A program made the position numbers and the translations under genes. Below are positions 1-59,589 of a stretch of DNA of 59,589 bases, piece by piece. This stretch comes from Lentisphaeria bacterium (lineage in GTDB: Bacteria > Verrucomicrobiota > Lentisphaeria > Victivallales > UBA1829): assembly GCA_017646015.1 (NCBI GenBank), contig JAGCNI010000054.1:1-59589 (forward strand). The letters run 5' to 3'. The first letter of the stretch is position 1; the number at the start of each line of letters is the position of its first letter. The notes beneath the pieces are model-generated. The model searched no databases. It saw only the letters and a program-made list of their open reading frames with translations, and had not been told where the DNA came from.

Positions 1-1767
1 AGGAGAGGCAACTGTTTCCACTGTATTGATTCTGTCGGAGAAAGCATTGGCACACAGGGCAGTAAAGCCCATTTCACGGATGCCGGTCACATGGATTTTT
101 TCTGCATTGAATTCATCTTTCAGCATATTGACTAATGCAAGAAGATCATAAACCCATTCTCCGGTCAGAGAATGACCGATCCAGAGAAGTTGTCTGAAAA
201 ATTGATGATAAATACCATTGACATTATTGGGTTGGGCGGTTTCACCTGCGCCGAAAAGATCCGGCAGGATCAAAGTTGCACCATCGGCAGCTGCCTGATC
301 CAGAGTTTCCTGATCCAAACATTTCTTGCCCTCAGGATGCAGCACGATGCGGTATTTCCCAGATGCTGTTCCCTTGCGGATCAGGAACGGGATCAGGTGA
401 TTGCCAACAGCCAGAGCGGAACGTCCGGTTCCATTGACTTCAGCATAATGATACACATCCATTTCAGTCGGCAAAGCACGCAAACGCAGAAGTTTTTTCA
501 AATCTTTGACAGCGTCCGCAACAGAAACAGCTGTACGGCTCAGGAAATCTTTACGCAATTTTTCACCGGTCAGCTGACAATGTTCCTGAATGGAGCGGAC
601 TTGATTGATCCCACGTTCCTCCGGATTTTTGAACAGATACAGTTCTTCTTTCGGATAAATCTCATAGTCCGGCTCCGGCAGAGGTCTGCCGTTTCCTTCT
701 CCTTTCAGTGCATACGCAAAGAAACCAAGCACTGATTCACGCTGACGGTTTGTCATTCCGTGGACACGATCCGCCACCTCGAAAGAGATTTTTTCCGGAA
801 CACCCAGATTCCAATAGAGTTTTTCAACCGGATGATATGTTTTGAGCATTTCAGATACACTGAAGTCATGATTGCAATCATACAACGCATTGCCGATCCG
901 GAGATGACGCGGAGCGATCAAGGCAAGAATTCCGGATTCCTCCGTAATCGTCAAACCATCCGGCAGCAGTTCGCAAACACAGTTCAGTCCATACACATAA
1001 GATTCAAATGAACCAACACTCACCACCGGCATCGAAGCAGCGATTCGTGTGTCCATAGCACTCAACCACATGGTCTGATTTCCACCCCCGGATGCTCCTG
1101 TCGCTCCGATTTTAGTGGAATCCACATACGCCAGAGAACACAATAAATCAATCCCGCGCATGTTGTCAACGACCTGCGCCCCCATCAAACTCTCTCCGAT
1201 ATTGAACAACCCCACACCGATAAATCCGCCGTGGCTTTCTTCCTGATAACAGTGATGTCCGCGTTCATACGTTCCGATCGCATCCACTGTCAGACAGACA
1301 TATCCGCTTTTCACAAGGGCAAGACTCATCGACTGGGGATTTTCACCGAATTTTCCTTCGGCATTGTGTCCATGCATCTGAAGCACTGCAGGAAAAGGCC
1401 CTTCCCCCGCGGGAATATACAACAAGGCAGTCACAAATATGCCCGGACGGCTTTGGTAAATCAGTTTCGTAATAGAGTAATCTTTTTCACGGATCGTACC
1501 GAATTCTTTCACTTCCAGCGGCAGAGAACGATCATACGTACAGCCGAATTTATCCCACAATCGGGAACGCAGCTGATCCTGAAAAAAAGAAAGAGATTTC
1601 TGATCATCAAATAGATCCAACTGATGCAGGCGGGCAAGACGTCCCGCTTCAAATGTCAACAGGCGATTGACCTGACAACGGGGTGACAGATCCAGATGAA
1701 ACACTCCTTCGCGGGGATACGGCGGTAAATCAAAATTCCAAACATTTGTTTCAGCATACGTCTTCAT
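1..1767 (-). CDS. Acetylxylan-esterase-like alpha/beta hydrolase (partial)
   Basis: The C-terminus is cut by the window edge; 589 codons are visible. The first half is an alpha/beta-hydrolase fold with the nucleophile elbow GATGASGGGNQT (Ser in G-A-S-G-G) and a later VHGMTNRQRE segment that could carry the catalytic His. The second half looks like a degenerate repeat of the same fold. Such proteins, usually about 650 residues, accompany polysaccharide-degrading genes in Lentisphaerota and Planctomycetota and are annotated as acetylxylan esterases; the actual ester substrate is unknown. The start at 1767 follows an AAAGGGG ribosome-binding site. No signal peptide is seen, so it is probably cytoplasmic. 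The next gene lies upstream on the same strand but ends in its own terminator, so this gene is probably transcribed separately. Confidence 0.75.
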   Translation of the reverse strand, partial: MKTYAETNVWNFDLPPYPREGVFHLDLSPRCQVNRLLTFEAGRLARLHQLDLFDDQKSLSFFQDQLRSRLWDKFGCTYDRSLPLEVKEFGTIREKDYSITKLIYQSRPGIFVTALLYIPAGEGPFPAVLQMHGHNAEGKFGENPQSMSLALVKSGYVCLTVDAIGTYERGHHCYQEESHGGFIGVGLFNIGESLMGAQVVDNMRGIDLLCSLAYVDSTKIGATGASGGGNQTMWLSAMDTRIAASMPVVSVGSFESYVYGLNCVCELLPDGLTITEESGILALIAPRHLRIGNALYDCNHDFSVSEMLKTYHPVEKLYWNLGVPEKISFEVADRVHGMTNRQRESVLGFFAYALKGEGNGRPLPEPDYEIYPKEELYLFKNPEERGINQVRSIQEHCQLTGEKLRKDFLSRTAVSVADAVKDLKKLLRLRALPTEMDVYHYAEVNGTGRSALAVGNHLIPFLIRKGTASGKYRIVLHPEGKKCLDQETLDQAAADGATLILPDLFGAGETAQPNNVNGIYHQFFRQLLWIGHSLTGEWVYDLLALVNMLKDEFNAEKIHVTGIREMGFTALCANAFSDRINTVETVASP

Positions 1768-1866
1768 AATAAAATCAACCCCTTTACTTACTATTCAACA
1801 ACCATCCGGCAATCTGAAAAATTTTTATTATCAACAATCTGAAACAGACTGTATTCTCATACAAAA

Positions 1867-1894
1867 ACTATAGCATAAGATTTCCTCTTTTCAA
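1867..1894 (-). promoter_or_regulatory. Sigma-70-like promoter of the esterase gene
   Basis: Reading the minus strand, TTGAAA (1894-1889) is followed after 16 bp by TATAGT (1872-1867). It leaves a leader of roughly 95 nt before the start at 1767. The decamer CAATCTGAAA occurs twice in this leader (plus-strand 1810-1819 and 1835-1844). The call rests on pattern only. Confidence 0.5.
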
Positions 1895-1931
1895 GCAGAA
1901 AACAAGGAAAAACAACGTACAATCATCAGTC

Positions 1932-1960
1932 AAAAAAAAAGCCCGGCACAAAGACCGGGC
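1932..1960 (-). terminator. Rho-independent terminator after the Gfo/Idh gene
   Basis: On the minus strand a GCCCGG/CCGGGC stem with an eight-base loop is followed by nine T residues. It lies about 45 bp past the stop codon of the Gfo/Idh gene and separates that operon from the esterase gene. Confidence 0.85.
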
Positions 1961-2003
1961 AGAAAGAATATCTCTTCAGATAAAAGAGAAGATGCTTTTT
2001 ATA

Positions 2004-3092
2004 TCAGTCAAGTTTGACAGGTTCGCCGGATGCGGCAGAACGGTAAATAGCATCCAGAAGTTTCATCACAACAACACCTTCTTCCGGCTGAACCAGGAAC
2101 GGTGTGTTGTCACGGACGGAATCCACAAAGAGCTGATAGGCAGAAGGCGCAGGTGTGGCAGTGTGCATTTTGCTGTCAAACTGACGGTCTGCAATTTCAG
2201 AATAATATTCAACATCATAGGTATAACCTTCTTCGAGGTTGTACTGATACATACCGCCTTTATCTCCGAGGAGACGGATGGTCTGCAATTCATTTTCTTT
2301 GATGTTGGATGCCCAGGAAGCATCCAGTTCAAGGGTGATTCCATTTTCAAATTTGATCATGGCACAGGCGAGATCTTCGACGGTATATTCCAGACCAACC
2401 TTGCGACCCATTTCCGGACCGAATTTTGCATAGGTGCTTGCCATGACCCACACGGGCTTCGGATACCCCATCAACCACAGGGCAAGGTCAAGACGATGCA
2501 CGCCCAGGTCAATGAGAGGACCGCCGCCGGACTGCTGTTTATCAAAGAACCAGGAACCCATCGGAGCTGTTTTGCCTTTGCCGGTGTTGAATGTATCGGT
2601 TGCCATACCGGGAATACCGCGACGGCGGAGCCAGACACTGCGCCCGTAATAGATCTCACCAAGTGCCCCCTGCTCGATCATGCTTTTCATTGCACGGGAC
2701 TGCGGATAGAAACGGTAAGAGAAATCGATCCCCAGTTTTTTGCCGCAACGTTTTGCTGTATCCAGCATTTTCTGAGCTTCTTCTTCATTCATTGCCATCG
2801 GTTTTTCGCAAAGAACATTGGCTCCGGCTTCCAAAGCAGCAATGGTCAGTTCCATGTGCTGATTATTGGGAACTGCAACAGAAACGATATCCAGTTTCTC
2901 ATTGCGGATCATGTCGATTCCTTCATGATAGACTTTACCGTCGAATTCAGGATAATTGACAGGAAGAAGAGCACGACGGTCTTCCCGACGGTCGGCGATT
3001 GCAACCACTTCCACATCGGGATGATCCAGAAATCCTCTCAGATGATTTCCACCCATTCCAAGACCGATAACACCAGCTTTCAATTTAGCCAT
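2004..3092 (-). CDS. Gfo/Idh/MocA family NAD(P)-dependent oxidoreductase
   Basis: This 362-residue protein has the normal length for the family. It begins with a Rossmann dinucleotide-binding motif GLGMGG (residues 10-15), then the family signature CEKPMA (residues 95-100) with the conserved Lys97, and a GGGPLIDLGVHRLD segment near residue 190 that supplies the active-site Asp and His. Family members oxidise or reduce sugars, inositols or sugar acids, and the exact substrate cannot be read from sequence. It sits 29 bp downstream of the ThuA-like gene on the same strand, so the two are probably cotranscribed. ThuA and Gfo/Idh proteins are frequent partners in sugar catabolism, and a divergent AraC regulator completes the locus. 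Confidence 0.9.
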   Translation of the reverse strand: MAKLKAGVIGLGMGGNHLRGFLDHPDVEVVAIADRREDRRALLPVNYPEFDGKVYHEGIDMIRNEKLDIVSVAVPNNQHMELTIAALEAGANVLCEKPMAMNEEEAQKMLDTAKRCGKKLGIDFSYRFYPQSRAMKSMIEQGALGEIYYGRSVWLRRRGIPGMATDTFNTGKGKTAPMGSWFFDKQQSGGGPLIDLGVHRLDLALWLMGYPKPVWVMASTYAKFGPEMGRKVGLEYTVEDLACAMIKFENGITLELDASWASNIKENELQTIRLLGDKGGMYQYNLEEGYTYDVEYYSEIADRQFDSKMHTATPAPSAYQLFVDSVRDNTPFLVQPEEGVVVMKLLDAIYRSAASGEPVKLD

Positions 3093-3121
3093 ATTACAAT
3101 CTCTCTTTATTTCAAATTGTT

Positions 3122-3862
3122 TCAGTTCATTACAGTTTTGATTTCTTCCAGTGCAGGCACGTTCGGACAGGTGATTTCCTGCATGAAACGCGGAGCAGCC
3201 CAGCGTGCAGCATTGCGGAGGACCTTACGGATGTTTTGATCATAATAGATCGGGAATGTTTCATGACCCGGTGCAAAATAGAAGATTCTGCCATAGCCGC
3301 GTTCAAAAGTCACACCGCTGCGGAACACTTCGCCGCCTTCGTACCAGGTGATGAAAACGGTATCTTTCGGTGTAGGAATATCAAAACGTTCTCCGTACAT
3401 TTCAGTGTGCGGCAGTTCAAAATGATCCGGCAGACCAACTGCGATCGGGTGAGCAGGTTCAATATTCCAAATGCGTTCTTTTTCTCCCACTTCACGCCAT
3501 TTCAGGCTGCAGGTGGTTCCCAGCATACGACGGAAAATTTTGGAGAAATGTCCGGAATGCAGCACGACCAGCCCCATACCTTCCTGAATCCGTTTCTGAA
3601 CACGGTCAACAATTTCATCTTTCACTTCACCATGTGCCATGTGTCCCCACCAGAAAAGAACATCGGTTTCTGCCAGTACAGCTTCACTCAATCCATGTTC
3701 TTCATCCTGATCCAACCATGCACAACGGACTTCAAAGTCGCTTTCTTCCAACAAACCTTCACGGATCGCGCCATGGATCCCGATCGGATAAGCATCACGA
3801 ACAGCCTGTTGTGTCATCTCATGTCTGTACTCATTCCAAACAGTAACACGAATCTTACTCAT
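3122..3862 (-). CDS. ThuA-like protein (trehalose-utilization family)
   Basis: The 246-residue protein matches the class-I glutamine-amidotransferase-like ThuA fold. It has the N-terminal IRVTVWNEYRHE strand, DVLFWWGHMAHGEV, a GLVVLHSGH segment and the C-terminal RIFYFAPGHE typical of the family. ThuA was named from trehalose and sucrose utilisation in rhizobia; its biochemical activity is poorly defined, and it is often paired with Gfo/Idh oxidoreductases, as here. It is the first gene of a two-gene unit. The start at 3862 follows an AAAGGAG-like sequence. Candidate AraC operators and a promoter lie in the 144 bp between it and the divergent regulator, so induction by that regulator is plausible. 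Confidence 0.88.
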   Translation of the reverse strand: MSKIRVTVWNEYRHEMTQQAVRDAYPIGIHGAIREGLLEESDFEVRCAWLDQDEEHGLSEAVLAETDVLFWWGHMAHGEVKDEIVDRVQKRIQEGMGLVVLHSGHFSKIFRRMLGTTCSLKWREVGEKERIWNIEPAHPIAVGLPDHFELPHTEMYGERFDIPTPKDTVFITWYEGGEVFRSGVTFERGYGRIFYFAPGHETFPIYYDQNIRKVLRNAARWAAPRFMQEITCPNVPALEEIKTVMN

Positions 3863-3922
3863 AAGAAATACTCCTTTTTGGGTTTAACGTGTTTTGTGAT
3901 ATATAATTTTTGTTACTTTTTT

Positions 3923-3951
3923 AATTTACACGCTTGATTTTTATTTTTCAA
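3923..3951 (-). promoter_or_regulatory. Candidate promoter for the ThuA-Gfo/Idh operon
   Basis: On the minus strand TTGAAA (3951-3946) and TAAATT (3928-3923) are separated by 17 bp, upstream of the ThuA start at 3862. The repeated elements at 3965-3997 lie just upstream of the -35 box, a usual activator position. Confidence 0.45.
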
Positions 3952-3964
3952 GGATATATTTTTA

Positions 3965-3997
3965 TACAAAATGTGATATATACTATACAATTTGTGA
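3965..3997. promoter_or_regulatory. Direct repeat, candidate AraC-family operator
   Basis: TACAAAATGTGA (3965-3976) and TACAATTTGTGA (3986-3997) are direct repeats starting 21 bp apart, two helical turns. A third partial copy, TTTTGTGATATATA, is at 3892-3905 beyond the divergent ThuA promoter. AraC-type regulators usually bind directly repeated half-sites with this spacing. The second repeat also runs into the ribosome-binding region of the regulator gene itself, which would allow autoregulation. Confidence 0.5.
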
Positions 3998-4006
3998 GGT
4001 TTTAAA

Positions 4007-4855
4007 ATGCCAAGCTACGATTGGTGCAGAATGTGGGAAACACGTTTCATGGTGAGAAATCCGATGAAACATCTGCCGATCCCCCATGAAATCGTTTTTG
4101 AACGGCAGATAAGTCCAAAATATTATCTTTCCGGCCAGGGAAGACCTTTGGATATGGTACAAATCGTATGCACGATCGCCGGTGAAGGAATGTTCAAATA
4201 CGGTGACAGTGTATGGAAACTCAAACCGGGAACAGGTTTCATGTGTTGTCTCGGGGATTCAAAAAGTGCCTATTTCTATCCTCCTCATGCAACAGCACCG
4301 TGGGATTTTCTCTGGATCGATTTTGTCGGATCAGCCGCGGTCAATATCATCAATGAACTGGTGGAACGGCACGGCCACATCATCCATTTTCCCGTAAATT
4401 CCGGTTTCATCAAACACCTCCAGTCTTTCCGGTATCAAAAAAGATCCATGCGCTTTATCACCGCCACGGAAGCAGCAAAAATTGTCTGCGATATCCTGAC
4501 TCATCTCGGGGAATTCCTGGAAGTCAATGACAATGATTCCCGAAACAGCCGTCTGGTTCAGGCAGCACAGCAAATCATTACAGAAAATTTGAACCGGGAT
4601 CTGACATTGCAGGAAATCGCACAGCGTCTGCAAGTTTCCAGAGAACATCTGAGCCGCATATTCCGGGAACAAACAAAAATGACTCCCGGAGCTTTCGCTT
4701 CTGAAGAACGGATGAATCTGGCAAGACGTCTTTTGCGGAACAGGCTGTACTCATGCGAAGATATTGCTGAACTGACCGGATTTTCCGGATCCGCCAGTTT
4801 CGCAAGAGCATTCCGTAATAAATTCGGAATTTCCCCAAGCCATTTCAGAAAATAA
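4007..4855 (+). CDS. AraC-family transcriptional regulator
   Basis: This 282-residue protein has an N-terminal cupin-like sensor region (about residues 30-130, with DMVQIVCTIAGEGMFKY and PWDFLWIDFVG). Its C-terminal two-helix-turn-helix AraC domain covers about residues 185-282, including LTLQEIAQRLQVSREHLSRI and EDIAELTGFSGSASFARAF. The architecture is that of regulators that sense a sugar and activate the adjacent catabolic genes. It is divergent from the ThuA-Gfo/Idh pair and is followed on the same strand, after 41 bp, by the glycosidase-like gene, so it probably controls both. The start at 4007 is preceded by GTGAGG. The ligand is unknown. Confidence 0.9.
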   Translation: MPSYDWCRMWETRFMVRNPMKHLPIPHEIVFERQISPKYYLSGQGRPLDMVQIVCTIAGEGMFKYGDSVWKLKPGTGFMCCLGDSKSAYFYPPHATAPWDFLWIDFVGSAAVNIINELVERHGHIIHFPVNSGFIKHLQSFRYQKRSMRFITATEAAKIVCDILTHLGEFLEVNDNDSRNSRLVQAAQQIITENLNRDLTLQEIAQRLQVSREHLSRIFREQTKMTPGAFASEERMNLARRLLRNRLYSCEDIAELTGFSGSASFARAFRNKFGISPSHFRK

Positions 4856-4896
4856 AATACTGAAAAAATATATCATTAAAACAGGAGAAACAAAAA

Positions 4897-6486
4897 ATGA
4901 AAACATCGCAGGAAGTTTTATACAACGGCATACGCCTGCCGGAAGTATGGCCGCCACGGATCAACATTGCAGACAGAAAAGAAAAAGAATATCCCGCCCC
5001 CCCTTACCTTGCCGATCCCCCGGAAGTGATCCCGCTGGGAACCGGAAGAGAACTCTTCGTGGATGATTTTCTTCTGGAAAACACAACCTGTTCACGCTCC
5101 TGGCATTATCCGGAAAAATATGAACAAAATCCCATCCTGAAACCGGAATATCCCTGGGAAGTCAATCCGGAAAACGGTTCTTCCTGTGCCTGTCCCAAAA
5201 GCGGTGGTGTATGGTTCGATTATGATAGAAAAATCTATCGCATGTGGTACGAGGGGGGATGGCTCAACACGATTTGTTGTGCAGAAAGTAAAGATGGAAT
5301 TCATTGGGAACGACCGCAATACGATGTTTTCCCCGGAACAAACAGAGTGCTGCCCTATGGCTTGAAATGCGATTCATGGACTGTGGTACATGATTATTAC
5401 ACAAACAATGATAACGAAAGATATAAAATGTTCCTCATGGAACCTGGTTGGATCGCACGGGGAATGTGTATGACAAGTCCGGATGGAATCCATTGGTCAA
5501 AACCGATCGCAACCGGAATGGCTGGCGACAGAACCACAATGTTTTATAATCCGTTCCGCAAAAAATGGTGTTACAGTCTGCGGGCATATTTTGACGGACG
5601 CGCACGGAATTATGTCGAAGGTGATGACTTTATAGAAGCATCACAATGGGGTATGGACTCTCCGGACAATCCTGAATCCAAAGCTGTTTACTGGACAGGA
5701 GCGGACCGTTTTGACCCAATTCATCCGGCAACAAATATCGAGCCGCAACTCTATAATCTGGATGCCGTCCCCTATGAAAGTATCATGCTCGGCTTCTTCC
5801 AACTCCATTACGGTCCACCCAATGAAGTCGGAATCAAAACCGGGATCCCCAAAATCACGGAATTGGAATTTGCATACAGCCGCGATGGGTTCCACTGGGC
5901 AAGACCGGATAGGAATTGCGCTCTGCGCTGTGGTGATAATAACGCATGGGATCGTGGATACGTACAGAGTCTCGGCAATATCTGTACCGTAGATGAAGAT
6001 AAACTGACATTCTATTTTACCGGTTTTTACGGAAATGAAGAAAGCGGCACAAAATCTGCCATGTACGATAAAGGCGCAACCGGAATTGCATTCCTGCGCC
6101 GGGATGGATTTGTATCGCTGGATGCAGCTGAACAGGAAAGCGAGATCCTCACTCGAAAAATCCGTTTTGATTCAAACTACCTCTTTGTCAATACAGATTC
6201 AGAAAAAGGTTCTCTCCGCGTGGAAATCCTCGATGAAACAGGAAATGTACTCAATGGTTTTTCCCGTCAGGATTGTATCAGTATTGCAGCGAACAAAACA
6301 AAACAAATGGTCTCATGGAAACAAAATAACTCTCTTGCAGGACTTGCAGGAAAAACAGTCCGCTTCCGTTTTATCCTGCAAAATGCAAAATTATACTCAT
6401 TCTGGGTCAGCCCCAGTCTCCGGGGAGAAAGTCGCGGCTATGTCGCAGGTGGCGGTCCCTGCTACCACGGTCCGATCGATGATTGA
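4897..6486 (+). CDS. Five-bladed beta-propeller glycosidase-like protein (GH32/GH43-type fold)
   Basis: The 529-residue protein carries repeated propeller motifs: GGVWFDYDRKIYRMWYEGG, ICCAESKDGIHWERP, MTSPDGIHWSKP and FAYSRDGFHWARP. They are typical of furanosidase/invertase-like folds (GH32, GH43, GH62, GH68). The C-terminal part, from about residue 400, looks like a beta-sandwich. No signal peptide is present. Similar proteins are common in Lentisphaerota and Planctomycetota, mostly without a proven substrate, so hydrolase activity is an inference. An ACAGGAG ribosome-binding site precedes the start. The gene follows the AraC regulator with a 41-bp gap and ends just before a strong hairpin terminator. 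Confidence 0.75.
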   Translation: MKTSQEVLYNGIRLPEVWPPRINIADRKEKEYPAPPYLADPPEVIPLGTGRELFVDDFLLENTTCSRSWHYPEKYEQNPILKPEYPWEVNPENGSSCACPKSGGVWFDYDRKIYRMWYEGGWLNTICCAESKDGIHWERPQYDVFPGTNRVLPYGLKCDSWTVVHDYYTNNDNERYKMFLMEPGWIARGMCMTSPDGIHWSKPIATGMAGDRTTMFYNPFRKKWCYSLRAYFDGRARNYVEGDDFIEASQWGMDSPDNPESKAVYWTGADRFDPIHPATNIEPQLYNLDAVPYESIMLGFFQLHYGPPNEVGIKTGIPKITELEFAYSRDGFHWARPDRNCALRCGDNNAWDRGYVQSLGNICTVDEDKLTFYFTGFYGNEESGTKSAMYDKGATGIAFLRRDGFVSLDAAEQESEILTRKIRFDSNYLFVNTDSEKGSLRVEILDETGNVLNGFSRQDCISIAANKTKQMVSWKQNNSLAGLAGKTVRFRFILQNAKLYSFWVSPSLRGESRGYVAGGGPCYHGPIDD

Positions 6487-6497
6487 TCCATCTTCAG

Positions 6498-6563
6498 CAA
6501 ACAAAAAAGTCTGTGTCGGAAAAAACACAGACTTTTTTGTTTGTAAGATTCGATCTGGATCAA
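6498..6563. repeat. Direct repeat copy A (66 bp) at the 3' end of the acetylation cassette
   Basis: This 66-bp element is nearly identical to 13104-13170, differing by one substitution (G6509 versus T13115) and one inserted base in the hairpin loop. It contains a hairpin plus about 21 conserved bases (GTAAGATTCGATCTGGATCAA) that are not part of the stem. The stop codon of the 325-residue SGNH gene lies inside the element. The two copies bracket the O-acetylation cassette. Confidence 0.9.
6499..6542. terminator. Bidirectional rho-independent terminator (18-bp perfect stem)
   Basis: AAACAAAAAAGTCTGTGT (6499-6516) pairs perfectly with ACACAGACTTTTTTGTTT (6525-6542) across the eight-base loop CGGAAAAA. 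The A/T-rich outer stem supplies a U-tract in both directions. It sits between the convergent glycosidase gene (stop 6486) and the SGNH gene (stop 6560), so it can serve both. Confidence 0.88.
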
Positions 6564-7537
6564 CGTTTTTTCCGAAGAACCGGAACTTTTACCCAACCTG
6601 CCGGAGATTCTGTAAATTCACGGGCTGTAAAACAATAAATGACATATTTTTTATTTTTTAACCATTCAGGATTTTTAGAAGCTTTCCGGAACAGATTGAT
6701 ACGGACAACTGTCGATGCAGACCCCATAACTCCCATTCTATCAACAGGCATCTTCAGTTCTGCTGCCAGTTGTTCTGCCAGTCCGCCATTGGAACTGAGC
6801 ATTATTCCTCCTGTGGAAAAAATCAAAGTATGACTATCTCCCAACAACAAAACAGGCGTGTCTTCGGTAATTGTTTTTCCTGAAACAGTTTTTATTTTTA
6901 TCTTTTCTGTTTCCGGTGTTGAAGGATTCAAGGATTTTGCTAAATCTCCGGAAATCGTAATTTCAGATTCTGCGATCTGAAAATTTGATGATCCTCTCAA
7001 CTTGATTTGTTTTGCCAATTCTTTTACAGCGAGAGCAATTCCTGCCGGACTCCAATGAGCATCTGTACGGCAATACAATCCTGCACCGGACTTTAGATAC
7101 AAATCGCTCAAATCCAGAACATTGATATTTTTTGCACGCAATTCCTGATAAAAGGGTTTCAGATACTTCATTGCCTCCCCCTGTTTCATTCCGGCAGCCG
7201 GCATAATTGCCAGTTTAGGAGGTACAGGAATCACAATCAACTCTATATTCAAAGCTTTGAGATCCTTGTGGAATGTCTCCAATGCAGGAATCACAGCAGC
7301 ATTGTTTTTACGATTACAAGCAGAAACAGATGCAACTCTGCCATTCACAAGACTCCCTTTGGAAAGATGCTGCAGCTCATTCACGCTGTAAAGGATATTA
7401 TTGGAATCTTTTACCGTAATAGTCCCTGCGACAGCTTTATTCTGCAAAGATTTTACTTTTTGTTCCAAGTCATTTGCAAACGCAACAAGAACTGTGGACA
7501 CGAGAAGAAAAGCAGTTAATTTTTTCATTTTTCTCAA
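6560..7537 (-). CDS. AlgJ/AlgX-like SGNH O-acetyltransferase-type protein (325 aa)
   Basis: An N-terminal signal peptide (residues 1-21, KKLTAFLLVSTVLVAFAND) sends this protein to the periplasm. The SGNH hydrolase-type core has TDAHWSPAG with Asp159 and His161, and the nucleophile motif LLLGDSHT with Ser236. In alginate and related systems such proteins move acetyl groups, delivered by an MBOAT protein, onto a secreted polysaccharide. It is the last gene of a four-gene operon, 14 bp after its larger paralogue. Its stop codon overlaps the direct repeat at 6498-6563. No glycosyltransferase or polymerase is nearby, so the acceptor polymer is not identified. Confidence 0.8.
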   Translation of the reverse strand: MRKMKKLTAFLLVSTVLVAFANDLEQKVKSLQNKAVAGTITVKDSNNILYSVNELQHLSKGSLVNGRVASVSACNRKNNAAVIPALETFHKDLKALNIELIVIPVPPKLAIMPAAGMKQGEAMKYLKPFYQELRAKNINVLDLSDLYLKSGAGLYCRTDAHWSPAGIALAVKELAKQIKLRGSSNFQIAESEITISGDLAKSLNPSTPETEKIKIKTVSGKTITEDTPVLLLGDSHTLIFSTGGIMLSSNGGLAEQLAAELKMPVDRMGVMGSASTVVRINLFRKASKNPEWLKNKKYVIYCFTAREFTESPAGWVKVPVLRKKR

Positions 7538-7551
7538 TCCTTATGTGTATA

Positions 7552-9078
7552 TTATTTCAGTATTTTTCCAAAACAAGGCTCAGCCAAAAATAAAGCTTCA
7601 TCATCCAGCTCGCTGCGGTTCCAACTGCCGATAGAGGCTTTCTGCTCAGACCATGGAGATAATGTGATTTTCAATGTATCTCCAATACGAATCTTTGCGG
7701 CATCAGTCCAAACATTATCTTTCATACTGACGATATAGACCAATGCCTGAGCATTCCCATTGTCAATATCCCCCAAATGAAGACTCATCACATGATCTTT
7801 ATATGGAGCGGAGAAAGGACGCGGAACGATACTTGCAGCCAAAACAACAGCAGAAACAGTCCGAGGCTCACGAATCTCAAGAAAACGTTCTTCCGGTGTT
7901 TTACCGACATCCATCCGAAGCATTTTCCAATCGCCATTCGCCAATTCCCGGATGGCAAACTCCCAAACAACAACTTTTTTTCCAGCCAGCCGATCCCGAC
8001 CGCGCAATAATTCCTGACTGAGCAGCTGACGGGTTGCAAAAGCACCGGCATCATTACGTAAAATTACATCAACAGGACGTTTCAACAGTGCACTCAAGAC
8101 TTCGGCAAAACCACTTCCAGCCCCCCACTGCATCGCTTCCAAAGAAAAAATATTACAAAAACTGTCTCCCAACAGAAGGACATCCGAATTGCGGCTGATC
8201 GTTCCATCAGGATTCAACAACTGAATTGTTTCAGGGGCAAAATAACGGGCACTGTCCGGCAGTTTGAGCATAGCAACAATATCACCGGATGCTGTCAATT
8301 TTTTCCCGATGGGGATGGAAGATTTGGATGGTATTTTCTGATTTTCAATGACGGCTGCAAGTTTTTCAGCAGCCGCATACATTCCTTCCGGAGTCCAATG
8401 GGTATCTGTTTTCAGATACGGTTCCACTCCGGTCTTACGCATATTTACAAACAAGTCTGACAAGTCAAGCATGGTGATGTTCTCTTTTTCCAATGCAGCC
8501 TTGAACTGTTTCCAGGAATCATTCTGCAATGGCGGAGTTGCGCCAGAAAGTTTATCTGAATAAATCATTGGTTTTACAGGAATCGGCATTAAAATCAAAC
8601 GTATTCCACGACTTGCAAGCTGATTTTTGAAATCAACGATTGCTTTTACCGGATCAGGCTGTACTCCGGAAAGAATACGTTTATGCAACTTTTCTTTCCG
8701 CAAAAAACCGGGATTGATCAGATAATCATAATCAGCGGCATAAAAAAGACATTTATCTTTTCCGACAATAACTTTTTCATTTCCCAATCCGAACACTCCT
8801 GTCAAAAAACGCTGTGCTGGAGTCAAGAGAACTTTACGCAACAGAGATGTGTCTTCAACAGCTGTCTCATAAGCCTTGATCGAAGATTGAATTGTCCCAG
8901 CATTTCGCCATTCGCCAAACGGCTGATGATAAAAAATCTGGAGACATGGGTAAATTCCGATGAACAAAAGGAAAAATAATGTTATAAACCATTTTTGTTT
9001 TACTGTGATTTCGGTATTACCGATCTCAATATTGGCAATCTCTTCCCGGGATAATTTCTTTGTTTTATTCTCACTCAT
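7552..9078 (-). CDS. AlgJ/AlgX-like SGNH O-acetyltransferase-type protein (508 aa)
   Basis: A cytoplasmic N-terminus of about 30 residues is followed by one transmembrane segment (about residues 30-48, WFITLFFLLFIGIYPCL), giving a membrane-anchored periplasmic enzyme. The SGNH core has TDTHWTPEG (Asp225, His227) and LLLGDSFCNIF (Ser306). A C-terminal extension of about 110 residues is predicted beta-rich and may bind carbohydrate. It resembles AlgJ in topology and is related to the downstream 325-residue protein. Only 13 bp separate it from the MBOAT gene. It probably works with that MBOAT protein in O-acetylating an exported glycan. Confidence 0.82.
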   Translation of the reverse strand: MSENKTKKLSREEIANIEIGNTEITVKQKWFITLFFLLFIGIYPCLQIFYHQPFGEWRNAGTIQSSIKAYETAVEDTSLLRKVLLTPAQRFLTGVFGLGNEKVIVGKDKCLFYAADYDYLINPGFLRKEKLHKRILSGVQPDPVKAIVDFKNQLASRGIRLILMPIPVKPMIYSDKLSGATPPLQNDSWKQFKAALEKENITMLDLSDLFVNMRKTGVEPYLKTDTHWTPEGMYAAAEKLAAVIENQKIPSKSSIPIGKKLTASGDIVAMLKLPDSARYFAPETIQLLNPDGTISRNSDVLLLGDSFCNIFSLEAMQWGAGSGFAEVLSALLKRPVDVILRNDAGAFATRQLLSQELLRGRDRLAGKKVVVWEFAIRELANGDWKMLRMDVGKTPEERFLEIREPRTVSAVVLAASIVPRPFSAPYKDHVMSLHLGDIDNGNAQALVYIVSMKDNVWTDAAKIRIGDTLKITLSPWSEQKASIGSWNRSELDDEALFLAEPCFGKILK

Positions 9079-9091
9079 GATACAACTCCTC

Positions 9092-10492
9092 TCAGAAGAT
9101 AAAATAAATGAACGGGTTATAACTTTGGGTTGTCAATGCAAGAAGAGCAATCCCGAATATAAGAATACACCATAGCAATTTCCACCAGGTCAGTCTTCTG
9201 GTAAAATCCCAACTCTGCGGAAAACACCAAATCACAATTCCGGCAAGAATGAAATGTAAAACATACCATGGGCTGAAAATCAAACCGCGGGCAACAGTAC
9301 CTCCGGAAGCAACGACAGGCGTAAACATGCATTGTAAATAACGCCATGCATCGGGCAAAGTATCAGCGCGGAAAAAGACCCAGGCAATAAGAACAATAAA
9401 AAAGGTAATCAGCACTTGCAGAACTTTTGGAAATTTCTGATAGAGACTTTCTTTTCCCAATGAACGCTCAAAAGCAAGATAACCGCCATGGATCCCCCCC
9501 CAAATCAGAAAATTCCAACTGGCACCATGCCATAAGCCGCCTAAAAGCATAACTAACGCCAAATTGATATAAGTGCGAACCTCTCCTTTCCGATTCCCCC
9601 CCAACGGGATATAAAGATAATCTTTGAGCCAGGTGGAAAGTGAAATATGCCAACGCCGCCAAAATTCTGTAACAGACAATGATTTATAAGGAGAATCAAA
9701 GTTTTTCGCGAAAACAAATCCAAGCATCAGCCCCAAACCAATCGCCATATCACTGTATCCGGAAAAGTCAAAATAAATCTGAAATGCATACGCCACAGCC
9801 CCATACCACGCATCAAATGTATCCACGATCCCCGCATTGAATGTAGTATCTGCAATCTTTCCGCAAGGATTCGCCAACAAAACCTTTTTACCCATTCCCA
9901 ACATGAAAAAAGTAATCCCACGAGCAAATTTTTCCAGTGTATGAGTGCGTTTTTGCAACTGATCGGCAACCTCCTGGAAACGGATAATCGGACCGGCAAC
10001 CAACTGAGGAAACATCGAAACATAACAGGCATAATCAATAAAATTACGAACAACTTTAGCCTCCCCTCGATAAATATCAATCACATAACTCATACTCTGA
10101 AAAGTATAAAAACTGATCCCCAACGGTAATACAACCCGGAAAAATCCAGCATATTGCGCTTCAGGAATCCCCATCAATCCCATCAATGCATTATAATTTT
10201 CCATTCCAAAATTAAAATACTTGAAAAATCCAAGGATTGATAACCCACAAACAATCGAAATACCGGCGAATAATTTCTTCCGGTGCGGATATGCCTCAAT
10301 TAAACGTCCATTCGTATAATCAACCGTCGTATTGAACAACATCAACAGACAAAAATAGGGATTTGCCCAGCCATAAAACAAATAACTGAACAAAGTCAGA
10401 ACGAAATGTTTCCAACTGCGCGGACTCAAATAATAAAACAACAATACTGTCGGCAGAAAGAAAAATAAAAATATATAACTAGAAAAAACCAT
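9092..10492 (-). CDS. MBOAT-family O-acyltransferase (AlgI/PatA-like)
   Basis: This polytopic membrane protein of 466 residues has the normal AlgI length. Hallmarks are FDFSGYSDMAIGLGLMLGF, FWRRWHISLSTWLKDYLYIP with His282, and LGGLWHGASWNFLIWGG with His322, the MBOAT catalytic His. AlgI-type proteins take acetyl from a cytoplasmic donor and pass it across the membrane to SGNH partners. It lies in the middle of the operon, between the 829-residue SGNH gene upstream (18-bp gap) and two further SGNH genes downstream. All expected catalytic features are present, so it is probably functional. Confidence 0.93.
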   Translation of the reverse strand: MVFSSYIFLFFFLPTVLLFYYLSPRSWKHFVLTLFSYLFYGWANPYFCLLMLFNTTVDYTNGRLIEAYPHRKKLFAGISIVCGLSILGFFKYFNFGMENYNALMGLMGIPEAQYAGFFRVVLPLGISFYTFQSMSYVIDIYRGEAKVVRNFIDYACYVSMFPQLVAGPIIRFQEVADQLQKRTHTLEKFARGITFFMLGMGKKVLLANPCGKIADTTFNAGIVDTFDAWYGAVAYAFQIYFDFSGYSDMAIGLGLMLGFVFAKNFDSPYKSLSVTEFWRRWHISLSTWLKDYLYIPLGGNRKGEVRTYINLALVMLLGGLWHGASWNFLIWGGIHGGYLAFERSLGKESLYQKFPKVLQVLITFFIVLIAWVFFRADTLPDAWRYLQCMFTPVVASGGTVARGLIFSPWYVLHFILAGIVIWCFPQSWDFTRRLTWWKLLWCILIFGIALLALTTQSYNPFIYFIF

Positions 10493-10510
10493 CTTCTTTA
10501 ACTCCTTCTA

Positions 10511-13000
10511 TTATTGGTAAAGCTGGATATTTCCAAACGCAATTACAGTTCCAGGTTTGCCAGTCAATTCTATTTCCAATTCTTTGACTGCTTTCGGTAA
10601 TTTGACCATTACCTTATCTAATTTATGATAAAACTCCATTTCACGCAATTCAATCTTTTCACCATTCACCATTCCAATCACAGGATCACGCCCGAAAGCA
10701 CAAGCAGAAAGCTGCAATGCCATCGCTTTGGAATAATTAATTTTCTGATCGGCTATATTTTTCCGGATGCGAACCTTTCCAGATGCCGGAATTTTGAAAA
10801 ACGCACTGTTGGGAAGAAGTTTTGAATAAGATTTATCAGTAAAATTCCCTTCTTTTATCTGCATCTCTCCAACCAACCCATATTCAGAAAGCAATTTCAT
10901 CATTGAATCATAATGATCTGCATTGACAAAATTGACTCTGTAAATATAATCTACTGACATAACAAAAATAATTATCTTTTTATTTTTCAGATAGAATTCA
11001 GGGTTGTGAAATATATTCGTAAAACCGGAATCCGCAATCGCATTACCGCTGATACGGTAAGACATAACAGGAGCGGAAAGTTTTTGTGTCAACAGAGAAG
11101 GAACGGAATCCGGTGCGCCCATAGGCGTCTGCAAAAAAGAATTTCCCAACAATAAAACAGCCGAATCAGGATTGGGAAAAATTTCTTTTTTATCATATAA
11201 AATCCGACGGCATTTGTATGATTTTCCCGCAGTATTTTTCCCGATATCACAGTTGAATGGAAAAAGATATTGCGGAGATTCTCCATATACATGAGCAGCC
11301 TGATCCTCTGAAAAACGATTTTTATCCAATACTTTCGGCAAATCATAACGTCCCAATCTGCGCGATAAAATATCAGTCAATACATCTTGTGTTGTGTCTG
11401 ATGGATGATCATCGTATGGATAAAAATATGCCCATGGATAACGATTATAATTGGAAATAATTGAATCAGCGAAATAAAAAGTTTCAATACCATTTTGCAA
11501 GAAATCCCGAACAACAAATGCAGAAACAAAATCAGGAACAGCCCTGAAATCACGATTTATGACCCGTGATGCGATATTAAAAAAATTAGGAATTACACAG
11601 ACCATAAACTGACAGCCATTTGCATTAAAAAATTTCTGAAGGCTCTGCAAAGCTTTGATATTCTGTCGCTGTAATCTGGGAATAGTGCCTATCAATTGAT
11701 GATGTTCCGGCAAAGTCCAAAAAGAATTATCAATGTTACGCCAGACATAACGGTACTTTTTACCGGAATCTATTCTCTCTAAACGATTATATTCCGGGGG
11801 ATCTTTCTGCTTTTCTGCAGTCCAGACGGCTGTAAATTTTTTATTGTATTCTGCATATTTTTCAGCTGGATATTCTTTCAACATCTGATTGATTCTTTGC
11901 AACTCGCTTGAAATTGCCGATGCTTGATCTTTTTTCATCTTCTCTGTTAATGCAGAATTGATCTGCAATTCAAAAATTGAATCATATTTTTGTTTCCCTG
12001 AAAAAGCTATGTTTGATTTTATCGCAGAAAACCCATAAATCTTTTCAATATCCAAAGAATAATAGTTGTCTAATTCAAATAAACTCAAATCATCTGCCTG
12101 CTGAATATTTTTCTTCTCTTCCGGCAAGGAATCAAATGATACAATATTGCACCGAATAAAATCTCCAACTTTTAAATTATTGGTATTAAACAGTTTATAT
12201 TTTTTAAATCCCTCTACAATCAACTGTATTTCTTTCGGACATGGATTCCCTTTTAAGATATTCATTGCTTTGAAATGAAGAGTATAACGACAATCAGGAT
12301 AGCTGCTCTTTGCAGGGTCTGGAAGCTGACTGCGAGCAACAATTACGCCTTCAACAACAGAAATTCCTTCCTTTTTTAATTCCCGTTTTCTACCATTGTA
12401 AACTTCAAATTTATCAAAAACAACGTCCCCGACAACTCGAAACATTCCACGGAAACCAACTCCGGTAAGCGGAAATCTTACAGGAACATCTACCGTCACC
12501 CGCTCTCCTCTGGTCAAAACAACATCACGATCCCAGAATTCGCCATATTGAACGGTTCCATAACGGAATGACCCCACTGCAATTTTAGATTTTTTACAAG
12601 AAGCATCACTCGGCATACGCATAGTAATCCGAAATATATAATCCTGTTGCTCGTAAGTTTGCGGAATTCCTGCGCCATAAATAGTAAGAGGTGTTACTGC
12701 TTGAATACGCAAAAAATCTTTTTCTGCTCCAATCCGGGTTGCATGATCCAACCCCCACCAACCAATATCCCATCCGGTAGGAAGATGAATAGACTTCAAG
12801 ACAGAGGACGGAAGATTTTTCTTTTTTACTGAATCTGCACACCAGGCTGGAACACCTAAATGAATCAGTTTTTCAAAATTTTCTTCTAAAATACGTTCTC
12901 CTACAGGAGTTGTTTTCCCCCATACAGGGATCAAAGAAAAACACATACTCAATAAAATAAGAACATAATATTTTACCGCAAAAGTCCCTATCATCTGCAT
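10511..13000 (-). CDS. Large AlgJ-like SGNH protein with extra beta-rich domains (829 aa)
   Basis: The protein has an N-terminal signal or anchor segment (about residues 6-28). A carbohydrate-binding-like beta region (about 40-200) and a second beta region (about 215-330) follow, then a charged helical stretch (about 350-400). The SGNH-type core covers about 430-690, with FYPYDDHPSD near residue 530 and VLLLGNSFLQTP near residue 620 as the D-H and Ser motifs. A C-terminal beta domain follows. It is much longer than AlgJ or AlgX. As first gene behind a good promoter it heads the O-acetylation operon. The coding sequence looks clearly more A/T-rich than the neighbouring acc genes, in keeping with a mobile cassette. 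The domain limits are read by eye. Confidence 0.7.
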   Translation of the reverse strand: MQMIGTFAVKYYVLILLSMCFSLIPVWGKTTPVGERILEENFEKLIHLGVPAWCADSVKKKNLPSSVLKSIHLPTGWDIGWWGLDHATRIGAEKDFLRIQAVTPLTIYGAGIPQTYEQQDYIFRITMRMPSDASCKKSKIAVGSFRYGTVQYGEFWDRDVVLTRGERVTVDVPVRFPLTGVGFRGMFRVVGDVVFDKFEVYNGRKRELKKEGISVVEGVIVARSQLPDPAKSSYPDCRYTLHFKAMNILKGNPCPKEIQLIVEGFKKYKLFNTNNLKVGDFIRCNIVSFDSLPEEKKNIQQADDLSLFELDNYYSLDIEKIYGFSAIKSNIAFSGKQKYDSIFELQINSALTEKMKKDQASAISSELQRINQMLKEYPAEKYAEYNKKFTAVWTAEKQKDPPEYNRLERIDSGKKYRYVWRNIDNSFWTLPEHHQLIGTIPRLQRQNIKALQSLQKFFNANGCQFMVCVIPNFFNIASRVINRDFRAVPDFVSAFVVRDFLQNGIETFYFADSIISNYNRYPWAYFYPYDDHPSDTTQDVLTDILSRRLGRYDLPKVLDKNRFSEDQAAHVYGESPQYLFPFNCDIGKNTAGKSYKCRRILYDKKEIFPNPDSAVLLLGNSFLQTPMGAPDSVPSLLTQKLSAPVMSYRISGNAIADSGFTNIFHNPEFYLKNKKIIIFVMSVDYIYRVNFVNADHYDSMMKLLSEYGLVGEMQIKEGNFTDKSYSKLLPNSAFFKIPASGKVRIRKNIADQKINYSKAMALQLSACAFGRDPVIGMVNGEKIELREMEFYHKLDKVMVKLPKAVKELEIELTGKPGTVIAFGNIQLYQ

Positions 13001-13053
13001 AATAAAATTACTCCGTCAAATAAAAATGTGGTAGTCGTGATAATAAATAGAAT

Positions 13054-13082
13054 AATATATCATAATTTATTATCTTTTTCAA
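13054..13082 (-). promoter_or_regulatory. Promoter of the O-acetylation operon
   Basis: On the minus strand TTGAAA (13082-13077), a 17-bp spacer and TATATT (13059-13054) lie 54 bp upstream of the start at 13000. It falls inside the pair of direct repeats, so promoter and genes form one bracketed unit. Confidence 0.6.
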
Positions 13083-13103
13083 GTATGATTACAATCCTGA
13101 ATA

Positions 13104-13170
13104 CAAACAAAAAATTCTGTGTCGGAAAAAGACACAGACTTTTTTGTTTGTAAGATTCGATCTGGATCAA
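13104..13170. repeat. Direct repeat copy B (67 bp) upstream of the acetylation operon promoter
   Basis: Same element as 6498-6563, in the same orientation. The conserved part continues about 21 bases beyond the hairpin, so the similarity is not explained by terminator function alone. It starts 22 bp upstream of the acetylation promoter and ends 10 bp from the stop of the AmaP-like gene. Confidence 0.9.
13105..13149. terminator. Hairpin terminator after the Asp23/AmaP operon
   Basis: AAACAAAAAATTCTGTGT pairs with ACACAGACTTTTTTGTTT with one mismatch in 18. Read on the minus strand it follows the stop at 13180 and ends in T-rich sequence, so it would close the aas-aroQ-acc-asp23 unit. Confidence 0.8.
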
Positions 13171-13179
13171 ACGATATAC

Positions 13180-13623
13180 TCAATTACCATGGGGAATTTT
13201 CAAATCGATCCGTTTGATATTTTCAATTCCGAAAGATGTTTTCAAGGAATCCAGAATACGGCTCTGGAACATTTCTGACTGCTCTAAGACAGAACCGTTT
13301 CCGGGGATATAAAAAATCTTGATCCGTAAAACCAAATCTCCTTTTTCTTCCGTCAGAACGACTTTGGAAATCGTCAAACCGGAAAAATCATCCTGCAGAG
13401 AACGAACCAGATCTCCGATTGCTGCTGCCGCAATAAAAAGAGATCCATGCGGAGTCGATAATGTAACTCCGGCTATTTTCTTTTCGATCCGGAAAACCAA
13501 TCTCAATATGGCAAACAGAAACAACAGAATAAATACCAGAACCAAGGCAAATAAACCGCCGCACAGAAACAAATTCAAGGAATGACTGTCCAGTGTGGAT
13601 ATGTACTGTATAAACTCTCTCAT
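13180..13623 (-). CDS. AmaP-like membrane anchor for Asp23 proteins
   Basis: This 147-residue protein has one strong membrane segment (about residues 17-45, LNLFLCGGLFALVLVFILLF). A soluble C-terminal domain follows in which SLFIAAAAIGDLVRSLQDDF and VLRIKIFYIPG resemble the alkaline-shock membrane anchor AmaP and, distantly, the Asp23 fold. AmaP holds Asp23 at the membrane in Gram-positive bacteria. It is 27 bp downstream of two Asp23-family genes, which supports the assignment. A role in envelope stress or in organising lipid synthesis is an inference from the neighbouring acc and aas genes. Confidence 0.7.
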   Translation of the reverse strand: MREFIQYISTLDSHSLNLFLCGGLFALVLVFILLFLFAILRLVFRIEKKIAGVTLSTPHGSLFIAAAAIGDLVRSLQDDFSGLTISKVVLTEEKGDLVLRIKIFYIPGNGSVLEQSEMFQSRILDSLKTSFGIENIKRIDLKIPHGN

Positions 13624-13650
13624 GGTCTGTTCTCCTTATTCTTCAGAATA

Positions 13651-14085
13651 TTATTCGTCAATTACGGCAACATCTTCTTCCGGGGGATCCTCAAGATCAG
13701 CAATCACAACATCGATCCGCGGGACCTGCATTCCTGTGATTTTGAAGATTTCGGCGGTCACTGCGGTTTGGACAGCACGGGCAACATCCGGCACAAATAC
13801 ACCATAAGCAGCAATGATCCGGACTTCCACATTGACAGCATTCTCGCCCATTTCAATGTTGATGGAACGATCCAGGACTTTATTGCTTCCGACAAATTCG
13901 GCGATATTATCGACCAGCATGTTGCCGGCAAGACGAATCACTCCCGGAACAGAACAGGTTGCTTTCCGGATAATGGATGCAACCACACTTTCATGAACCT
14001 TGACCACTCCAGCCACGGCAGCGGTTTTCACAGATGAACCATCCGGAAATACACTTCTGTTGCTCTTGGCATCATCTCTATTCAT
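13651..14085 (-). CDS. Asp23/Gls24 family envelope stress response protein (second copy)
   Basis: With the start at 14085 the protein has 144 residues. This start follows a GGGGAGGGG ribosome-binding site. The longer reading from 14154 would overlap the upstream gene by 50 bp and lacks such a site. The Asp23 core is clear: VHESVVASIIRKATCSVPGV, LVDNIAEFVGSNKVLDRSI and VNVEVRIIAAYGVFVPDVAR. The C-terminus is acidic (EDPPEEDVAVIDE). It is a tandem paralogue of the upstream gene, and Asp23 proteins are abundant peripheral membrane stress proteins of uncertain mechanism. Confidence 0.85.
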   Translation of the reverse strand: MNRDDAKSNRSVFPDGSSVKTAAVAGVVKVHESVVASIIRKATCSVPGVIRLAGNMLVDNIAEFVGSNKVLDRSINIEMGENAVNVEVRIIAAYGVFVPDVARAVQTAVTAEIFKITGMQVPRIDVVIADLEDPPEEDVAVIDE

Positions 14086-14104
14086 ATTACAGTCCCCTCC
14101 CCTG

Positions 14105-14548
14105 TTATTCTTCCTCGATTTCTTCTTGTTCAGGAATGGTTTCTTCGATTTCACGAATCGTTACATTCACTGAATCCACATCTATACCGGTCAGTTCGCC
14201 AATTCTGTCTGCGATCTGTTCCTGCACTTCGGCAGCCACAGTCGGCAGAGATACGCCATAACGGATATTGATCGAGAGATCAACAGATACGGAATTCTTC
14301 CGGATCAAAATCTGAATGGAACGATCCTGTATTTTTTTGCTTCCGACAATTTCAGCGATATTGTCAACGATACTGTTCCCCGTGATCCGGGTCACGCCTT
14401 CCACTTCACAAGCGGCACGCCGCACGATTGCGGACAACGCTGTGGCAGAAATACGGATCGCACCATTATCTGCGGATTCAGCCGGCAGAACTGCCTCCTG
14501 ATACACTGTTTCCTTTACAGGATGTTTTGTTTTGAGCTTTACTGTCAT
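14105..14548 (-). CDS. Asp23/Gls24 family envelope stress response protein (first copy)
   Basis: This 147-residue protein has the Asp23 core: ISATALSAIVRRAACEVEGV, SIVDNIAEIVGSKKIQDRSI and SINIRYGVSLPTVAAEVQEQ. It ends in a glutamate-rich tail. An AAAGGAG ribosome-binding site precedes the start. It follows accC by 42 bp on the same strand. In Firmicutes, asp23-type genes also neighbour accB-accC, so the linkage is conserved across phyla, although finding the family in a presumed two-membrane bacterium is less usual. It is clearly paralogous to the next gene and probably came from tandem duplication. Confidence 0.88.
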   Translation of the reverse strand: MTVKLKTKHPVKETVYQEAVLPAESADNGAIRISATALSAIVRRAACEVEGVTRITGNSIVDNIAEIVGSKKIQDRSIQILIRKNSVSVDLSINIRYGVSLPTVAAEVQEQIADRIGELTGIDVDSVNVTIREIEETIPEQEEIEEE

Positions 14549-14590
14549 CTGGAAAATCTCCTTTTGGTAAGTAGAGATACCGGGTTGGCA

Positions 14591-15961
14591 TTACTCATTA
14601 TTCTGTTTTACGAAAGTTCCACTCTTGATCAAGCGTTCAATGAAGCCAGTATCATAATGTCCTTCAATAAATTCCCGTGTTCCAATCAGGAACTGTTCAA
14701 ACGGGATCGTGGTGTTGACACCCTCAATCAGGAATTCAGAAAGAGCACGGCTGCAGATGGCTATCGCTTCTTCACGGGTTCTGCCGTGAACGATCAGCTT
14801 GCCGATCATGCTGTCATAATGCGGCGGAATCTTGTACCCGGTATAAGCATGGGAATCAACACGGACACCCAAGCCGCCCGGAGGATTGTAAAATTTGATC
14901 TGTCCCGGAGACGGCGTAAAGTTATTATACGGATTTTCCGCATTGATACGGCACTCGATCGCATGACCGTTGATATTGATCTGTTTCTGAGTCATGGAAA
15001 GTTTTTCTCCGGCTGCAATACGGATCTGTTCCTTGATAATATCAATACCGGTGATCATTTCTGTAACCGGATGTTCGACCTGAACACGGGTATTCATTTC
15101 CATGAAATAGAACTGATCATCATCGCCCAGCAGGAACTCGATCGTACCGGCGCTGACATATTTCGCGGCTTTGGCTGCTTTGACAGCGGCTTCGCCCATT
15201 TTTTTCCGGAGAGCCGGAGTCAATGCGGGAGAAGGAGATTCTTCGATCAATTTCTGATGACGGCGCTGCAGACTGCAGTCACGTTCGCCGAGATGAAGAA
15301 CATTTCCAAAAGAGTCCGCCAGAATCTGCACTTCGATATGACGGGGATTGGAAATGAATTTTTCGATGTAAACTTCCCCGTTTCCGAATGCGCGTTCTGC
15401 TTCTGTGATCGCAGCATGATACCCCTGCAACAGGCTGGCATCATTGTGGGCGATACGCATCCCGCGTCCACCGCCTCCGGCAGAGGCTTTGATGATCACA
15501 GGATATTTCAGAGAATGAGCGATTTTCAGAGCTTCTTCTTCAGAATTGATCAAACCATTGCTGCCCGGTGTCACAGGTACCCCGGCTTTACGCATGGTGT
15601 CACGGGCATTGGATTTATCTCCCATAGCACGCATCATATCCGCATCCGGACCGATAAAGGTAATGTTACAGCTTTTGCAGACTTCAGCGAAATGGGCATT
15701 TTCAGACAGAAATCCGTAACCGGGATGAATAGCATCCACATCACAGATTTCAGCAACACTGATGATCCGTTCGATCAGCAGATAACTTGCCGTGGAAGGA
15801 GGCGCACCGATACAAACAGCCTGATCCGCAAGACGGACCGGAAGACTGTCCTCATCCGCCTGGGAATATGCGAGAACCGTTTTGATCCCCATCTCTTTGC
15901 AGGCACGGATGATACGAAGTGCGATCTCCCCGCGGTTGGCAATCAGAATTTTATTAAACAT
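14591..15961 (-). CDS. accC: Acetyl-CoA carboxylase, biotin carboxylase subunit
   Basis: The 456-residue protein carries out ATP-dependent carboxylation of biotin on AccB, the first step of malonyl-CoA formation. It starts with [20 protein letters not shown], has the ATP-grasp glycine-rich loop [12 protein letters not shown] near residue 165, and [14 protein letters not shown] near residue 290, which contains active-site and metal-binding residues. Length and motifs are typical. It lies 26 bp downstream of accB. The carboxyltransferase genes accA and accD are not in the window. Malonyl-CoA made here could also feed the polyketide-like cluster at 35.5-59 kb. Confidence 0.97.
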
Positions 15962-15987
15962 AATCTCTCCGGATACGGTTCAACACA

Positions 15988-16461
15988 TTATTCAAGCACG
16001 AAAAGCGGCTGTCCATATTCAACCGGCTGACCGTTTTCCACGAGGATTTCTTTGATCACGCCGCTTTTTTCCGCTTTGATTTCATTCATCACTTTCATGG
16101 CTTCCACAATGCAGATCGTCTGATCTGCTTCCACTTTGGAGCCGATCTTCACAAAGGGTTCAGCACCCGGAGCAGAAGAACGGTAGAAAGTTCCGACGAT
16201 CGGAGATTCGATCATCTTGGATTTATCCACGGCAGCCGGAGCAGCCGGTGCAGGCGGTGCAGCAGGGGCAACAGGGGCAGCCGGGGCAGCCGGAGCGGCA
16301 GCAACAGGAGCGGCAGCAACCGCAGGAACAGCAGTCACAACAGCAGCATTGGCTGAACCGCGACGAATGCAGAGATGCATATCTTCCGCTTCAATTTTGA
16401 ATTCTGTCAAGTCGTTTTCGGACATCAGCTTCACGATGTTTTTAATCTCTTCAAACTTCAT
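15988..16461 (-). CDS. accB: Biotin carboxyl carrier protein of acetyl-CoA carboxylase
   Basis: This 157-residue protein carries the biotin that shuttles carboxylate between the AccC and AccAD subunits. The N-terminal segment ([20 protein letters not shown]) is followed by a long Ala/Pro-rich linker (about residues 38-82). The C-terminal biotinyl domain has [15 protein letters not shown], in which Lys123 is the biotinylation site. The order accB-accC is the common bacterial arrangement. The upstream aroQ stop lies 28 bp away, so all these genes are probably one transcript. Confidence 0.97.
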
Positions 16462-16489
16462 CTTTCAATCCTGTTCTCTTTAAATATTT

Positions 16490-16936
16490 TCAATTTTTGG
16501 ATTTTATATGTCTGACCAGTGCACGCAACGCCCATTCATAGCCGTCGGCACCCAGTCCTGCGATCTGACCGATACAGACCGGTGCAGTCATTGATTTGTG
16601 TCTGAATTCCTCCCTTGCATGAATATTGCTCAGATGGATCTCGATCACCGGCAGACGTACACCCTCGATCGCATCCCGTATGGCAATACTCGTATGTGTA
16701 TATGCCGCAGGGTTCATCACGATCCCTGCACAACCTTCTGCAGCCGCATCCGCAACCGCATCCACAATAGAACCTTCATGATTGCTTTGAAAAAAAGTAA
16801 GCTCAACATCACATTCCGCAGCAACTTCACGCAAACGGGCTTCTATTGTATCGAGCGTCACATGCCCATACACTTCCACCTTTCTGCGCCCCAGCAACTG
16901 CAGATTCGGTCCATTGATCACTGCTATTTTTACCAT
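16490..16936 (-). CDS. aroQ: Type II 3-dehydroquinate dehydratase
   Basis: The 148-residue protein converts 3-dehydroquinate to 3-dehydroshikimate in the shikimate pathway. It shows every family signature: NGPNLQLLGRRKVEVYG at the N-terminus with the active-site Tyr, FFQSNHEGSIVDAV, MNPAAYTHTSIAIRDAI and PVIEIHLSNIHAREEFRHKS with the catalytic His. Length is typical. It lies between the Aas-like gene and accB on the same strand. An aroQ-accB-accC order is also seen in some Firmicutes and other bacteria. A link to aryl starter units for the polyene-like cluster is possible but not shown. Confidence 0.97.
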   Translation of the reverse strand: MVKIAVINGPNLQLLGRRKVEVYGHVTLDTIEARLREVAAECDVELTFFQSNHEGSIVDAVADAAAEGCAGIVMNPAAYTHTSIAIRDAIEGVRLPVIEIHLSNIHAREEFRHKSMTAPVCIGQIAGLGADGYEWALRALVRHIKSKN

Positions 16937-17018
16937 ACTATATCACACTTTCCGGATTTTTCCAGAAAATACTTTGCAATAGCATTGTTTCTATCTCAAA
17001 ATACTTCAAAAAATCCTG

Positions 17019-20000
17019 TTAAATATGTCCATTTCTGCAAAATTCTTTCGCTTTTTCAGACAATGATGTCAAATCCAGTTTCCCGCTGCCAAGATGCGGC
17101 AGAGATTCAATATACACAAAATTCTCTGCTTTCGGGATCCAGAGATTCGGGATCTGAGCATCCCGCAACTGACGTATCAGTTCTTCCGGCTTCACAGCAT
17201 CACGATCGGTATAAAATACGATCAGTTTCTCACCGCGGACTTCATCCTCTCCGCCGGTAATCGCAATGATCCGCTCATCCGGGAGAAGAATATTGTTGAT
17301 CTCCTGTTCCACCAATTCATGCGGAACCATCTCTCCGGCGATCTTGGAAAAACGGGACAGACGCCCGGTGATCGTGATAAAACCATTCCGATCCATCTTC
17401 GCAATATCTCCGGTAATGTACCACCCTTTCCGTAAAACTTCAGATGTCTTTTCCGGATCAGCCAGATACCCCATCATCACGATCGCACCACGCACGATCA
17501 GAAGACCATCTGTATTTTCCGGCAACAACTCAAAAGTCATGGGATCAACGATCTTCACACATACTCCGGACAACGGCGGACCGATACTTCCCAATTTGGC
17601 AACTCCGGTCCCCAGCTCCGGCAGAGAATTAGCCACATTCACAGATACAACCGGAGACAACTCGGTACAACCATATGCTTCTGCAATCACCAACCCGGTC
17701 AGAGCACGGAATTTTTCAAACAGATCACTCCGCAATTTTTCCGCCCCGGTCACAACCAGACGCAATGATTTGAAATCATCCGCCAAACAACGACGCATAT
17801 AGGTCTGTAAAAATCCCGGTGTTGACATCATCACAGTCAAACGTCGTTCCCGCAAGGCTTTTCCCACATTGATCCCATCCAGAGGACTGCTTACCATCGC
17901 TACCTCACAACCGGTTGTCAACGGCAGCCAGAGACATACATTCAAACCGAACGAATGGAAGATCGGCAGATTTCCGATGATCCGGTCTTTCCGGGTCCAA
18001 CCGATCGTATTGATCAAACTGGAAACATCTCCGGAAATATTGTGATGTGAAAGCATGACCCCTTTCGGATTTCCCGTTGAACCACTGGAGAAAATCACCA
18101 CCGCACAACGGTCAACATCATGCCAGCTTGCAGGCGAAATCAGTTTCATCAATTCCCGGAAATTCAGAAGAAGAATGAAGAACAGCCACAAGCCGCGTTT
18201 GCCTATTTTCCGGGTTTTCGGCATAATGTCTTCCAGAAAAATCATCTCCGGAAGAATCTCAAAATGCAGTTTTTCCATAAAAGCACGACTGGTCACGATC
18301 CGTTTCAATCCAGTCTTCCGGATCGCCTGCTGAATCGATTGTTTGGAAGCCGTGTAATTCAAAATCGCAGGAGTACGGTCTGCCATCAGAATCGCCAGAA
18401 ATGAAGTCACTCCGGCAATTCCGTTCGGCAACATCATACCGACATATTCAGAATCATCCGGTGACAAACGCCGCAGACGACGGCTCAACAATAATGAATC
18501 CAGAAGCAGAGTCAGATTGGTAACAGACTTCACTCCTTCGGATGTATATTCCCACAAAAGACGCTTGAATGGAAAACGCTTGGCGATAAAAGCAAACTGA
18601 GTATGGAACGGTCGTTCCTGCGGACCGGCGATCAATTCAGTTTCCGCCGCAAGCTCTGTCAGAATCACACGCATGGCATAAGCGGAGGTATCACGGGAAA
18701 CAGGTTTGCCGATCGTCACCGTGGCAGGATGCGGTATTTCATTGGGCCAACGCAATTTGATCTTGCCATAGTAATACGAAAAAATACTCCCCCATGTCAT
18801 ACCGATCCGGATCGGTATGATCGGCACATCCACATGATCCGGCAGCATGAAAGACATTCCGTTTTTGAACCGGGATATATTCCCATTCCGGGTAATCACC
18901 CCTTCCGGAAAAACACATACGATCTCACCGTGTTCCAAAGCTTCACGGGTTTTGCGGAACAGTTCATTCAACTGTTTCGGCTTGCCGACAGGAACCACAA
19001 GAAAGCCTGCCGCTTTATACAACGGACGCATGAACCAGTTATGATAAAAGTTTTCATGCATCATAAAACGGATCGGTCTTGTTGTACAGGCAGAAATGAA
19101 AAAGATATCCACAAAGGAGGAACTGTTGGCATACAACAAAGCCGGTCCCTCTGAGGGAATCTGTTCTTTTCCGAAAATACGCAAACGGTACAAGGTCATG
19201 AAAAGGATCTTCATCAACATACGAAGCAGCATCTGCGGCATCATCACAAAAGTCACAACAGACAATGTGAAAGTGATTACAGCCAATACAAGCGTCACTG
19301 TCGTAATCGTCATTTTGTAGTGATACATCAGAAAAGACAATGTCAATGCCGCCAGCAGCCCCAATCCGAACGGCAGATAGAACCATGAGAAAAATGCCGG
19401 GCGCAACTCTTTCTTCACAAAATATTCCTGATATGCCTGCATCGGCACCAGAGTCACACCGGCAAAAAAGCCGAATCCGGAAAGCAACAGAATCAACAAT
19501 CCGCTCTCAATATACATATCGGCATAATAAGGAAGTGTTCCCACGAGCAACGCAAAGATTGTCATCAGCAATGCACAGGGCGGCACAAGTCCGAGCTCCA
19601 CATTTCCCTTACTGAGCCAGCCGCCGATCAGACATCCTGCCATTCCTCCGAAAACAGCAGACGGCAGCAGAAGCGGCAACAGCAGAGGAGAGCTGGATTC
19701 AAACTGTGTTCCCACATAAGAAACAGTCATCGCAGCCACAAAGATCAAAGCTGCAAAAACATAACTTTCCCCGATCCCGGTCATCACCAGTTCACGGTAA
19801 CGCGGTTGTTTCCGTAATGTATCCAGCCACGCACGGGGAAGATCCCGGAATTTCAAGTTGCGGTTCTGCGGCAGATCCGGATTCAAACGTGTTGCAAGGA
19901 TCAGTGAATAAGCAGAAATGATCACAGACAACATTCCGATCAGCCACGCATTTCCTTCATAATGCTGATTCAGAGAGTGGATCGATCCGGCAAGAACACC

Positions 20001-20474
20001 CCCGATCCCGATTCCGAAAAATGTCGTAGATTCCGTCGCAGCACTTGCCCAGGAAAGAGTCGGCTTCCCCACCATCTCGGCAGTATAACATTTCAAGGCT
20101 GGTCGGAACATGGCATATTCGATCCCGAGAACCGCTGTCACACTCAACAACGGAGCAGCCCCCACTACCGGAAGAAGAAAAATAAACAACGTTCCCAGTA
20201 ACATCGTGAACATCTCACATGCACGGGAAAAGGTCACAACATTACGGCAGGAATAACGGGTCGTCAGATAATGTTCCGGGATCCCGGTAAAAATCAACGG
20301 CAGAGTAAAAATCGAGAACACAAGCAGAACTGTATAAGGCAGCTGTTCAAAAACAGGACACGTCTGATGGATCAGATATGCTGCACAAGAACAGAAAAAG
20401 GCGGGATTCAGAACACTCAAAAAATTTGTCCCGGCAACATAGCCCACAGCATAAGAATCTTTGACTCTGCTCAT
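17019..20474 (-). CDS. Three-domain LplT-PlsC-Aas fusion (MFS, acyltransferase, acyl-ACP synthetase)
   Basis: In this 1151-residue protein, residues 1 to about 425 form an MFS transporter like LplT, about 430-635 a PlsC-type acyltransferase, and about 650-1151 an AMP-forming acyl-ACP/CoA synthetase. The synthetase has VVIFSSGSTGNPKGVMLSH, YITGDIAKMDRNGF and the C-terminal LGSGKLDLTSL Lys. Together these domains import and re-acylate lysophospholipid. The acyltransferase retains FPEGVITRNGN, but the catalytic NHxSxxD motif reads NSSSFVD (residues 450-456), so the essential His is Ser451. It heads the aroQ-accB-accC-asp23 unit, and an inverted repeat overlaps its promoter's initiation region. 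Confidence 0.9.
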   Translation of the reverse strand: MSRVKDSYAVGYVAGTNFLSVLNPAFFCSCAAYLIHQTCPVFEQLPYTVLLVFSIFTLPLIFTGIPEHYLTTRYSCRNVVTFSRACEMFTMLLGTLFIFLLPVVGAAPLLSVTAVLGIEYAMFRPALKCYTAEMVGKPTLSWASAATESTTFFGIGIGGVLAGSIHSLNQHYEGNAWLIGMLSVIISAYSLILATRLNPDLPQNRNLKFRDLPRAWLDTLRKQPRYRELVMTGIGESYVFAALIFVAAMTVSYVGTQFESSSPLLLPLLLPSAVFGGMAGCLIGGWLSKGNVELGLVPPCALLMTIFALLVGTLPYYADMYIESGLLILLLSGFGFFAGVTLVPMQAYQEYFVKKELRPAFFSWFYLPFGLGLLAALTLSFLMYHYKMTITTVTLVLAVITFTLSVVTFVMMPQMLLRMLMKILFMTLYRLRIFGKEQIPSEGPALLYANSSSFVDIFFISACTTRPIRFMMHENFYHNWFMRPLYKAAGFLVVPVGKPKQLNELFRKTREALEHGEIVCVFPEGVITRNGNISRFKNGMSFMLPDHVDVPIIPIRIGMTWGSIFSYYYGKIKLRWPNEIPHPATVTIGKPVSRDTSAYAMRVILTELAAETELIAGPQERPFHTQFAFIAKRFPFKRLLWEYTSEGVKSVTNLTLLLDSLLLSRRLRRLSPDDSEYVGMMLPNGIAGVTSFLAILMADRTPAILNYTASKQSIQQAIRKTGLKRIVTSRAFMEKLHFEILPEMIFLEDIMPKTRKIGKRGLWLFFILLLNFRELMKLISPASWHDVDRCAVVIFSSGSTGNPKGVMLSHHNISGDVSSLINTIGWTRKDRIIGNLPIFHSFGLNVCLWLPLTTGCEVAMVSSPLDGINVGKALRERRLTVMMSTPGFLQTYMRRCLADDFKSLRLVVTGAEKLRSDLFEKFRALTGLVIAEAYGCTELSPVVSVNVANSLPELGTGVAKLGSIGPPLSGVCVKIVDPMTFELLPENTDGLLIVRGAIVMMGYLADPEKTSEVLRKGWYITGDIAKMDRNGFITITGRLSRFSKIAGEMVPHELVEQEINNILLPDERIIAITGGEDEVRGEKLIVFYTDRDAVKPEELIRQLRDAQIPNLWIPKAENFVYIESLPHLGSGKLDLTSLSEKAKEFCRNGHI

Positions 20475-20515
20475 ATATCAACCGTACAGTGTATCTCCAT
20501 TTCACAAAAATGCAG

Positions 20516-20540
20516 CCGTTCAGAAACAACCGCCGAACGG
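20516..20540. promoter_or_regulatory. Inverted repeat CCGTTC-N13-GAACGG, candidate operator
   Basis: CCGTTC (20516-20521) and GAACGG (20535-20540) form a perfect inverted repeat with centres 19 bp apart. It starts 3 bp downstream of the -10 box of the minus-strand promoter and covers the expected transcription start and early leader of the aas operon. That is a classic repressor site. The binding protein is unknown. Confidence 0.5.
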
Positions 20541-20543
20541 TGT

Positions 20544-20571
20544 AATATAGCACAAAACAACATATTGTCAA
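20544..20571 (-). promoter_or_regulatory. Strong promoter of the aas-aroQ-acc-asp23 operon
   Basis: On the minus strand a consensus TTGACA (20571-20566) is followed after 16 bp by TATATT (20549-20544), about 70 bp upstream of the start at 20474. Confidence 0.7.
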
Positions 20572-20610
20572 CCCATACGGTAATTTTTACAAAATATTCT
20601 GCAGTTATTC

Positions 20611-20654
20611 TTATGTTTATGCCTCTGTTTTATTATGTTTATGCCTCTGTTTTA
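20611..20654. repeat. Perfect 22-bp tandem repeat (two copies)
   Basis: The unit 20611-20632 is repeated exactly at 20633-20654 (it begins TTATGTTTATGCCTCTGTTT). It lies between the divergent aas and acyl-CoA synthetase promoters. A 22-bp period is about two DNA turns, so the copies would face the same side of the helix. This intergenic stretch (20475-20797) otherwise holds only the promoters and the inverted repeat. Confidence 0.85.
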
Positions 20655-20717
20655 TATAGAAAAATATTTTTTTACTAAAAAATAAAATTAAAAATCAGAT
20701 TTTTTCTCTCATTGCAG

Positions 20718-20746
20718 TTGCAAAAAACGTGAAGACAGGGTATATT
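20718..20746 (+). promoter_or_regulatory. Promoter of the acyl-CoA synthetase gene
   Basis: TTGCAA (20718-20723), a 17-bp spacer and TATATT (20741-20746) lie 52 bp upstream of the start at 20798. Confidence 0.55.
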
Positions 20747-20797
20747 GTTATGATTTTTTGTTTTCAGGAAACTTGAATTTGAGCAAGGAACACTTGT

Positions 20798-22480
20798 ATG
20801 AATGAGCAAACAGCATCGAACAGTAACGGATGTTTTACATTCAGTGAAACATTCCCTGTCACAGCTCCGGAATATTTTAATTACGGATATGATGTGATCG
20901 ACCGGCTCGCGAAACATTCGCGAAATAAACTTGCGATGATCTGGGTCAACCAGCAACAGCAGGAAAAACGTTTCACCTTTCATGATATTGCAGAACTATC
21001 CAATCAGGCTGCAAATCTGCTGATCAAATGCGGAGTTTCCGCAGGCGACCGCATCTTTATGCTTTTGCCGCGTATCCCCGAATGGTGGATCTTCTCTCTT
21101 GCTATGATCAAAATCGGGGCGATCCAGTGTCCTTCCCCGGTACTGCTCACTCCGCAGGACATCAAAAAACGTGTCCACTTCGGCAAATTCAAAATGATTC
21201 TCTGCGACAGTTCCAATGCTGATAAAGTCGATGAAATTTATGATGAATGTCCCACACTCGAAAATAAAATCATTGTCGATGCAGAACGGGATGGCTGGGT
21301 CTCCTATAAAAAAGAAATCCAATGCCCCGGAACTCTTTCCCGTCATAAAGTCAAAAGCTCAGATATTCCCCGCACAAAATCAACAGATCCGATGCTTATG
21401 ATCTTTACTTCCGGCACAAGCAAAATGCCGAAAATGGTTCAGCACAATCACGGATATCCCCTTGGTCACAGAGTCACTGCTCAGCTCTGGCACGGCCTCG
21501 GTCCGGAAGATGTTCATTTCACTGTTTCCGATACTGGATGGGCAAAAAACCTCTGGGGAAATTATTTCGGACAATGGATCGCCGGAGCCTGTCTTTTCGT
21601 ATATGATATCCGCGGCAAATTCCATGCAGAAGAATTGCTCACAGTTCTGGAAAAATATGAAATCTCCTCATTCTGTGCCCCTCCGACTGTTTATAGAATG
21701 ATGGTTCTCAATGATTTGAAAATGTATGATCTGCGTTATCTCCGCAACTGTACGTCCGCAGGAGAACCGCTCCATACCAAGACTTCCCGTCTCTGGAAAG
21801 AAGGTACCGGTATCACGATCCGGGAAGGTTTCGGACAGACAGAAACGGTCTGTATGATCGGTAATTTTGTCGGCGCAGAAATCCGGGAAGGCGCAATGGG
21901 AAAAGCTTCTTCCGGATGGAATATTTCTGTTCATGATGATGACGGAAATCCGGTTCCCGATGGTGAAGTCGGCAGAATCGCTGTTTCCCTGAATCCCCGC
22001 CCCATCGGTCTGATGGATGAATATGTAAACTGCGATGAAGAAAATCAGATCAGTTTCTCCAATGGCTTCTATTATACCGGCGATAAAGTCTGGCGGGATG
22101 CCGATGGTTATTTCTGGTTCGTGGGACGCAGTGATGATGTGATCAAAAGTTCCGGTTACAGAATCAGTCCGCAGGAAGTGGAAGAAGCAATCATGCACCA
22201 TCAGGCGGTTCAGGAAGTCGCTGTGATCGGTGTGCCCGATACGCTCCGCGGTACACGTATCAAAGCCTATATCATCCTCAAACCCGGATTTGAACCCTCT
22301 GATGAATTGGTCATTGATATTCAGAACTATACCAAAGAGCAGACCGCTCCCTACAAATATCCCAGAGAAATCGAATTTGCTGCAACTCTCCCCAAGAGCT
22401 TCAGTGGAAAAATCAAACGCGATGTCCTGCGGAAACATTCTGAACAAGGCGGCGGAGAACATTTCTGGGAGAAATCATAA
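20798..22480 (+). CDS. AMP-forming medium-chain acyl-CoA synthetase
   Basis: This 560-residue protein activates carboxylic acids to acyl-CoA through an acyl-AMP intermediate. Its P-loop is MIFTSGTSKMPKMVQHNHGY, in which the usual Gly-Lys after the Ser/Thr-rich loop is replaced by Lys-Met-Pro-Lys. That form occurs in ACSM-type medium-chain synthetases. Other motifs are REGFGQTETV, YYTGDKVWRDADGYFWFVGR and the catalytic Lys in LPKSFSGKIKRDVL. Length and motif order fit ACSM or acetyl/propionyl-type synthetases; the chain-length preference is unknown. It stands alone, divergent from the Aas-like gene, and ends at a strong terminator. The start follows AAGGAA. Confidence 0.9.
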   Translation: MNEQTASNSNGCFTFSETFPVTAPEYFNYGYDVIDRLAKHSRNKLAMIWVNQQQQEKRFTFHDIAELSNQAANLLIKCGVSAGDRIFMLLPRIPEWWIFSLAMIKIGAIQCPSPVLLTPQDIKKRVHFGKFKMILCDSSNADKVDEIYDECPTLENKIIVDAERDGWVSYKKEIQCPGTLSRHKVKSSDIPRTKSTDPMLMIFTSGTSKMPKMVQHNHGYPLGHRVTAQLWHGLGPEDVHFTVSDTGWAKNLWGNYFGQWIAGACLFVYDIRGKFHAEELLTVLEKYEISSFCAPPTVYRMMVLNDLKMYDLRYLRNCTSAGEPLHTKTSRLWKEGTGITIREGFGQTETVCMIGNFVGAEIREGAMGKASSGWNISVHDDDGNPVPDGEVGRIAVSLNPRPIGLMDEYVNCDEENQISFSNGFYYTGDKVWRDADGYFWFVGRSDDVIKSSGYRISPQEVEEAIMHHQAVQEVAVIGVPDTLRGTRIKAYIILKPGFEPSDELVIDIQNYTKEQTAPYKYPREIEFAATLPKSFSGKIKRDVLRKHSEQGGGEHFWEKS

Positions 22481-22502
22481 TCTCTGTTGCCTGCGCTCAC
22501 AC

Positions 22503-22557
22503 AAAAAAAGACTGTTGCTGAAACCTTATTGCAAGGTATGCAACAGTCTTTTTTTTT
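22503..22557. terminator. Bidirectional terminator between acyl-CoA synthetase and thioredoxin
   Basis: GACTGTTGC (22510-22518) pairs with GCAACAGTC (22540-22548), and the loop contains a second small stem (ACCTT/AAGGT). The stem is flanked by seven A residues on the left and ten T residues on the right, so it can end transcription from both sides: the plus-strand synthetase and the minus-strand thioredoxin operon. Confidence 0.88.
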
Positions 22558-22608
22558 GCACTTGCATGATTGAAAAATATTCTATCCGACGAAAAGAATA
22601 AGTTTTAT

Positions 22609-22923
22609 TCAGATTCCCAGTTTCGCCAGCAGAGTATCTTTATCCATACAGCCGACAAGTTTCTTTTCCAGTTTGCCGTTTTTATAGAAAAACAGCGCAG
22701 GAATACTGTCAATTCCCTGTCCGGCTGCCAGTTCCATATTGTCATCAACATTGATTTTGCCGATGATCAAATCCTCCCGTTCAGCTGCGATCTCCTCCAG
22801 AACCGGAGCAATCATCCGGCAGGGTCCGCACCACGGCGCCCAGAAATCGATCAATACAGCTTTTTCAGTCTGAGAAGTCAATTTTTCAAATGACTCTTTA
22901 TTCAAATGCAACACATCCATCAT
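22609..22923 (-). CDS. trxA: Thioredoxin
   Basis: This 104-residue thioredoxin has the standard active site WCGPCRM (Cys32 and Cys35), the DFWAPWCGPC strand-helix junction and the cis-Pro region GIDSIPALFFYKNG. It reduces protein disulfides in the cytoplasm. Its start overlaps the stop of the FTR-like gene by four bases (ATGA), so the two proteins are translationally coupled and probably form an electron-transfer pair. It is the last gene of a three-gene unit. Confidence 0.95.
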   Translation of the reverse strand: MMDVLHLNKESFEKLTSQTEKAVLIDFWAPWCGPCRMIAPVLEEIAAEREDLIIGKINVDDNMELAAGQGIDSIPALFFYKNGKLEKKLVGCMDKDTLLAKLGI

Positions 22924-23144
22924 TTCTTCTCCTTGTAATACAATTTACAGTGACAATATCCTTCAAATCCGGGGTCAGCAAGCTGTTCACGGAACTCCCG
23001 GCAAATACAAATATTGTCCGGGATCCTCCGGATCCGGCAGGGACAATATCCGCCATTTTCTTTCATGACACGCTGAAGACGTCTGACAAAATCAGCATCA
23101 TCATTCAAGCGTACTCCTTCTGGTAAACTTTCCATGTTGTCCAT
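22920..23144 (-). CDS. Ferredoxin-thioredoxin-reductase-like catalytic subunit
   Basis: The protein is about 74 residues and has the cysteine pattern CPC-x9-CIC-x15-CHC (YCPCR, ICICREF, YCHCKLYY). These are the six cysteines that in ferredoxin:thioredoxin reductase bind the 4Fe-4S cluster and form the redox-active disulfide. The role would be passing electrons from ferredoxin to the thioredoxin encoded immediately downstream. No variable (beta-barrel) subunit is seen, as in other anaerobe FTR-like proteins. The start is uncertain: ATGs at 23159, 23144 and 23135 are possible, and none has an ideally spaced ribosome-binding site. I chose 23144, just after the stop of the NifX-like gene. Confidence 0.8.
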   Translation of the reverse strand: MDNMESLPEGVRLNDDADFVRRLQRVMKENGGYCPCRIRRIPDNICICREFREQLADPGFEGYCHCKLYYKEKK

Positions 23145-23146
23145 TC

Positions 23147-23551
23147 TCAATGATGACATTTTCCACCGCAGGAATGACCGGAAGAACCACCATGACTTCC
23201 GCACTGATGCTCCCCGTGATGATGATTACAATGGAAATCAGAACGAACCATCAAAGTTCCGGCGATGAACTGTTCCGCCACCTCACGGACATTGCCGGAT
23301 GCGCCACCGATCACTTGGATCCCGGCATTCTCCAATGCGTTGATCGCTCCACCGCCGATCCCGCCGCAAATCAACAGTTCGACCCCATCCGTTTCCAAAA
23401 GTCCGGCAAGTGCACCATGACCGGTGCCACCGGAAGAAAGACGGCTTTCTGAAAGAATCGCCTTGCCATCTGTTTCAAATATTGCGAATTCCGGAGTGTG
23501 ACCGAAATGCTGAAATACTTCATTGTCTTCGCATGTAATTGCAAATTTCAT
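23147..23551 (-). CDS. NifX/NifB-family dinitrogenase cofactor-like protein with Cys/His-rich tail
   Basis: The first 105 residues match the small NifX/MTH1175-like fold (MKFAITCEDNEVFQHFGHTP, VELLICGGIGGGAINALENA). The last 30 residues are rich in His, Cys and Gly (CNHHHGEHQCGSHGG and SGHSCGGKCHH) and look like a metal-binding tail. NifX-type proteins bind iron-sulfur or iron-molybdenum cofactor precursors, but homologues without nitrogenase are common in anaerobes. No nif gene is present, so a general Fe-S or metal carrier role is more likely. It is the first gene of the unit with the FTR-like protein and thioredoxin, which suggests a redox or metal function. Confidence 0.85.
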   Translation of the reverse strand: MKFAITCEDNEVFQHFGHTPEFAIFETDGKAILSESRLSSGGTGHGALAGLLETDGVELLICGGIGGGAINALENAGIQVIGGASGNVREVAEQFIAGTLMVRSDFHCNHHHGEHQCGSHGGSSGHSCGGKCHH

Positions 23552-23612
23552 AATATATCTCCTGTCTTGTAATATAAAAATTTCCCTGGATCAAACTCGA
23601 TCCGTATTTCAA

Positions 23613-23641
23613 AATATAACAAATCAAAAAGAATTTTTCAA
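23613..23641 (-). promoter_or_regulatory. Promoter of the NifX-FTR-thioredoxin operon
   Basis: On the minus strand TTGAAA (23641-23636), a 17-bp spacer and TATATT (23618-23613) lie about 60 bp before the start at 23551. Confidence 0.6.
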
Positions 23642-23694
23642 TTCCGATTTTGATTTTTTTCCGTTTTTTATCTGTTCTGCCTTTTATTTTTCAG

Positions 23695-24852
23695 TCACGG
23701 ATGAAGAATTGCTCCGGTCAACAGAACAACTCCTGTTTGGGTATCAAACAAAGTCAATACAAATGAACGGTTGACATAAAACTCATTGATCTTTTCATTT
23801 TCCGGACGCAGACTCATCGTTTCCACTCCGGCATAAGTTACTGCTGCGACCTCCGTTCCGGATTCATCCAGATTCAACTTGATAAACTGTTCCGCATGAG
23901 AAACAAACAACGCATGATCTTTCACCATAGCATTCAATGCTCCGCAACTCCGGTCAAAAATTTTCTGAATTCCGTTCTTCCGGAACAAAGGGATCAATTC
24001 AAGGCGATGTTCCAATTTCAGCCGGGGCACTTTCAAACGGGTTTTGTATTGAGAACTGCTGTTCTGCAAAAAAGTGTCAAGCCCTTTTTCCGCCAGTGAA
24101 GCAGTCACTGTTTCAAGAGGATCGGAAGATTTCACAGGCATCAAAAGCAGTAATTTGAATCTCGGATCAGAATAATTCAATGTAATTCCGCAGATTTTTC
24201 CATCGTTGTAATATGGGATCTTCCATTCAGCAGACATCATATCCACCTTGTATGGTGGACTGCCGGGAACCTGAAATGTATCCGATACAGTCTTATGGGG
24301 CATGAAAGGCAGCTCCCACTGAGCCTTGAAATAAAGCACATTCAACAGCACCAGTGCCGGATCCCCCTCCAAGATCTGTCCGGAAAAAACATCCTTGAAA
24401 AGATTGCGGCTCTCACGCTGAACGATCTGATTGAAATAACGGACACATTCCCCTTTCCGTTTCCGGTCAAATTGATAGAGTTTGCCACCATAAAACAAAG
24501 AACATTGTCTGATAAAACCCGGCTGTAATGTATAACAGGAATCCAGAAACAAGGCATTGAATGAATTGAATTGCACGTTGCTGTGTGAAAGAGATTGTCT
24601 TGCAGCGATCTGACGGACTGCACTGATTTGATCCAACCCCAGTTTTTTCAGTATCTCTGTTTTCCCCTCTGTCCCTGCCCCGGCTGCAATCATCCCGAAA
24701 CATTGCCGGATCCCCCATGGTGAAAACAACATATTCTGATGCGGTGATGCGCGGAAAGCAGTATCAAAAAATTGCAGCATCGGCCGATCCGGAATTTTTC
24801 CAGATAATACAAAACAGAAAAACAAGCTGCAAAATAAAACTCTTTTCATCAT
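23695..24852 (-). CDS. Secreted serpin (serine protease inhibitor)
   Basis: The 385-residue protein begins with a signal peptide (MMKRVLFCSLFFCFVLSG). The start at 24852 is preceded by GAAAGG; an upstream reading from 24933 would overlap the neighbouring gene. Serpin features include NMLFSPWGIRQCFGMIAAGA, VLYFKAQWELPF, the hinge ESGTEVAAVTYAGVE and the C-terminal FVLTLFDTQTGVVLLTGAI. Counting from the hinge Glu as P17 places Met346 at P1 and Ser347 at P1', as in human alpha-1-antitrypsin. Hinge residues P12 and P9 are Val rather than the usual small residues, so inhibition may be less efficient. It acts outside the cell or in the periplasm. Confidence 0.92.
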   Translation of the reverse strand: MMKRVLFCSLFFCFVLSGKIPDRPMLQFFDTAFRASPHQNMLFSPWGIRQCFGMIAAGAGTEGKTEILKKLGLDQISAVRQIAARQSLSHSNVQFNSFNALFLDSCYTLQPGFIRQCSLFYGGKLYQFDRKRKGECVRYFNQIVQRESRNLFKDVFSGQILEGDPALVLLNVLYFKAQWELPFMPHKTVSDTFQVPGSPPYKVDMMSAEWKIPYYNDGKICGITLNYSDPRFKLLLLMPVKSSDPLETVTASLAEKGLDTFLQNSSSQYKTRLKVPRLKLEHRLELIPLFRKNGIQKIFDRSCGALNAMVKDHALFVSHAEQFIKLNLDESGTEVAAVTYAGVETMSLRPENEKINEFYVNRSFVLTLFDTQTGVVLLTGAILHP

Positions 24853-24868
24853 AAAAAACCTTTCTCGT

Positions 24869-25801
24869 TCAACAAGATTCCTGTTCACATCCGGATATTT
24901 TCTTTTCTCTTTCCGCCACAGGCAGCTGTGCAAGGATCACCCCGAGGAAAATAATTCCGCATCCGGCGAGTTCTCTTGCAGATAATCTTTCCTGAAGAAA
25001 AAGCCAGCCGCCGAGAACAGCAAAAACGGATTCCAGACTCATCAATAAGGAAGCAGTCACTGGATGCAGATATTTCTGGGCTGCGATCTGCAATGTAAAA
25101 GCGATCGCACTGGAACCGACCCCGCAGAAAATCCAGAACGGCAGAGAATCCAGAATCTTATTCAACTGCCATGGATCTCCCATCAACAACGATGCAAGCG
25201 CAGAGAATAGCGTCACAACAGAAAATTGAATACAGGAAAGACGGATACAATCACATTTCGCCGCATAATGATCGACAGCCAGAATATGCAGGGAATACAC
25301 AAATGCACATCCGATCACAAAATATTCCCCTGCCCCGACTTGATCCACTCCGCCGCACAACAGATACGATCCGCTCATCGCCAGCATCACAGCCAACCAT
25401 AAAACTGGATTCGTCCGGCGGTTCAAAAACAAGCCGAGCACAGGGACGATCACAATATACAATGCAGTCAGAAATCCACTCTTCCCCGCAGAAACATATT
25501 TCAGTCCATACTGTTGCAGAATGCTCGCCGCAGCAAGAATGATCCCGCACACGGATCCGCCCGACAACAATACCCGTTCCGCTCCGGGATCTCCTTTCCA
25601 TATACGGAAAGTAAAACCTCTTTTCCGATAAAGATCCACTCCGGCAATCACCAGAAATAAGGCTGCCACACCGGTCAGAGAACGGAGCATCACAAAAAGC
25701 ATCGGATCAACATACGCCATCCCTCTGCTCTGAGCAGAAAATGCAACGCCCCACAAAACCGTTGCAATGAGCATGCCTCCAACGCCCCAGATTTTTTTCA
25801 T
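24869..25801 (-). CDS. EamA/DMT-family transporter
   Basis: This 310-residue protein has ten predicted membrane helices in two EamA repeats. Landmarks are the N-terminal WGVGGMLIATVLWGVAF, the mid-protein KSGFLTALYIVIVPVLG, and ASLLMSLESVFAVLGGWLFL in the second repeat. Members export amino acids, nucleotides or other small metabolites, and the substrate cannot be predicted. It lies 15 bp downstream of the MBL hydrolase gene and 16 bp upstream of the serpin, all on the same strand, so the three genes are probably cotranscribed. Confidence 0.9.
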   Translation of the reverse strand: MKKIWGVGGMLIATVLWGVAFSAQSRGMAYVDPMLFVMLRSLTGVAALFLVIAGVDLYRKRGFTFRIWKGDPGAERVLLSGGSVCGIILAAASILQQYGLKYVSAGKSGFLTALYIVIVPVLGLFLNRRTNPVLWLAVMLAMSGSYLLCGGVDQVGAGEYFVIGCAFVYSLHILAVDHYAAKCDCIRLSCIQFSVVTLFSALASLLMGDPWQLNKILDSLPFWIFCGVGSSAIAFTLQIAAQKYLHPVTASLLMSLESVFAVLGGWLFLQERLSARELAGCGIIFLGVILAQLPVAEREKKISGCEQESC

Positions 25802-25816
25802 ATAAACTCCGCAGGA

Positions 25817-26581
25817 TCACACTTCAAAACTGTAACCATCATATCCGACAGTAACAGGATAGGAAACATCTCCAAAGAGTCTCAGGATCTCCTGTTCCCC
25901 CTCCTGTGTCTGCCAGCGGTTGCCGAGATGATGAAACACCAATCTGCCGATTTTGATCCCATTCAGATGAGACAACGCTGCTTCCGGCGGAAAATGCACC
26001 AATTCTGAAATCAGAACATCACATCCGTTGGCGGCATCAAAAGCAAAATCCGAAAAATCACGATACAGATCTCCGGTAAAAAAGATTCTTTTTTCTCTGA
26101 CAGTGAGACGGAAAGAATAACTCCGGGGAGATGTTCCGTTCACCCAGTCCAGATGTCGGGTCGGATAAGCCTCAACTTTCAGAAGCCCGTCATCAAAAAT
26201 AACGCCTGTTGTATAGCTCTCGATCCTTTGAGATTCCACGTTCTGAGAATTATTGATTTTCTGCCATGCACAAAGAACTTTTCCGGCTTCCGGATCTGGC
26301 AGCAGCACAAACGGATCCACCTCCGGTTTTCTGTGCCGGTATTTGCGTCCGAGTTCCAACACCTCCGGCAGCCCCCCCGTGTGATCCAGATGCATGTGGG
26401 TGATGAAAATCCCCTCAATATTCTCCGGACCGATCCCGCGCTGGATCAAAGAACGCAATGCGCCCTCTCCCGCATCAAGCAAATAAAAATGACCGTCAAC
26501 TTCAATCACCGTAGAAGATTGAAGACGGGTCACGGTCGGATCACCATGACTGGTTCCCAATAAACTGATTTTGATACTCAT
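25817..26581 (-). CDS. MBL-fold metallo-hydrolase, ribonuclease Z-like
   Basis: This 254-residue protein begins ISLLGTSHGDPTVTRLQSS and has the metal-binding motif THMHLDHTGG (His62, His64, Asp66, His67), then FTGDLYRDF and VFHHLGNRW segments. That pattern fits the ElaC/RNase Z-type branch of the metallo-beta-lactamase superfamily. It is shorter than tRNase Z and lacks an obvious exosite arm, so tRNA processing is not assured; it could be a general phosphodiesterase or lactonase. It heads the unit with the DMT transporter and serpin. Confidence 0.85.
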   Translation of the reverse strand: MSIKISLLGTSHGDPTVTRLQSSTVIEVDGHFYLLDAGEGALRSLIQRGIGPENIEGIFITHMHLDHTGGLPEVLELGRKYRHRKPEVDPFVLLPDPEAGKVLCAWQKINNSQNVESQRIESYTTGVIFDDGLLKVEAYPTRHLDWVNGTSPRSYSFRLTVREKRIFFTGDLYRDFSDFAFDAANGCDVLISELVHFPPEAALSHLNGIKIGRLVFHHLGNRWQTQEGEQEILRLFGDVSYPVTVGYDGYSFEV

Positions 26582-26745
26582 CGTTATCTCATCTTTCTCT
26601 GATCATTTTTGTCATATACTGAAAAATATCCCATATTGTAGCATTTTTTCCCCGGATTTCAAGCTGAATCCTCCTGTTCTCCCCCAGAGAAATCTCAAGA
26701 AATCGCAATATACAATAAAAAAATGAATTTTTTTTCATTTCCGAC

Positions 26746-26773
26746 TTGCAAAAACAAAAAATGATGATACATT
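26746..26773 (+). promoter_or_regulatory. Candidate promoter for tRNA-Gly
   Basis: TTGCAA (26746-26751) and TACATT (26768-26773) are separated by 16 bp, placing initiation about 10-15 bp before the tRNA. The upstream intergenic stretch (26582-26745) shows nothing else recognisable. Confidence 0.4.
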
Positions 26774-26791
26774 ACTTACATCGAAACACAA

Positions 26792-26866
26792 GCGAGCATA
26801 GCTCAGTGGTAGAGCATCACGTTGCCAACGTGATGGTCGTGGGTTCAAGTCCCATTGCTCGCTCCA
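26792..26866 (+). tRNA. tRNA-Gly (anticodon GCC)
   Basis: The 75-nt gene includes an encoded CCA end (26864-26866). The acceptor arms GCGAGCA and TGCTCGC pair perfectly, the D-loop has AGCTCAGTGGTAGAGC, the anticodon arm CACGTTGCCAACGTG carries GCC, and the T-arm reads GTGGGTTCAAGTCCCAT. It is flanked by no other tRNA gene. An 8-T run follows directly without a hairpin. Confidence 0.97.
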
Positions 26867-26951
26867 TTTTTTTTGCCCAAATTCCGGGATTTGCTGCTGA
26901 AATACACTTTCCGCAACAACTCCCGTTTTTTTTGTTTCAATATCTGCACAC

Positions 26952-26993
26952 AAAAAAACGGACAAATACAGATTGTTCCATACCTGTCCGTTT
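26952..26993 (-). terminator. Terminator after the DUF1501 gene
   Basis: AAACGGACA (26956-26964) pairs with TGTCCGTTT (26985-26993). On the minus strand the stem is followed by seven T residues, about 30 bp beyond the DUF1501 stop codon. Confidence 0.8.
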
Positions 26994-27023
26994 CAGTTCG
27001 CACTTATCCGAACCTATCCGTTC

Positions 27024-28334
27024 TCAAAGATAAAGCTCCCGCAAACGTGTTTTCGGATCGGAAGCAGGCAGGATCGGAGCTTTCAACCCCAATGGATTGG
27101 AAGGGAACGGACGGGATGGATCAACACCGCACCGTTCATAAATACTGCCGAGCAGATCCTGCGGAGAAACAGGACGGGATGTTACATGAGAGGCTGTTTC
27201 ATCAGATGACCCCACAACTTTGCCGCCGGCAAAACCGCCTCCGGCAACCATTGCATTGAAACAACGTGCAAAGTGATTTCTTCCTCCCTGCCATGGAGCA
27301 TCCCAGTCCACTTTCGGTGTTCTGCCGAATTCTCCAGTCCACCAGACAACTGTACTGTCCAGCAAGCCCCGTTCATGCAGATCACTGATCAAAGTTGCCA
27401 CCGCACGGTCCATTTCCGGAGCGATCCGCGCAAGGGATTCAAAATGACGTTTATGTGTATCCCAACCGGACGCATTGATCGTGATGTAGGGAACTCCAGC
27501 TTCCACGAGACGGCGTGCACAGAGACAGGACTGTCCAAAACGGTTCATACCGTAACGTTTCCGCATGGTCTCTGTTTCTTTGGAAAGATCAAATACTTCT
27601 GCGGCTTTTCCGAAGAGAATTTGAGAAGCATCCATCCCGGCATTGTCAAATGCTTTCATTTCCGGATGATTCTCATGAAATGAACCGAATGTATCCAACT
27701 CTTTCAGAAGTTCAAAACGCCGTTCCATATCTTCTTTAGAAACCCCTCCCGCAGGCGTATAACCATCCACAAGGAATTTGGATGCTGCCGGATTTCCTCT
27801 TGTGGCGAAAGGAGCATATTTATCTCCGAGGAACCCACATTCAGAAAAACGTCCTTTTGTGGTGGTCAATGCGACATAAGCGGGAAGATCATATTGTACA
27901 TTTCCCCCATTGAGCATCGCCAGCAGAGCCCCGATCGCCGGATAAGTGATCCCACCGCCGGGGACACGTCCGGTCTGCATCAGATATGTCGCTGTTTCAT
28001 GCCCGTTATAAGGATGGGTCATACTGCGGATAATGGAATATTTATCGGCGATTTTTGCCAATTCCGGCATATAATCACTGATAAAGATCCCATCAACATT
28101 GGTCGGGATCGCACCATGCCCGCCGTTATAATCGCGGGAGGCTTCCGGTTTCGGATCAAAGGATTCCAATTGACAGGGGCCGCCCCAGATCCACAATTCG
28201 ATCACTGATTTGGCTGTTTTGACTGTTTTTGATTTGGCAGGCAGTTCCAATCCGGCAAATGCCGGGCTCAAGCGGGAAACAGCACCAAGCATCCCCAGTG
28301 TCAGACAGGTTTTCAGAAATTCTCGGCGATCCAT
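27024..28334 (-). CDS. DUF1501 domain-containing protein, Tat-exported
   Basis: The 436-residue protein opens with a twin-arginine signal (MDRREFLKTCLTLGMLGA, cleavage near residue 27). The DUF1501 (sulfatase/phosphatase-like) body contains ELWIWGGPCQLESFDPKPEA, HPYNGHETATYLMQTGR, ITINASGWDTHKRHFESLAR and VVWWTGEFGRTPKVDW. These proteins are very abundant in Planctomycetota and Lentisphaerota, where they usually accompany a DUF1549/DUF1553 cytochrome-like partner. No such partner is next to this gene. The function is unknown; a periplasmic role in sulfated glycan metabolism has been proposed. It is transcribed alone. Confidence 0.92.
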   Translation of the reverse strand: MDRREFLKTCLTLGMLGAVSRLSPAFAGLELPAKSKTVKTAKSVIELWIWGGPCQLESFDPKPEASRDYNGGHGAIPTNVDGIFISDYMPELAKIADKYSIIRSMTHPYNGHETATYLMQTGRVPGGGITYPAIGALLAMLNGGNVQYDLPAYVALTTTKGRFSECGFLGDKYAPFATRGNPAASKFLVDGYTPAGGVSKEDMERRFELLKELDTFGSFHENHPEMKAFDNAGMDASQILFGKAAEVFDLSKETETMRKRYGMNRFGQSCLCARRLVEAGVPYITINASGWDTHKRHFESLARIAPEMDRAVATLISDLHERGLLDSTVVWWTGEFGRTPKVDWDAPWQGGRNHFARCFNAMVAGGGFAGGKVVGSSDETASHVTSRPVSPQDLLGSIYERCGVDPSRPFPSNPLGLKAPILPASDPKTRLRELYL

Positions 28335-28389
28335 AATACCTCCATCGTTGAAATTTCCAGGACTGATCTTTTTTTATTCTCTGAAAAAA

Positions 28390-28417
28390 AGTATAATCCG
28401 CTTTTCCCGCTTTTCAA
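28390..28417 (-). promoter_or_regulatory. Promoter of the DUF1501 gene
   Basis: On the minus strand TTGAAA (28417-28412), a 16-bp spacer and TATACT (28395-28390) lie 56 bp upstream of the start at 28334. Confidence 0.55.
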
Positions 28418-28469
28418 CAAAAAAAACAGAATTTTCTTGAATATTTTTTCTGTTTCACAATTCCAATCA

Positions 28470-28498
28470 TTGTAATCATCTGCAGTAGTATGTATATT
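28470..28498 (+). promoter_or_regulatory. Promoter of the M28 peptidase gene
   Basis: TTGTAA (28470-28475), a 17-bp spacer and TATATT (28493-28498) lie 38 bp before the start at 28536, which itself follows an ACAGGAG ribosome-binding site. Confidence 0.5.
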
Positions 28499-28535
28499 CT
28501 TTGAAATCACATATTAAAACAGGAGTATTATCAAA

Positions 28536-29825
28536 ATGAATAACACTGCTCAGAATTTGGAAAAACACGTCCGGAAATTGTGCGACGAAATCGGTGTCCG
28601 CCTTGCCGGATCTCCTCAGGAATATCAGGCTGCTGAATATATCGCTCAACAGTTCCGCCAGTATTCCCCCAACGTGACGATCGAAGAATTTCCGGTCAAT
28701 GAACGACATATCACATCAGAAAAACTGGAAGTCGAAATCAATGGTCAATGGGTCGAATTTCCCTGTTCTCTTTTCAGTTCCGCACCTTCAACCGACGGTA
28801 AAACCATTGAAGCGGAAATCATTCAGTTCGACCTCGCGACCGGATACCAGAAAAAAGATCTTTCTTTCATGAAAGGAAAAGCGGTCATACACCTCGGATG
28901 CCATATCGAAGATGAAAATAACTACCGCCGTCTGGTGGAAGCCGCACCGGCATTCATCCTCTTTGTAGATATCCGTTCCACAGGAAATGTTCAACTGGCA
29001 GACGGACTTTTCCCCGCGTATGTCAAAAAATATGGGGCTGTTCCCTGTTTGAATGTGGCATATATGCATGCATGGAAATGGCTTCAGACAAAAGCCACAC
29101 GCGCACGGATCAATGTCACCGGAGGAATCCGCCAGAGCAAAACAACGGTCGTGGTCTGCGAACTGAAAGGAACCGATCCGGATAGTGGCGTGATCTATGC
29201 CGGCGGGCATCATGACACTCAGGCGGGAACAGTCGGCGCAGATGACAATGCGATCGGCAGCGCCGCCGTGATCGAACTGGCAAGAATGCTCTCCGCAAAA
29301 CCCCATAAACGCACATTCCGTCTGATCAGTTTCGGTGCAGAAGAACAACTCTCTTTCGGCAGTGCCGCTTATATCAGAAAACATCAGGAGGATATCCGGA
29401 AAAACGGTGTCTTTATGTATAACTTCGATTCCATGGGATCCGCTCTCGGCTGGTATGAATTCCTGATCAATGCAAATGAAGAAACACGCAAACTCTTCCA
29501 AAATTTCCACAACAACAATGATATCTATTATTGTGAATCAACTGCAATCTGTCCTTATACAGACCAGTTCCCCTTTGCTGCATGCGGCGTCCCCGGAATC
29601 TGGACATTCCGCAGAAACTGTGCCGCCGGACTGTTTTACCATCACAGAGTGGATAACGATCCGGCAATCATCGGTTTTGAAGATTGTGCAAAACTGGTCA
29701 ATACGGCGGAGACCATCCTGACTTATCTGGCAGATCAGGAAGACATCTCCAAATATCAGGGAATACCCGCTGATATACAGGAAAAAGTCGATCAGCAATT
29801 CAATGCCGTGTACGGCGGATTCTGA
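28536..29825 (+). CDS. M28-family zinc aminopeptidase-like protein
   Basis: The 429-residue protein has the M28 metal-binding set in order: His-Asp in YAGGHHDTQAG, Asp in GADDNAIGSAAVIELARML, Glu-Glu in ISFGAEEQLSFGSAAYI, Asp in NFDSMGSALG and His in FYHHRVDND. An inserted region between about residues 75 and 190 resembles the PA domain found in many M28 peptidases. No signal peptide is present, so a cytoplasmic peptidase working on short peptides is most likely. It is transcribed alone and ends at a convergent terminator. Confidence 0.9.
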   Translation: MNNTAQNLEKHVRKLCDEIGVRLAGSPQEYQAAEYIAQQFRQYSPNVTIEEFPVNERHITSEKLEVEINGQWVEFPCSLFSSAPSTDGKTIEAEIIQFDLATGYQKKDLSFMKGKAVIHLGCHIEDENNYRRLVEAAPAFILFVDIRSTGNVQLADGLFPAYVKKYGAVPCLNVAYMHAWKWLQTKATRARINVTGGIRQSKTTVVVCELKGTDPDSGVIYAGGHHDTQAGTVGADDNAIGSAAVIELARMLSAKPHKRTFRLISFGAEEQLSFGSAAYIRKHQEDIRKNGVFMYNFDSMGSALGWYEFLINANEETRKLFQNFHNNNDIYYCESTAICPYTDQFPFAACGVPGIWTFRRNCAAGLFYHHRVDNDPAIIGFEDCAKLVNTAETILTYLADQEDISKYQGIPADIQEKVDQQFNAVYGGF

Positions 29826-29856
29826 TTCAGAAAATCATCAGATAACGATCTTTCAT

Positions 29857-29888
29857 ACCTTTCCGGAAAATCAAAAATCCGGAAAGGT
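29857..29888. terminator. Hairpin terminator shared by convergent M28 and MATE genes
   Basis: ACCTTTCCGGA (29857-29867) and TCCGGAAAGGT (29878-29888) form an 11-bp perfect stem with a ten-base A-rich loop. The right half lies inside the last codons of the MATE gene. The plus-strand exit is T-rich (ATTTTCTTT); the minus-strand exit is less so. Confidence 0.7.
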
Positions 29889-31259
29889 ATTTTCTTTGGG
29901 ATATTTCCGCAATACAAAGAAAAGATAGATCCCGCTGGCAAGCATGGTGAACATCCAGGAAACGGGATAAGTCAACAGCAGATTCTGCATCGTCGGAACC
30001 GCACGGAAAATAGTGAAGATCCAAATCATACGCAATACACAGATTCCGAAAAGCATGATCACTGTCGGCATGATCGAATAACCAAACCCGCGCAACGCTC
30101 CGATAAAAGTCTCCTGCAACGCACAGATAAACAATACAGGAACACAGATTTTAAATCGCAGGATCCCCCACTCGATCACTTCCGGATCTGAATTGAACAA
30201 CTCCAGCATCGGTCTTGCAAAAAGAAACAGCAATACAGATAGAAATATCGTTGTAAAAACAGTCAGCAGCGAACAGTAACGGATGGTTTTATGAATACGC
30301 AAATATTGTTTCCCCCCTGAATTCTGTCCAATAAAACTGATCGTTGTCTGCCCAATCGCTGCCGCTACCATAAAAAATATGATCTCCCATGAAACAGCGG
30401 CAGTTGTCCCCGCCACAGCTTTGGAACCGAATGAGTTGATATAGTATTGGATCAACAGATTTGCCAAAGAGAAACAGGATGACTGAAATCCGGTCGGAAT
30501 ACCGATCCACATCATTTCACGCAGACTTCTCCATTCAATATGCAGCCCCTGCCATTTGACCCGGCAGGAATCCCGCAATTTCATCAGCACATACAATACC
30601 AATCCCGCAGAAAGTGCTTGTGAAATCACTGTCGCCGTGGCAACACCACCCACATCCCAACCGAGACATAACACAAAAATCAGATTCAAGAATACATTGA
30701 GTATCCCCCCGATCACCAGAAAATAAAAAGGACGTCTGGTATCTCCCGCAGCACGCAAAATCGCACTGCCGAAGTTATACAGCATGATCACCGGCATCCC
30801 GGCAAAATAAATCTTCATATACAACGCCGACATATCCAGAATATCCTCCGGTGTCTCCAGCCAGCGCAACATCGTTTTGGAACAGAAAATCCCGATCAAA
30901 GCCAAAATAATTCCCCCGATGAGCGAGGTCAGGATCGCTGTATGCGTCGTCCGGGACACTCCTTTCCGGTTCTGTTCCCCGATATAACGGGCAACAAGAA
31001 CATTGGTCCCGACAGAAAGCCCAACAAAAATATTGATGATCATATAAGTCAGTGAATTGGTCGCCCCCACTGCCGCCAATGCCTGATGCGAAGCAAAACG
31101 TCCCACAACCATCAGGTCAACCGCATTGAACAACAATTGCAGAAGCCCGGACAGCATCAGCGGAATGGAAAATACAACGATTTGTTTGAATAACGGACCA
31201 CGACACATATCAATTTTATATGTATCTCTTTTCTTTTCTGTCAATATTTTATCACTCAT
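29871..31259 (-). CDS. MATE-family multidrug/Na+ (or H+) antiporter
   Basis: This 462-residue, twelve-helix transporter is of normal length. The N-terminal part has PLFKQIVVFSIPLMLSGLLQ and FNAVDLMVVGRFASHQALAA, and the second half begins with the conserved WIGIPTGFQSSCFSLANLLI. It belongs to the NorM/DinF type and exports cationic drugs or metabolites. It is monocistronic; the ABC importer operon ends 54 bp upstream. Its own stop lies within the hairpin shared with the convergent peptidase gene. Confidence 0.93.
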   Translation of the reverse strand: MSDKILTEKKRDTYKIDMCRGPLFKQIVVFSIPLMLSGLLQLLFNAVDLMVVGRFASHQALAAVGATNSLTYMIINIFVGLSVGTNVLVARYIGEQNRKGVSRTTHTAILTSLIGGIILALIGIFCSKTMLRWLETPEDILDMSALYMKIYFAGMPVIMLYNFGSAILRAAGDTRRPFYFLVIGGILNVFLNLIFVLCLGWDVGGVATATVISQALSAGLVLYVLMKLRDSCRVKWQGLHIEWRSLREMMWIGIPTGFQSSCFSLANLLIQYYINSFGSKAVAGTTAAVSWEIIFFMVAAAIGQTTISFIGQNSGGKQYLRIHKTIRYCSLLTVFTTIFLSVLLFLFARPMLELFNSDPEVIEWGILRFKICVPVLFICALQETFIGALRGFGYSIMPTVIMLFGICVLRMIWIFTIFRAVPTMQNLLLTYPVSWMFTMLASGIYLFFVLRKYPKENTFPDF

Positions 31260-31313
31260 GATTTCCTGCTCCTGAAAAATGGATCCGGTAATTTACATCC
31301 ATTCAAATAAAAA

Positions 31314-32006
31314 TCAATCAGTCAAAGAATAGACTTCCCGCAAATTTTCATCCGTAATAACCTCTTTGCCGATCCCATGTTGAAAAAGTTCTCCTGCTTT
31401 CAACATCAAGATTTTATCCAGATATCCCGGAGCAGTGAAAAGATCATGCGAAACCATGATAATACATTTTCCCGCAGAAGCCTCCTGTTTCAACATTTTA
31501 TAAAAATGGTGCTGAAAACCGATATCCATGGAACTGGCAGGTTCATCCAACAGCAATAACGGTGTTTCCTGAACCAGCGCACGGGCAAGCATCACACGTT
31601 GACGTTCACCACCACTGAGATGTTCATACGGAACATCCGCACAAACCAAAAGACCGAGACGGTCAAGGATCTCTGTTGTTTTCCCCCGTTCAGCATGACA
31701 ACTTCTATCCCACGGATAACGCCCCAATGCCGCCACCTCCCGAACCGTCAAAGGCAGATGTTCCGGCACATTCTGTTCCATAAAAGCCAACTGGCAGGAT
31801 CGTTGTTTTTCATTCTGCCACGGAACATCCACTCTGCCGGAATCCGGGATCAGTTCCCCTGTGATCAATTTCAATAACGTGCTTTTCCCACAACCGTTCG
31901 CTCCATAAATTCCGTAGAAAAAACCTCGCTCAAATTCAAATGAAAGCTGTTTCAACAACGCCGACGATCCTGGATAAGAAAAAGAAACTTCATGCAGACC
32001 AATCAT
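31314..32006 (-). CDS. ABC transporter ATP-binding protein (BtuD/FecE-like)
   Basis: With the start at 32006 the protein has 230 residues. That ATG overlaps the permease stop by four bases and follows GGAGGGGGAT. It has Walker A GANGCGKSTLL, signature LSGGERQRVMLARAL, Walker B PLLLLDEPASSMD and the switch His in IIMVSHDLF. It drives import of a cobalamin- or siderophore-type ligand through the FecCD-type permease encoded upstream. It is the last gene of a five-gene unit. Confidence 0.93.
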   Translation of the reverse strand: MIGLHEVSFSYPGSSALLKQLSFEFERGFFYGIYGANGCGKSTLLKLITGELIPDSGRVDVPWQNEKQRSCQLAFMEQNVPEHLPLTVREVAALGRYPWDRSCHAERGKTTEILDRLGLLVCADVPYEHLSGGERQRVMLARALVQETPLLLLDEPASSMDIGFQHHFYKMLKQEASAGKCIIMVSHDLFTAPGYLDKILMLKAGELFQHGIGKEVITDENLREVYSLTD

Positions 32007-32953
32007 ATCCCCCTCCGTTTCAGCAACAGATAAAAGAAAAAAGGCCCTCCGCACAAAGCTGTCAGGATCCCGACAGGTATTTCCTGAGGACTCATCACTG
32101 TCCTTGCTGCAAGATCCGCCAGCAAAAGAAGAAAACCACCGCCAAGAATACTGCATGGCAACACTCTCCGGAACCCTGCCCCGTAAAAAAGACGGATCAC
32201 ATGCGGTATCGCCAATCCGACAAATCCAATCACACCGCTGCAACTCACAGCAGACGCAGTCAGCATCGCCACAGCAAGCAGTAAAAATGGCTTGAGCTTT
32301 TTCAACGGAACCCCGGAAAGTTCAGCCATACGATCCCCGAGCAGCAGCATATCGATCTCTGGAATGAAATAAAATAAAATCCCGAATCCAACTGCCGCAG
32401 ACGGAATCAGGATCAGAAAATCATGCCAGCTGATCCGCCAGAAACCGCCAAGCAGCCAGAATACAAGAGAAGAAAGCCGTTCATCTGCAAGATACAACAG
32501 CCCCGATGTCAAAGCCGCTGTAAACGCATTCACCGCCACTCCCGCAAGAATCAACACGGACCCATCCCAGTTCCGCCGTTTCCCCGGAAGATACAGGATC
32601 AACAGGGAAAAAATCCCCGCAGCAAGACTTAAAGGCGTGATCCAGTATCCCCCCGCAAACAATCCAATCACAGCACCCAACGCAGACGCATTCACGATCC
32701 CAAGCACATGCGGAGATGCCAGATCATTCCGGAACAGATTTTGGGAAACAGCTCCCGCCGCCGCAAGCATACCTCCAATCAGAAAGGATGCCAAAAGACG
32801 CGGCAGACGGATTTCAAAAAATATACGCCGCACAGTATCACTGACCTCGCCCCCGCTGAACAACTGTACCAGCTCCAGAAAAGAGCAGGACTCTGTTCCG
32901 GTACAGAGAGAAATCAGAAATACGATCAGAATTCCGGCTATCAGAAAAAACAT
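32003..32953 (-). CDS. FecCD/BtuC-family ABC permease
   Basis: The start at 32953 follows GCAGGAGT and gives 316 residues. The longer reading from 33022 overlaps the radical SAM gene by 65 bp and adds a hydrophilic segment. About ten membrane helices are predicted. Family signatures include RLPRLLASFLIGGMLAAAGA, GILGIVNASALGAVIG-like loops and GFVGLAIPHVIRLFYGAG. It imports cobalamin or ferric siderophores with the BtuF-like protein and the ATPase. It is translationally coupled to the ATPase gene. Confidence 0.92.
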   Translation of the reverse strand: MFFLIAGILIVFLISLCTGTESCSFLELVQLFSGGEVSDTVRRIFFEIRLPRLLASFLIGGMLAAAGAVSQNLFRNDLASPHVLGIVNASALGAVIGLFAGGYWITPLSLAAGIFSLLILYLPGKRRNWDGSVLILAGVAVNAFTAALTSGLLYLADERLSSLVFWLLGGFWRISWHDFLILIPSAAVGFGILFYFIPEIDMLLLGDRMAELSGVPLKKLKPFLLLAVAMLTASAVSCSGVIGFVGLAIPHVIRLFYGAGFRRVLPCSILGGGFLLLLADLAARTVMSPQEIPVGILTALCGGPFFFYLLLKRRGI

Positions 32954-32957
32954 CCGT

Positions 32958-33701
32958 TCAGACTCCTGCAACGATCCGGACTTGAAAACGATCATCTCTG
33001 GCACGGAGATCCAATGCTTCACTGCTGCTCAAATGGGAAAAACGGACATTGTCAAGATATTTGCCCGCAAGTGCAACAGCCTGTTCCATCTCCGCATCAT
33101 CCGGACGACGCCAGGGTTGTCCGGGAATCGGAATGTAACCACTGATATGAAACGGGATCCGGCGGTCAAGACCTCCCAGAAATCCTGCAAGACCTTCCAG
33201 TTCATCATATCCAACCAACTCCGGAATAAACACAAGATTGGCTGAAAGTTTCATCCCGCGTTCAAACGCATTGCGGAAATTATTATATATCAAATCTTTC
33301 GGACGCCCTGTGATCTTTTCATGCAATACACTGTTCCACGCTTTGAAGCCGATATTGGCTCCATCCAGCAGAGGAATATCCAGACGGCTCCCATTGGTAT
33401 GTCCCAACTGAGTCCATGCCCCAAGTTCCAGTTTGGCAAAACGGATCATCTCATCCAGTTCCACTGCAACAGTCGGTTCTCCCCCCATGAAATACACTTT
33501 TTCAGGATGAAGATCCAATAAAACTTTTTTCAATTCATCCACACCGAGGAATCGTTCCGGTTTCGGTTCTGCAAACCCCGGACGCCCTTGTGCTCCGCTG
33601 CGTAATTTGTAGGAACAATACGGACAACGGAAAGTACAGCCCCAATTGTGAAGTGTGGCAAAACGATATTGCTCATGATAAGTGATCCGGTAAAATGCCA
33701 T
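32958..33701 (-). CDS. Radical SAM protein inside an ABC importer operon
   Basis: The 247-residue protein has a radical SAM cluster motif CTFRCPYC (Cys22, Cys26, Cys29; CX3CX2C), a GGEP-type motif in VYFMGGEPTVAVEL, and TNGSRLDIPLLDGANIGFKAW, typical of small pyruvate-formate-lyase-activating-type proteins. There is no SPASM domain. It starts on the last base of the binding-protein stop codon (TAATG) and ends 4 bp before the permease, so it is embedded in the importer operon. A role in processing the imported ligand or a linked cofactor is an inference; its substrate is unknown. Confidence 0.85.
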   Translation of the reverse strand: MAFYRITYHEQYRFATLHNWGCTFRCPYCSYKLRSGAQGRPGFAEPKPERFLGVDELKKVLLDLHPEKVYFMGGEPTVAVELDEMIRFAKLELGAWTQLGHTNGSRLDIPLLDGANIGFKAWNSVLHEKITGRPKDLIYNNFRNAFERGMKLSANLVFIPELVGYDELEGLAGFLGGLDRRIPFHISGYIPIPGQPWRRPDDAEMEQAVALAGKYLDNVRFSHLSSSEALDLRARDDRFQVRIVAGV

Positions 33702-34516
33702 TATCTCTCAAGTCTTTCTCTTATATATTGAATTGTTTTCAATGGTGATACCCCTTCTGTCAGCAAGTGCCGTGGCACTCCGTAGATCCGTTTTGAACGG
33801 ACCGCAGAAGATGCCGATACCCCCGGTTGAGATGCAAGCCTGACTGGATCTCCGCTTCCCTCCACATAAAAAAGGACTTCCGGAGCTTCCTGACAGACCC
33901 TTTCCGCATTGATCAATCCCGTCCGGCGGATCGGGATCATTCCTCCTGCCGCACGCACAAGATCTCCAATGTATGATTCATTCCCGGCATAACGCCCGGA
34001 TGTATAAAGCTCAAACATCACTTTCGGTATTTTCCTCCCGGTTCTATCCTTTGACACGGAGAGCATCGTCAACTCTTTCCGGAACGCATCGGACAATGCC
34101 GCAGCTTCTTTTTCTTTCCCGGTCAATCTGCCCAGCTGCATAAGAAAATCCGGATACTGTTCCAATCGGACCGGTCCAACTTTTTCAACCCGGATCCCCA
34201 TCCGTTTCAACTCTCTTTCCGCATCATGCTGATAGTACCAGATCACAGCACAGTCGATCCCCAATCCAACCACTTTTTCCCGGGAAAACAGACTCCCTTT
34301 TCCGACAACTGCCGGAGAATCCACTCCCGCAACGATCAAGCCATATTCATCGATCGCCGCCGGTCGGACTCCCAACGCAAGCAACGTATGAGTCGCAGCC
34401 GCAGATAAAGAGAGAATTCTGGCTGGAGCCTTCTGCTCCAGCCCTTGCGGTTCCGGCGAACATCCCGTCAGAAACAGCAGCCCCACCAATAAAAAATTAA
34501 AAAGAATATCCCTCAT
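33701..34516 (-). CDS. BtuF/FecB-like substrate-binding lipoprotein
   Basis: This 271-residue protein has a lipoprotein signal ending LLFLTGC (Cys19) and two lobes of the periplasmic-binding-protein type. RILSLSAAATHTLLALGVRP starts the first lobe and IGDLVRAAGGMIPIRR lies in the second. It would deliver cobalamin or a siderophore to the FecCD-type permease. Its start overlaps the end of the pseudopilin gene by 20 bp. Without binding-site comparison I cannot say whether the ligand is a corrinoid or an iron chelate. Confidence 0.85.
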   Translation of the reverse strand: MRDILFNFLLVGLLFLTGCSPEPQGLEQKAPARILSLSAAATHTLLALGVRPAAIDEYGLIVAGVDSPAVVGKGSLFSREKVVGLGIDCAVIWYYQHDAERELKRMGIRVEKVGPVRLEQYPDFLMQLGRLTGKEKEAAALSDAFRKELTMLSVSKDRTGRKIPKVMFELYTSGRYAGNESYIGDLVRAAGGMIPIRRTGLINAERVCQEAPEVLFYVEGSGDPVRLASQPGVSASSAVRSKRIYGVPRHLLTEGVSPLKTIQYIRERLER

Positions 34517-35204
34517 TCGTATAATCCCAGTAACGGTTCGGAGAAGTTTTGAAACTCAAACCATCCGCATGACCATCGGCAAATACAGCATTATACAAAT
34601 ACTGCTGACGGTTGTGACGGAATGATAAATATTTGCAATACCCCCCCGTAATGGAAAGTTCTTCATTGAAAACATCCAGCACCGGAACAGCAACAGTTGT
34701 CCCGATGTAATACATCCCCCCGTCCGAGAAAGTAATAAACTCCGATGCCGATCGGATCGCAGACAAACGAATCCCATTCCAAAGGATCGGAGTCCCATTC
34801 TCCCGGCGGGACGGGTAACATTGGTTGATCCCGTAGCTCAAATAAATCCTGTTCTCCGGGGATTCAATAAAACACTTCTCTTTTGTCCGCTGATCTGAGG
34901 AACAACGGAACACAGTATTCATTTGTTTATCAGCCTGCATTCTGAAATAAGGGATCAGAAGATCCATCCAGCGGATCCCCTGTTTACTGACAGGCGGAGT
35001 ATATGTATAATCATTGCAATATTGGCTGTAAGCCAAACCGAGCTGTCTGAGATTTCCAATACAGCTTCCGCCCCTTGCCCGTTCCCGTGCAGAAACCAGA
35101 ACAGGCAGCAGTAATCCGGCAAGAATACAAAGGATCGTAATCACAGCAAGCAGTTCCACGATCGTAAAATAAACTCTTTTTCCCGACATACACTTTGTTT
35201 CCAT
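34497..35204 (-). CDS. Pseudopilin-like protein with type IV pilin N-terminus (DUF1559-like)
   Basis: The protein is about 235 residues; ATGs at 35204 and 35189 are both possible. It has the hydrophobic pilin helix FTIVELLAVITILCILAGLL with Glu at +5. The body shows SCIGNLRQLGLAYSQYCNDY, TFSDGG and FADGHADGLS, typical of the DUF1559-type pseudopilins that are highly multiplied in Lentisphaerota. The residue before the Phe is Tyr rather than the Gly usually needed by prepilin peptidase. It precedes the importer genes and overlaps the next one by 20 bp, but a functional tie is unclear. Confidence 0.82.
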   Translation of the reverse strand: METKCMSGKRVYFTIVELLAVITILCILAGLLLPVLVSARERARGGSCIGNLRQLGLAYSQYCNDYTYTPPVSKQGIRWMDLLIPYFRMQADKQMNTVFRCSSDQRTKEKCFIESPENRIYLSYGINQCYPSRRENGTPILWNGIRLSAIRSASEFITFSDGGMYYIGTTVAVPVLDVFNEELSITGGYCKYLSFRHNRQQYLYNAVFADGHADGLSFKTSPNRYWDYTNEGYSF

Positions 35205-35226
35205 TCTTTGATTTCTGATGCAATGT

Positions 35227-35255
35227 ACTATACTGCAACCGGATTCATAATACAA
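35227..35255 (-). promoter_or_regulatory. Promoter of the pseudopilin-importer operon
   Basis: On the minus strand TTGTAT (35255-35250), a 17-bp spacer and TATAGT (35232-35227) are close to the pseudopilin start, which supports the shorter start codons at 35204 or 35189. Confidence 0.5.
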
Positions 35256-35418
35256 ATCAACGCTCTCATTTCTGACAAAAAATTTATCAGGCATTCCCCG
35301 CACTTCATACTGCCAGAAAACTGCTTTTAATAATTTCAATACAAAACAGTATTATTTTCAAATCTTTTTCGCTGAAATATATCAACCAATACGATGCAAT
35401 TTTTCTGAAAAAAATTGG

Positions 35419-35439
35419 TATAAAAATTTGATTTTTATA
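35419..35439. promoter_or_regulatory. A/T-rich palindrome upstream of the polyene-like cluster, candidate operator
   Basis: TATAAAAAT and ATTTTTATA flank the trinucleotide TTG in a perfect 9-bp inverted repeat. It lies in the 337-bp divergent region between the pseudopilin operon and the large biosynthetic operon, just upstream of a perfect TATAAT (35460-35465) that may be the cluster's -10 box. No good -35 partner is seen. In such A/T-rich DNA chance is a real alternative. Confidence 0.35.
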
Positions 35440-35541
35440 AAAAACAGAGTTAAATTGAATATAATAAATGTATTTTTTACAGCAGGTATTGACTTTACTG
35501 AAAAAAAAGAAACGGTTACAACCGGGAAAGGAAAAGAATTT

Positions 35542-36120
35542 ATGAAGTTGATCAACACTTTGGGATTGTGCGTTTCTGTATGTATGATTCTGGCAGCAAT
35601 GACAGGTTGCGGTGGCGGAAATGCCGTCCCGGAAGAAACGGATGTTCCCAAACAGGAACTCAAACCCGGCATTGAATTCCATGCAAAACTCGCTCATCTC
35701 TATTCCATTCTGAAAACAACAGATCCGTTGCAGAAGACTTGCAGAATCGAATCAGCGGACGCTCTTACCGGTGAACAGATAAAAATGCTTCAGGATATGC
35801 TCAGCTATTACGGCGTCACAGTTGTCAACGCTGATCAGGAAGCATACTACACACTGCTGGTCACATTCCACACGACAACTTTCCGCTGCCGCACAACTTC
35901 CATTCTGGAACTGGATCTGAAAAGCAATTCCAACAACCAGTCTGTCTGGAGTGCCAACAGCCGTTGCAGCGCAAGAGATACGTATTCATCCAAGGCTTTT
36001 GTCTCCTCTCTGATCGCAACTGCCATGACCAATTTCTACCGTTCAGTACAACGGAATGTTGCGAAATCAGATGTACTCCACTTCTACAGTCAGGTTTACA
36101 GCAACAAGGATAATAAATGA
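35542..36120 (+). CDS. Small lipoprotein of unknown function, first gene of the polyene-like operon
   Basis: From the ATG at 35542, preceded by AAAGGA, the protein has 192 residues and a lipoprotein signal MILAAMTGC (Cys23). The mature part has LQDMLSYYGVTVVNADQEAY and YYTLLVTFHTTTFRCRTTSI, resembling small outer-membrane lipoproteins of the DUF4136 style, but I do not recognise the family. Its stop overlaps the ketoreductase start by four bases, so it belongs to the cluster and may act in transport or surface display of the product. Confidence 0.7.
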   Translation: MKLINTLGLCVSVCMILAAMTGCGGGNAVPEETDVPKQELKPGIEFHAKLAHLYSILKTTDPLQKTCRIESADALTGEQIKMLQDMLSYYGVTVVNADQEAYYTLLVTFHTTTFRCRTTSILELDLKSNSNNQSVWSANSRCSARDTYSSKAFVSSLIATAMTNFYRSVQRNVAKSDVLHFYSQVYSNKDNK

Positions 36121-36836
36121 AAGAAGCAATCGTCATCGGCGCAACCAGAGGAATCGGAAAAACGATCGCATTGCGTCTCGCAGCAGATGGATTCAAAGTA
36201 TATGCCACAGGGCGGAATCCGGAAGCGTTGAATAACGGGGTCATTGCAGAAGCGGCAAATGCGGGATACACCATGATCCCCCTGATTTTTGATATGACAG
36301 ACAGAGATGCTGTCAACCGTGTTTATGCTCAGTATTTTCCGGATCACGCCCCGGATGCAGTCGTTTACAACGCCGGAACCAATGCCGATGATCTTTTTGC
36401 TTTCATGTCCCCGGAGGCTTGGGATAAAGTTCTTCATACGAATGTGGATGGTTTTTACAATACAGTTCAGCCGTTGATCGCCAACATGATCGCTCAGAAA
36501 AACGGTAGAGTTGTTGTTATCAGCAGTGTATCCGGAATGACCGGTCAGACAGGTCAGGTCAACTATTCCGCCTCAAAAGCGGCTCTGATCGGTGCGGCAA
36601 AAGCTCTGGCAAGAGAAGTTGCAAGAAAAAATGTACTGGTCAATGTGGTCGCTCCTGGTGTCATTGATACCGATATGACAAAAGATCTCCCGAAAGAACA
36701 TGTACTCCCCCTGATCCCGATGCGGCGTTACGGCGTCACGGAAGAAATCGCCGGAGTGGTCAGTTTCCTCTGCGGTCCGGACAGTTCCTATATGACCGGA
36801 CAGGTTCTCGGGGTCAATGGCGGCATGTATATCTGA
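36117..36836 (+). CDS. 3-oxoacyl-ACP reductase, FabG/ApeQ-like
   Basis: This short-chain dehydrogenase of 239 residues reduces the beta-keto group after each condensation. It has the NADPH motif VIGATRGIGK (Gly8 to Gly14), YNAGTN, the catalytic Ser in VVISSVSGM and Tyr-Lys in NYSASKAAL, plus NVVAPGVIDTDM and the C-terminal GQVLGVNGGMYI. All catalytic residues are present. It overlaps the upstream lipoprotein gene by four bases and lies 15 bp before the flavoprotein gene. In aryl polyene clusters the same activity is called ApeQ. Confidence 0.92.
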   Translation: MKEAIVIGATRGIGKTIALRLAADGFKVYATGRNPEALNNGVIAEAANAGYTMIPLIFDMTDRDAVNRVYAQYFPDHAPDAVVYNAGTNADDLFAFMSPEAWDKVLHTNVDGFYNTVQPLIANMIAQKNGRVVVISSVSGMTGQTGQVNYSASKAALIGAAKALAREVARKNVLVNVVAPGVIDTDMTKDLPKEHVLPLIPMRRYGVTEEIAGVVSFLCGPDSSYMTGQVLGVNGGMYI

Positions 36837-36851
36837 AGCAAGGAATAATTC

Positions 36852-38405
36852 ATGACAACAGACAAGGCTGATACAATACACTGTGATTATTTGATTATCG
36901 GATGCGGGATCTCCGGCATGGCAATGGCACATCTGCTTGCCAAGACCGGTGCTTCGGTGTGTGTCTTGGAACGGGGGACTCATCCCGGCGGATCCATGCG
37001 GCGTTTTTACAGAAAAGGATGTCCGCTGGATACAGGATTCCATTTCACCACAGGACTCTCCGGCGCATTCGGTGATATGTTCCGTTATCTGGGAATGTAT
37101 CAAGCTCTTGAAGAAGTTCCTGTTGATAAAAAAATCTTTCTGGCTGACCGGAACAGGATGTTTGATCTGCCGCGGAGACAGGAAGAGGTCATAGAATATT
37201 ATGCGCAACAATTCCCGGAATATCAGGAACAGATCCGGCATTTTCTCGGACAGGAAAAAAATATTTTTGAAACAACAGCCCTGTTTTCTCTTGATCCGTC
37301 TCATCAATCTCTGTTGACTCAAATCAACTTTACGGAATCCGATATCATCCCGCTTCTGCAATATGTACGAACTCTCGGAATGCCGCCGGAATTGGAAGTG
37401 CTGCTTTGTTCTTTTGCGATCTGCTGCAGCGGAACTCCGGCAAACGAGATCTCTCTTTCCACCCTGTGCCGGATCAATTACGGACTGAATGATAACCTTG
37501 TCCGTTTTGCAGACGGAGGGGATGCAGTGATCGAATGTTTCATGCAGGCTGTTGAAAAATACAATATCCGCCTGTTGACCAATACACAAATTGCGGAATG
37601 TATTCCGGAGGCAGGCAACGGACGGAAAGAATGTCACAAAGTCATCACCTCAACAGGAAAAACGATTACTTTTGACAACTGTATTTTCTCCACACATCCG
37701 ATCGATATTTTCCGTACGATCTCCCCGATTTCCAACAATGTTCTTTTTGCGGAACGGATCCGGGAATTTGAAGAAAGCTGCGGATTTTTCACTTTGTGGG
37801 CAAAAGTCAAAGGCGGGGAAGAAAGAGATATCAACCAACCGCCCAACGCCAGTTTGATCTCCTACCTGAGAAAAACAAAACTGGATACATTGATGTCACC
37901 CGTGGAACCGGACAATACTGCCACCGGAGTGATGACAGTGGAAGAGATCGATTCCACCGGAAAACCATGCGAAACGCTGACTGTTTTTGAAAATGTTTTC
38001 CCGGAAGAGTGTGCGGAATGGGAAGCTACACGAATCGGACAGCGTGGAGCGGCGTATCAGGCGTATAAACAGAAACGATGCGGGGAACTGTTGGAAAAAA
38101 CATACCGTGTCCGTCCGGATCTGGAAGGAAAACTGGAATTCCTTGATTCGGCATCCCAGCTGACATACAGGGATTATCTTTCTCCGTTCGGCTCTGCTTA
38201 CGGTGTCCGTCAGAAAGTCAATCAATTCAATATATTCGGACGTCTGCCGATCCGGAACTTTTATGCGATCGGCCAGAATGCCCTGCTGCCGGGAGTCTTC
38301 GGAGCAATGCAGTCCTCTTTTGTTCTCTGGCGGAAACTGATCGGAGAACAACGGTATCAGCAAGAGATCAGCGAATACAATAAAACCAAAGGATTTATGA
38401 AATGA
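36852..38405 (+). CDS. FAD-dependent phytoene-desaturase/carotenoid-isomerase-like oxidoreductase
   Basis: This 517-residue flavoprotein has an N-terminal FAD-binding motif YLIIGCGISGMAMA (GxGxxG at 17-22) followed by CVLERGTHPGGSMRRF, and YAIGQNALLPGVFGAMQSS near the C-terminus, as in CrtI, CrtISO and retinol saturases. Such enzymes dehydrogenate, isomerise or saturate polyenes. It is not part of the usual aryl polyene gene set but has been linked to ladderane lipid clusters. Its stop overlaps the first ketosynthase start by four bases, so it probably acts on the ACP-bound or released chain. Confidence 0.87.
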   Translation: MTTDKADTIHCDYLIIGCGISGMAMAHLLAKTGASVCVLERGTHPGGSMRRFYRKGCPLDTGFHFTTGLSGAFGDMFRYLGMYQALEEVPVDKKIFLADRNRMFDLPRRQEEVIEYYAQQFPEYQEQIRHFLGQEKNIFETTALFSLDPSHQSLLTQINFTESDIIPLLQYVRTLGMPPELEVLLCSFAICCSGTPANEISLSTLCRINYGLNDNLVRFADGGDAVIECFMQAVEKYNIRLLTNTQIAECIPEAGNGRKECHKVITSTGKTITFDNCIFSTHPIDIFRTISPISNNVLFAERIREFEESCGFFTLWAKVKGGEERDINQPPNASLISYLRKTKLDTLMSPVEPDNTATGVMTVEEIDSTGKPCETLTVFENVFPEECAEWEATRIGQRGAAYQAYKQKRCGELLEKTYRVRPDLEGKLEFLDSASQLTYRDYLSPFGSAYGVRQKVNQFNIFGRLPIRNFYAIGQNALLPGVFGAMQSSFVLWRKLIGEQRYQQEISEYNKTKGFMK

Positions 38406-39658
38406 ATAAAAAACGGTGTGTTATAACAGGAATGGGAGTCGTTTCTCCTTTGGGAAATACACTTGAGCAGTTTTATACAGGACTGCGTTCCGGTCTTTGC
38501 GGGATTCGTGAAATGACGGAATGGGACATTGCCGGAGCGGGAACAGCGGATGCAACTTATTTCGGTTCTCCGGTGGAACTGGATGAAAAATTTATCAAAT
38601 CCCTGCCCCGTTCCATGCGGCGTTCCATGAGTAAAATTTCACTCTATGCCTCCTGCGCTGCATTGCAAGCGATTGAACAGGCAGGTTTGCAGATCGGAGA
38701 ATTGAATAACCAACGGACAGGATGTATCATCGGTTCCACCATGGGCGGAACAAGTGCCATTTCGGAAGCATACAGGATCGTTACTTTCGGAAAAGGTTTG
38801 GAAGAGATGTCTTCCATGCAGTTCTTCAAAAGTGTCTCGCATACAGCTGTATTCAACGTATCTCATTTTTTGAATATCACCGGAACAGTCATGGCACCCT
38901 GTGCGGCATGTGCCTCGGCATTACAGTCGATCGGGCACGCAATGGAATTGATTTCATTCGGAAAACAGGATATTGTTGTCTGCGGTGGTGCGGAAGAATT
39001 GGCACCGGAAGTATCCGGCTCTTTTGAAGTGATCTATGCGGGAGTATCCTCCACCCGGATGAAAGATCCGAAACAATGTTCCCGTCCGTTTGACAGTCGT
39101 CGCAGCGGACTGGTCTGCGGAGAAGGTGCCGGCATTTTTGTTTTGGAAGAATTGGAACATGCCAAAGCCCGCGGAGCTGAAATTCTGGCAGAAGTTGTCG
39201 GTTATGCCACCTGCGGCTGCGGAACACAGATCAGCCAGTCCGATGCACCAGCCATCCGGAAATGTCTTGAAATGGTCTATGCCGATGCGGAAATCTCACC
39301 GGATCAGACGGATTATATCAATGCTCATGCGACCTCCACTTTGCAGGGGGATTTTTCAGAAGCAACAGCGATCCGTGAATTTTTCGGAGAAAAAACACCT
39401 CCGGTCAGCAGTCTGAAAGGACATATCGGTCATACGCTGGGAGCATCCGGAGCATTGGAACTGGCGGCTTCATTGAAAATGATGCAGGAATCGGAAATCA
39501 TCCCGACACTGAATCTGGAATCGCCGGGCGAAGGATGTGAAGGAATTGATCATGTCATGGCGGAACCCCGGAAAAAACAATTGGATCTGATCCTGAAAAA
39601 CAGTTTTGCATTCGGCGGGATCAATGCCGCTCTGCTTTGTAAAAAATATCAGAATTAA
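38402..39658 (+). CDS. Beta-ketoacyl-ACP synthase II-type ketosynthase (KS1)
   Basis: This is a full-length ketosynthase of 418 residues. The catalytic triad is intact: Cys170 in PCAACASALQS, His in NAHATSTLQGD and His in GHIGHTLGASG. The C-terminal SFAFGGINAALL is typical of FabF. It performs decarboxylative Claisen condensation of malonyl-ACP with the growing chain. It is followed by the first ACP gene 30 bp downstream. It is the longest and most FabF-like of the three complete ketosynthases in the operon. Confidence 0.95.
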   Translation: MNKKRCVITGMGVVSPLGNTLEQFYTGLRSGLCGIREMTEWDIAGAGTADATYFGSPVELDEKFIKSLPRSMRRSMSKISLYASCAALQAIEQAGLQIGELNNQRTGCIIGSTMGGTSAISEAYRIVTFGKGLEEMSSMQFFKSVSHTAVFNVSHFLNITGTVMAPCAACASALQSIGHAMELISFGKQDIVVCGGAEELAPEVSGSFEVIYAGVSSTRMKDPKQCSRPFDSRRSGLVCGEGAGIFVLEELEHAKARGAEILAEVVGYATCGCGTQISQSDAPAIRKCLEMVYADAEISPDQTDYINAHATSTLQGDFSEATAIREFFGEKTPPVSSLKGHIGHTLGASGALELAASLKMMQESEIIPTLNLESPGEGCEGIDHVMAEPRKKQLDLILKNSFAFGGINAALLCKKYQN

Positions 39659-39688
39659 CCTCAATATTTATATAAGGAAACACAACAC

Positions 39689-39997
39689 ATGGAACGTACA
39701 GAACTTATCGCAGCAATCAACAAAACGTTTGTAGAAACCCTGGAAGTCCCCGAAGAAGATCTCAAGCCGGAAGCTCAGATTTTTGCGGATCTCGGACTGG
39801 ACAGTTTGGATATGGTTGATTTGATGATCGGTCTGCAGCGCCGTTTCGGGATCTCTCTGCGTCAGAGTGAAGAAATGCGTCAGATCGTGACCCTCAATGA
39901 CCTCTATGATTTCTTTGAAAAACTGGAAAAGCAGGAAAAGGCACAAGGGGTCGATACCGACAGCAAAATCAAAGAGATCATGAATCAGGATAAATAA
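39689..39997 (+). CDS. Acyl carrier protein 1
   Basis: This 102-residue protein has the phosphopantetheine site DLGLDSLDMVDLM, with Ser39 as the attachment residue. An AAGGAA ribosome-binding site precedes the start. A hydrophilic C-terminal extension of about 20 residues (KAQGVDTDSKIKEIM) goes beyond the standard ACP fold. It carries intermediates for the cluster's ketosynthases. It sits between KS1 and the PlsC-like acyltransferase. Confidence 0.95.
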   Translation: MERTELIAAINKTFVETLEVPEEDLKPEAQIFADLGLDSLDMVDLMIGLQRRFGISLRQSEEMRQIVTLNDLYDFFEKLEKQEKAQGVDTDSKIKEIMNQDK

Positions 39998-40024
39998 CCC
40001 GCTCCGGCAGTTTTTTTCAGTGGT

Positions 40025-40780
40025 ATGTTTATTTCGACTCTGATCTATGTCCAGTTTCTGTTTTGCACAGCGGTCTATACCATTCTTGCGGCTCCGTTCT
40101 GCACGTGGGGAATGATCCGTGCAAAACTCCTGAAACGGGGCGATGCGGGCGATGTCATACGGTATTTTATTCTGCTGTATGGAAAAACGATCCTGCGTTT
40201 TGTCTTCCCGCCATGGATCAGACTCCGTTATGAAAATACCGATGGAACTTCCTGTTGCGGAGGGATCTATGTTTTCAACCACCGTTCAGCCTCCGATCCG
40301 TTTCTGGTGGCTGCGGTTTCGGAGATTCCTCCTGCACAGATTGCCAATGATTGGCCCATGCGACTTCCCTTTCTCGGATTTTTTGCCCGTCTCGGCGGAT
40401 ATATTGACATCAAAAATCTGACCTATGAGGAAGTGTTGAAAAAAGTCAGAGAACTGGTATCCCGTGGGATTCCGGTCATGGCTTTTCCCGAGGGAACACG
40501 CTCCGGCAACAGACAGATGAATCAATTTTATTCGACTGTTTTCCGGGTGGCAAAAGAGCTTGAATGTCCTCTGACACCGGTCGTCATTGCAGGAAATGAA
40601 GAAATCCCGAACCGTCAATTCAAAATGAAATGCGGTCATATTCTGATCCGGAAACTGCCTCCGCTTGATCCGGAAATGCTCCGTTCAGAAAGTGCATTTG
40701 TCATAAAACAGAAAATCCGTTCCATCATCTTGGAAGAAAGCATGCGAATGGATGCGATCTTAGATCAAAAAGGTAAATGA
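40025..40780 (+). CDS. PlsC-like 1-acyl-glycerol-3-phosphate acyltransferase-type protein
   Basis: The 251-residue protein has two N-terminal hydrophobic segments and the PlsC domain with NHRSASDPF (His86 and Asp91, the HX4D catalytic pair) and FPEGTRSGN. It could transfer the finished acyl or polyene chain from ACP to a glycerol- or sugar-based acceptor. Aryl polyene clusters also contain such an acyltransferase. Its stop and the ligase start overlap by four bases. No mutation in the catalytic motifs is seen. Confidence 0.9.
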   Translation: MFISTLIYVQFLFCTAVYTILAAPFCTWGMIRAKLLKRGDAGDVIRYFILLYGKTILRFVFPPWIRLRYENTDGTSCCGGIYVFNHRSASDPFLVAAVSEIPPAQIANDWPMRLPFLGFFARLGGYIDIKNLTYEEVLKKVRELVSRGIPVMAFPEGTRSGNRQMNQFYSTVFRVAKELECPLTPVVIAGNEEIPNRQFKMKCGHILIRKLPPLDPEMLRSESAFVIKQKIRSIILEESMRMDAILDQKGK

Positions 40781-42060
40781 TGTTCAATTATTCAAAAGAA
40801 ACCGAATTTCTCTCCCTGCCGGGGCTCACTCAGCTGCAAACCCGGAAAATGCGGGAACATCTTGCGTACTGCAAGGCTCATTCCCCGTTTTACAAAGATA
40901 AACTCAAGGATATAGATCCGGAAACTTTCACGCTGGATAATATTGGAGCATTGCCTTTCACGACCAAAGATGATATTGTGGAAAATCAGGATACCTTCCT
41001 TGCCTGTACAGAAAAAGATTTCAGAGATATTGTTTTCACCTCCGGAACAACCGGGGAACCGTGCCGTTTTATCTACACACAAAACGACTTGGAACGCAAC
41101 GCCTACAATGAAGAACGTTGTTTCTGTACAGCCGGAGTCAATGCGGAAGACCGGATTCTGCTGACTTGCACACTCGACCGTTGTTTTATTGCCGGAATGG
41201 CGTACTACATGGGCGGAATGAAAACAGGGGCGTCTGTTTTGAGAAATGGGCTCTCCTCGATTGAAAGTCATCTCTGGATCATCCGGAAAGTCCGTCCGAC
41301 TGTTATTGTCGGGATCGCTTCATTTCTGGTGAAACTGGCTGAACTGGCACAACGTGAAAATGTTTCTCTCGATCATATCCGTTGTCTGATTTGTGTCGGA
41401 GAGCCGATCAAAGATGAAAAATTTGTATTGAACGGGATCGGCAGCCGTCTCCAGCAATTCTATCCGCATGCGGAACTGTTTGCGACCTATGCCTCCACAG
41501 AAATCACCACCGGTTTTTCGGAATGTTCCTGTCATTGCGGCGGACACCAACCGGCAGATCTCGCCTATCTTGAGATCATTGATGAAAATGGCAATACAGT
41601 TCCGCCCGGACAGCCCGGCGAAGTCGTTGTCACTCCTTTCGGTATCACCGGTATGCCGCTGATCCGGTTCCGGACAGGCGATATCAGCTTCATGCTTTCT
41701 GAACCGTGTCGATGCGGGCGCAATACGCCGCGGCTCGGTCCGATCCTCGGACGGAAAAAACATTTACTGAAATATAAAGGCACCTCGATCTATCCGCAAG
41801 TGATATTCAATACACTTACAGCGATCCCGGGTATCGACAACTATTATGTTGTTGCCTATGGTGAAGATCTTTCCGACTCGATCGAAGTTGTGATTTCCAC
41901 GACCGATCCGGCGTTAACACCGGAATCAGTACAGCGTCAACTTTCCGTGACCTGCCGAGCCCGTATTCCGGTTGTGATCCGGGATACAGCGGAAGTCGCC
42001 GCCATGGTCTTCGGTTCTTCCCGAAAACCGCAGCATTTCTTTGATAAACGGGGAGAATAA
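40777..42060 (+). CDS. Phenylacetate-CoA ligase-like (PaaK-family) adenylate-forming enzyme
   Basis: The 427-residue protein matches the PaaK family: FTSGTTGEPCRF adenylate-binding loop, ATYASTEITTGF, IRFRTGDISFM and a Cys-rich SECSCHCGGHQ segment that resembles the metal-binding loop of this family. It probably activates an aromatic or other carboxylic acid as a starter unit. It lies between the PlsC-like gene (four-base overlap) and the SPASM-dehydratase fusion (2-bp gap). The substrate is unknown, and no ammonia-lyase that would make a cinnamate or coumarate starter is seen in the window. Confidence 0.88.
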   Translation: MMFNYSKETEFLSLPGLTQLQTRKMREHLAYCKAHSPFYKDKLKDIDPETFTLDNIGALPFTTKDDIVENQDTFLACTEKDFRDIVFTSGTTGEPCRFIYTQNDLERNAYNEERCFCTAGVNAEDRILLTCTLDRCFIAGMAYYMGGMKTGASVLRNGLSSIESHLWIIRKVRPTVIVGIASFLVKLAELAQRENVSLDHIRCLICVGEPIKDEKFVLNGIGSRLQQFYPHAELFATYASTEITTGFSECSCHCGGHQPADLAYLEIIDENGNTVPPGQPGEVVVTPFGITGMPLIRFRTGDISFMLSEPCRCGRNTPRLGPILGRKKHLLKYKGTSIYPQVIFNTLTAIPGIDNYYVVAYGEDLSDSIEVVISTTDPALTPESVQRQLSVTCRARIPVVIRDTAEVAAMVFGSSRKPQHFFDKRGE

Positions 42061-42062
42061 AG

Positions 42063-43331
42063 ATGTCTTTGCCGGAACAGCTTCAGAAAAGTATGACAGA
42101 AAATCCAGCTCCTGTTCATGCGGAGATTTCTGTTTTGGAAATAGAACTTTCCGGTTTGACAATGTCCGCAAAACAGGAGGAATGGCAGAAAATCGGAGTT
42201 CAGAAAATCATTCTTCATGCGGATAAGACACTGGACAGTCAAAGGGTTCTGGAATATGCCCGGACACTCCGGCAGAATGGATTGCAGACAGAACTTCTGA
42301 TTCCTGCGGATCTGCGGAATGAATATGATGACCCGACAGGGCTCCGGCTGTTCTGCCGTGCTGGAACCGATGCGGAAGTGGAAGAACTCTGCAATGACAG
42401 CAAGCTCTGCGGAATTGAATTGATCTATACCGGGGCAGACGCTGTTTCCGATTTTGTCAAAGCCGCACAACGATGCAAAGCAGCCTCATTGGAAGTCCGC
42501 TTCGGATGTTCCGATGCGTTCATCAATGCTTCTCTTGAAGAGATACGGAAAATTGCTGATGCAAATGAACGATCCCCCTACCCTGTTGGAATGAATTGTA
42601 TGCGTGCGATCAATTCCTGTTTCATTGCCGCTGACGGAGAAGTCTATCCCTGTCAGGGCTGTCGTATTTCCATGGGGAATATGAAAGAAACCTCTCTGCA
42701 TGAAATTTTGCAGAACAGTACGGTTTTTTCGTTTTACCGTAATTTCCGTGAACAGTTGAAAAAGCCCTGCCGGGATTGTGCGATTTTCGGACAATGTGTC
42801 GGCTGTCGCGGCAGAGCCTACCATGCCACAGGAGATTTTCTGGCAGCGGATCCGGCATGTCCGCGTTCCGAAAAGGAACATGATAAAATTCTTTCTCTGC
42901 CGATTCGGGATCCGGCAAATTATATGCCGCATAAACCGCCGATGTTGATGGTTTCAACACTGCATACTGTGGCGGATAATCTTTGTGAAACAGACTGCAC
43001 AGTGGCGGAAGACAACCCGTTTCTGCGGGAAGATTCCACATTGCATCCGTCGGCATTCATTGAAATCGGAGCGCAGAGTCTGGCATTTCTGGATACGTTC
43101 CTGCATCCGGGAAAACATCTGAACGGGATGTTAGTCGAAGTCATGCGTTTTGAAAATAAAAAAGAAAAAATCAAGGTTGGAGATACCTTGTTTATCATCT
43201 GCCGGAAAAGTTATGAAATGCCGCCGTGGAGTATCGGGGAATTTGAAATTTTCCGGGATCACGCAAACGGCAAACCTGTTGCCAAAGGAGAATTGAAAGT
43301 ATGCCAATTCAGTGCTGCGGAAAAACCCTGA
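42063..43331 (+). CDS. Radical-SAM-like/SPASM protein lacking the SAM-cluster motif, fused to an ApeP-like dehydratase
   Basis: In this 422-residue fusion, residues about 20-175 resemble the later part of a radical SAM barrel but contain no CX3CX2C motif. Residues 179-266 carry the SPASM-type pattern: Cys186-x5-G-x4-Cys197, then Cys200, Cys236, Cys239, Cys245, Cys248 and Cys266. From about residue 280 a hotdog dehydratase-like domain begins with NYMPHKPPMLMV (His290), followed by HPSAFIEIGAQSLAF (Glu334), as in ApeP-type dehydratases. The SAM-binding cluster should therefore be absent while auxiliary Fe-S binding may remain. The start at 42063 is 2 bp after the ligase stop, leaving no room for a missing N-terminus. 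Confidence 0.8.
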   Translation: MSLPEQLQKSMTENPAPVHAEISVLEIELSGLTMSAKQEEWQKIGVQKIILHADKTLDSQRVLEYARTLRQNGLQTELLIPADLRNEYDDPTGLRLFCRAGTDAEVEELCNDSKLCGIELIYTGADAVSDFVKAAQRCKAASLEVRFGCSDAFINASLEEIRKIADANERSPYPVGMNCMRAINSCFIAADGEVYPCQGCRISMGNMKETSLHEILQNSTVFSFYRNFREQLKKPCRDCAIFGQCVGCRGRAYHATGDFLAADPACPRSEKEHDKILSLPIRDPANYMPHKPPMLMVSTLHTVADNLCETDCTVAEDNPFLREDSTLHPSAFIEIGAQSLAFLDTFLHPGKHLNGMLVEVMRFENKKEKIKVGDTLFIICRKSYEMPPWSIGEFEIFRDHANGKPVAKGELKVCQFSAAEKP

Positions 43332-43927
43332 TCACTCTCTTCCTCGGACTGTTTTTCCTGACCTTATCCGGAGCAACGGAGGCAGAAAATTTTTTTGCAG
43401 GAACAGCGGGCATCCGAACGATCAGTTCCCCATTTACTCAAAACAGAAAAATCCGGGGCTTGAGCCGTCCGATCAAAGTGACCGGACAATTTTATATGGA
43501 TCGCGCCGGCAGATTTGCATGGATCACAGAAACACCGATCCGTTATTTCTGTATTATTGAAAACAAACAACTCCGTCAATGGGATGCGGCTTCGGGGAAA
43601 AGTATCACATTGGATTTGAAACGTCATGCGGCATTGGCGGCGATGTCGGATTCAATGACCAATTTTTTTGCAGGAAGGATTCCCAATCTGGAACAGAATT
43701 TCAAATATAAAATTCTCTCTGCACACAAAATTGTTCTGACACCGCAGAAAGGTGCAATGGCATATGAGATCCTGGAAAGTCTTGAAGTGACATTATCACA
43801 AAACAAACGGGGCGTGGAACATGTCAGGATCCGGGAAAAAAACGGCGATATGACAGAGATCCATTTCTATAAATTGCAATTTGATCAGGAGATTCCCCCG
43901 GAGATCTGGAAAACAGGGGGACGTTGA
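43301..43927 (+). CDS. LolA-like outer-membrane lipoprotein carrier
   Basis: The protein has 208 residues. A signal peptide (about residues 1-28, ending TLSGATEAEN) precedes a LolA-fold body with SSPFTQNRKIRGLSRPI, FYMDRAGRFAWITETPIRYF and MTEIHFYKLQFDQ. LolA-like proteins in aryl polyene clusters are thought to carry the lipid product across the periplasm. The start lies 31 bp inside the preceding fusion gene and the stop overlaps the MMPL gene by four bases. It probably works with the MMPL exporter. Confidence 0.88.
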   Translation: MPIQCCGKTLITLFLGLFFLTLSGATEAENFFAGTAGIRTISSPFTQNRKIRGLSRPIKVTGQFYMDRAGRFAWITETPIRYFCIIENKQLRQWDAASGKSITLDLKRHAALAAMSDSMTNFFAGRIPNLEQNFKYKILSAHKIVLTPQKGAMAYEILESLEVTLSQNKRGVEHVRIREKNGDMTEIHFYKLQFDQEIPPEIWKTGGR

Positions 43928-46905
43928 TGAAACATTTTCTGACCGGATTCTTTCTGTTTGAGATCCGTTACCGCAAATATTGTATTGCAGCAGTCGTTAT
44001 CTGCCTGCTTTTATCCCTGATCCCGGTATTCAAAGCGAGTTACACTACCGACATGTTTCTGCTTTTTCCGGAACGCTCGGAGTCAAGGAATAATCTCAAT
44101 GCGATCATGAAAAGCGGAATGCTCAACAGGGTCACGGTCTATTTTTCCCGTAAGGACGGACAACCTTTTTCTGATTTCAAAGTTCTTTCCTTTTTGAAAA
44201 AGAGTGCTGCTGAACTGCAAAAAGATCCCCGGATCCATGATGTTCTGTACAGCCCGGATAATATCTCTGTTGCGGGGGCTGTTCCGGAAATGATTCGTTT
44301 CATTCCCCAGTATATGCCGCCGGAAAAACTGCCGGACACGGCTCAGATGGAAAAAATTCTGCAAGACGGCTTCAACCGTCTGATTTTCAATCCGTTTGCG
44401 CTTTCCGATATGCTGCGGAACGATCCGTTTTCTTTCACGATGCCCTATTTCCGGAAATTGGAAGAGATGATGCAAATCTACAGTTTCCGTTTTGCCCCGG
44501 ATACACCTTACCTTGTTTCTCCGGACAAACGGTTTGCCATGATGGTGATCCTGACCGATGTGACAGCGGCAGATTACCGGGCATGTCAGAAACTGTTGGA
44601 TTTGATCCATTCCGTTCTTTCTCCGTCACAAGCGGAAAAGGCTGGCTTGCGGACGGAGATTTTTTCAGCCCATACGCACACATTGGACAACCAGCAGGGG
44701 ATCACCCGGGATTTGAAAATTTTTGCGATCACAACTGTAATCATCTTTACACTGTTGTTTGCAGTTGTGTACCGTTTTGACTGGCGCGGCTTTCTGATTC
44801 CTGTGATTCCGGGGATCGCAACCGTTTTTGCGACTGCCCTCATGGCGATGCTGATCAAAGACATCCAGGTGTTCACACTCGGGATCGGCGGAGTATTGAT
44901 TGGATTGGGCGGAGATTACGGGATCCATTTATATGCAGCAAGTCTCTCAAAACGCGGGATTCGCAAAGGAGTTGAAATGCTGCCGGGATTATTTTATGCG
45001 TTTCTCACGACATCACTGGCATTTTTCTGTTTTATTTTTACAGGAGTTCCTGCATTTACTCAATTCGGGATTTTTGCATTTTTCTCTCTTCTCTTCACGT
45101 TTGTGCTGATGATCCTGCTCTTGCCCGGACTTCTTTTCAAAAAAGATAAAAAACATCAATCAATGGATTTTTACAAATATCTCTGTTTCCGTCCGCCGTA
45201 TAAACTTTCCCTGCTGTTGCTGGGAGTGATCATTCTGGTGTTGTTTATCGGATGCGGAATCACGAAATTTGATCCGGACATCCGGAAGTTTGATATATCT
45301 TTCAATATGAACGGCGGACGTGAAAAATTATGTCAGCAGGCATTTGCCGGAGGACAACAGCCTGTACTTCTTTTGTATCATGGCAAAAGTGAAGATGAAC
45401 TTTTTGCCAAGATGCGGAAAGATCAAGCAATTCTGCGGAAAGAAATTCCGGCGAATGAATTGGTTTCCGGAACAGATTTTTTCATGGAACGTTCTCTCCG
45501 GGAGAAAAATCTTGCAAAATGGAAATCTTTTCTGCAATCAGAAAAGTGGATCCTGTTTCAAAAACAATTTCTGTTACGTGCCCGGAAAGCCGGATTTGAA
45601 AAAGAATTTTTTCAACCATTTTTCAAAAATCTCACCGACGGGATCGGACAGGATGCAGATCAAACCCCGCAACTGCTCACCTTTGCGAAACGGTCGATGT
45701 TCAGTGAAAATGAAAACGGATTTTATGGTATTGCCATGGCAGATCTCCGCCATGATAAAGTTCTGCGACAGAAAAGTTCTGCGATCGTGCTCTCTGAAAA
45801 AAGTGTATTGAATGGAATGTTCCGCGATATTACAGGAAATCTGCCGCAACTGATTCCCTGGATCATTATACTGATCCTGTGTATCATGGGGATATTCCTG
45901 CGATCACTCAAAAAAATCCTTCTCTCTTTTTTCCCGATGTATTTCAGTTTGCTTGCGATCATCGGGCTGCATGGTTTGGCGGGAATGAATGTTACGCTGG
46001 CAGTGGGTGTTTCGTGCATCATCACGGTCGGGATCTCTGTGGACTACGGATTGCTGCTGATTTCGGAACAAAGTCAGGATTTTCAGGGGATCTTCAATGC
46101 AGTCACTTTTTCAGCGATCACCACGGCAGCCGGCGGCATGACAGTTATTTTCACACAACATCCGATGCTCCGTGCAGCGGGGTTGACGATCATCGCCGGA
46201 ATCCTTGCGGCATGGAGCGTATCGGTCTATATCATTCTGCCGTTTCTTCAGAAAAAACACAGTGGAAAAACAAGCGGACTCATTGTGATCTGTATATTTG
46301 CTCTGACTCTTTTCAGCGGATGTACATACAAACCATTCGGGGAACAGCAGTACGAATCTCTTCCGGAAAATATCAAAATATCCGATCCGGTATCAAAATC
46401 AGGCGCATTTCAGGCGACAGCAGTTGTGGATTATTATTTTGGCAGTGTAACATTTCTGCTGGCTGGCGAAGTTACTCCGGAAAAATGTGTGATCTACGGA
46501 ATGAATCCGGCAGGATTCCGGCTTTTTGAATTGGAGGGAAACCGGAAAGGTTTATTGCATTACAAATGGCAGAAAGCAATCATCAGCGGAGAACAGGAAA
46601 AGCGGATTTCCAACTTTTTATATGATGCAATTTCTTCATTTTTCTACATTCCGGAGCTTTCCGAACCATTTCAACAAAGAAAAATGCAAAAAGATGTACT
46701 GCAACTCAATGCAAAAATTTGCGGAAAGGGGATTTATGCTGTATATTATTCGGGTAAAAAACCGCAGATGATGAAAATCACTTGCGATACAGAAAAAAAA
46801 GATTGGGAGATCCGGATCTATCCGGAACAGATCCGGGGAGAAATTCCGTACACCTATGAATCCGGCACCCTGCTGCGGGCGGGAATCAGACTTACGGTAT
46901 TTTAA
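43924..46905 (+). CDS. MMPL/RND-type lipid exporter fused to a C-terminal lipoprotein domain
   Basis: Residues 1 to about 785 of this 993-residue protein form an MMPL exporter with two six-helix blocks. Landmarks are FTLGIGGVLIGLGGDYGIHL in the first block and VSCIITVGISVDYGLLLISE in the second, plus two periplasmic loops. After the last helix a new signal-like segment appears, KTSGLIVICIFALTLFSGC, with a lipobox-type Cys800. A DUF3261-like lipoprotein domain then follows to the end. In aryl polyene clusters these two functions are normally separate genes. No stop or good internal start codon separates them here. Confidence 0.87.
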   Translation: MMKHFLTGFFLFEIRYRKYCIAAVVICLLLSLIPVFKASYTTDMFLLFPERSESRNNLNAIMKSGMLNRVTVYFSRKDGQPFSDFKVLSFLKKSAAELQKDPRIHDVLYSPDNISVAGAVPEMIRFIPQYMPPEKLPDTAQMEKILQDGFNRLIFNPFALSDMLRNDPFSFTMPYFRKLEEMMQIYSFRFAPDTPYLVSPDKRFAMMVILTDVTAADYRACQKLLDLIHSVLSPSQAEKAGLRTEIFSAHTHTLDNQQGITRDLKIFAITTVIIFTLLFAVVYRFDWRGFLIPVIPGIATVFATALMAMLIKDIQVFTLGIGGVLIGLGGDYGIHLYAASLSKRGIRKGVEMLPGLFYAFLTTSLAFFCFIFTGVPAFTQFGIFAFFSLLFTFVLMILLLPGLLFKKDKKHQSMDFYKYLCFRPPYKLSLLLLGVIILVLFIGCGITKFDPDIRKFDISFNMNGGREKLCQQAFAGGQQPVLLLYHGKSEDELFAKMRKDQAILRKEIPANELVSGTDFFMERSLREKNLAKWKSFLQSEKWILFQKQFLLRARKAGFEKEFFQPFFKNLTDGIGQDADQTPQLLTFAKRSMFSENENGFYGIAMADLRHDKVLRQKSSAIVLSEKSVLNGMFRDITGNLPQLIPWIIILILCIMGIFLRSLKKILLSFFPMYFSLLAIIGLHGLAGMNVTLAVGVSCIITVGISVDYGLLLISEQSQDFQGIFNAVTFSAITTAAGGMTVIFTQHPMLRAAGLTIIAGILAAWSVSVYIILPFLQKKHSGKTSGLIVICIFALTLFSGCTYKPFGEQQYESLPENIKISDPVSKSGAFQATAVVDYYFGSVTFLLAGEVTPEKCVIYGMNPAGFRLFELEGNRKGLLHYKWQKAIISGEQEKRISNFLYDAISSFFYIPELSEPFQQRKMQKDVLQLNAKICGKGIYAVYYSGKKPQMMKITCDTEKKDWEIRIYPEQIRGEIPYTYESGTLLRAGIRLTVF

Positions 46906-46929
46906 TGGAAACAGGAAAGGGGAAACAAT

Positions 46930-47301
46930 ATGAATGTTCCTGAAATGGTTGACAGAAATCTTCAACTGCTGGAAACAGAATCCGGCAGTTACAGAGCGTT
47001 GCTCCATATTGACAGCGACTTTGTTGCTTTCCGCGGGCATTTTCCGGATGAACCGATCCTGCCGGGAATCACCTATCCGGTAATTGCAGAACGTTTTGCC
47101 TGCAAGGCTCTGAATAAAACATTGATCCTGACTGCATTGAAACGGACTAAATTTTTTCAGCCTGCATTTCCGGGAGTCACTCTTCATATCTCAGGAAAGT
47201 TTACGGATAACACAGAAAATATCACCGGAGATGTGATTTTCACGGATGATGCCAGTAATAAACTCAGTCAGGTGAAACTGACACTGGAGAAATACGCATG
47301 A
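46930..47301 (+). CDS. ApeI/FabZ-like 3-hydroxyacyl-ACP dehydratase
   Basis: The 123-residue hotdog-fold protein has VAFRGHFPDEPILPG with catalytic His37, the signature of FabA/FabZ and ApeI dehydratases. It removes water from 3-hydroxyacyl intermediates to make the conjugated double bonds. The second dehydratase would be the C-terminal domain of the SPASM fusion, so two dehydratases are present as in aryl polyene pathways. Its stop overlaps the thioesterase start by four bases. Confidence 0.9.
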   Translation: MNVPEMVDRNLQLLETESGSYRALLHIDSDFVAFRGHFPDEPILPGITYPVIAERFACKALNKTLILTALKRTKFFQPAFPGVTLHISGKFTDNTENITGDVIFTDDASNKLSQVKLTLEKYA

Positions 47302-47774
47302 AAGCAAGAAACACTGTTTTCAAAGATCCGGAAGGCGCACCCCGTCCGGTGGAAACAACAGTCTCACACAGGATCTATTTCAATGAAACAGATGCCCTGG
47401 GAATTGTCTGGCATGGAAATTATCCTGTCTATTTTGAACAGGCTGTGACAGAACTGCTCCACAAACTCGGGATGTCTCCTCATCAACTGCATCAGGCAGG
47501 AGTGGGAACCCCGTTGGCACAACTGCATATCGATTATAAAATTCCGCTGTATCTGGATGAGACCATTCAGACCACAGCCAAGCTGCATTGGCATGATGGC
47601 CCCCGGTTGAATTTTGAATTGAGTATTCAGAATGAAAAAGGTGAAATTGCCTGTCGTGCAACGATCGTACAGATGTTTATCGACCTTGCCACCAGAAATG
47701 CGCTCTGGTGTTCACCGCCGATTTGGGAAGATTGCAAGAAAAAATGGATCGCGGGGGAATTTTACCGTGACTGA
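47298..47774 (+). CDS. 4-hydroxybenzoyl-CoA thioesterase-type acyl-CoA/ACP thioesterase
   Basis: This 158-residue YbgC/4HBT-type hotdog protein has HRIYFNETDALGIVWHGNY with Asp32 and His39, followed by Glu47. That is the pattern of catalytic residues in the 4-hydroxybenzoyl-CoA thioesterase subfamily. It probably releases or proofreads ACP- or CoA-bound intermediates. It overlaps KS2 by eight bases. Such a thioesterase is a regular member of aryl polyene clusters. Confidence 0.9.
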   Translation: MKARNTVFKDPEGAPRPVETTVSHRIYFNETDALGIVWHGNYPVYFEQAVTELLHKLGMSPHQLHQAGVGTPLAQLHIDYKIPLYLDETIQTTAKLHWHDGPRLNFELSIQNEKGEIACRATIVQMFIDLATRNALWCSPPIWEDCKKKWIAGEFYRD

Positions 47775-48870
47775 AACTGTTTATATCGTTCATCTGGATT
47801 GTCTTACCGGATACGGACACGGGTTCAATGAATGTTGGAAACAACTGATGTCCGGTGTTTCTGCATTCCGTCCGATCACGCGGTTTGCGGTTGCGGAAGA
47901 TTTGCCGCAACAGGCTGCCTGTTTTCCGGAAAGATATGGCTTCTCTGCATCGGAACCGGCAAAAGATTCGATTCTGTATCTGACCAGACAACTGCCGGAA
48001 GTGCCGGTGGATACTCCGGTTTATTTTTCACTGACTCAGGGAGAAATCAATGCGCTGGAAAATCCGGAAAAGAAATGGACTGCGGAAGTGTTGACAGAAC
48101 CGCTGATGCGTGAATTGGGATTGAGAGGCGGACATCGTATTTATTCTGGAGCCTGTGCGTCCGGGAATATGGCGTTGGCAAGAGCGGCGGCAGCGATCGA
48201 TGCAGGTTTTACAGAACAGATCCTGGTCATCGGATGCGATCTTGTCAGTGAATTTGTTTATTCCGGCTTTGCCTCTGTCAATGCCATGACAACCGGCACA
48301 TGCCGACCTTATGATGCTGCCCATGACGGATTACTTCTGGGTGATGCGGCGGGGATCGTGCTCTTGGCTTCGGAAAGAGCACTCAGGAAATATGGTTGGA
48401 CACCCTGCGGAACGATTGCCGGCTATGGACTGACAACCGATGCATTTCATGCGGCGGCACCGGATCCGGAGGGAAGCATGATGGCAAAGGCGATGCAGCT
48501 GGCAATGATAATGGGCGATCTCTCCACGGTGGGAGGTGTGATCGGGCATGGCACTGGAACAGTTTTGAATGACAGTATGGAAATTGCGGCAATGCAGAAA
48601 CTCTTTCCGGATCCCATGCCGTTGGCATCTGTCAAAGGCGGCACGGGTCATCTTCTTGCGGCATCCGGATTGATCCAGCTGGGATGTGCGGTCAAAGCCC
48701 TGGAAGAAAAATGTCTGTTTCCACAAACCAATCTGATCACACCGCAGCCGGGAGCTGAAAAATATGTTTCGGCACAAGCTCAGGAACTCCGTACATCTTC
48801 CCTGTTATCTCTCAATGCCGGATTCGGCGGATTGAATGCGGCTCTCCTCATCACGGGAGTGGAAAAATGA
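47767..48870 (+). CDS. Ketosynthase 2 (short beta-ketoacyl-ACP synthase, GTG start)
   Basis: The likely start is GTG at 47767, preceded by GCGGGGG and overlapping the thioesterase stop, giving 367 residues. A longer frame to 47632 would overlap the thioesterase by 143 bp. Cys130 lies in YSGACASGNMAL, the first His in IGHGTGTVLND (usually NAHGTGT, with Ile-Gly replacing Asn-Ala) and the second His in GGTGHLLAASG. The triad is therefore intact. It is immediately followed by a half-size ketosynthase-like gene with a four-base overlap, so these two probably form a KS-CLF-type pair. Confidence 0.88.
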   Translation: MTETVYIVHLDCLTGYGHGFNECWKQLMSGVSAFRPITRFAVAEDLPQQAACFPERYGFSASEPAKDSILYLTRQLPEVPVDTPVYFSLTQGEINALENPEKKWTAEVLTEPLMRELGLRGGHRIYSGACASGNMALARAAAAIDAGFTEQILVIGCDLVSEFVYSGFASVNAMTTGTCRPYDAAHDGLLLGDAAGIVLLASERALRKYGWTPCGTIAGYGLTTDAFHAAAPDPEGSMMAKAMQLAMIMGDLSTVGGVIGHGTGTVLNDSMEIAAMQKLFPDPMPLASVKGGTGHLLAASGLIQLGCAVKALEEKCLFPQTNLITPQPGAEKYVSAQAQELRTSSLLSLNAGFGGLNAALLITGVEK

Positions 48871-49475
48871 AAAAAATACAATGGAAAATCTCCGGCGGAG
48901 CTCTGATAGAAAATGTCACAGCAGAAATGCTGATACAGGATAAAACATTTTCGGCAGAAACCTTACGGAAATTATATGATGAAACAATCGCTGGATCGCA
49001 GAAATTTCTGCACAAGGAGGAAAAATTCAACCGTATCGGTGGACGTTCCGCGACATCTGTCATTGCTGCATTGCTGGCTTTACAGGATGCCGGGATCCGT
49101 GAAATCGATCCGGAAAAAACGGGGATCCTCGGAATCGGAAGATCCGGTTCCCATCCGGAAAATCTGCGTTACTGGAATGATTATGATCTGAACGGCAGAA
49201 TCAGTGGCAGAGGTCATTATTTTGTCGGAACTCTTGCATCGACTCCCTTGTGTGAAGTTGCCATTACGTTGGGAGTCCGCGGTCCGGTGCTTTATCTGGA
49301 TCCGGGGAAAGATGCGGAGGCGTTATATCAGGAATTGTATTTTTACGAATCGGATTGCGACAGAGTTCTTTTGTGTGCTGTCAATCTGACTCATACCCGT
49401 TGTCTGCTCCTCGAAAAAGGAACAGAAGAACGTTTCCCTGAAATGCTCCGGGAAATAACTGGAGGTCTGGAATGA
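48867..49475 (+). CDS. Half-size ketosynthase-like protein 1 (possible chain-length-factor partner)
   Basis: The 202-residue protein resembles only the N-terminal half of a ketosynthase. Landmarks are SATSVIAALLALQDAGI, TGILGIGRSGSHPENLRYWN, LASTPLCEVAITLGVRGPVL and DRVLLCAVNLTHTRC. The region that should hold the nucleophile reads YLDPGKDAEALY, so no catalytic Cys is present, and both active-site His motifs are missing with the C-terminal half. Short, noncatalytic partners (ApeC-like) are known in aryl polyene systems. It would pair with KS2, whose gene it follows with a four-base overlap. The family call is by eye. Confidence 0.65.
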   Translation: MKKIQWKISGGALIENVTAEMLIQDKTFSAETLRKLYDETIAGSQKFLHKEEKFNRIGGRSATSVIAALLALQDAGIREIDPEKTGILGIGRSGSHPENLRYWNDYDLNGRISGRGHYFVGTLASTPLCEVAITLGVRGPVLYLDPGKDAEALYQELYFYESDCDRVLLCAVNLTHTRCLLLEKGTEERFPEMLREITGGLE

Positions 49476-50788
49476 AAATCCTGCTGATATCAGCCAATGA
49501 ATGTGTTGAACCCTATCAGGTATATCCTTTGGGGATGAGTGTTGCCGCCCGTGCTTTTCAGGAAGCCGGATGCGAAGTTTCTCAGGCAGACATCATGCTG
49601 CACAAACTGGATGGAATACGAAAGCTGCTGACCGACAACGACTATGATCTTGTCGGGATCAGTATCCGCAACATTGATACTGTCAACAGTGTATGTCCCA
49701 ATGCAGATCTTGTCAAAACGACATTGAAGATCACAGCCCTGTGCCGTGAATGTTGTTCTGCCAAAATTCTTCTGGGCGGATCCGGTTTCACATTACTGCC
49801 GGAAGTCATTCTGGAATGCAGCGGAGCGGATTACGGGATCATCGGCGAAAGCGAAGAAGCGATCCGGCAGTTTACAGAGATTTTCCGGAAAGGGGAAACT
49901 CCGCCCCGTCTGATCCGGGGTGTTCCCTCCCGACAGCTTGCACCGTTGTATGATGATGCCATTCTGGAATATCATATCAAATACACGCATACCATTCCGA
50001 TCCAGACAAAACGGGGATGTCCCTGTAACTGTGTGTACTGTACTTATCCCGCTCTGGAAGGGAAAAAAATCCGTCAGCGGGAGATCGACACGATCGTTGA
50101 TCAAATTGAATATTATCATAAGAAATATCCGGACTGTCTTTTCTTTTTCGTGGACTCGATCTTCAATGATCCCTGCGGGGAATATAAAGAATTTCTCAAA
50201 GCGATGAAAGCCCGTTGCGGAGCTGTTCCGTTCAACTGTTTTATCACACCCGGCGGTTTGAGCGATGAAGATATTGAATTTCTTTATGACAGCGGAATGT
50301 TGCTGACCGAAATCGGGATCGATGCGGCAAGTGATACGACCTTGAAAGGAATGGGAAAAGATTTCACCTTTGATCAGGCACTGCATTGTGTCCGGAAAAT
50401 GCAGGAATTGAAAATCCGTGTATTCAGTTCTGTCATGTTCTGCGGTCCACTGGAAACATATGACACGATCCGGGAAGGGATCGAAAATCTGAAAAAACTT
50501 GCGCCCTCCTTTACCGGAGTCTTCTCCGGGGTGCGAGTTCTGCCGGAAACAGCCTTATACCGTTATGCAGAAAAACAGGGAGCGATCCCATCGGACTGGA
50601 ACGGGATCTCTTCGCTTTATTTTTTTGAAAAAGGCTTGGATCAGGCGACCGTGCACAACATGCTGCTGGAAGCGTTCAAAGATACTCCCGGAATCATTTA
50701 TCCGCCCAACGATCAGGATAAATTTCTGAGAACTGTTCACAAGATCGGCTATCTGAATTTCAGAGAATTTATGGGAGAAGGTCAATGA
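49472..50788 (+). CDS. Cobalamin-binding-domain radical SAM protein
   Basis: This 438-residue class B-type radical SAM protein has an N-terminal B12-binding-like Rossmann domain (about residues 1-150, with VGISIRNIDT, ILLGGSGFTLLP and YGIIGESEEA). A radical SAM core follows with KRGCPCNCVYC (Cys183, Cys187, Cys190). The classical DxHxxG cobalamin motif is not seen, which is common in this class. Such enzymes methylate unactivated carbons or rearrange lipids. The gene is coupled by four-base overlaps to the half-ketosynthase and the glycosyltransferase. It is unusual for an aryl polyene cluster and is the most likely source of unusual chemistry. Confidence 0.87.
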   Translation: MKILLISANECVEPYQVYPLGMSVAARAFQEAGCEVSQADIMLHKLDGIRKLLTDNDYDLVGISIRNIDTVNSVCPNADLVKTTLKITALCRECCSAKILLGGSGFTLLPEVILECSGADYGIIGESEEAIRQFTEIFRKGETPPRLIRGVPSRQLAPLYDDAILEYHIKYTHTIPIQTKRGCPCNCVYCTYPALEGKKIRQREIDTIVDQIEYYHKKYPDCLFFFVDSIFNDPCGEYKEFLKAMKARCGAVPFNCFITPGGLSDEDIEFLYDSGMLLTEIGIDAASDTTLKGMGKDFTFDQALHCVRKMQELKIRVFSSVMFCGPLETYDTIREGIENLKKLAPSFTGVFSGVRVLPETALYRYAEKQGAIPSDWNGISSLYFFEKGLDQATVHNMLLEAFKDTPGIIYPPNDQDKFLRTVHKIGYLNFREFMGEGQ

Positions 50789-51960
50789 ATCAAGATCCGT
50801 TGAGTCAAACCGGGATTGTGATCTGTGTTTATAATAATGCAGGGACTTTGCGTTCTGTGGTGGAACGGGCATTGCAGCAGCATTGCCGTGAAGTGGTCGT
50901 GGTCGATGACGGCTGCACGGATTGCAATATATCGGAATTGCTTGCCGGATTGCAAATCACCTTATTGCGCCATGAGAAAAATCTCGGAAAAGGAGTTGCC
51001 ATTCAAACAGCTTTGCGATATTTGAGCGGGAAACCGGAAATCTACTGGATGCTGACTTTGGATGCAGACGGACAACATTTTCCGGAGGATATTCCCGCAT
51101 TTATCCCGGAAATGCAGAAAGATCCCCTGAGTATTCTGATCGGATGCCGGGATTTTACACAGAAAAATATTCCGGAACGTTCCATCAAAGGCAGAAAAAT
51201 CGCCAATTTCTGGATGAAAATCGAAACGGGTAAAACCGTGGGAGATTGTCAAAGCGGATTCCGCGCATATCCCCTGCCCCTGATCACTCAACTGCACTGC
51301 ATTGCAACCCGCTATGATTGGGAAACAGAAATCATTGTCCGTGCGGCATGGGCAGGATTGAGATTTCACGATGTTCCCATACGGGTGGAATATTTCACTC
51401 CGGAAACACGGGTCTCACATTTCCGTCCGGGACGAGACAATGTATTGATCAGTCTGATCCATGCAAGACTGGTGGGAGAAAGACTTTTGCCGATCCCCCG
51501 GAAAAAACTGGTCAAACAGGAATTGCCGTTTTCGATTTTCCGCCCGCGGGAATTATTCTCTTACCTGCTGAAAGAAAATTGCACAGCAGAAGGGTTGGCG
51601 ATTTCGGCAGCAGTGGGAACTTTCTGTGCGGTACTGCCCCTGATCGGCTGTCATACGCCGGTCATTCTGTTCTTTTCGCTTCGTCTGCATCTGAACAAGA
51701 TCATGGCGATCGCGATCCAAAATTTATTCATGCCGCCCTTCTCGCCGTTTCTCTGTATTGAACTGGGATATTATCTGCGTTACGGAAGATTTCTGACGGA
51801 GTTCTCGTGGAAGACTGCCGGAGAGGAGCTGCATCTGCGGATTTTTGAATGGCTGCTGGGCAGTTTGATCCTGGCTCCATTCTGGAGTATTGTGACCGGA
51901 CTGCTGACTTATGTTTCAGTCAAAACCATTCTGCGTTTCAGAAAAAAGGAGAATTGCTGA
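50785..51960 (+). CDS. Glycosyltransferase family 2 with C-terminal DUF2062 domain
   Basis: The 391-residue fusion has an N-terminal GT2 domain with VVVVDDGCTD (Asp41, Asp42), a DAD motif in LTLDADGQHF near residue 92 and the later YDWETEIIVRA segment. From about residue 265 a DUF2062 membrane domain follows, with AVGTFCAVLPLIGCHTPVIL and NLFMPPFSPFLCIELGYYL. It would glycosylate a lipid or polyene at the inner membrane. A GT2 is a regular member of aryl polyene clusters; the DUF2062 fusion probably anchors it. The acceptor is unknown. Confidence 0.9.
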   Translation: MNQDPLSQTGIVICVYNNAGTLRSVVERALQQHCREVVVVDDGCTDCNISELLAGLQITLLRHEKNLGKGVAIQTALRYLSGKPEIYWMLTLDADGQHFPEDIPAFIPEMQKDPLSILIGCRDFTQKNIPERSIKGRKIANFWMKIETGKTVGDCQSGFRAYPLPLITQLHCIATRYDWETEIIVRAAWAGLRFHDVPIRVEYFTPETRVSHFRPGRDNVLISLIHARLVGERLLPIPRKKLVKQELPFSIFRPRELFSYLLKENCTAEGLAISAAVGTFCAVLPLIGCHTPVILFFSLRLHLNKIMAIAIQNLFMPPFSPFLCIELGYYLRYGRFLTEFSWKTAGEELHLRIFEWLLGSLILAPFWSIVTGLLTYVSVKTILRFRKKENC

Positions 51961-51961
51961 T

Positions 51962-52858
51962 ATGGCACAGGAAGAAAAACGCTTGAGTGATACCCGCGGC
52001 AATAAAGCGGGGATCCGTTTCTTTCAGATTTTTCTGAAATTATTCGGCTTCACACATACCCGGATCATGGTATGGATCATCACCTTTTTCTATGCGCTGT
52101 TTGACAGGAGTGCGCGGAAAAAAGTCCTGCCCTATGTCAAACACCGTTTCCCCGAATGCGGGAAGGTCATGGAATTTTATCATATCTGGGCAATTTTTGC
52201 AGCACAGGGCTGTACTCTTGTTCTGCAGGAAATATACCGTCAGACAGGTGGCATGATCGAGGTTATTTATGAAGATGAGGAGTCCCGGAAAATCCGTTAT
52301 TCCACGGATGGTTTTGTGGTTCTCTATTCCCATTTCGGTCCGTGGCAGGCATCCATGTTCAATATTGATGTAAGCCAGAACCGTTTGAATGTAATGGCAC
52401 AGCAGGATGTCAATGCAAATATCAATAAGATGGGAGTTCTCCACCGTGATCCGCGCATGGAAAAGATCACCATGGTTCCTGCGGGTCCGGGCAGTCTGAC
52501 TTATTTGCAGGGAGCCTTGAACGAACATGAAAATGTAGCGATCATGGGAGACAGATGTCATGAGACGAATCCGGTGAAAGTGGAATTTCTCGGAGCACCG
52601 GCATATTTTCCTGTCGCAGGATTCTACCTTGCAGCAAGAGCCGGAAGTCCGCTTCTTTCCATGTTTGCAGTTTGGAACGGAAAAAGTCAGACCTTCAAAA
52701 TGGAACTGGGAACTGCCATGTATCCGCAAATGAATGGACGGGATCGCAACTCTCTGATCCCGTATATTCAACAATATGTCAAAAAGCTGGAAATGCTGTG
52801 TATGAAATATCCGCATCAATGCTTCCTGCTTGAAAATGTCTGGGAGGAAAAACAATGA
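51962..52858 (+). CDS. LpxL/HtrB-like lysophospholipid or lipid A acyltransferase
   Basis: The start at 51962 follows AAGGAGAATT and gives 298 residues. The longer reading from 51911 overlaps the previous gene. The family motif reads VVLYSHFGPWQASMF, an HxGxWE-like variant with Gln in place of the catalytic Glu. NVAIMGDR, AGFYLAARAG-like and CFLLENVW segments follow. Enzymes of this family acylate lipid A or glycolipids. It lies between the glycosyltransferase and KS3 with 1-bp and four-base junctions, so it may acylate the glycosylated product or a shared lipid anchor. Confidence 0.82.
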   Translation: MAQEEKRLSDTRGNKAGIRFFQIFLKLFGFTHTRIMVWIITFFYALFDRSARKKVLPYVKHRFPECGKVMEFYHIWAIFAAQGCTLVLQEIYRQTGGMIEVIYEDEESRKIRYSTDGFVVLYSHFGPWQASMFNIDVSQNRLNVMAQQDVNANINKMGVLHRDPRMEKITMVPAGPGSLTYLQGALNEHENVAIMGDRCHETNPVKVEFLGAPAYFPVAGFYLAARAGSPLLSMFAVWNGKSQTFKMELGTAMYPQMNGRDRNSLIPYIQQYVKKLEMLCMKYPHQCFLLENVWEEKQ

Positions 52859-54036
52859 ACAACGAAAAGATTTATATCAGCGGATGTTCTGTAAACTGTG
52901 CCGCCGGCAAAGGATGGGAGGAAGTCAGAAAAGCTCTGTTTGCTGGAGAACGGGGCAATCACAGACACCATCAGCAACTCAATATTCCTTTCTTCACCCT
53001 GCAGGATTATGATGAACGGGGCGATGTCCACGAAGCTTGTGAAAAACTGTGCAGAGAAGCAGTGGCTGATGCGCTGAAAAACTCTTTTCCGGCAACCGGA
53101 AAAATTCCTGAAACAGAACGTTTCGGCTGTATTATCGGTACGACCGGGGATGTTCAATTTGCAGATCGTTCTTTCTATGAAGCAATGCGTCAGGGCACAC
53201 AACCCCCGGGCTCGATCCGTCATTTTGTGCAGGATACAGTGGCAGAACGTTTGATCCGGGAGTATGATCCGGCGGGCATGGCACTGACAATATCCAATAC
53301 CTGTGTTTCCGGAGCGGATGCAGTTGTTACAGCAGCCCATTGGATAAAGGAAGATCTTTGCGATATCGTTGCTGTCGTCGGAGTGGATCTTGTAACACTT
53401 ATGACTCTGGCGGGTTTTTATACGTTGAGTGCAGCCTCGACAGATTTGTGCAGACCATTTGACAAGAATCGTGATGGAATGACTGTCGGCGAAGGGATCG
53501 GATGTGTGATCCTGCAAAGTGAAAGCTCCCTGAAACGGAATCGACAGACTCCGTTTTTCAGATTGCGTGGTTGGGGTTCAGCCAACGATGCGTATCACAT
53601 GACAGCTCCGCATCCGGAGGGAATCGGGCTGGAACTTGCCATACGCCGAGCTCTGGAAACAGCAGAACTGCCGTTCTCCTCTCTGGCATTTATCAATGCC
53701 CACGGGACAGGGACTCCGGCGAATGATGCCTGTGAAGCAACGACCTTTGCACGATTGAGCGATCATGCACCGTTCCTTTATTTCTCGACCAAAGGTCTTA
53801 CCGGACACACCCTCGGAGCATCCGGAGTTATTGAATTGATCTTTACAATGATCTGTTTGCAGGAACAGAAAATTCCTGCCGGGATCGGATGTACCGAACC
53901 GGATCCGGCGTTCCCGGTTCCTCCGGTATTGCAGGAAACAATGATCTCCGCCGGAACAGCGATGTCCACCTCTCTGGCTTTCGGAGGATGCAATACAGCA
54001 TTGATCGTAGAACAGGCAGGTGAAACATGTATCTGA
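52855..54036 (+). CDS. Ketosynthase 3 (beta-ketoacyl-ACP synthase)
   Basis: The protein is 393 residues. The catalytic triad is intact: Cys150 in SNTCVSGADAVV, His in NAHGTGTPANDA and His in GLTGHTLGASG. The C-terminal SLAFGGCNTALI is typical. It is the second KS paired with a half-size partner: the next gene starts ten bases before its stop. It would condense chain-extension units on ACP2, encoded two genes downstream. Length and motifs suggest a functional enzyme. Confidence 0.93.
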   Translation: MNNEKIYISGCSVNCAAGKGWEEVRKALFAGERGNHRHHQQLNIPFFTLQDYDERGDVHEACEKLCREAVADALKNSFPATGKIPETERFGCIIGTTGDVQFADRSFYEAMRQGTQPPGSIRHFVQDTVAERLIREYDPAGMALTISNTCVSGADAVVTAAHWIKEDLCDIVAVVGVDLVTLMTLAGFYTLSAASTDLCRPFDKNRDGMTVGEGIGCVILQSESSLKRNRQTPFFRLRGWGSANDAYHMTAPHPEGIGLELAIRRALETAELPFSSLAFINAHGTGTPANDACEATTFARLSDHAPFLYFSTKGLTGHTLGASGVIELIFTMICLQEQKIPAGIGCTEPDPAFPVPPVLQETMISAGTAMSTSLAFGGCNTALIVEQAGETCI

Positions 54037-54629
54037 ATAAAATCATCTCCGGAGTGCAGTATTCCGGACAGAAAGCGTATGCTGAGATCAAACGGAAATA
54101 TGAAATCCCGCGTCTTCCGGAATATTTTCTGCATCTGCTGCAAACCGCAGATTCACTTGAGATCCCGACAGAAAAACTGCCGCGGATGGGAATTCTCTAT
54201 GTTTCCCACCTCGGACCGATGGGACAGATCGTACATTTCATGAATGATTTGATGGACTATACGCCGGATCAGGTCAGTCCGAAATATTTTTCGCACGGAG
54301 TCTTCAATGCACCGACCGCCTACCTTTCCCGTTATCTGGGTTGTCATGGTCCGGCATTGAGTCTCTGTGGATTCAGCCGGATCATAGAATCCTCCATCCG
54401 TACAGCGGCATCATGGCTGGCAACCGGGAGTTGTGAGAATATTCTGCTGATTTTTTCGGATGAAGATATACCATTTTCGCAGGAGATCAGCAGCATGACC
54501 GGATTGCAGCGTTTTCTTCCGACACATGCACTCTGGCTCAGTTCAGAACCGGATGACCCCAATGCAAAGCAGATCACTGCGGATGACCTGATCCAACAAA
54601 TTACCGTTATCAATCAACAGGAGCAATAA
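54027..54629 (+). CDS. Half-size ketosynthase-like protein 2 (possible chain-length-factor partner)
   Basis: The 200-residue protein matches the N-terminal half of the ketosynthase fold: GILYVSHLGPMGQIVHFMND, HGVFNAPTAYLSRYLG, GPALSLCGFSRIIES and CENILLIFSDED. At the position of the catalytic Cys the aligned residue is Ser in CGFS, with the only Cys three residues earlier, and the His motifs are absent because the C-terminal half is missing. It overlaps KS3 by ten bases and lies 1 bp before ACP2. A KS3-partner role like that of a chain-length factor is likely but is inferred. Confidence 0.65.
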   Translation: MYLNKIISGVQYSGQKAYAEIKRKYEIPRLPEYFLHLLQTADSLEIPTEKLPRMGILYVSHLGPMGQIVHFMNDLMDYTPDQVSPKYFSHGVFNAPTAYLSRYLGCHGPALSLCGFSRIIESSIRTAASWLATGSCENILLIFSDEDIPFSQEISSMTGLQRFLPTHALWLSSEPDDPNAKQITADDLIQQITVINQQEQ

Positions 54630-54630
54630 T

Positions 54631-54888
54631 ATGAGCAATATCACAGAACAGGAAATTCTGCAGAAACTCTGTGCAGAAATCGCATTGATCACACGCCGTC
54701 CTATTGAAAATATCTGTCCGGATGCACCTCTGGGCGAAAATGGTATCGACTCCATGAGTTTTCTGGAACTGCTGATCTTCATCAAAAAAGAGTGGTCGAT
54801 CGACTTTCTCTCGGAAGGTCTTTCCCCCTCATTTCTGAAAGATGTCAATGCGTTGGCGGAACGGATCCGGGAGGTTCTCCATTCATGA
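54631..54888 (+). CDS. Acyl carrier protein 2
   Basis: The 85-residue ACP has the phosphopantetheine site GENGIDSMSFLELL, with Ser41 as attachment residue (DSM rather than the usual DSL). It differs clearly from ACP1 and lacks a C-terminal extension. It begins 1 bp after the half-ketosynthase stop and its stop overlaps the condensation-domain-like gene start by four bases. A separate ACP suggests two distinct carrier tasks, such as starter loading versus chain extension. Confidence 0.93.
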   Translation: MSNITEQEILQKLCAEIALITRRPIENICPDAPLGENGIDSMSFLELLIFIKKEWSIDFLSEGLSPSFLKDVNALAERIREVLHS

Positions 54889-56147
54889 ACCGTCCCTCTC
54901 TGCAGCCGATCCCACTCTCCGGAATTGACTGGATGATCTCCTATGTCAGCCGGAAAAGCCGATGCCTTCCTGAAAGGTCAAATTTTTTCTCCATTGTACT
55001 GGAACTTGCCTGCAATACGACCGCACTGGAACAGCTCCGTCACACTCTGGATCAGGAGGATTTGCAAAAATTGGCAGGCGGCAGAGTAAAACGCGGACTG
55101 CAATGGTATCCGAAATGGTATCCGGCAGAACACAATACCGCAGGGATCCGCCTTGAAGATGAAATTCCCTGTCAGGATTGGGAGGCGATCCGGGATATCA
55201 TGCTTACCCGCCCCCTGCCCTCCGCCTGTACAGTCAGGATCACTCCAGTCAGAACTCCGCAGAAATTGATTCTGGCATGTTCTTTTTCTCATTTGCTTTT
55301 TGACGGGATCGGAGCAGAAGAATTTCTCCGGAAAGCAGCCGGGAATGGCGATTTTCATCTCGCAGAACTGCAATATCCAACGACAGACTGGCAGACCATC
55401 CGTCAGGCTGGTGTCAAGATGGGAAATTATATGAAAGAGATCAATCAGAAATCCATCTGCCGGATCCCAACTCCGCGGAAAGAAACGGCTGTCCGTTATC
55501 ATATTCTCCGGATCTCTGCGGAAAAACTGACACTGCTTCAGAAAAAAATCGATCAGAAATATGGACCTTTCTCCTTTTCGATCTGGCTGTTGGCTCTTCT
55601 GTTGCAGGGAATGGAAAAACAATTCAGAAAACAGGAGCTGCCGGGGGAATATATCATGATCCCGATGTCTGTCGATCTGAGAAATAAACGGGGTCTGAAC
55701 GGCAGTATCTTCTTCAATCAATGGAGTTTGATGCCGTTGACTGTACCCCGCACGGTTCTGCAAAGAACACTTACAGAAACAGTTCAGTCTTTGCGTGCTC
55801 TTTACATGACGGCATTGGCAGAACGTGTTCCGGAAATGTTCCGGGATGCGGCTGAAGCCATGCGTTATATTCCCTATTTCGGAATTGATCCGGTGGTACG
55901 GCGTCATCCGGGACAAACTCTGGGAACAATGATGTTCAGTTATCTGAACAGTAATGTTTCTGATATTTTCAATGCACAGAATTTCTATCACTGCCCGGTC
56001 ATGCCGGCAGGCTGTCCGTTGGGATTCTTTGTCAATAACTGCAATGGGCTGAATCTGACGATCTCGGAACGCGGTATTTTCCGCTCTGATGATTATACGC
56101 AATTCGTCAATCTTTTCAATAGGACTCTGGAGGAGGAATTGCAATGA
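54885..56147 (+). CDS. Condensation-domain/WS-DGAT-like acyltransferase
   Basis: From the ATG at 54885 the protein has 420 residues. The longer frame from 54792 overlaps the ACP by 97 bp. It has a catalytic motif SFSHLLFDGIG with His136 and Asp140-Gly141, as in HHxxxDG of NRPS condensation domains, PapA-type and wax-ester-synthase acyltransferases. Later segments such as EYIMIPMSVDLRNKRGLNGS and GTMMFSYLNSNVSDI fit that fold. It likely transfers an ACP2-bound acyl group to an alcohol or amine acceptor. It is coupled to ACP2 upstream and to the ligase downstream by four-base overlaps. Confidence 0.78.
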   Translation: MNRPSLQPIPLSGIDWMISYVSRKSRCLPERSNFFSIVLELACNTTALEQLRHTLDQEDLQKLAGGRVKRGLQWYPKWYPAEHNTAGIRLEDEIPCQDWEAIRDIMLTRPLPSACTVRITPVRTPQKLILACSFSHLLFDGIGAEEFLRKAAGNGDFHLAELQYPTTDWQTIRQAGVKMGNYMKEINQKSICRIPTPRKETAVRYHILRISAEKLTLLQKKIDQKYGPFSFSIWLLALLLQGMEKQFRKQELPGEYIMIPMSVDLRNKRGLNGSIFFNQWSLMPLTVPRTVLQRTLTETVQSLRALYMTALAERVPEMFRDAAEAMRYIPYFGIDPVVRRHPGQTLGTMMFSYLNSNVSDIFNAQNFYHCPVMPAGCPLGFFVNNCNGLNLTISERGIFRSDDYTQFVNLFNRTLEEELQ

Positions 56148-57565
56148 ATATCTATACTGTCATCACAGAAGAAAACCGGGGTTACACAGGAATCGCTGTC
56201 ACCGAAAACGACCGCAGTTATTCCTATCCGGAACTCTTTGCCGATGTGGAAAAGACAGCAGCGGAACTCTCCGCCCGGGGAATTGCGCCGTATGACCGAT
56301 GCGGTTTTATTGCCGATGATTCCTATCACTATATCGTTTACAGTCTTGCAATACTGAAACTGAATGCAGCGATCATCCCCCTTTCCACACGGGCTGTTTC
56401 AACGGAATTGGACAGAATGGTTCAGGCTGTACCGATGGATTGGCTGATTGCCGAAAATAAATATAATCCGCTCCGTACAGAATGGCTCCCGCTTTCCAAT
56501 GATTTTCACTGTCAGAAACTTACCGGAACAGCGGGAGAAAAAACAGTTCCGCCGCTTCCGGAAAATCAACCGCCGGCTTTTATCCGTTTTTCCTCCGGAA
56601 CGACCGGAGACAATAAGGGAGTAATCCTTTCTCACCGTTCCGTATTGGAGCGGACCTCTGCCTGCCGCGGATTGAAAATTGAACGCGGAGAACATGTGTT
56701 ATGGGTTCTGGATATGGCATTTCATTTTGTGGTCACGATCCTGCTTTTCCTGCGGAGAGGAGCCAATATTGTGATCTGCGGGAAACCGGTGGAACGCTCC
56801 ATGGCACAACTGATGCAGCAATATCCATTTACACTGCTCTATGCGACCCCTTATCATTATCAGATCATGACCATGGCTGCCGATTATACGCCGGAGATGT
56901 TCAAACAACTGAAACAAGCCGTTTCAACTGCCATGAAACTTCCGCAGGAAACCGGGGAGGCATTCCGCAGAAAATTCGGGATCCCGCTGAATCAGGCATA
57001 CGGGATCATTGAAATCGGACTGCCCTGTATCAATCAGATGGATGCAGATAAAATGGATTCTGTCGGCAGACTGCAGGATGCGTATGAAGTCAGAATCGAT
57101 AATGCGGACAGCAACGGGATCGGTGAAATTCTGATTCGCGGACCAGGTATGTTTGATGCGTACCTCTCCCCGTTCCGTCTGCGGGAGGATGTCTGCCGCG
57201 ATGGCTATTTTGTAACAGGCGATCTCGGATACCTTGATCCGGAACGTTATCTTTTTATTGCCGGACGTTCCAAAAATGTGATCATCTTTGCCGGAATGAA
57301 AATTTTTCCGTATGAAGTGGAAGATATTCTTCAGCAGCATCAGGCAGTGGCAGATGTATGTGTGTACGGGATCAAGACTGCCGGATGGGGTGAATTCCCG
57401 TCGGCAAAAATCGTATTAAAACAAGGTTATACGGAATCACCGGAACTGATCCGGGAACTCCGTTCATTCTGTTATGGTAAAATGTCAGAATACAAAGTAC
57501 CGAAAAATTTTGAATTCATTGAAAAACTCCAAAAAACAGCAAGTGGAAAGATCATCAGAAAATGA
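56144..57565 (+). CDS. AMP-dependent acyl-ACP/CoA ligase (ApeH-like)
   Basis: The 473-residue ANL-family enzyme has IRFSSGTTGDNKGVILSH, the AYGIIEIGLP segment, YFVTGDLGYLDPERYLFIAGR and the C-terminal Lys in QKTASGKIIRK. It is short but complete. It would activate a carboxylic acid and load it onto ACP2, encoded two genes upstream. Aryl polyene clusters use such a ligase to load the aryl starter. Two ligases (this and the PaaK-like one) exist here, so their substrates probably differ. Confidence 0.9.
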   Translation: MNIYTVITEENRGYTGIAVTENDRSYSYPELFADVEKTAAELSARGIAPYDRCGFIADDSYHYIVYSLAILKLNAAIIPLSTRAVSTELDRMVQAVPMDWLIAENKYNPLRTEWLPLSNDFHCQKLTGTAGEKTVPPLPENQPPAFIRFSSGTTGDNKGVILSHRSVLERTSACRGLKIERGEHVLWVLDMAFHFVVTILLFLRRGANIVICGKPVERSMAQLMQQYPFTLLYATPYHYQIMTMAADYTPEMFKQLKQAVSTAMKLPQETGEAFRRKFGIPLNQAYGIIEIGLPCINQMDADKMDSVGRLQDAYEVRIDNADSNGIGEILIRGPGMFDAYLSPFRLREDVCRDGYFVTGDLGYLDPERYLFIAGRSKNVIIFAGMKIFPYEVEDILQQHQAVADVCVYGIKTAGWGEFPSAKIVLKQGYTESPELIRELRSFCYGKMSEYKVPKNFEFIEKLQKTASGKIIRK

Positions 57566-58374
57566 AGCGTCTGAAGTGGAAAGAAATACATGAAATGTCA
57601 TGGTGTCCGGAATTCTTCCGGGATTGTCTGACAGAATTTCTCAGCATCATCTGGAAAATGGGTGTCTATGAACAGGCTCAGGATAAAATGGGTGCTGTCA
57701 TTCAGAAAACCGGAGTCCGGCTGATCGTTGACCTCTGTTCCGGAGCGGGGGAATATATCCCTCTCTTCATGAAAAAATTGACACAGCAATTCCCCGATCT
57801 GAAAGCCTATAAGACAGATCTTTATCCGAACAAGATTTATTTTGAATCGGATCATCCGGCAGTCTCCTACTGGCAGGAACCTTTAGCCGCAAATGATGCG
57901 ATCACCCGTTTTGATGCATTGTTCACCATGTTTTCCGCATTGCATCATTTCGATGAAGAAGAACTTGCTGAAATCTTTGAAACAGCGGCATCCCACCGGA
58001 AAGTCATCTCCTTTTTTGATGTATCCCAACGCCGCTGGTTCCGGGATATCCTCCCCAATATCTTCCTGCCCCCCATGATGTGGATCGCAACATTGTTTTC
58101 AAAATCATTCAGTTGGAAACATCTTCTCTTCATTTATCTGCTGCCGATCGCTCCACTGATTGTATTTATCGACGGAACCATTTCCCGGATGCGTGCGTAT
58201 AAAATCAGCGAAATAGAAACGATTCTTGCACCCCTGCGGGAAAAATATCCGGATTACTATTTTGAAACAGGAGCCTATACCCTCCTGCATGGTATGCAGA
58301 AAATCACTTTCATCCTCGGCTATCCGGCTGAATTTGAACAAAATACACAACAGGATACAACAAAAACCCAATAA
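57562..58374 (+). CDS. SAM-dependent methyltransferase with membrane-associated C-terminus
   Basis: The 270-residue protein has methyltransferase motif I LIVDLCSGAGE (residues 54-64) and FTMFSALHHFDEEELAEIF. The C-terminal part has hydrophobic segments near residues 160-200 (ILPNIFLPPMMWIATLF, LLFIYLLPIAPLIVF), so it may sit at the membrane. It could methylate the aryl head or another group of the product; methylated heads occur in some aryl polyenes. It follows the ligase with a four-base overlap. The exact acceptor is unknown. Confidence 0.82.
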   Translation: MKRLKWKEIHEMSWCPEFFRDCLTEFLSIIWKMGVYEQAQDKMGAVIQKTGVRLIVDLCSGAGEYIPLFMKKLTQQFPDLKAYKTDLYPNKIYFESDHPAVSYWQEPLAANDAITRFDALFTMFSALHHFDEEELAEIFETAASHRKVISFFDVSQRRWFRDILPNIFLPPMMWIATLFSKSFSWKHLLFIYLLPIAPLIVFIDGTISRMRAYKISEIETILAPLREKYPDYYFETGAYTLLHGMQKITFILGYPAEFEQNTQQDTTKTQ

Positions 58375-58398
58375 ACACAAAAAAGAAAGGAACAAACA

Positions 58399-59034
58399 AT
58401 GAAACACAACACAATCGCTCTTCTGGCTCTCACCGGTATGATGCTCTTCACCGCCAGCTGCCGCTCCCACTCAGCTCCGGCAAAAGCAGAATCTGCCGCA
58501 ACCGTCGCAACTGTACCCGTAATCAAAGCCGCTCCGGGAATGAACAATATGCTCGTCAATGTGATCCTCGATGACAAACGGGATCCCCGTTACGCTCATC
58601 GCAGCGGTACAACCAACATGATCAGACCGGAATATTTCTTCAAGCGGACAATTGACCTCGCACGTTATACAACTGAATATCTGCAGAATGCAAAATTGTT
58701 CAAACAGGTCAAAATGAATACTGTCAATACAAAAGGCACTTATACTCTGAAACTGGAATGGCTCTCCTCCAATGTCAATATCAATACCTGGATCCCGTTT
58801 GTGACCCGTATTCAGACCCAGATGACAGTCAACATGCTTTTGATCACCCCCGCAGGAAAAGTGATTTGGAATCATACTCTCAGCGGACATGTTGTCAACA
58901 CTCCCTCCAGCTTCCGTTATATGCCCGGACTTCCCTGCAAGACGTATCAGGAAAATGTCATGAAAAACACATTGCCCTATGCGTTGAGTGATTTGTGTCA
59001 CAAGCTTGCAAGCAACCCCGCTTTGCTGAAATAA
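58399..59034 (+). CDS. Lipoprotein of unknown function near the end of the cluster
   Basis: The 211-residue protein has a lipoprotein signal MMLFTASC (Cys21), a low-complexity Ala-rich stretch, then a predominantly beta domain with NMLVNVILDDKRDPRYAHRS and QTQMTVNMLLITPAGKVIWN. It has the look of small outer-membrane lipoproteins that assist transport, like the cluster's first gene. I do not recognise the family. An AAAGGAA ribosome-binding site precedes it and 24 bp separate it from the methyltransferase gene, so it is probably cotranscribed. Confidence 0.75.
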   Translation: MKHNTIALLALTGMMLFTASCRSHSAPAKAESAATVATVPVIKAAPGMNNMLVNVILDDKRDPRYAHRSGTTNMIRPEYFFKRTIDLARYTTEYLQNAKLFKQVKMNTVNTKGTYTLKLEWLSSNVNINTWIPFVTRIQTQMTVNMLLITPAGKVIWNHTLSGHVVNTPSSFRYMPGLPCKTYQENVMKNTLPYALSDLCHKLASNPALLK

Positions 59035-59038
59035 AAAA

Positions 59039-59092
59039 TTTTTCAAAGGACTTTGAAAAACAGGAAACGGGATCATAAAATCCGTTTCCTGT
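59039..59092. other. Two adjacent inverted repeats after the last complete gene
   Basis: TTTTTCAAAG/CTTTGAAAAA (59039-59048 and 59051-59060) and ACAGGAAACGG/CCGTTTCCTGT (59060-59070 and 59082-59092) are perfect stems. The second has no T-run on the plus strand but is followed by TTTTT on the minus strand. They might slow or terminate transcription between the lipoprotein and the next gene, but a classic plus-strand terminator is not seen. Confidence 0.5.
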
Positions 59093-59129
59093 AAAAAATC
59101 AGTAGTTTTGAATCTATTCAGGAAATATC

Positions 59130-59589
59130 ATGGATCAGGAAAAAAAATCAAAAATCAAACGTATTCTTTTTACAACACTCCGTCTTGTGATCGCTTTTGC
59201 TCTGTTGGGCTGGCTGATCATGCGGATCAGAATTGATAAACTTCAGGAACTTGACCTTACCAATATCCTGATAAGCCTTGCGGCTGCGATTCTGTTGATG
59301 AGTCTGCAAGTCAGCAGCGGAGCATGGCGTTGGAAACTCCTGTTGGGTGCACAGGGAATCGATATGCCGCTGCACAGAGCAATTCTTCTCTCCTTTCAGG
59401 GAACTGCATTTTCTCTTTTCATGCCCGGCGGCGCATTGGGCGGTGATGTGATCAAAGCGGCGATCCTGGCAGCAGAAACAAAATCCGGCAAACGGGTCGA
59501 GGGAATCACAACTGTCGCTCTCGACCGTCTGATCGGAATGTCGGCTCTGTTCATTCTTGTATTGATCATTGCTCTGGTCGGATTCCGGA
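59130..59589 (+). CDS. UPF0104/AglD-like membrane protein (partial)
   Basis: The 3' end is cut by the window edge; 153 residues are visible. A basic N-terminus is followed by helices such as LRLVIAFALLGWLIMRI and ISLAAAILLMSLQVSSG, then SGAWRWKLLLGAQG and FSLFMPGGALGGDVIKAAIL, which is the signature of the lysylphosphatidylglycerol-synthase-TM/UPF0104 family. Members are flippase-like membrane proteins associated with lipid or glycan modification. It might belong to the cluster as a lipid transporter, but the 96-bp gap with inverted repeats makes that uncertain. Confidence 0.82.
   Translation, partial: MDQEKKSKIKRILFTTLRLVIAFALLGWLIMRIRIDKLQELDLTNILISLAAAILLMSLQVSSGAWRWKLLLGAQGIDMPLHRAILLSFQGTAFSLFMPGGALGGDVIKAAILAAETKSGKRVEGITTVALDRLIGMSALFILVLIIALVGFR

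Follow-up and report, generated by a model that had tools for sequence, protein, structure and literature searches.

The gene at positions 42,063 to 43,331 of the window, the stretch of 59,589 nucleotides from a Lentisphaeria bacterium (contig JAGCNI010000054.1) that was analysed here, encodes a derived, radical-dead member of a family of fused enzymes in which a radical SAM/SPASM protein is joined to an ApeP-type dehydratase. In its intact form this fusion is widespread, with representatives in at least 80 genomes of several phyla including many anaerobic bacteria, and apparently has no existing name. The window protein is probably the ApeP-type dehydratase of a polyene-type lipid cluster, with its radical-making part decayed. 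The decayed variant itself is of less interest than the family it belongs to, in which a natural series of losses can be followed: the intact fusion, the dead core with Fe-S ligands, the dehydratase alone and an ammonia-lyase in its place allow a testable guess at the function of the radical half, and the decayed forms pose the question of what a SPASM domain does once the radical chemistry is gone.

The fusion gene forms 422 open codons, starting 3 nt past the stop codon of the upstream ligase gene, and its GC content by codon position is similar to that of the neighbouring genes. It is divided as follows:

42063..43331, + strand: whole gene, 422 aa; decayed radical-SAM barrel, SPASM domain and ApeP-type dehydratase, a decayed form common to the homologues L031, L032 and L043
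42063..42575, + strand: residues 1-171, degenerate radical-SAM (beta/alpha) barrel; CX3CX2C, GGEP, FTNG, KLN and TPQG are all gone
42576..42872, + strand: residues 172-270, SPASM domain (PF13186) with Cys 179, 186, 197 and 248, and Cys 236, 239, 245 and 266
42873..43328, + strand: residues 271-422, ApeP/FabZ-type hotdog dehydratase with His290 and Glu334, matched by 6qsr_B of the ApeI:P heterocomplex

The Pfam profile PF13186 matched residues 179-239 with 43.8 bits (E=3e-11, cut-off 21.5), and eight cysteines are present where seven to eight are conserved in SPASM domains. The radical SAM profile PF04055 had no match in the window protein. This confirms the initial annotation, which had described SPASM-type cysteines after a barrel-like region without CX3CX2C. 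Its list of cysteines (186, 197, 200, 236, 239, 245, 248 and 266) was nearly right: Cys179 had been missed, Cys200 had to be rejected as a ligand as it is not conserved among the intact relatives, and the others stand. By analogy to AhbD and anSME, Cys179/186/197/248 are predicted to be the ligands of AuxI and Cys236/239/245/266 those of AuxII. A PDB sequence search with the SPASM part of the window protein led to PqqE, and a profile of the intact relatives retrieved SkfB and PqqE besides 6qsr_B.

For the C-terminal domain the ApeP-like profile PF22817 scored 13.9 bits at residues 284-342, which is under the cut-off of 27, and hence the dehydratase assignment rests on the matches to 6qsr_B. 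The phmmer value for this structure was 0.009 with the window protein alone and 9e-11 with the family profile of intact relatives, and 6qsr_B (ApeP of ApeI:P) was also the top Foldseek match of the window-protein model (1.7e-9). Both catalytic positions were confirmed, His290 in MPHKPPM and Glu334 in IEIGAQ, so that the ApeP-like hotdog domain proposed earlier is borne out by sequence and fold. The AlphaFold2 model has a mean pLDDT of 71, with values mostly between 81 and 96 in the dehydratase part. The barrel and SPASM parts, for which the alignment rows were intact relatives, were modelled with moderate confidence (mostly 55-85), and strands and helices alternate in the predicted barrel from residue 34 to 166. 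For a model of residues 1-272 (mean pLDDT 67) PqqE 6c8v was the sole match below 0.001, though the alignment of intact relatives may favour PqqE.

The window genome is a draft of 137 contigs and is 79% complete, and an assembly error, a frameshift or a pseudogene might explain the missing radical-SAM core. We found CX3CX2C in no frame of 41701-43400, and none of these frames convincingly matched the barrels of intact radical-SAM proteins; therefore no upstream segment is hidden there. The 422-codon frame is open, the dehydratase and the SPASM cysteines are under constraint, and the same decay is seen in three other assemblies. An artefact of this kind, the outcome which the initial annotation had named as fatal to its reading, is thus hardly conceivable. 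The three other genomes carry a decayed fusion with conserved SPASM cysteines and no CX3CX2C, which is the recurrence that had been suggested as a check. The fusion had been called an unfamiliar architecture; the decayed form does recur, and it is no one-off, since the radical-SAM/SPASM/ApeP fusion commonly occurs in its intact form.

Among 61 relatives the strong matches were mostly open frames of ~490 codons with CX3CX2C. Scanning GTDB with the alignment of intact relatives gave 162 encoding loci, of which 80 were kept; the patterns of this alignment lie in the barrel and the scan is blind to decayed forms. A single-sequence scan of genome contigs gave no confirmed match. According to the MAG labels as deposited, the 80 loci belong to Lentisphaerae/Victivallales, Verrucomicrobia, Kiritimatiellae, Omnitrophota and Nitrospirae, as well as to Geobacteraceae and other Deltaproteobacteria, Brocadiaceae and Bacteroidales. 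The three radical-SAM cysteines and the invariant SPASM cysteines were found in 80/80, and the dehydratase was complete in all but one, which is ended by a contig edge. In 100 non-redundant intact relatives CX3CX2C and the cysteines at positions 179, 197, 236, 239, 245, 248 and 266 were each present in 100/100 and Cys186 in 88/100. The position of the dehydratase His was occupied by His in 72 and by Gln in 27, and the Glu was present in 97. Those 27 fusions with Gln and an intact radical core (L069, L077, L082, L087, L095, L107 and L123 among them) are the mirror image of the window protein, and a motif search in their vicinity did not reveal a further dehydratase carrying the His motif. An apparent TGA recoding in the matches from G010 and G017 turned out to be the stop codon that separates the ligase gene from the fusion gene.

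Four intact members that were tested lie outside every NCBIfam equivalog; the nearest were AhbD (110-137 bits) and NirJ2 (103-129 bits), with cut-offs of 500. No name for the radical-SAM/SPASM/ApeP fusion was found in NCBIfam or in the literature searched, where we also encountered no paper with a relevant link between SPASM and aryl polyenes, and no radical SAM enzyme is named in the flavoaffinin paper. The window protein shares with this family the SPASM domain joined to ApeP and the flanking FlxY ligase and LolA genes, and lacks the intact radical-SAM core.

Full-length decayed fusions were found only in the window genome (G000), G016 (L031), G002 (L032) and G060 (L043) among the 137 genomes of the order, and no further ones were seen among 388 genomes of the phylum. 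The decay is concentrated in the barrel, where the window protein is 15-16% identical to intact relatives and comparisons with decayed forms range from 15 to 27% overall, versus 46-68% for intact pairs. The corresponding identities in the decayed-form comparisons are 39-51% for the SPASM domain and 35-54% for the dehydratase. At positions that are invariant in the intact family the window protein retains 0/3 barrel cysteines, 6/30 other barrel positions and 7/7 SPASM cysteines. Across the four decayed proteins the numbers are 0/12 for the barrel cysteines and 36/120 for the other barrel positions, 28/28 for the SPASM cysteines versus 64/96 for the remaining invariant positions of that domain (Fisher p=6e-5, with no correction for shared ancestry), and 31/32 for the dehydratase invariants, with His and Glu of the dehydratase kept in all four. 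As every SAM and cluster motif is lost, the window protein should not make radicals. The excess of retained cysteines over other SPASM positions indicates that the auxiliary-cluster ligands look selected after the loss of the radical chemistry, and from these sequence comparisons selection seems to have preserved the SPASM cysteines together with the active site of the dehydratase. The initial claim of descent from a radical SAM/SPASM enzyme that lost the SAM cluster site and kept the auxiliary ligands is thereby supported.

A tree of the SPASM and dehydratase parts requires two changes: it unites the window protein with G016 and G002 (100/99) and places G060 with the intact G014 (100/94). The fusion gene alone does not reject a single decayed clade (p-AU 0.24). 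Such a single origin is rejected by six concatenated neighbour genes (p-AU 2e-12), and we therefore consider it likely that the decay happened twice independently, assuming a common history of the cluster genes.

The neighbouring genes in the window are:

36117..36836, + strand: ketoreductase, ApeQ-like (PF00106/PF13561)
36852..38405, + strand: CrtI/phytoene-desaturase-like flavoenzyme (PF13450, PF01593; TIGR02733 and relatives under cut-off)
38402..39658, + strand: ketosynthase (PF00109/PF02801)
39689..39997, + strand: acyl carrier protein, from sequence and place; conserved in synteny
40025..40780, + strand: lysophospholipid acyltransferase (TIGR00530, 54 bits, under the cut-off of 103)
40777..42060, + strand: FlxY/PaaK-like acyl-CoA ligase (NF053551, 393 bits, under the cut-off of 520), upstream of the fusion in most loci
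43301..43927, + strand: LolA-like carrier, ApeL (PF03548, 41 bits), the usual downstream neighbour of the fusion
43924..46905, + strand: RND/MMPL exporter, ApeM-like (PF03176), with a lipobox-like C-terminal extension
46930..47301, + strand: ApeI-like dehydratase (PF22818, 29.6 bits, cut-off 28.5), presumed partner of the ApeP-type domain
47298..47774, + strand: 4HBT thioesterase, ApeK-like (PF13279)
49472..50788, + strand: B12-binding radical SAM enzyme TIGR04072 (rSAM_ladder_B12; 431 bits, cut-off 360)

KS, CLF, ACP, KR, ApeI/P, TE, LolA and RND occur together here, as in aryl polyene clusters, and the genes correspond to those listed for the E. coli aryl polyene cluster (PMC8253772), with radical SAM genes in addition. 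We are fairly confident that it is an aryl-polyene/flexirubin-like type II PKS cluster, the product class being a prediction from the gene content. Most intact fusions belong to a single conserved cluster of aryl-polyene/ladderane-like type, in which the FlxY-like ligase and LolA flank them, and the recurrent order KR-CrtI-KS-ACP-LPLAT-FlxY-[fusion]-LolA-RND-ApeI-TE-KS-CLF-B12rSAM-GT spans the fusion lineages, although some of its genes are missing or rearranged in places. From about residue 790 (46267-46905) the RND exporter runs on for ~200 C-terminal residues past a lipobox-like LFSGC; this extension had no Pfam match and resembles an ApeN/LolB-like lipoprotein fused to ApeM. A second set of KS, CLF, ACP, a 451-aa protein and an AMP-ligase is located at 52855-57565, and in L042 and L046 the same set precedes the cluster.

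On this basis the hotdog domain would pair with the ApeI-like protein encoded at 46930 and dehydrate ACP-bound intermediates as the polyene chain is extended. One or two [4Fe-4S] clusters may still be bound by the SPASM domain; they would stabilise the fold and orient the dehydratase or partner proteins, the domain thus serving as a structural or positioning element. We consider this the most likely mode of action of the window protein: an ApeP dehydratase whose SPASM domain has been retained as an Fe-S scaffold.

The retained cysteines might instead serve docking or electron relay to another intact radical SAM enzyme, either the B12 enzyme at 49472, as first proposed, or a relative in trans. 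The B12 enzyme is indeed found in the clusters of the window, G002 and G016, and G002 has, apart from the decayed copy in its cluster, an orphan relative whose radical-SAM/SPASM part is intact and which has no dehydratase (L033:8994-10028; outside any polyene cluster, near a QueH-like gene). However, G060, a genome that is 98% complete, carries a decayed fusion with neither a TIGR04072 gene nor an intact copy of the fusion, the window genome has no orphan intact copy (at only 79% completeness), and in the locus stretch examined the B12 enzyme accompanies some intact fusions and is absent with others. Because G060 lacks that enzyme, docking to it is hardly the general reason for the retention, though it is possible in the window strain; the original proposal is weakened and we consider docking or relay unlikely overall.

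Further losses were observed at the place of the fusion. In genus g5 a stand-alone dehydratase occupies this place and nests with the fusions L038 and L043, and in G190 the order is FlxY, stand-alone dehydratase, LolA; in G264 and G391 FlxY is directly followed by LolA and the whole fusion is absent. At L049, L050 and L237:8228-8641 the protein at the fusion's place is a stand-alone ApeP-type dehydratase with the radical-SAM/SPASM half wholly gone. The dehydratase thus outlasts the other parts of the fusion. We dropped the idea that loss of FlxY is linked to loss of the radical half in g5, as these genomes keep FlxY elsewhere. The g5 and G190 dehydratases and the two genomes without a fusion would fit a degradation still in progress, in which SPASM is a passenger that folds around its clusters, has no role of its own and is yet to be lost. 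The cysteines, however, are retained without exception across long branches and two likely independent decays, above the other invariant SPASM positions, so this explanation appears doubtful. The sister clusters with a stand-alone dehydratase, and hence no SPASM, also speak against a redox-gated dehydratase, for which the auxiliary clusters would sense oxygen or the redox state and switch the enzyme. The fusion of Fe-S ligands to a dehydratase and their retention after the loss of radical chemistry are compatible with such gating, but no regulatory feature was seen, and we judge it very improbable. A structural or positioning role of the SPASM domain remains our preferred reading.

The losses also bear on the original function of the radical half. 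In G041 (L196:7652-9235) an aromatic ammonia-lyase, HutH/FlxA-like with 491-513 bits, is flanked by the FlxY-like ligase on one side and a stand-alone ApeP-ApeI protein on the other, precisely the place of the radical half elsewhere. In the 388 genomes of the phylum we counted 38 with the fusion, 52 with the FlxY-like ligase and 27 with the lyase, and 0 with fusion and lyase together. When only FlxY-positive genomes are considered, the lyase is present in 0/36 with the fusion versus 5/16 without it (p=0.0017, kinship ignored), a pattern that comes from about three lyase lineages. Several FlxY-positive lineages (G190, G264, G391 and G401) have neither lyase nor fusion, and no ammonia-lyase was found in the window genome (79% complete). 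A short contig of G364 (L245:1572-5655) carries an ammonia-lyase that adjoins a TIGR04072-related B12 radical SAM enzyme.

Since the lyase stands in the place of the radical half, and NCBIfam names the FlxA tyrosine ammonia-lyase as a flexirubin biosynthesis gene, the radical half may supply the aryl starter, and the pattern suggests that it made one. With less confidence than for the dehydratase, we propose that the intact radical half supplied an aromatic starter for the FlxY ligase. The decayed lineages keep FlxY, so that, if this reading is right, they would obtain their starter in another way. The full version of this idea is tentative: the fusion would be an anaerobic starter-unit enzyme, with the radical half delivering an aromatic acid for FlxY without a tyrosine ammonia-lyase and the dehydratase half acting on the growing chain, and in the window lineage the radical half would be dead, with its Fe-S domain retained to serve the dehydratase in a new way that involves no radical.

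Several known systems resemble parts of this protein. The ApeP of the ApeI:P complex (PDB 6qsr, Xenorhabdus doucetiae; PMC8253772) has the same hotdog fold, His/Glu pair, nearby ApeI-like gene and kind of cluster; it is a stand-alone protein, whereas the window domain follows a dead radical-SAM barrel and a SPASM domain in the same chain and misses the PF22817 cut-off. The SPASM cysteine pattern is common to AhbD, NirJ, PqqE and SkfB, and the AhbD motif CX2CX5CX2CX17C (PMC10452713) has a spacing identical to that of the window protein. AhbD and NirJ2 were the best NCBIfam profiles and PqqE the best fold, but the window protein lies far under every equivalog cut-off and, unlike these enzymes, lacks CX3CX2C and the SAM-binding motifs. 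By their family names TIGR04347 (pseudo-SAM/SPASM) and TIGR04304 (GeoRSP SPASM) are also SPASM proteins without a working radical-SAM part. The window protein scores 21 bits against the first (cut-off 525) and 51.5 bits against the second (cut-off 300), and neither is named as a dehydratase fusion.

The conserved cluster is like those long proposed for ladderane lipids, in which radical SAM enzymes are without a known reaction. The Kuenenia and Desulfotalea clusters, whose proposed products are ladderanes or polyunsaturated lipids (PMC2649909, PMC4790861), likewise have a SAM radical enzyme beside a PaaK-type ligase, a phytoene-desaturase-like gene, several FabF and an unknown membrane protein. 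The SAM radical enzyme Kuste3343 is numbered next to the phenylacetyl-CoA ligase Kuste3344, and its Desulfotalea counterpart is DP1855 (PMC2649909, PMC4790861). Brocadiaceae and Geobacteraceae MAGs also carry the fusion. Kuste3343 is named only as a SAM radical enzyme in these papers, and the gene order suggests that it may be equivalent to the fusion. Flexirubin clusters, with FlxA tyrosine ammonia-lyase and FlxY ligase, share the FlxY-like ligase, and the lyase of G041 sits in the radical half's place; they differ in that the window ligase stays below the FlxY cut-off and its genome has no ammonia-lyase.

On the opposite strand the window also encodes a small radical SAM protein (32958-34516, - strand) with the motif CTFRCPYC (PF04055, 50 bits), which adjoins genes for a periplasmic binding protein and an ABC transporter resembling those for B12 or metal uptake.
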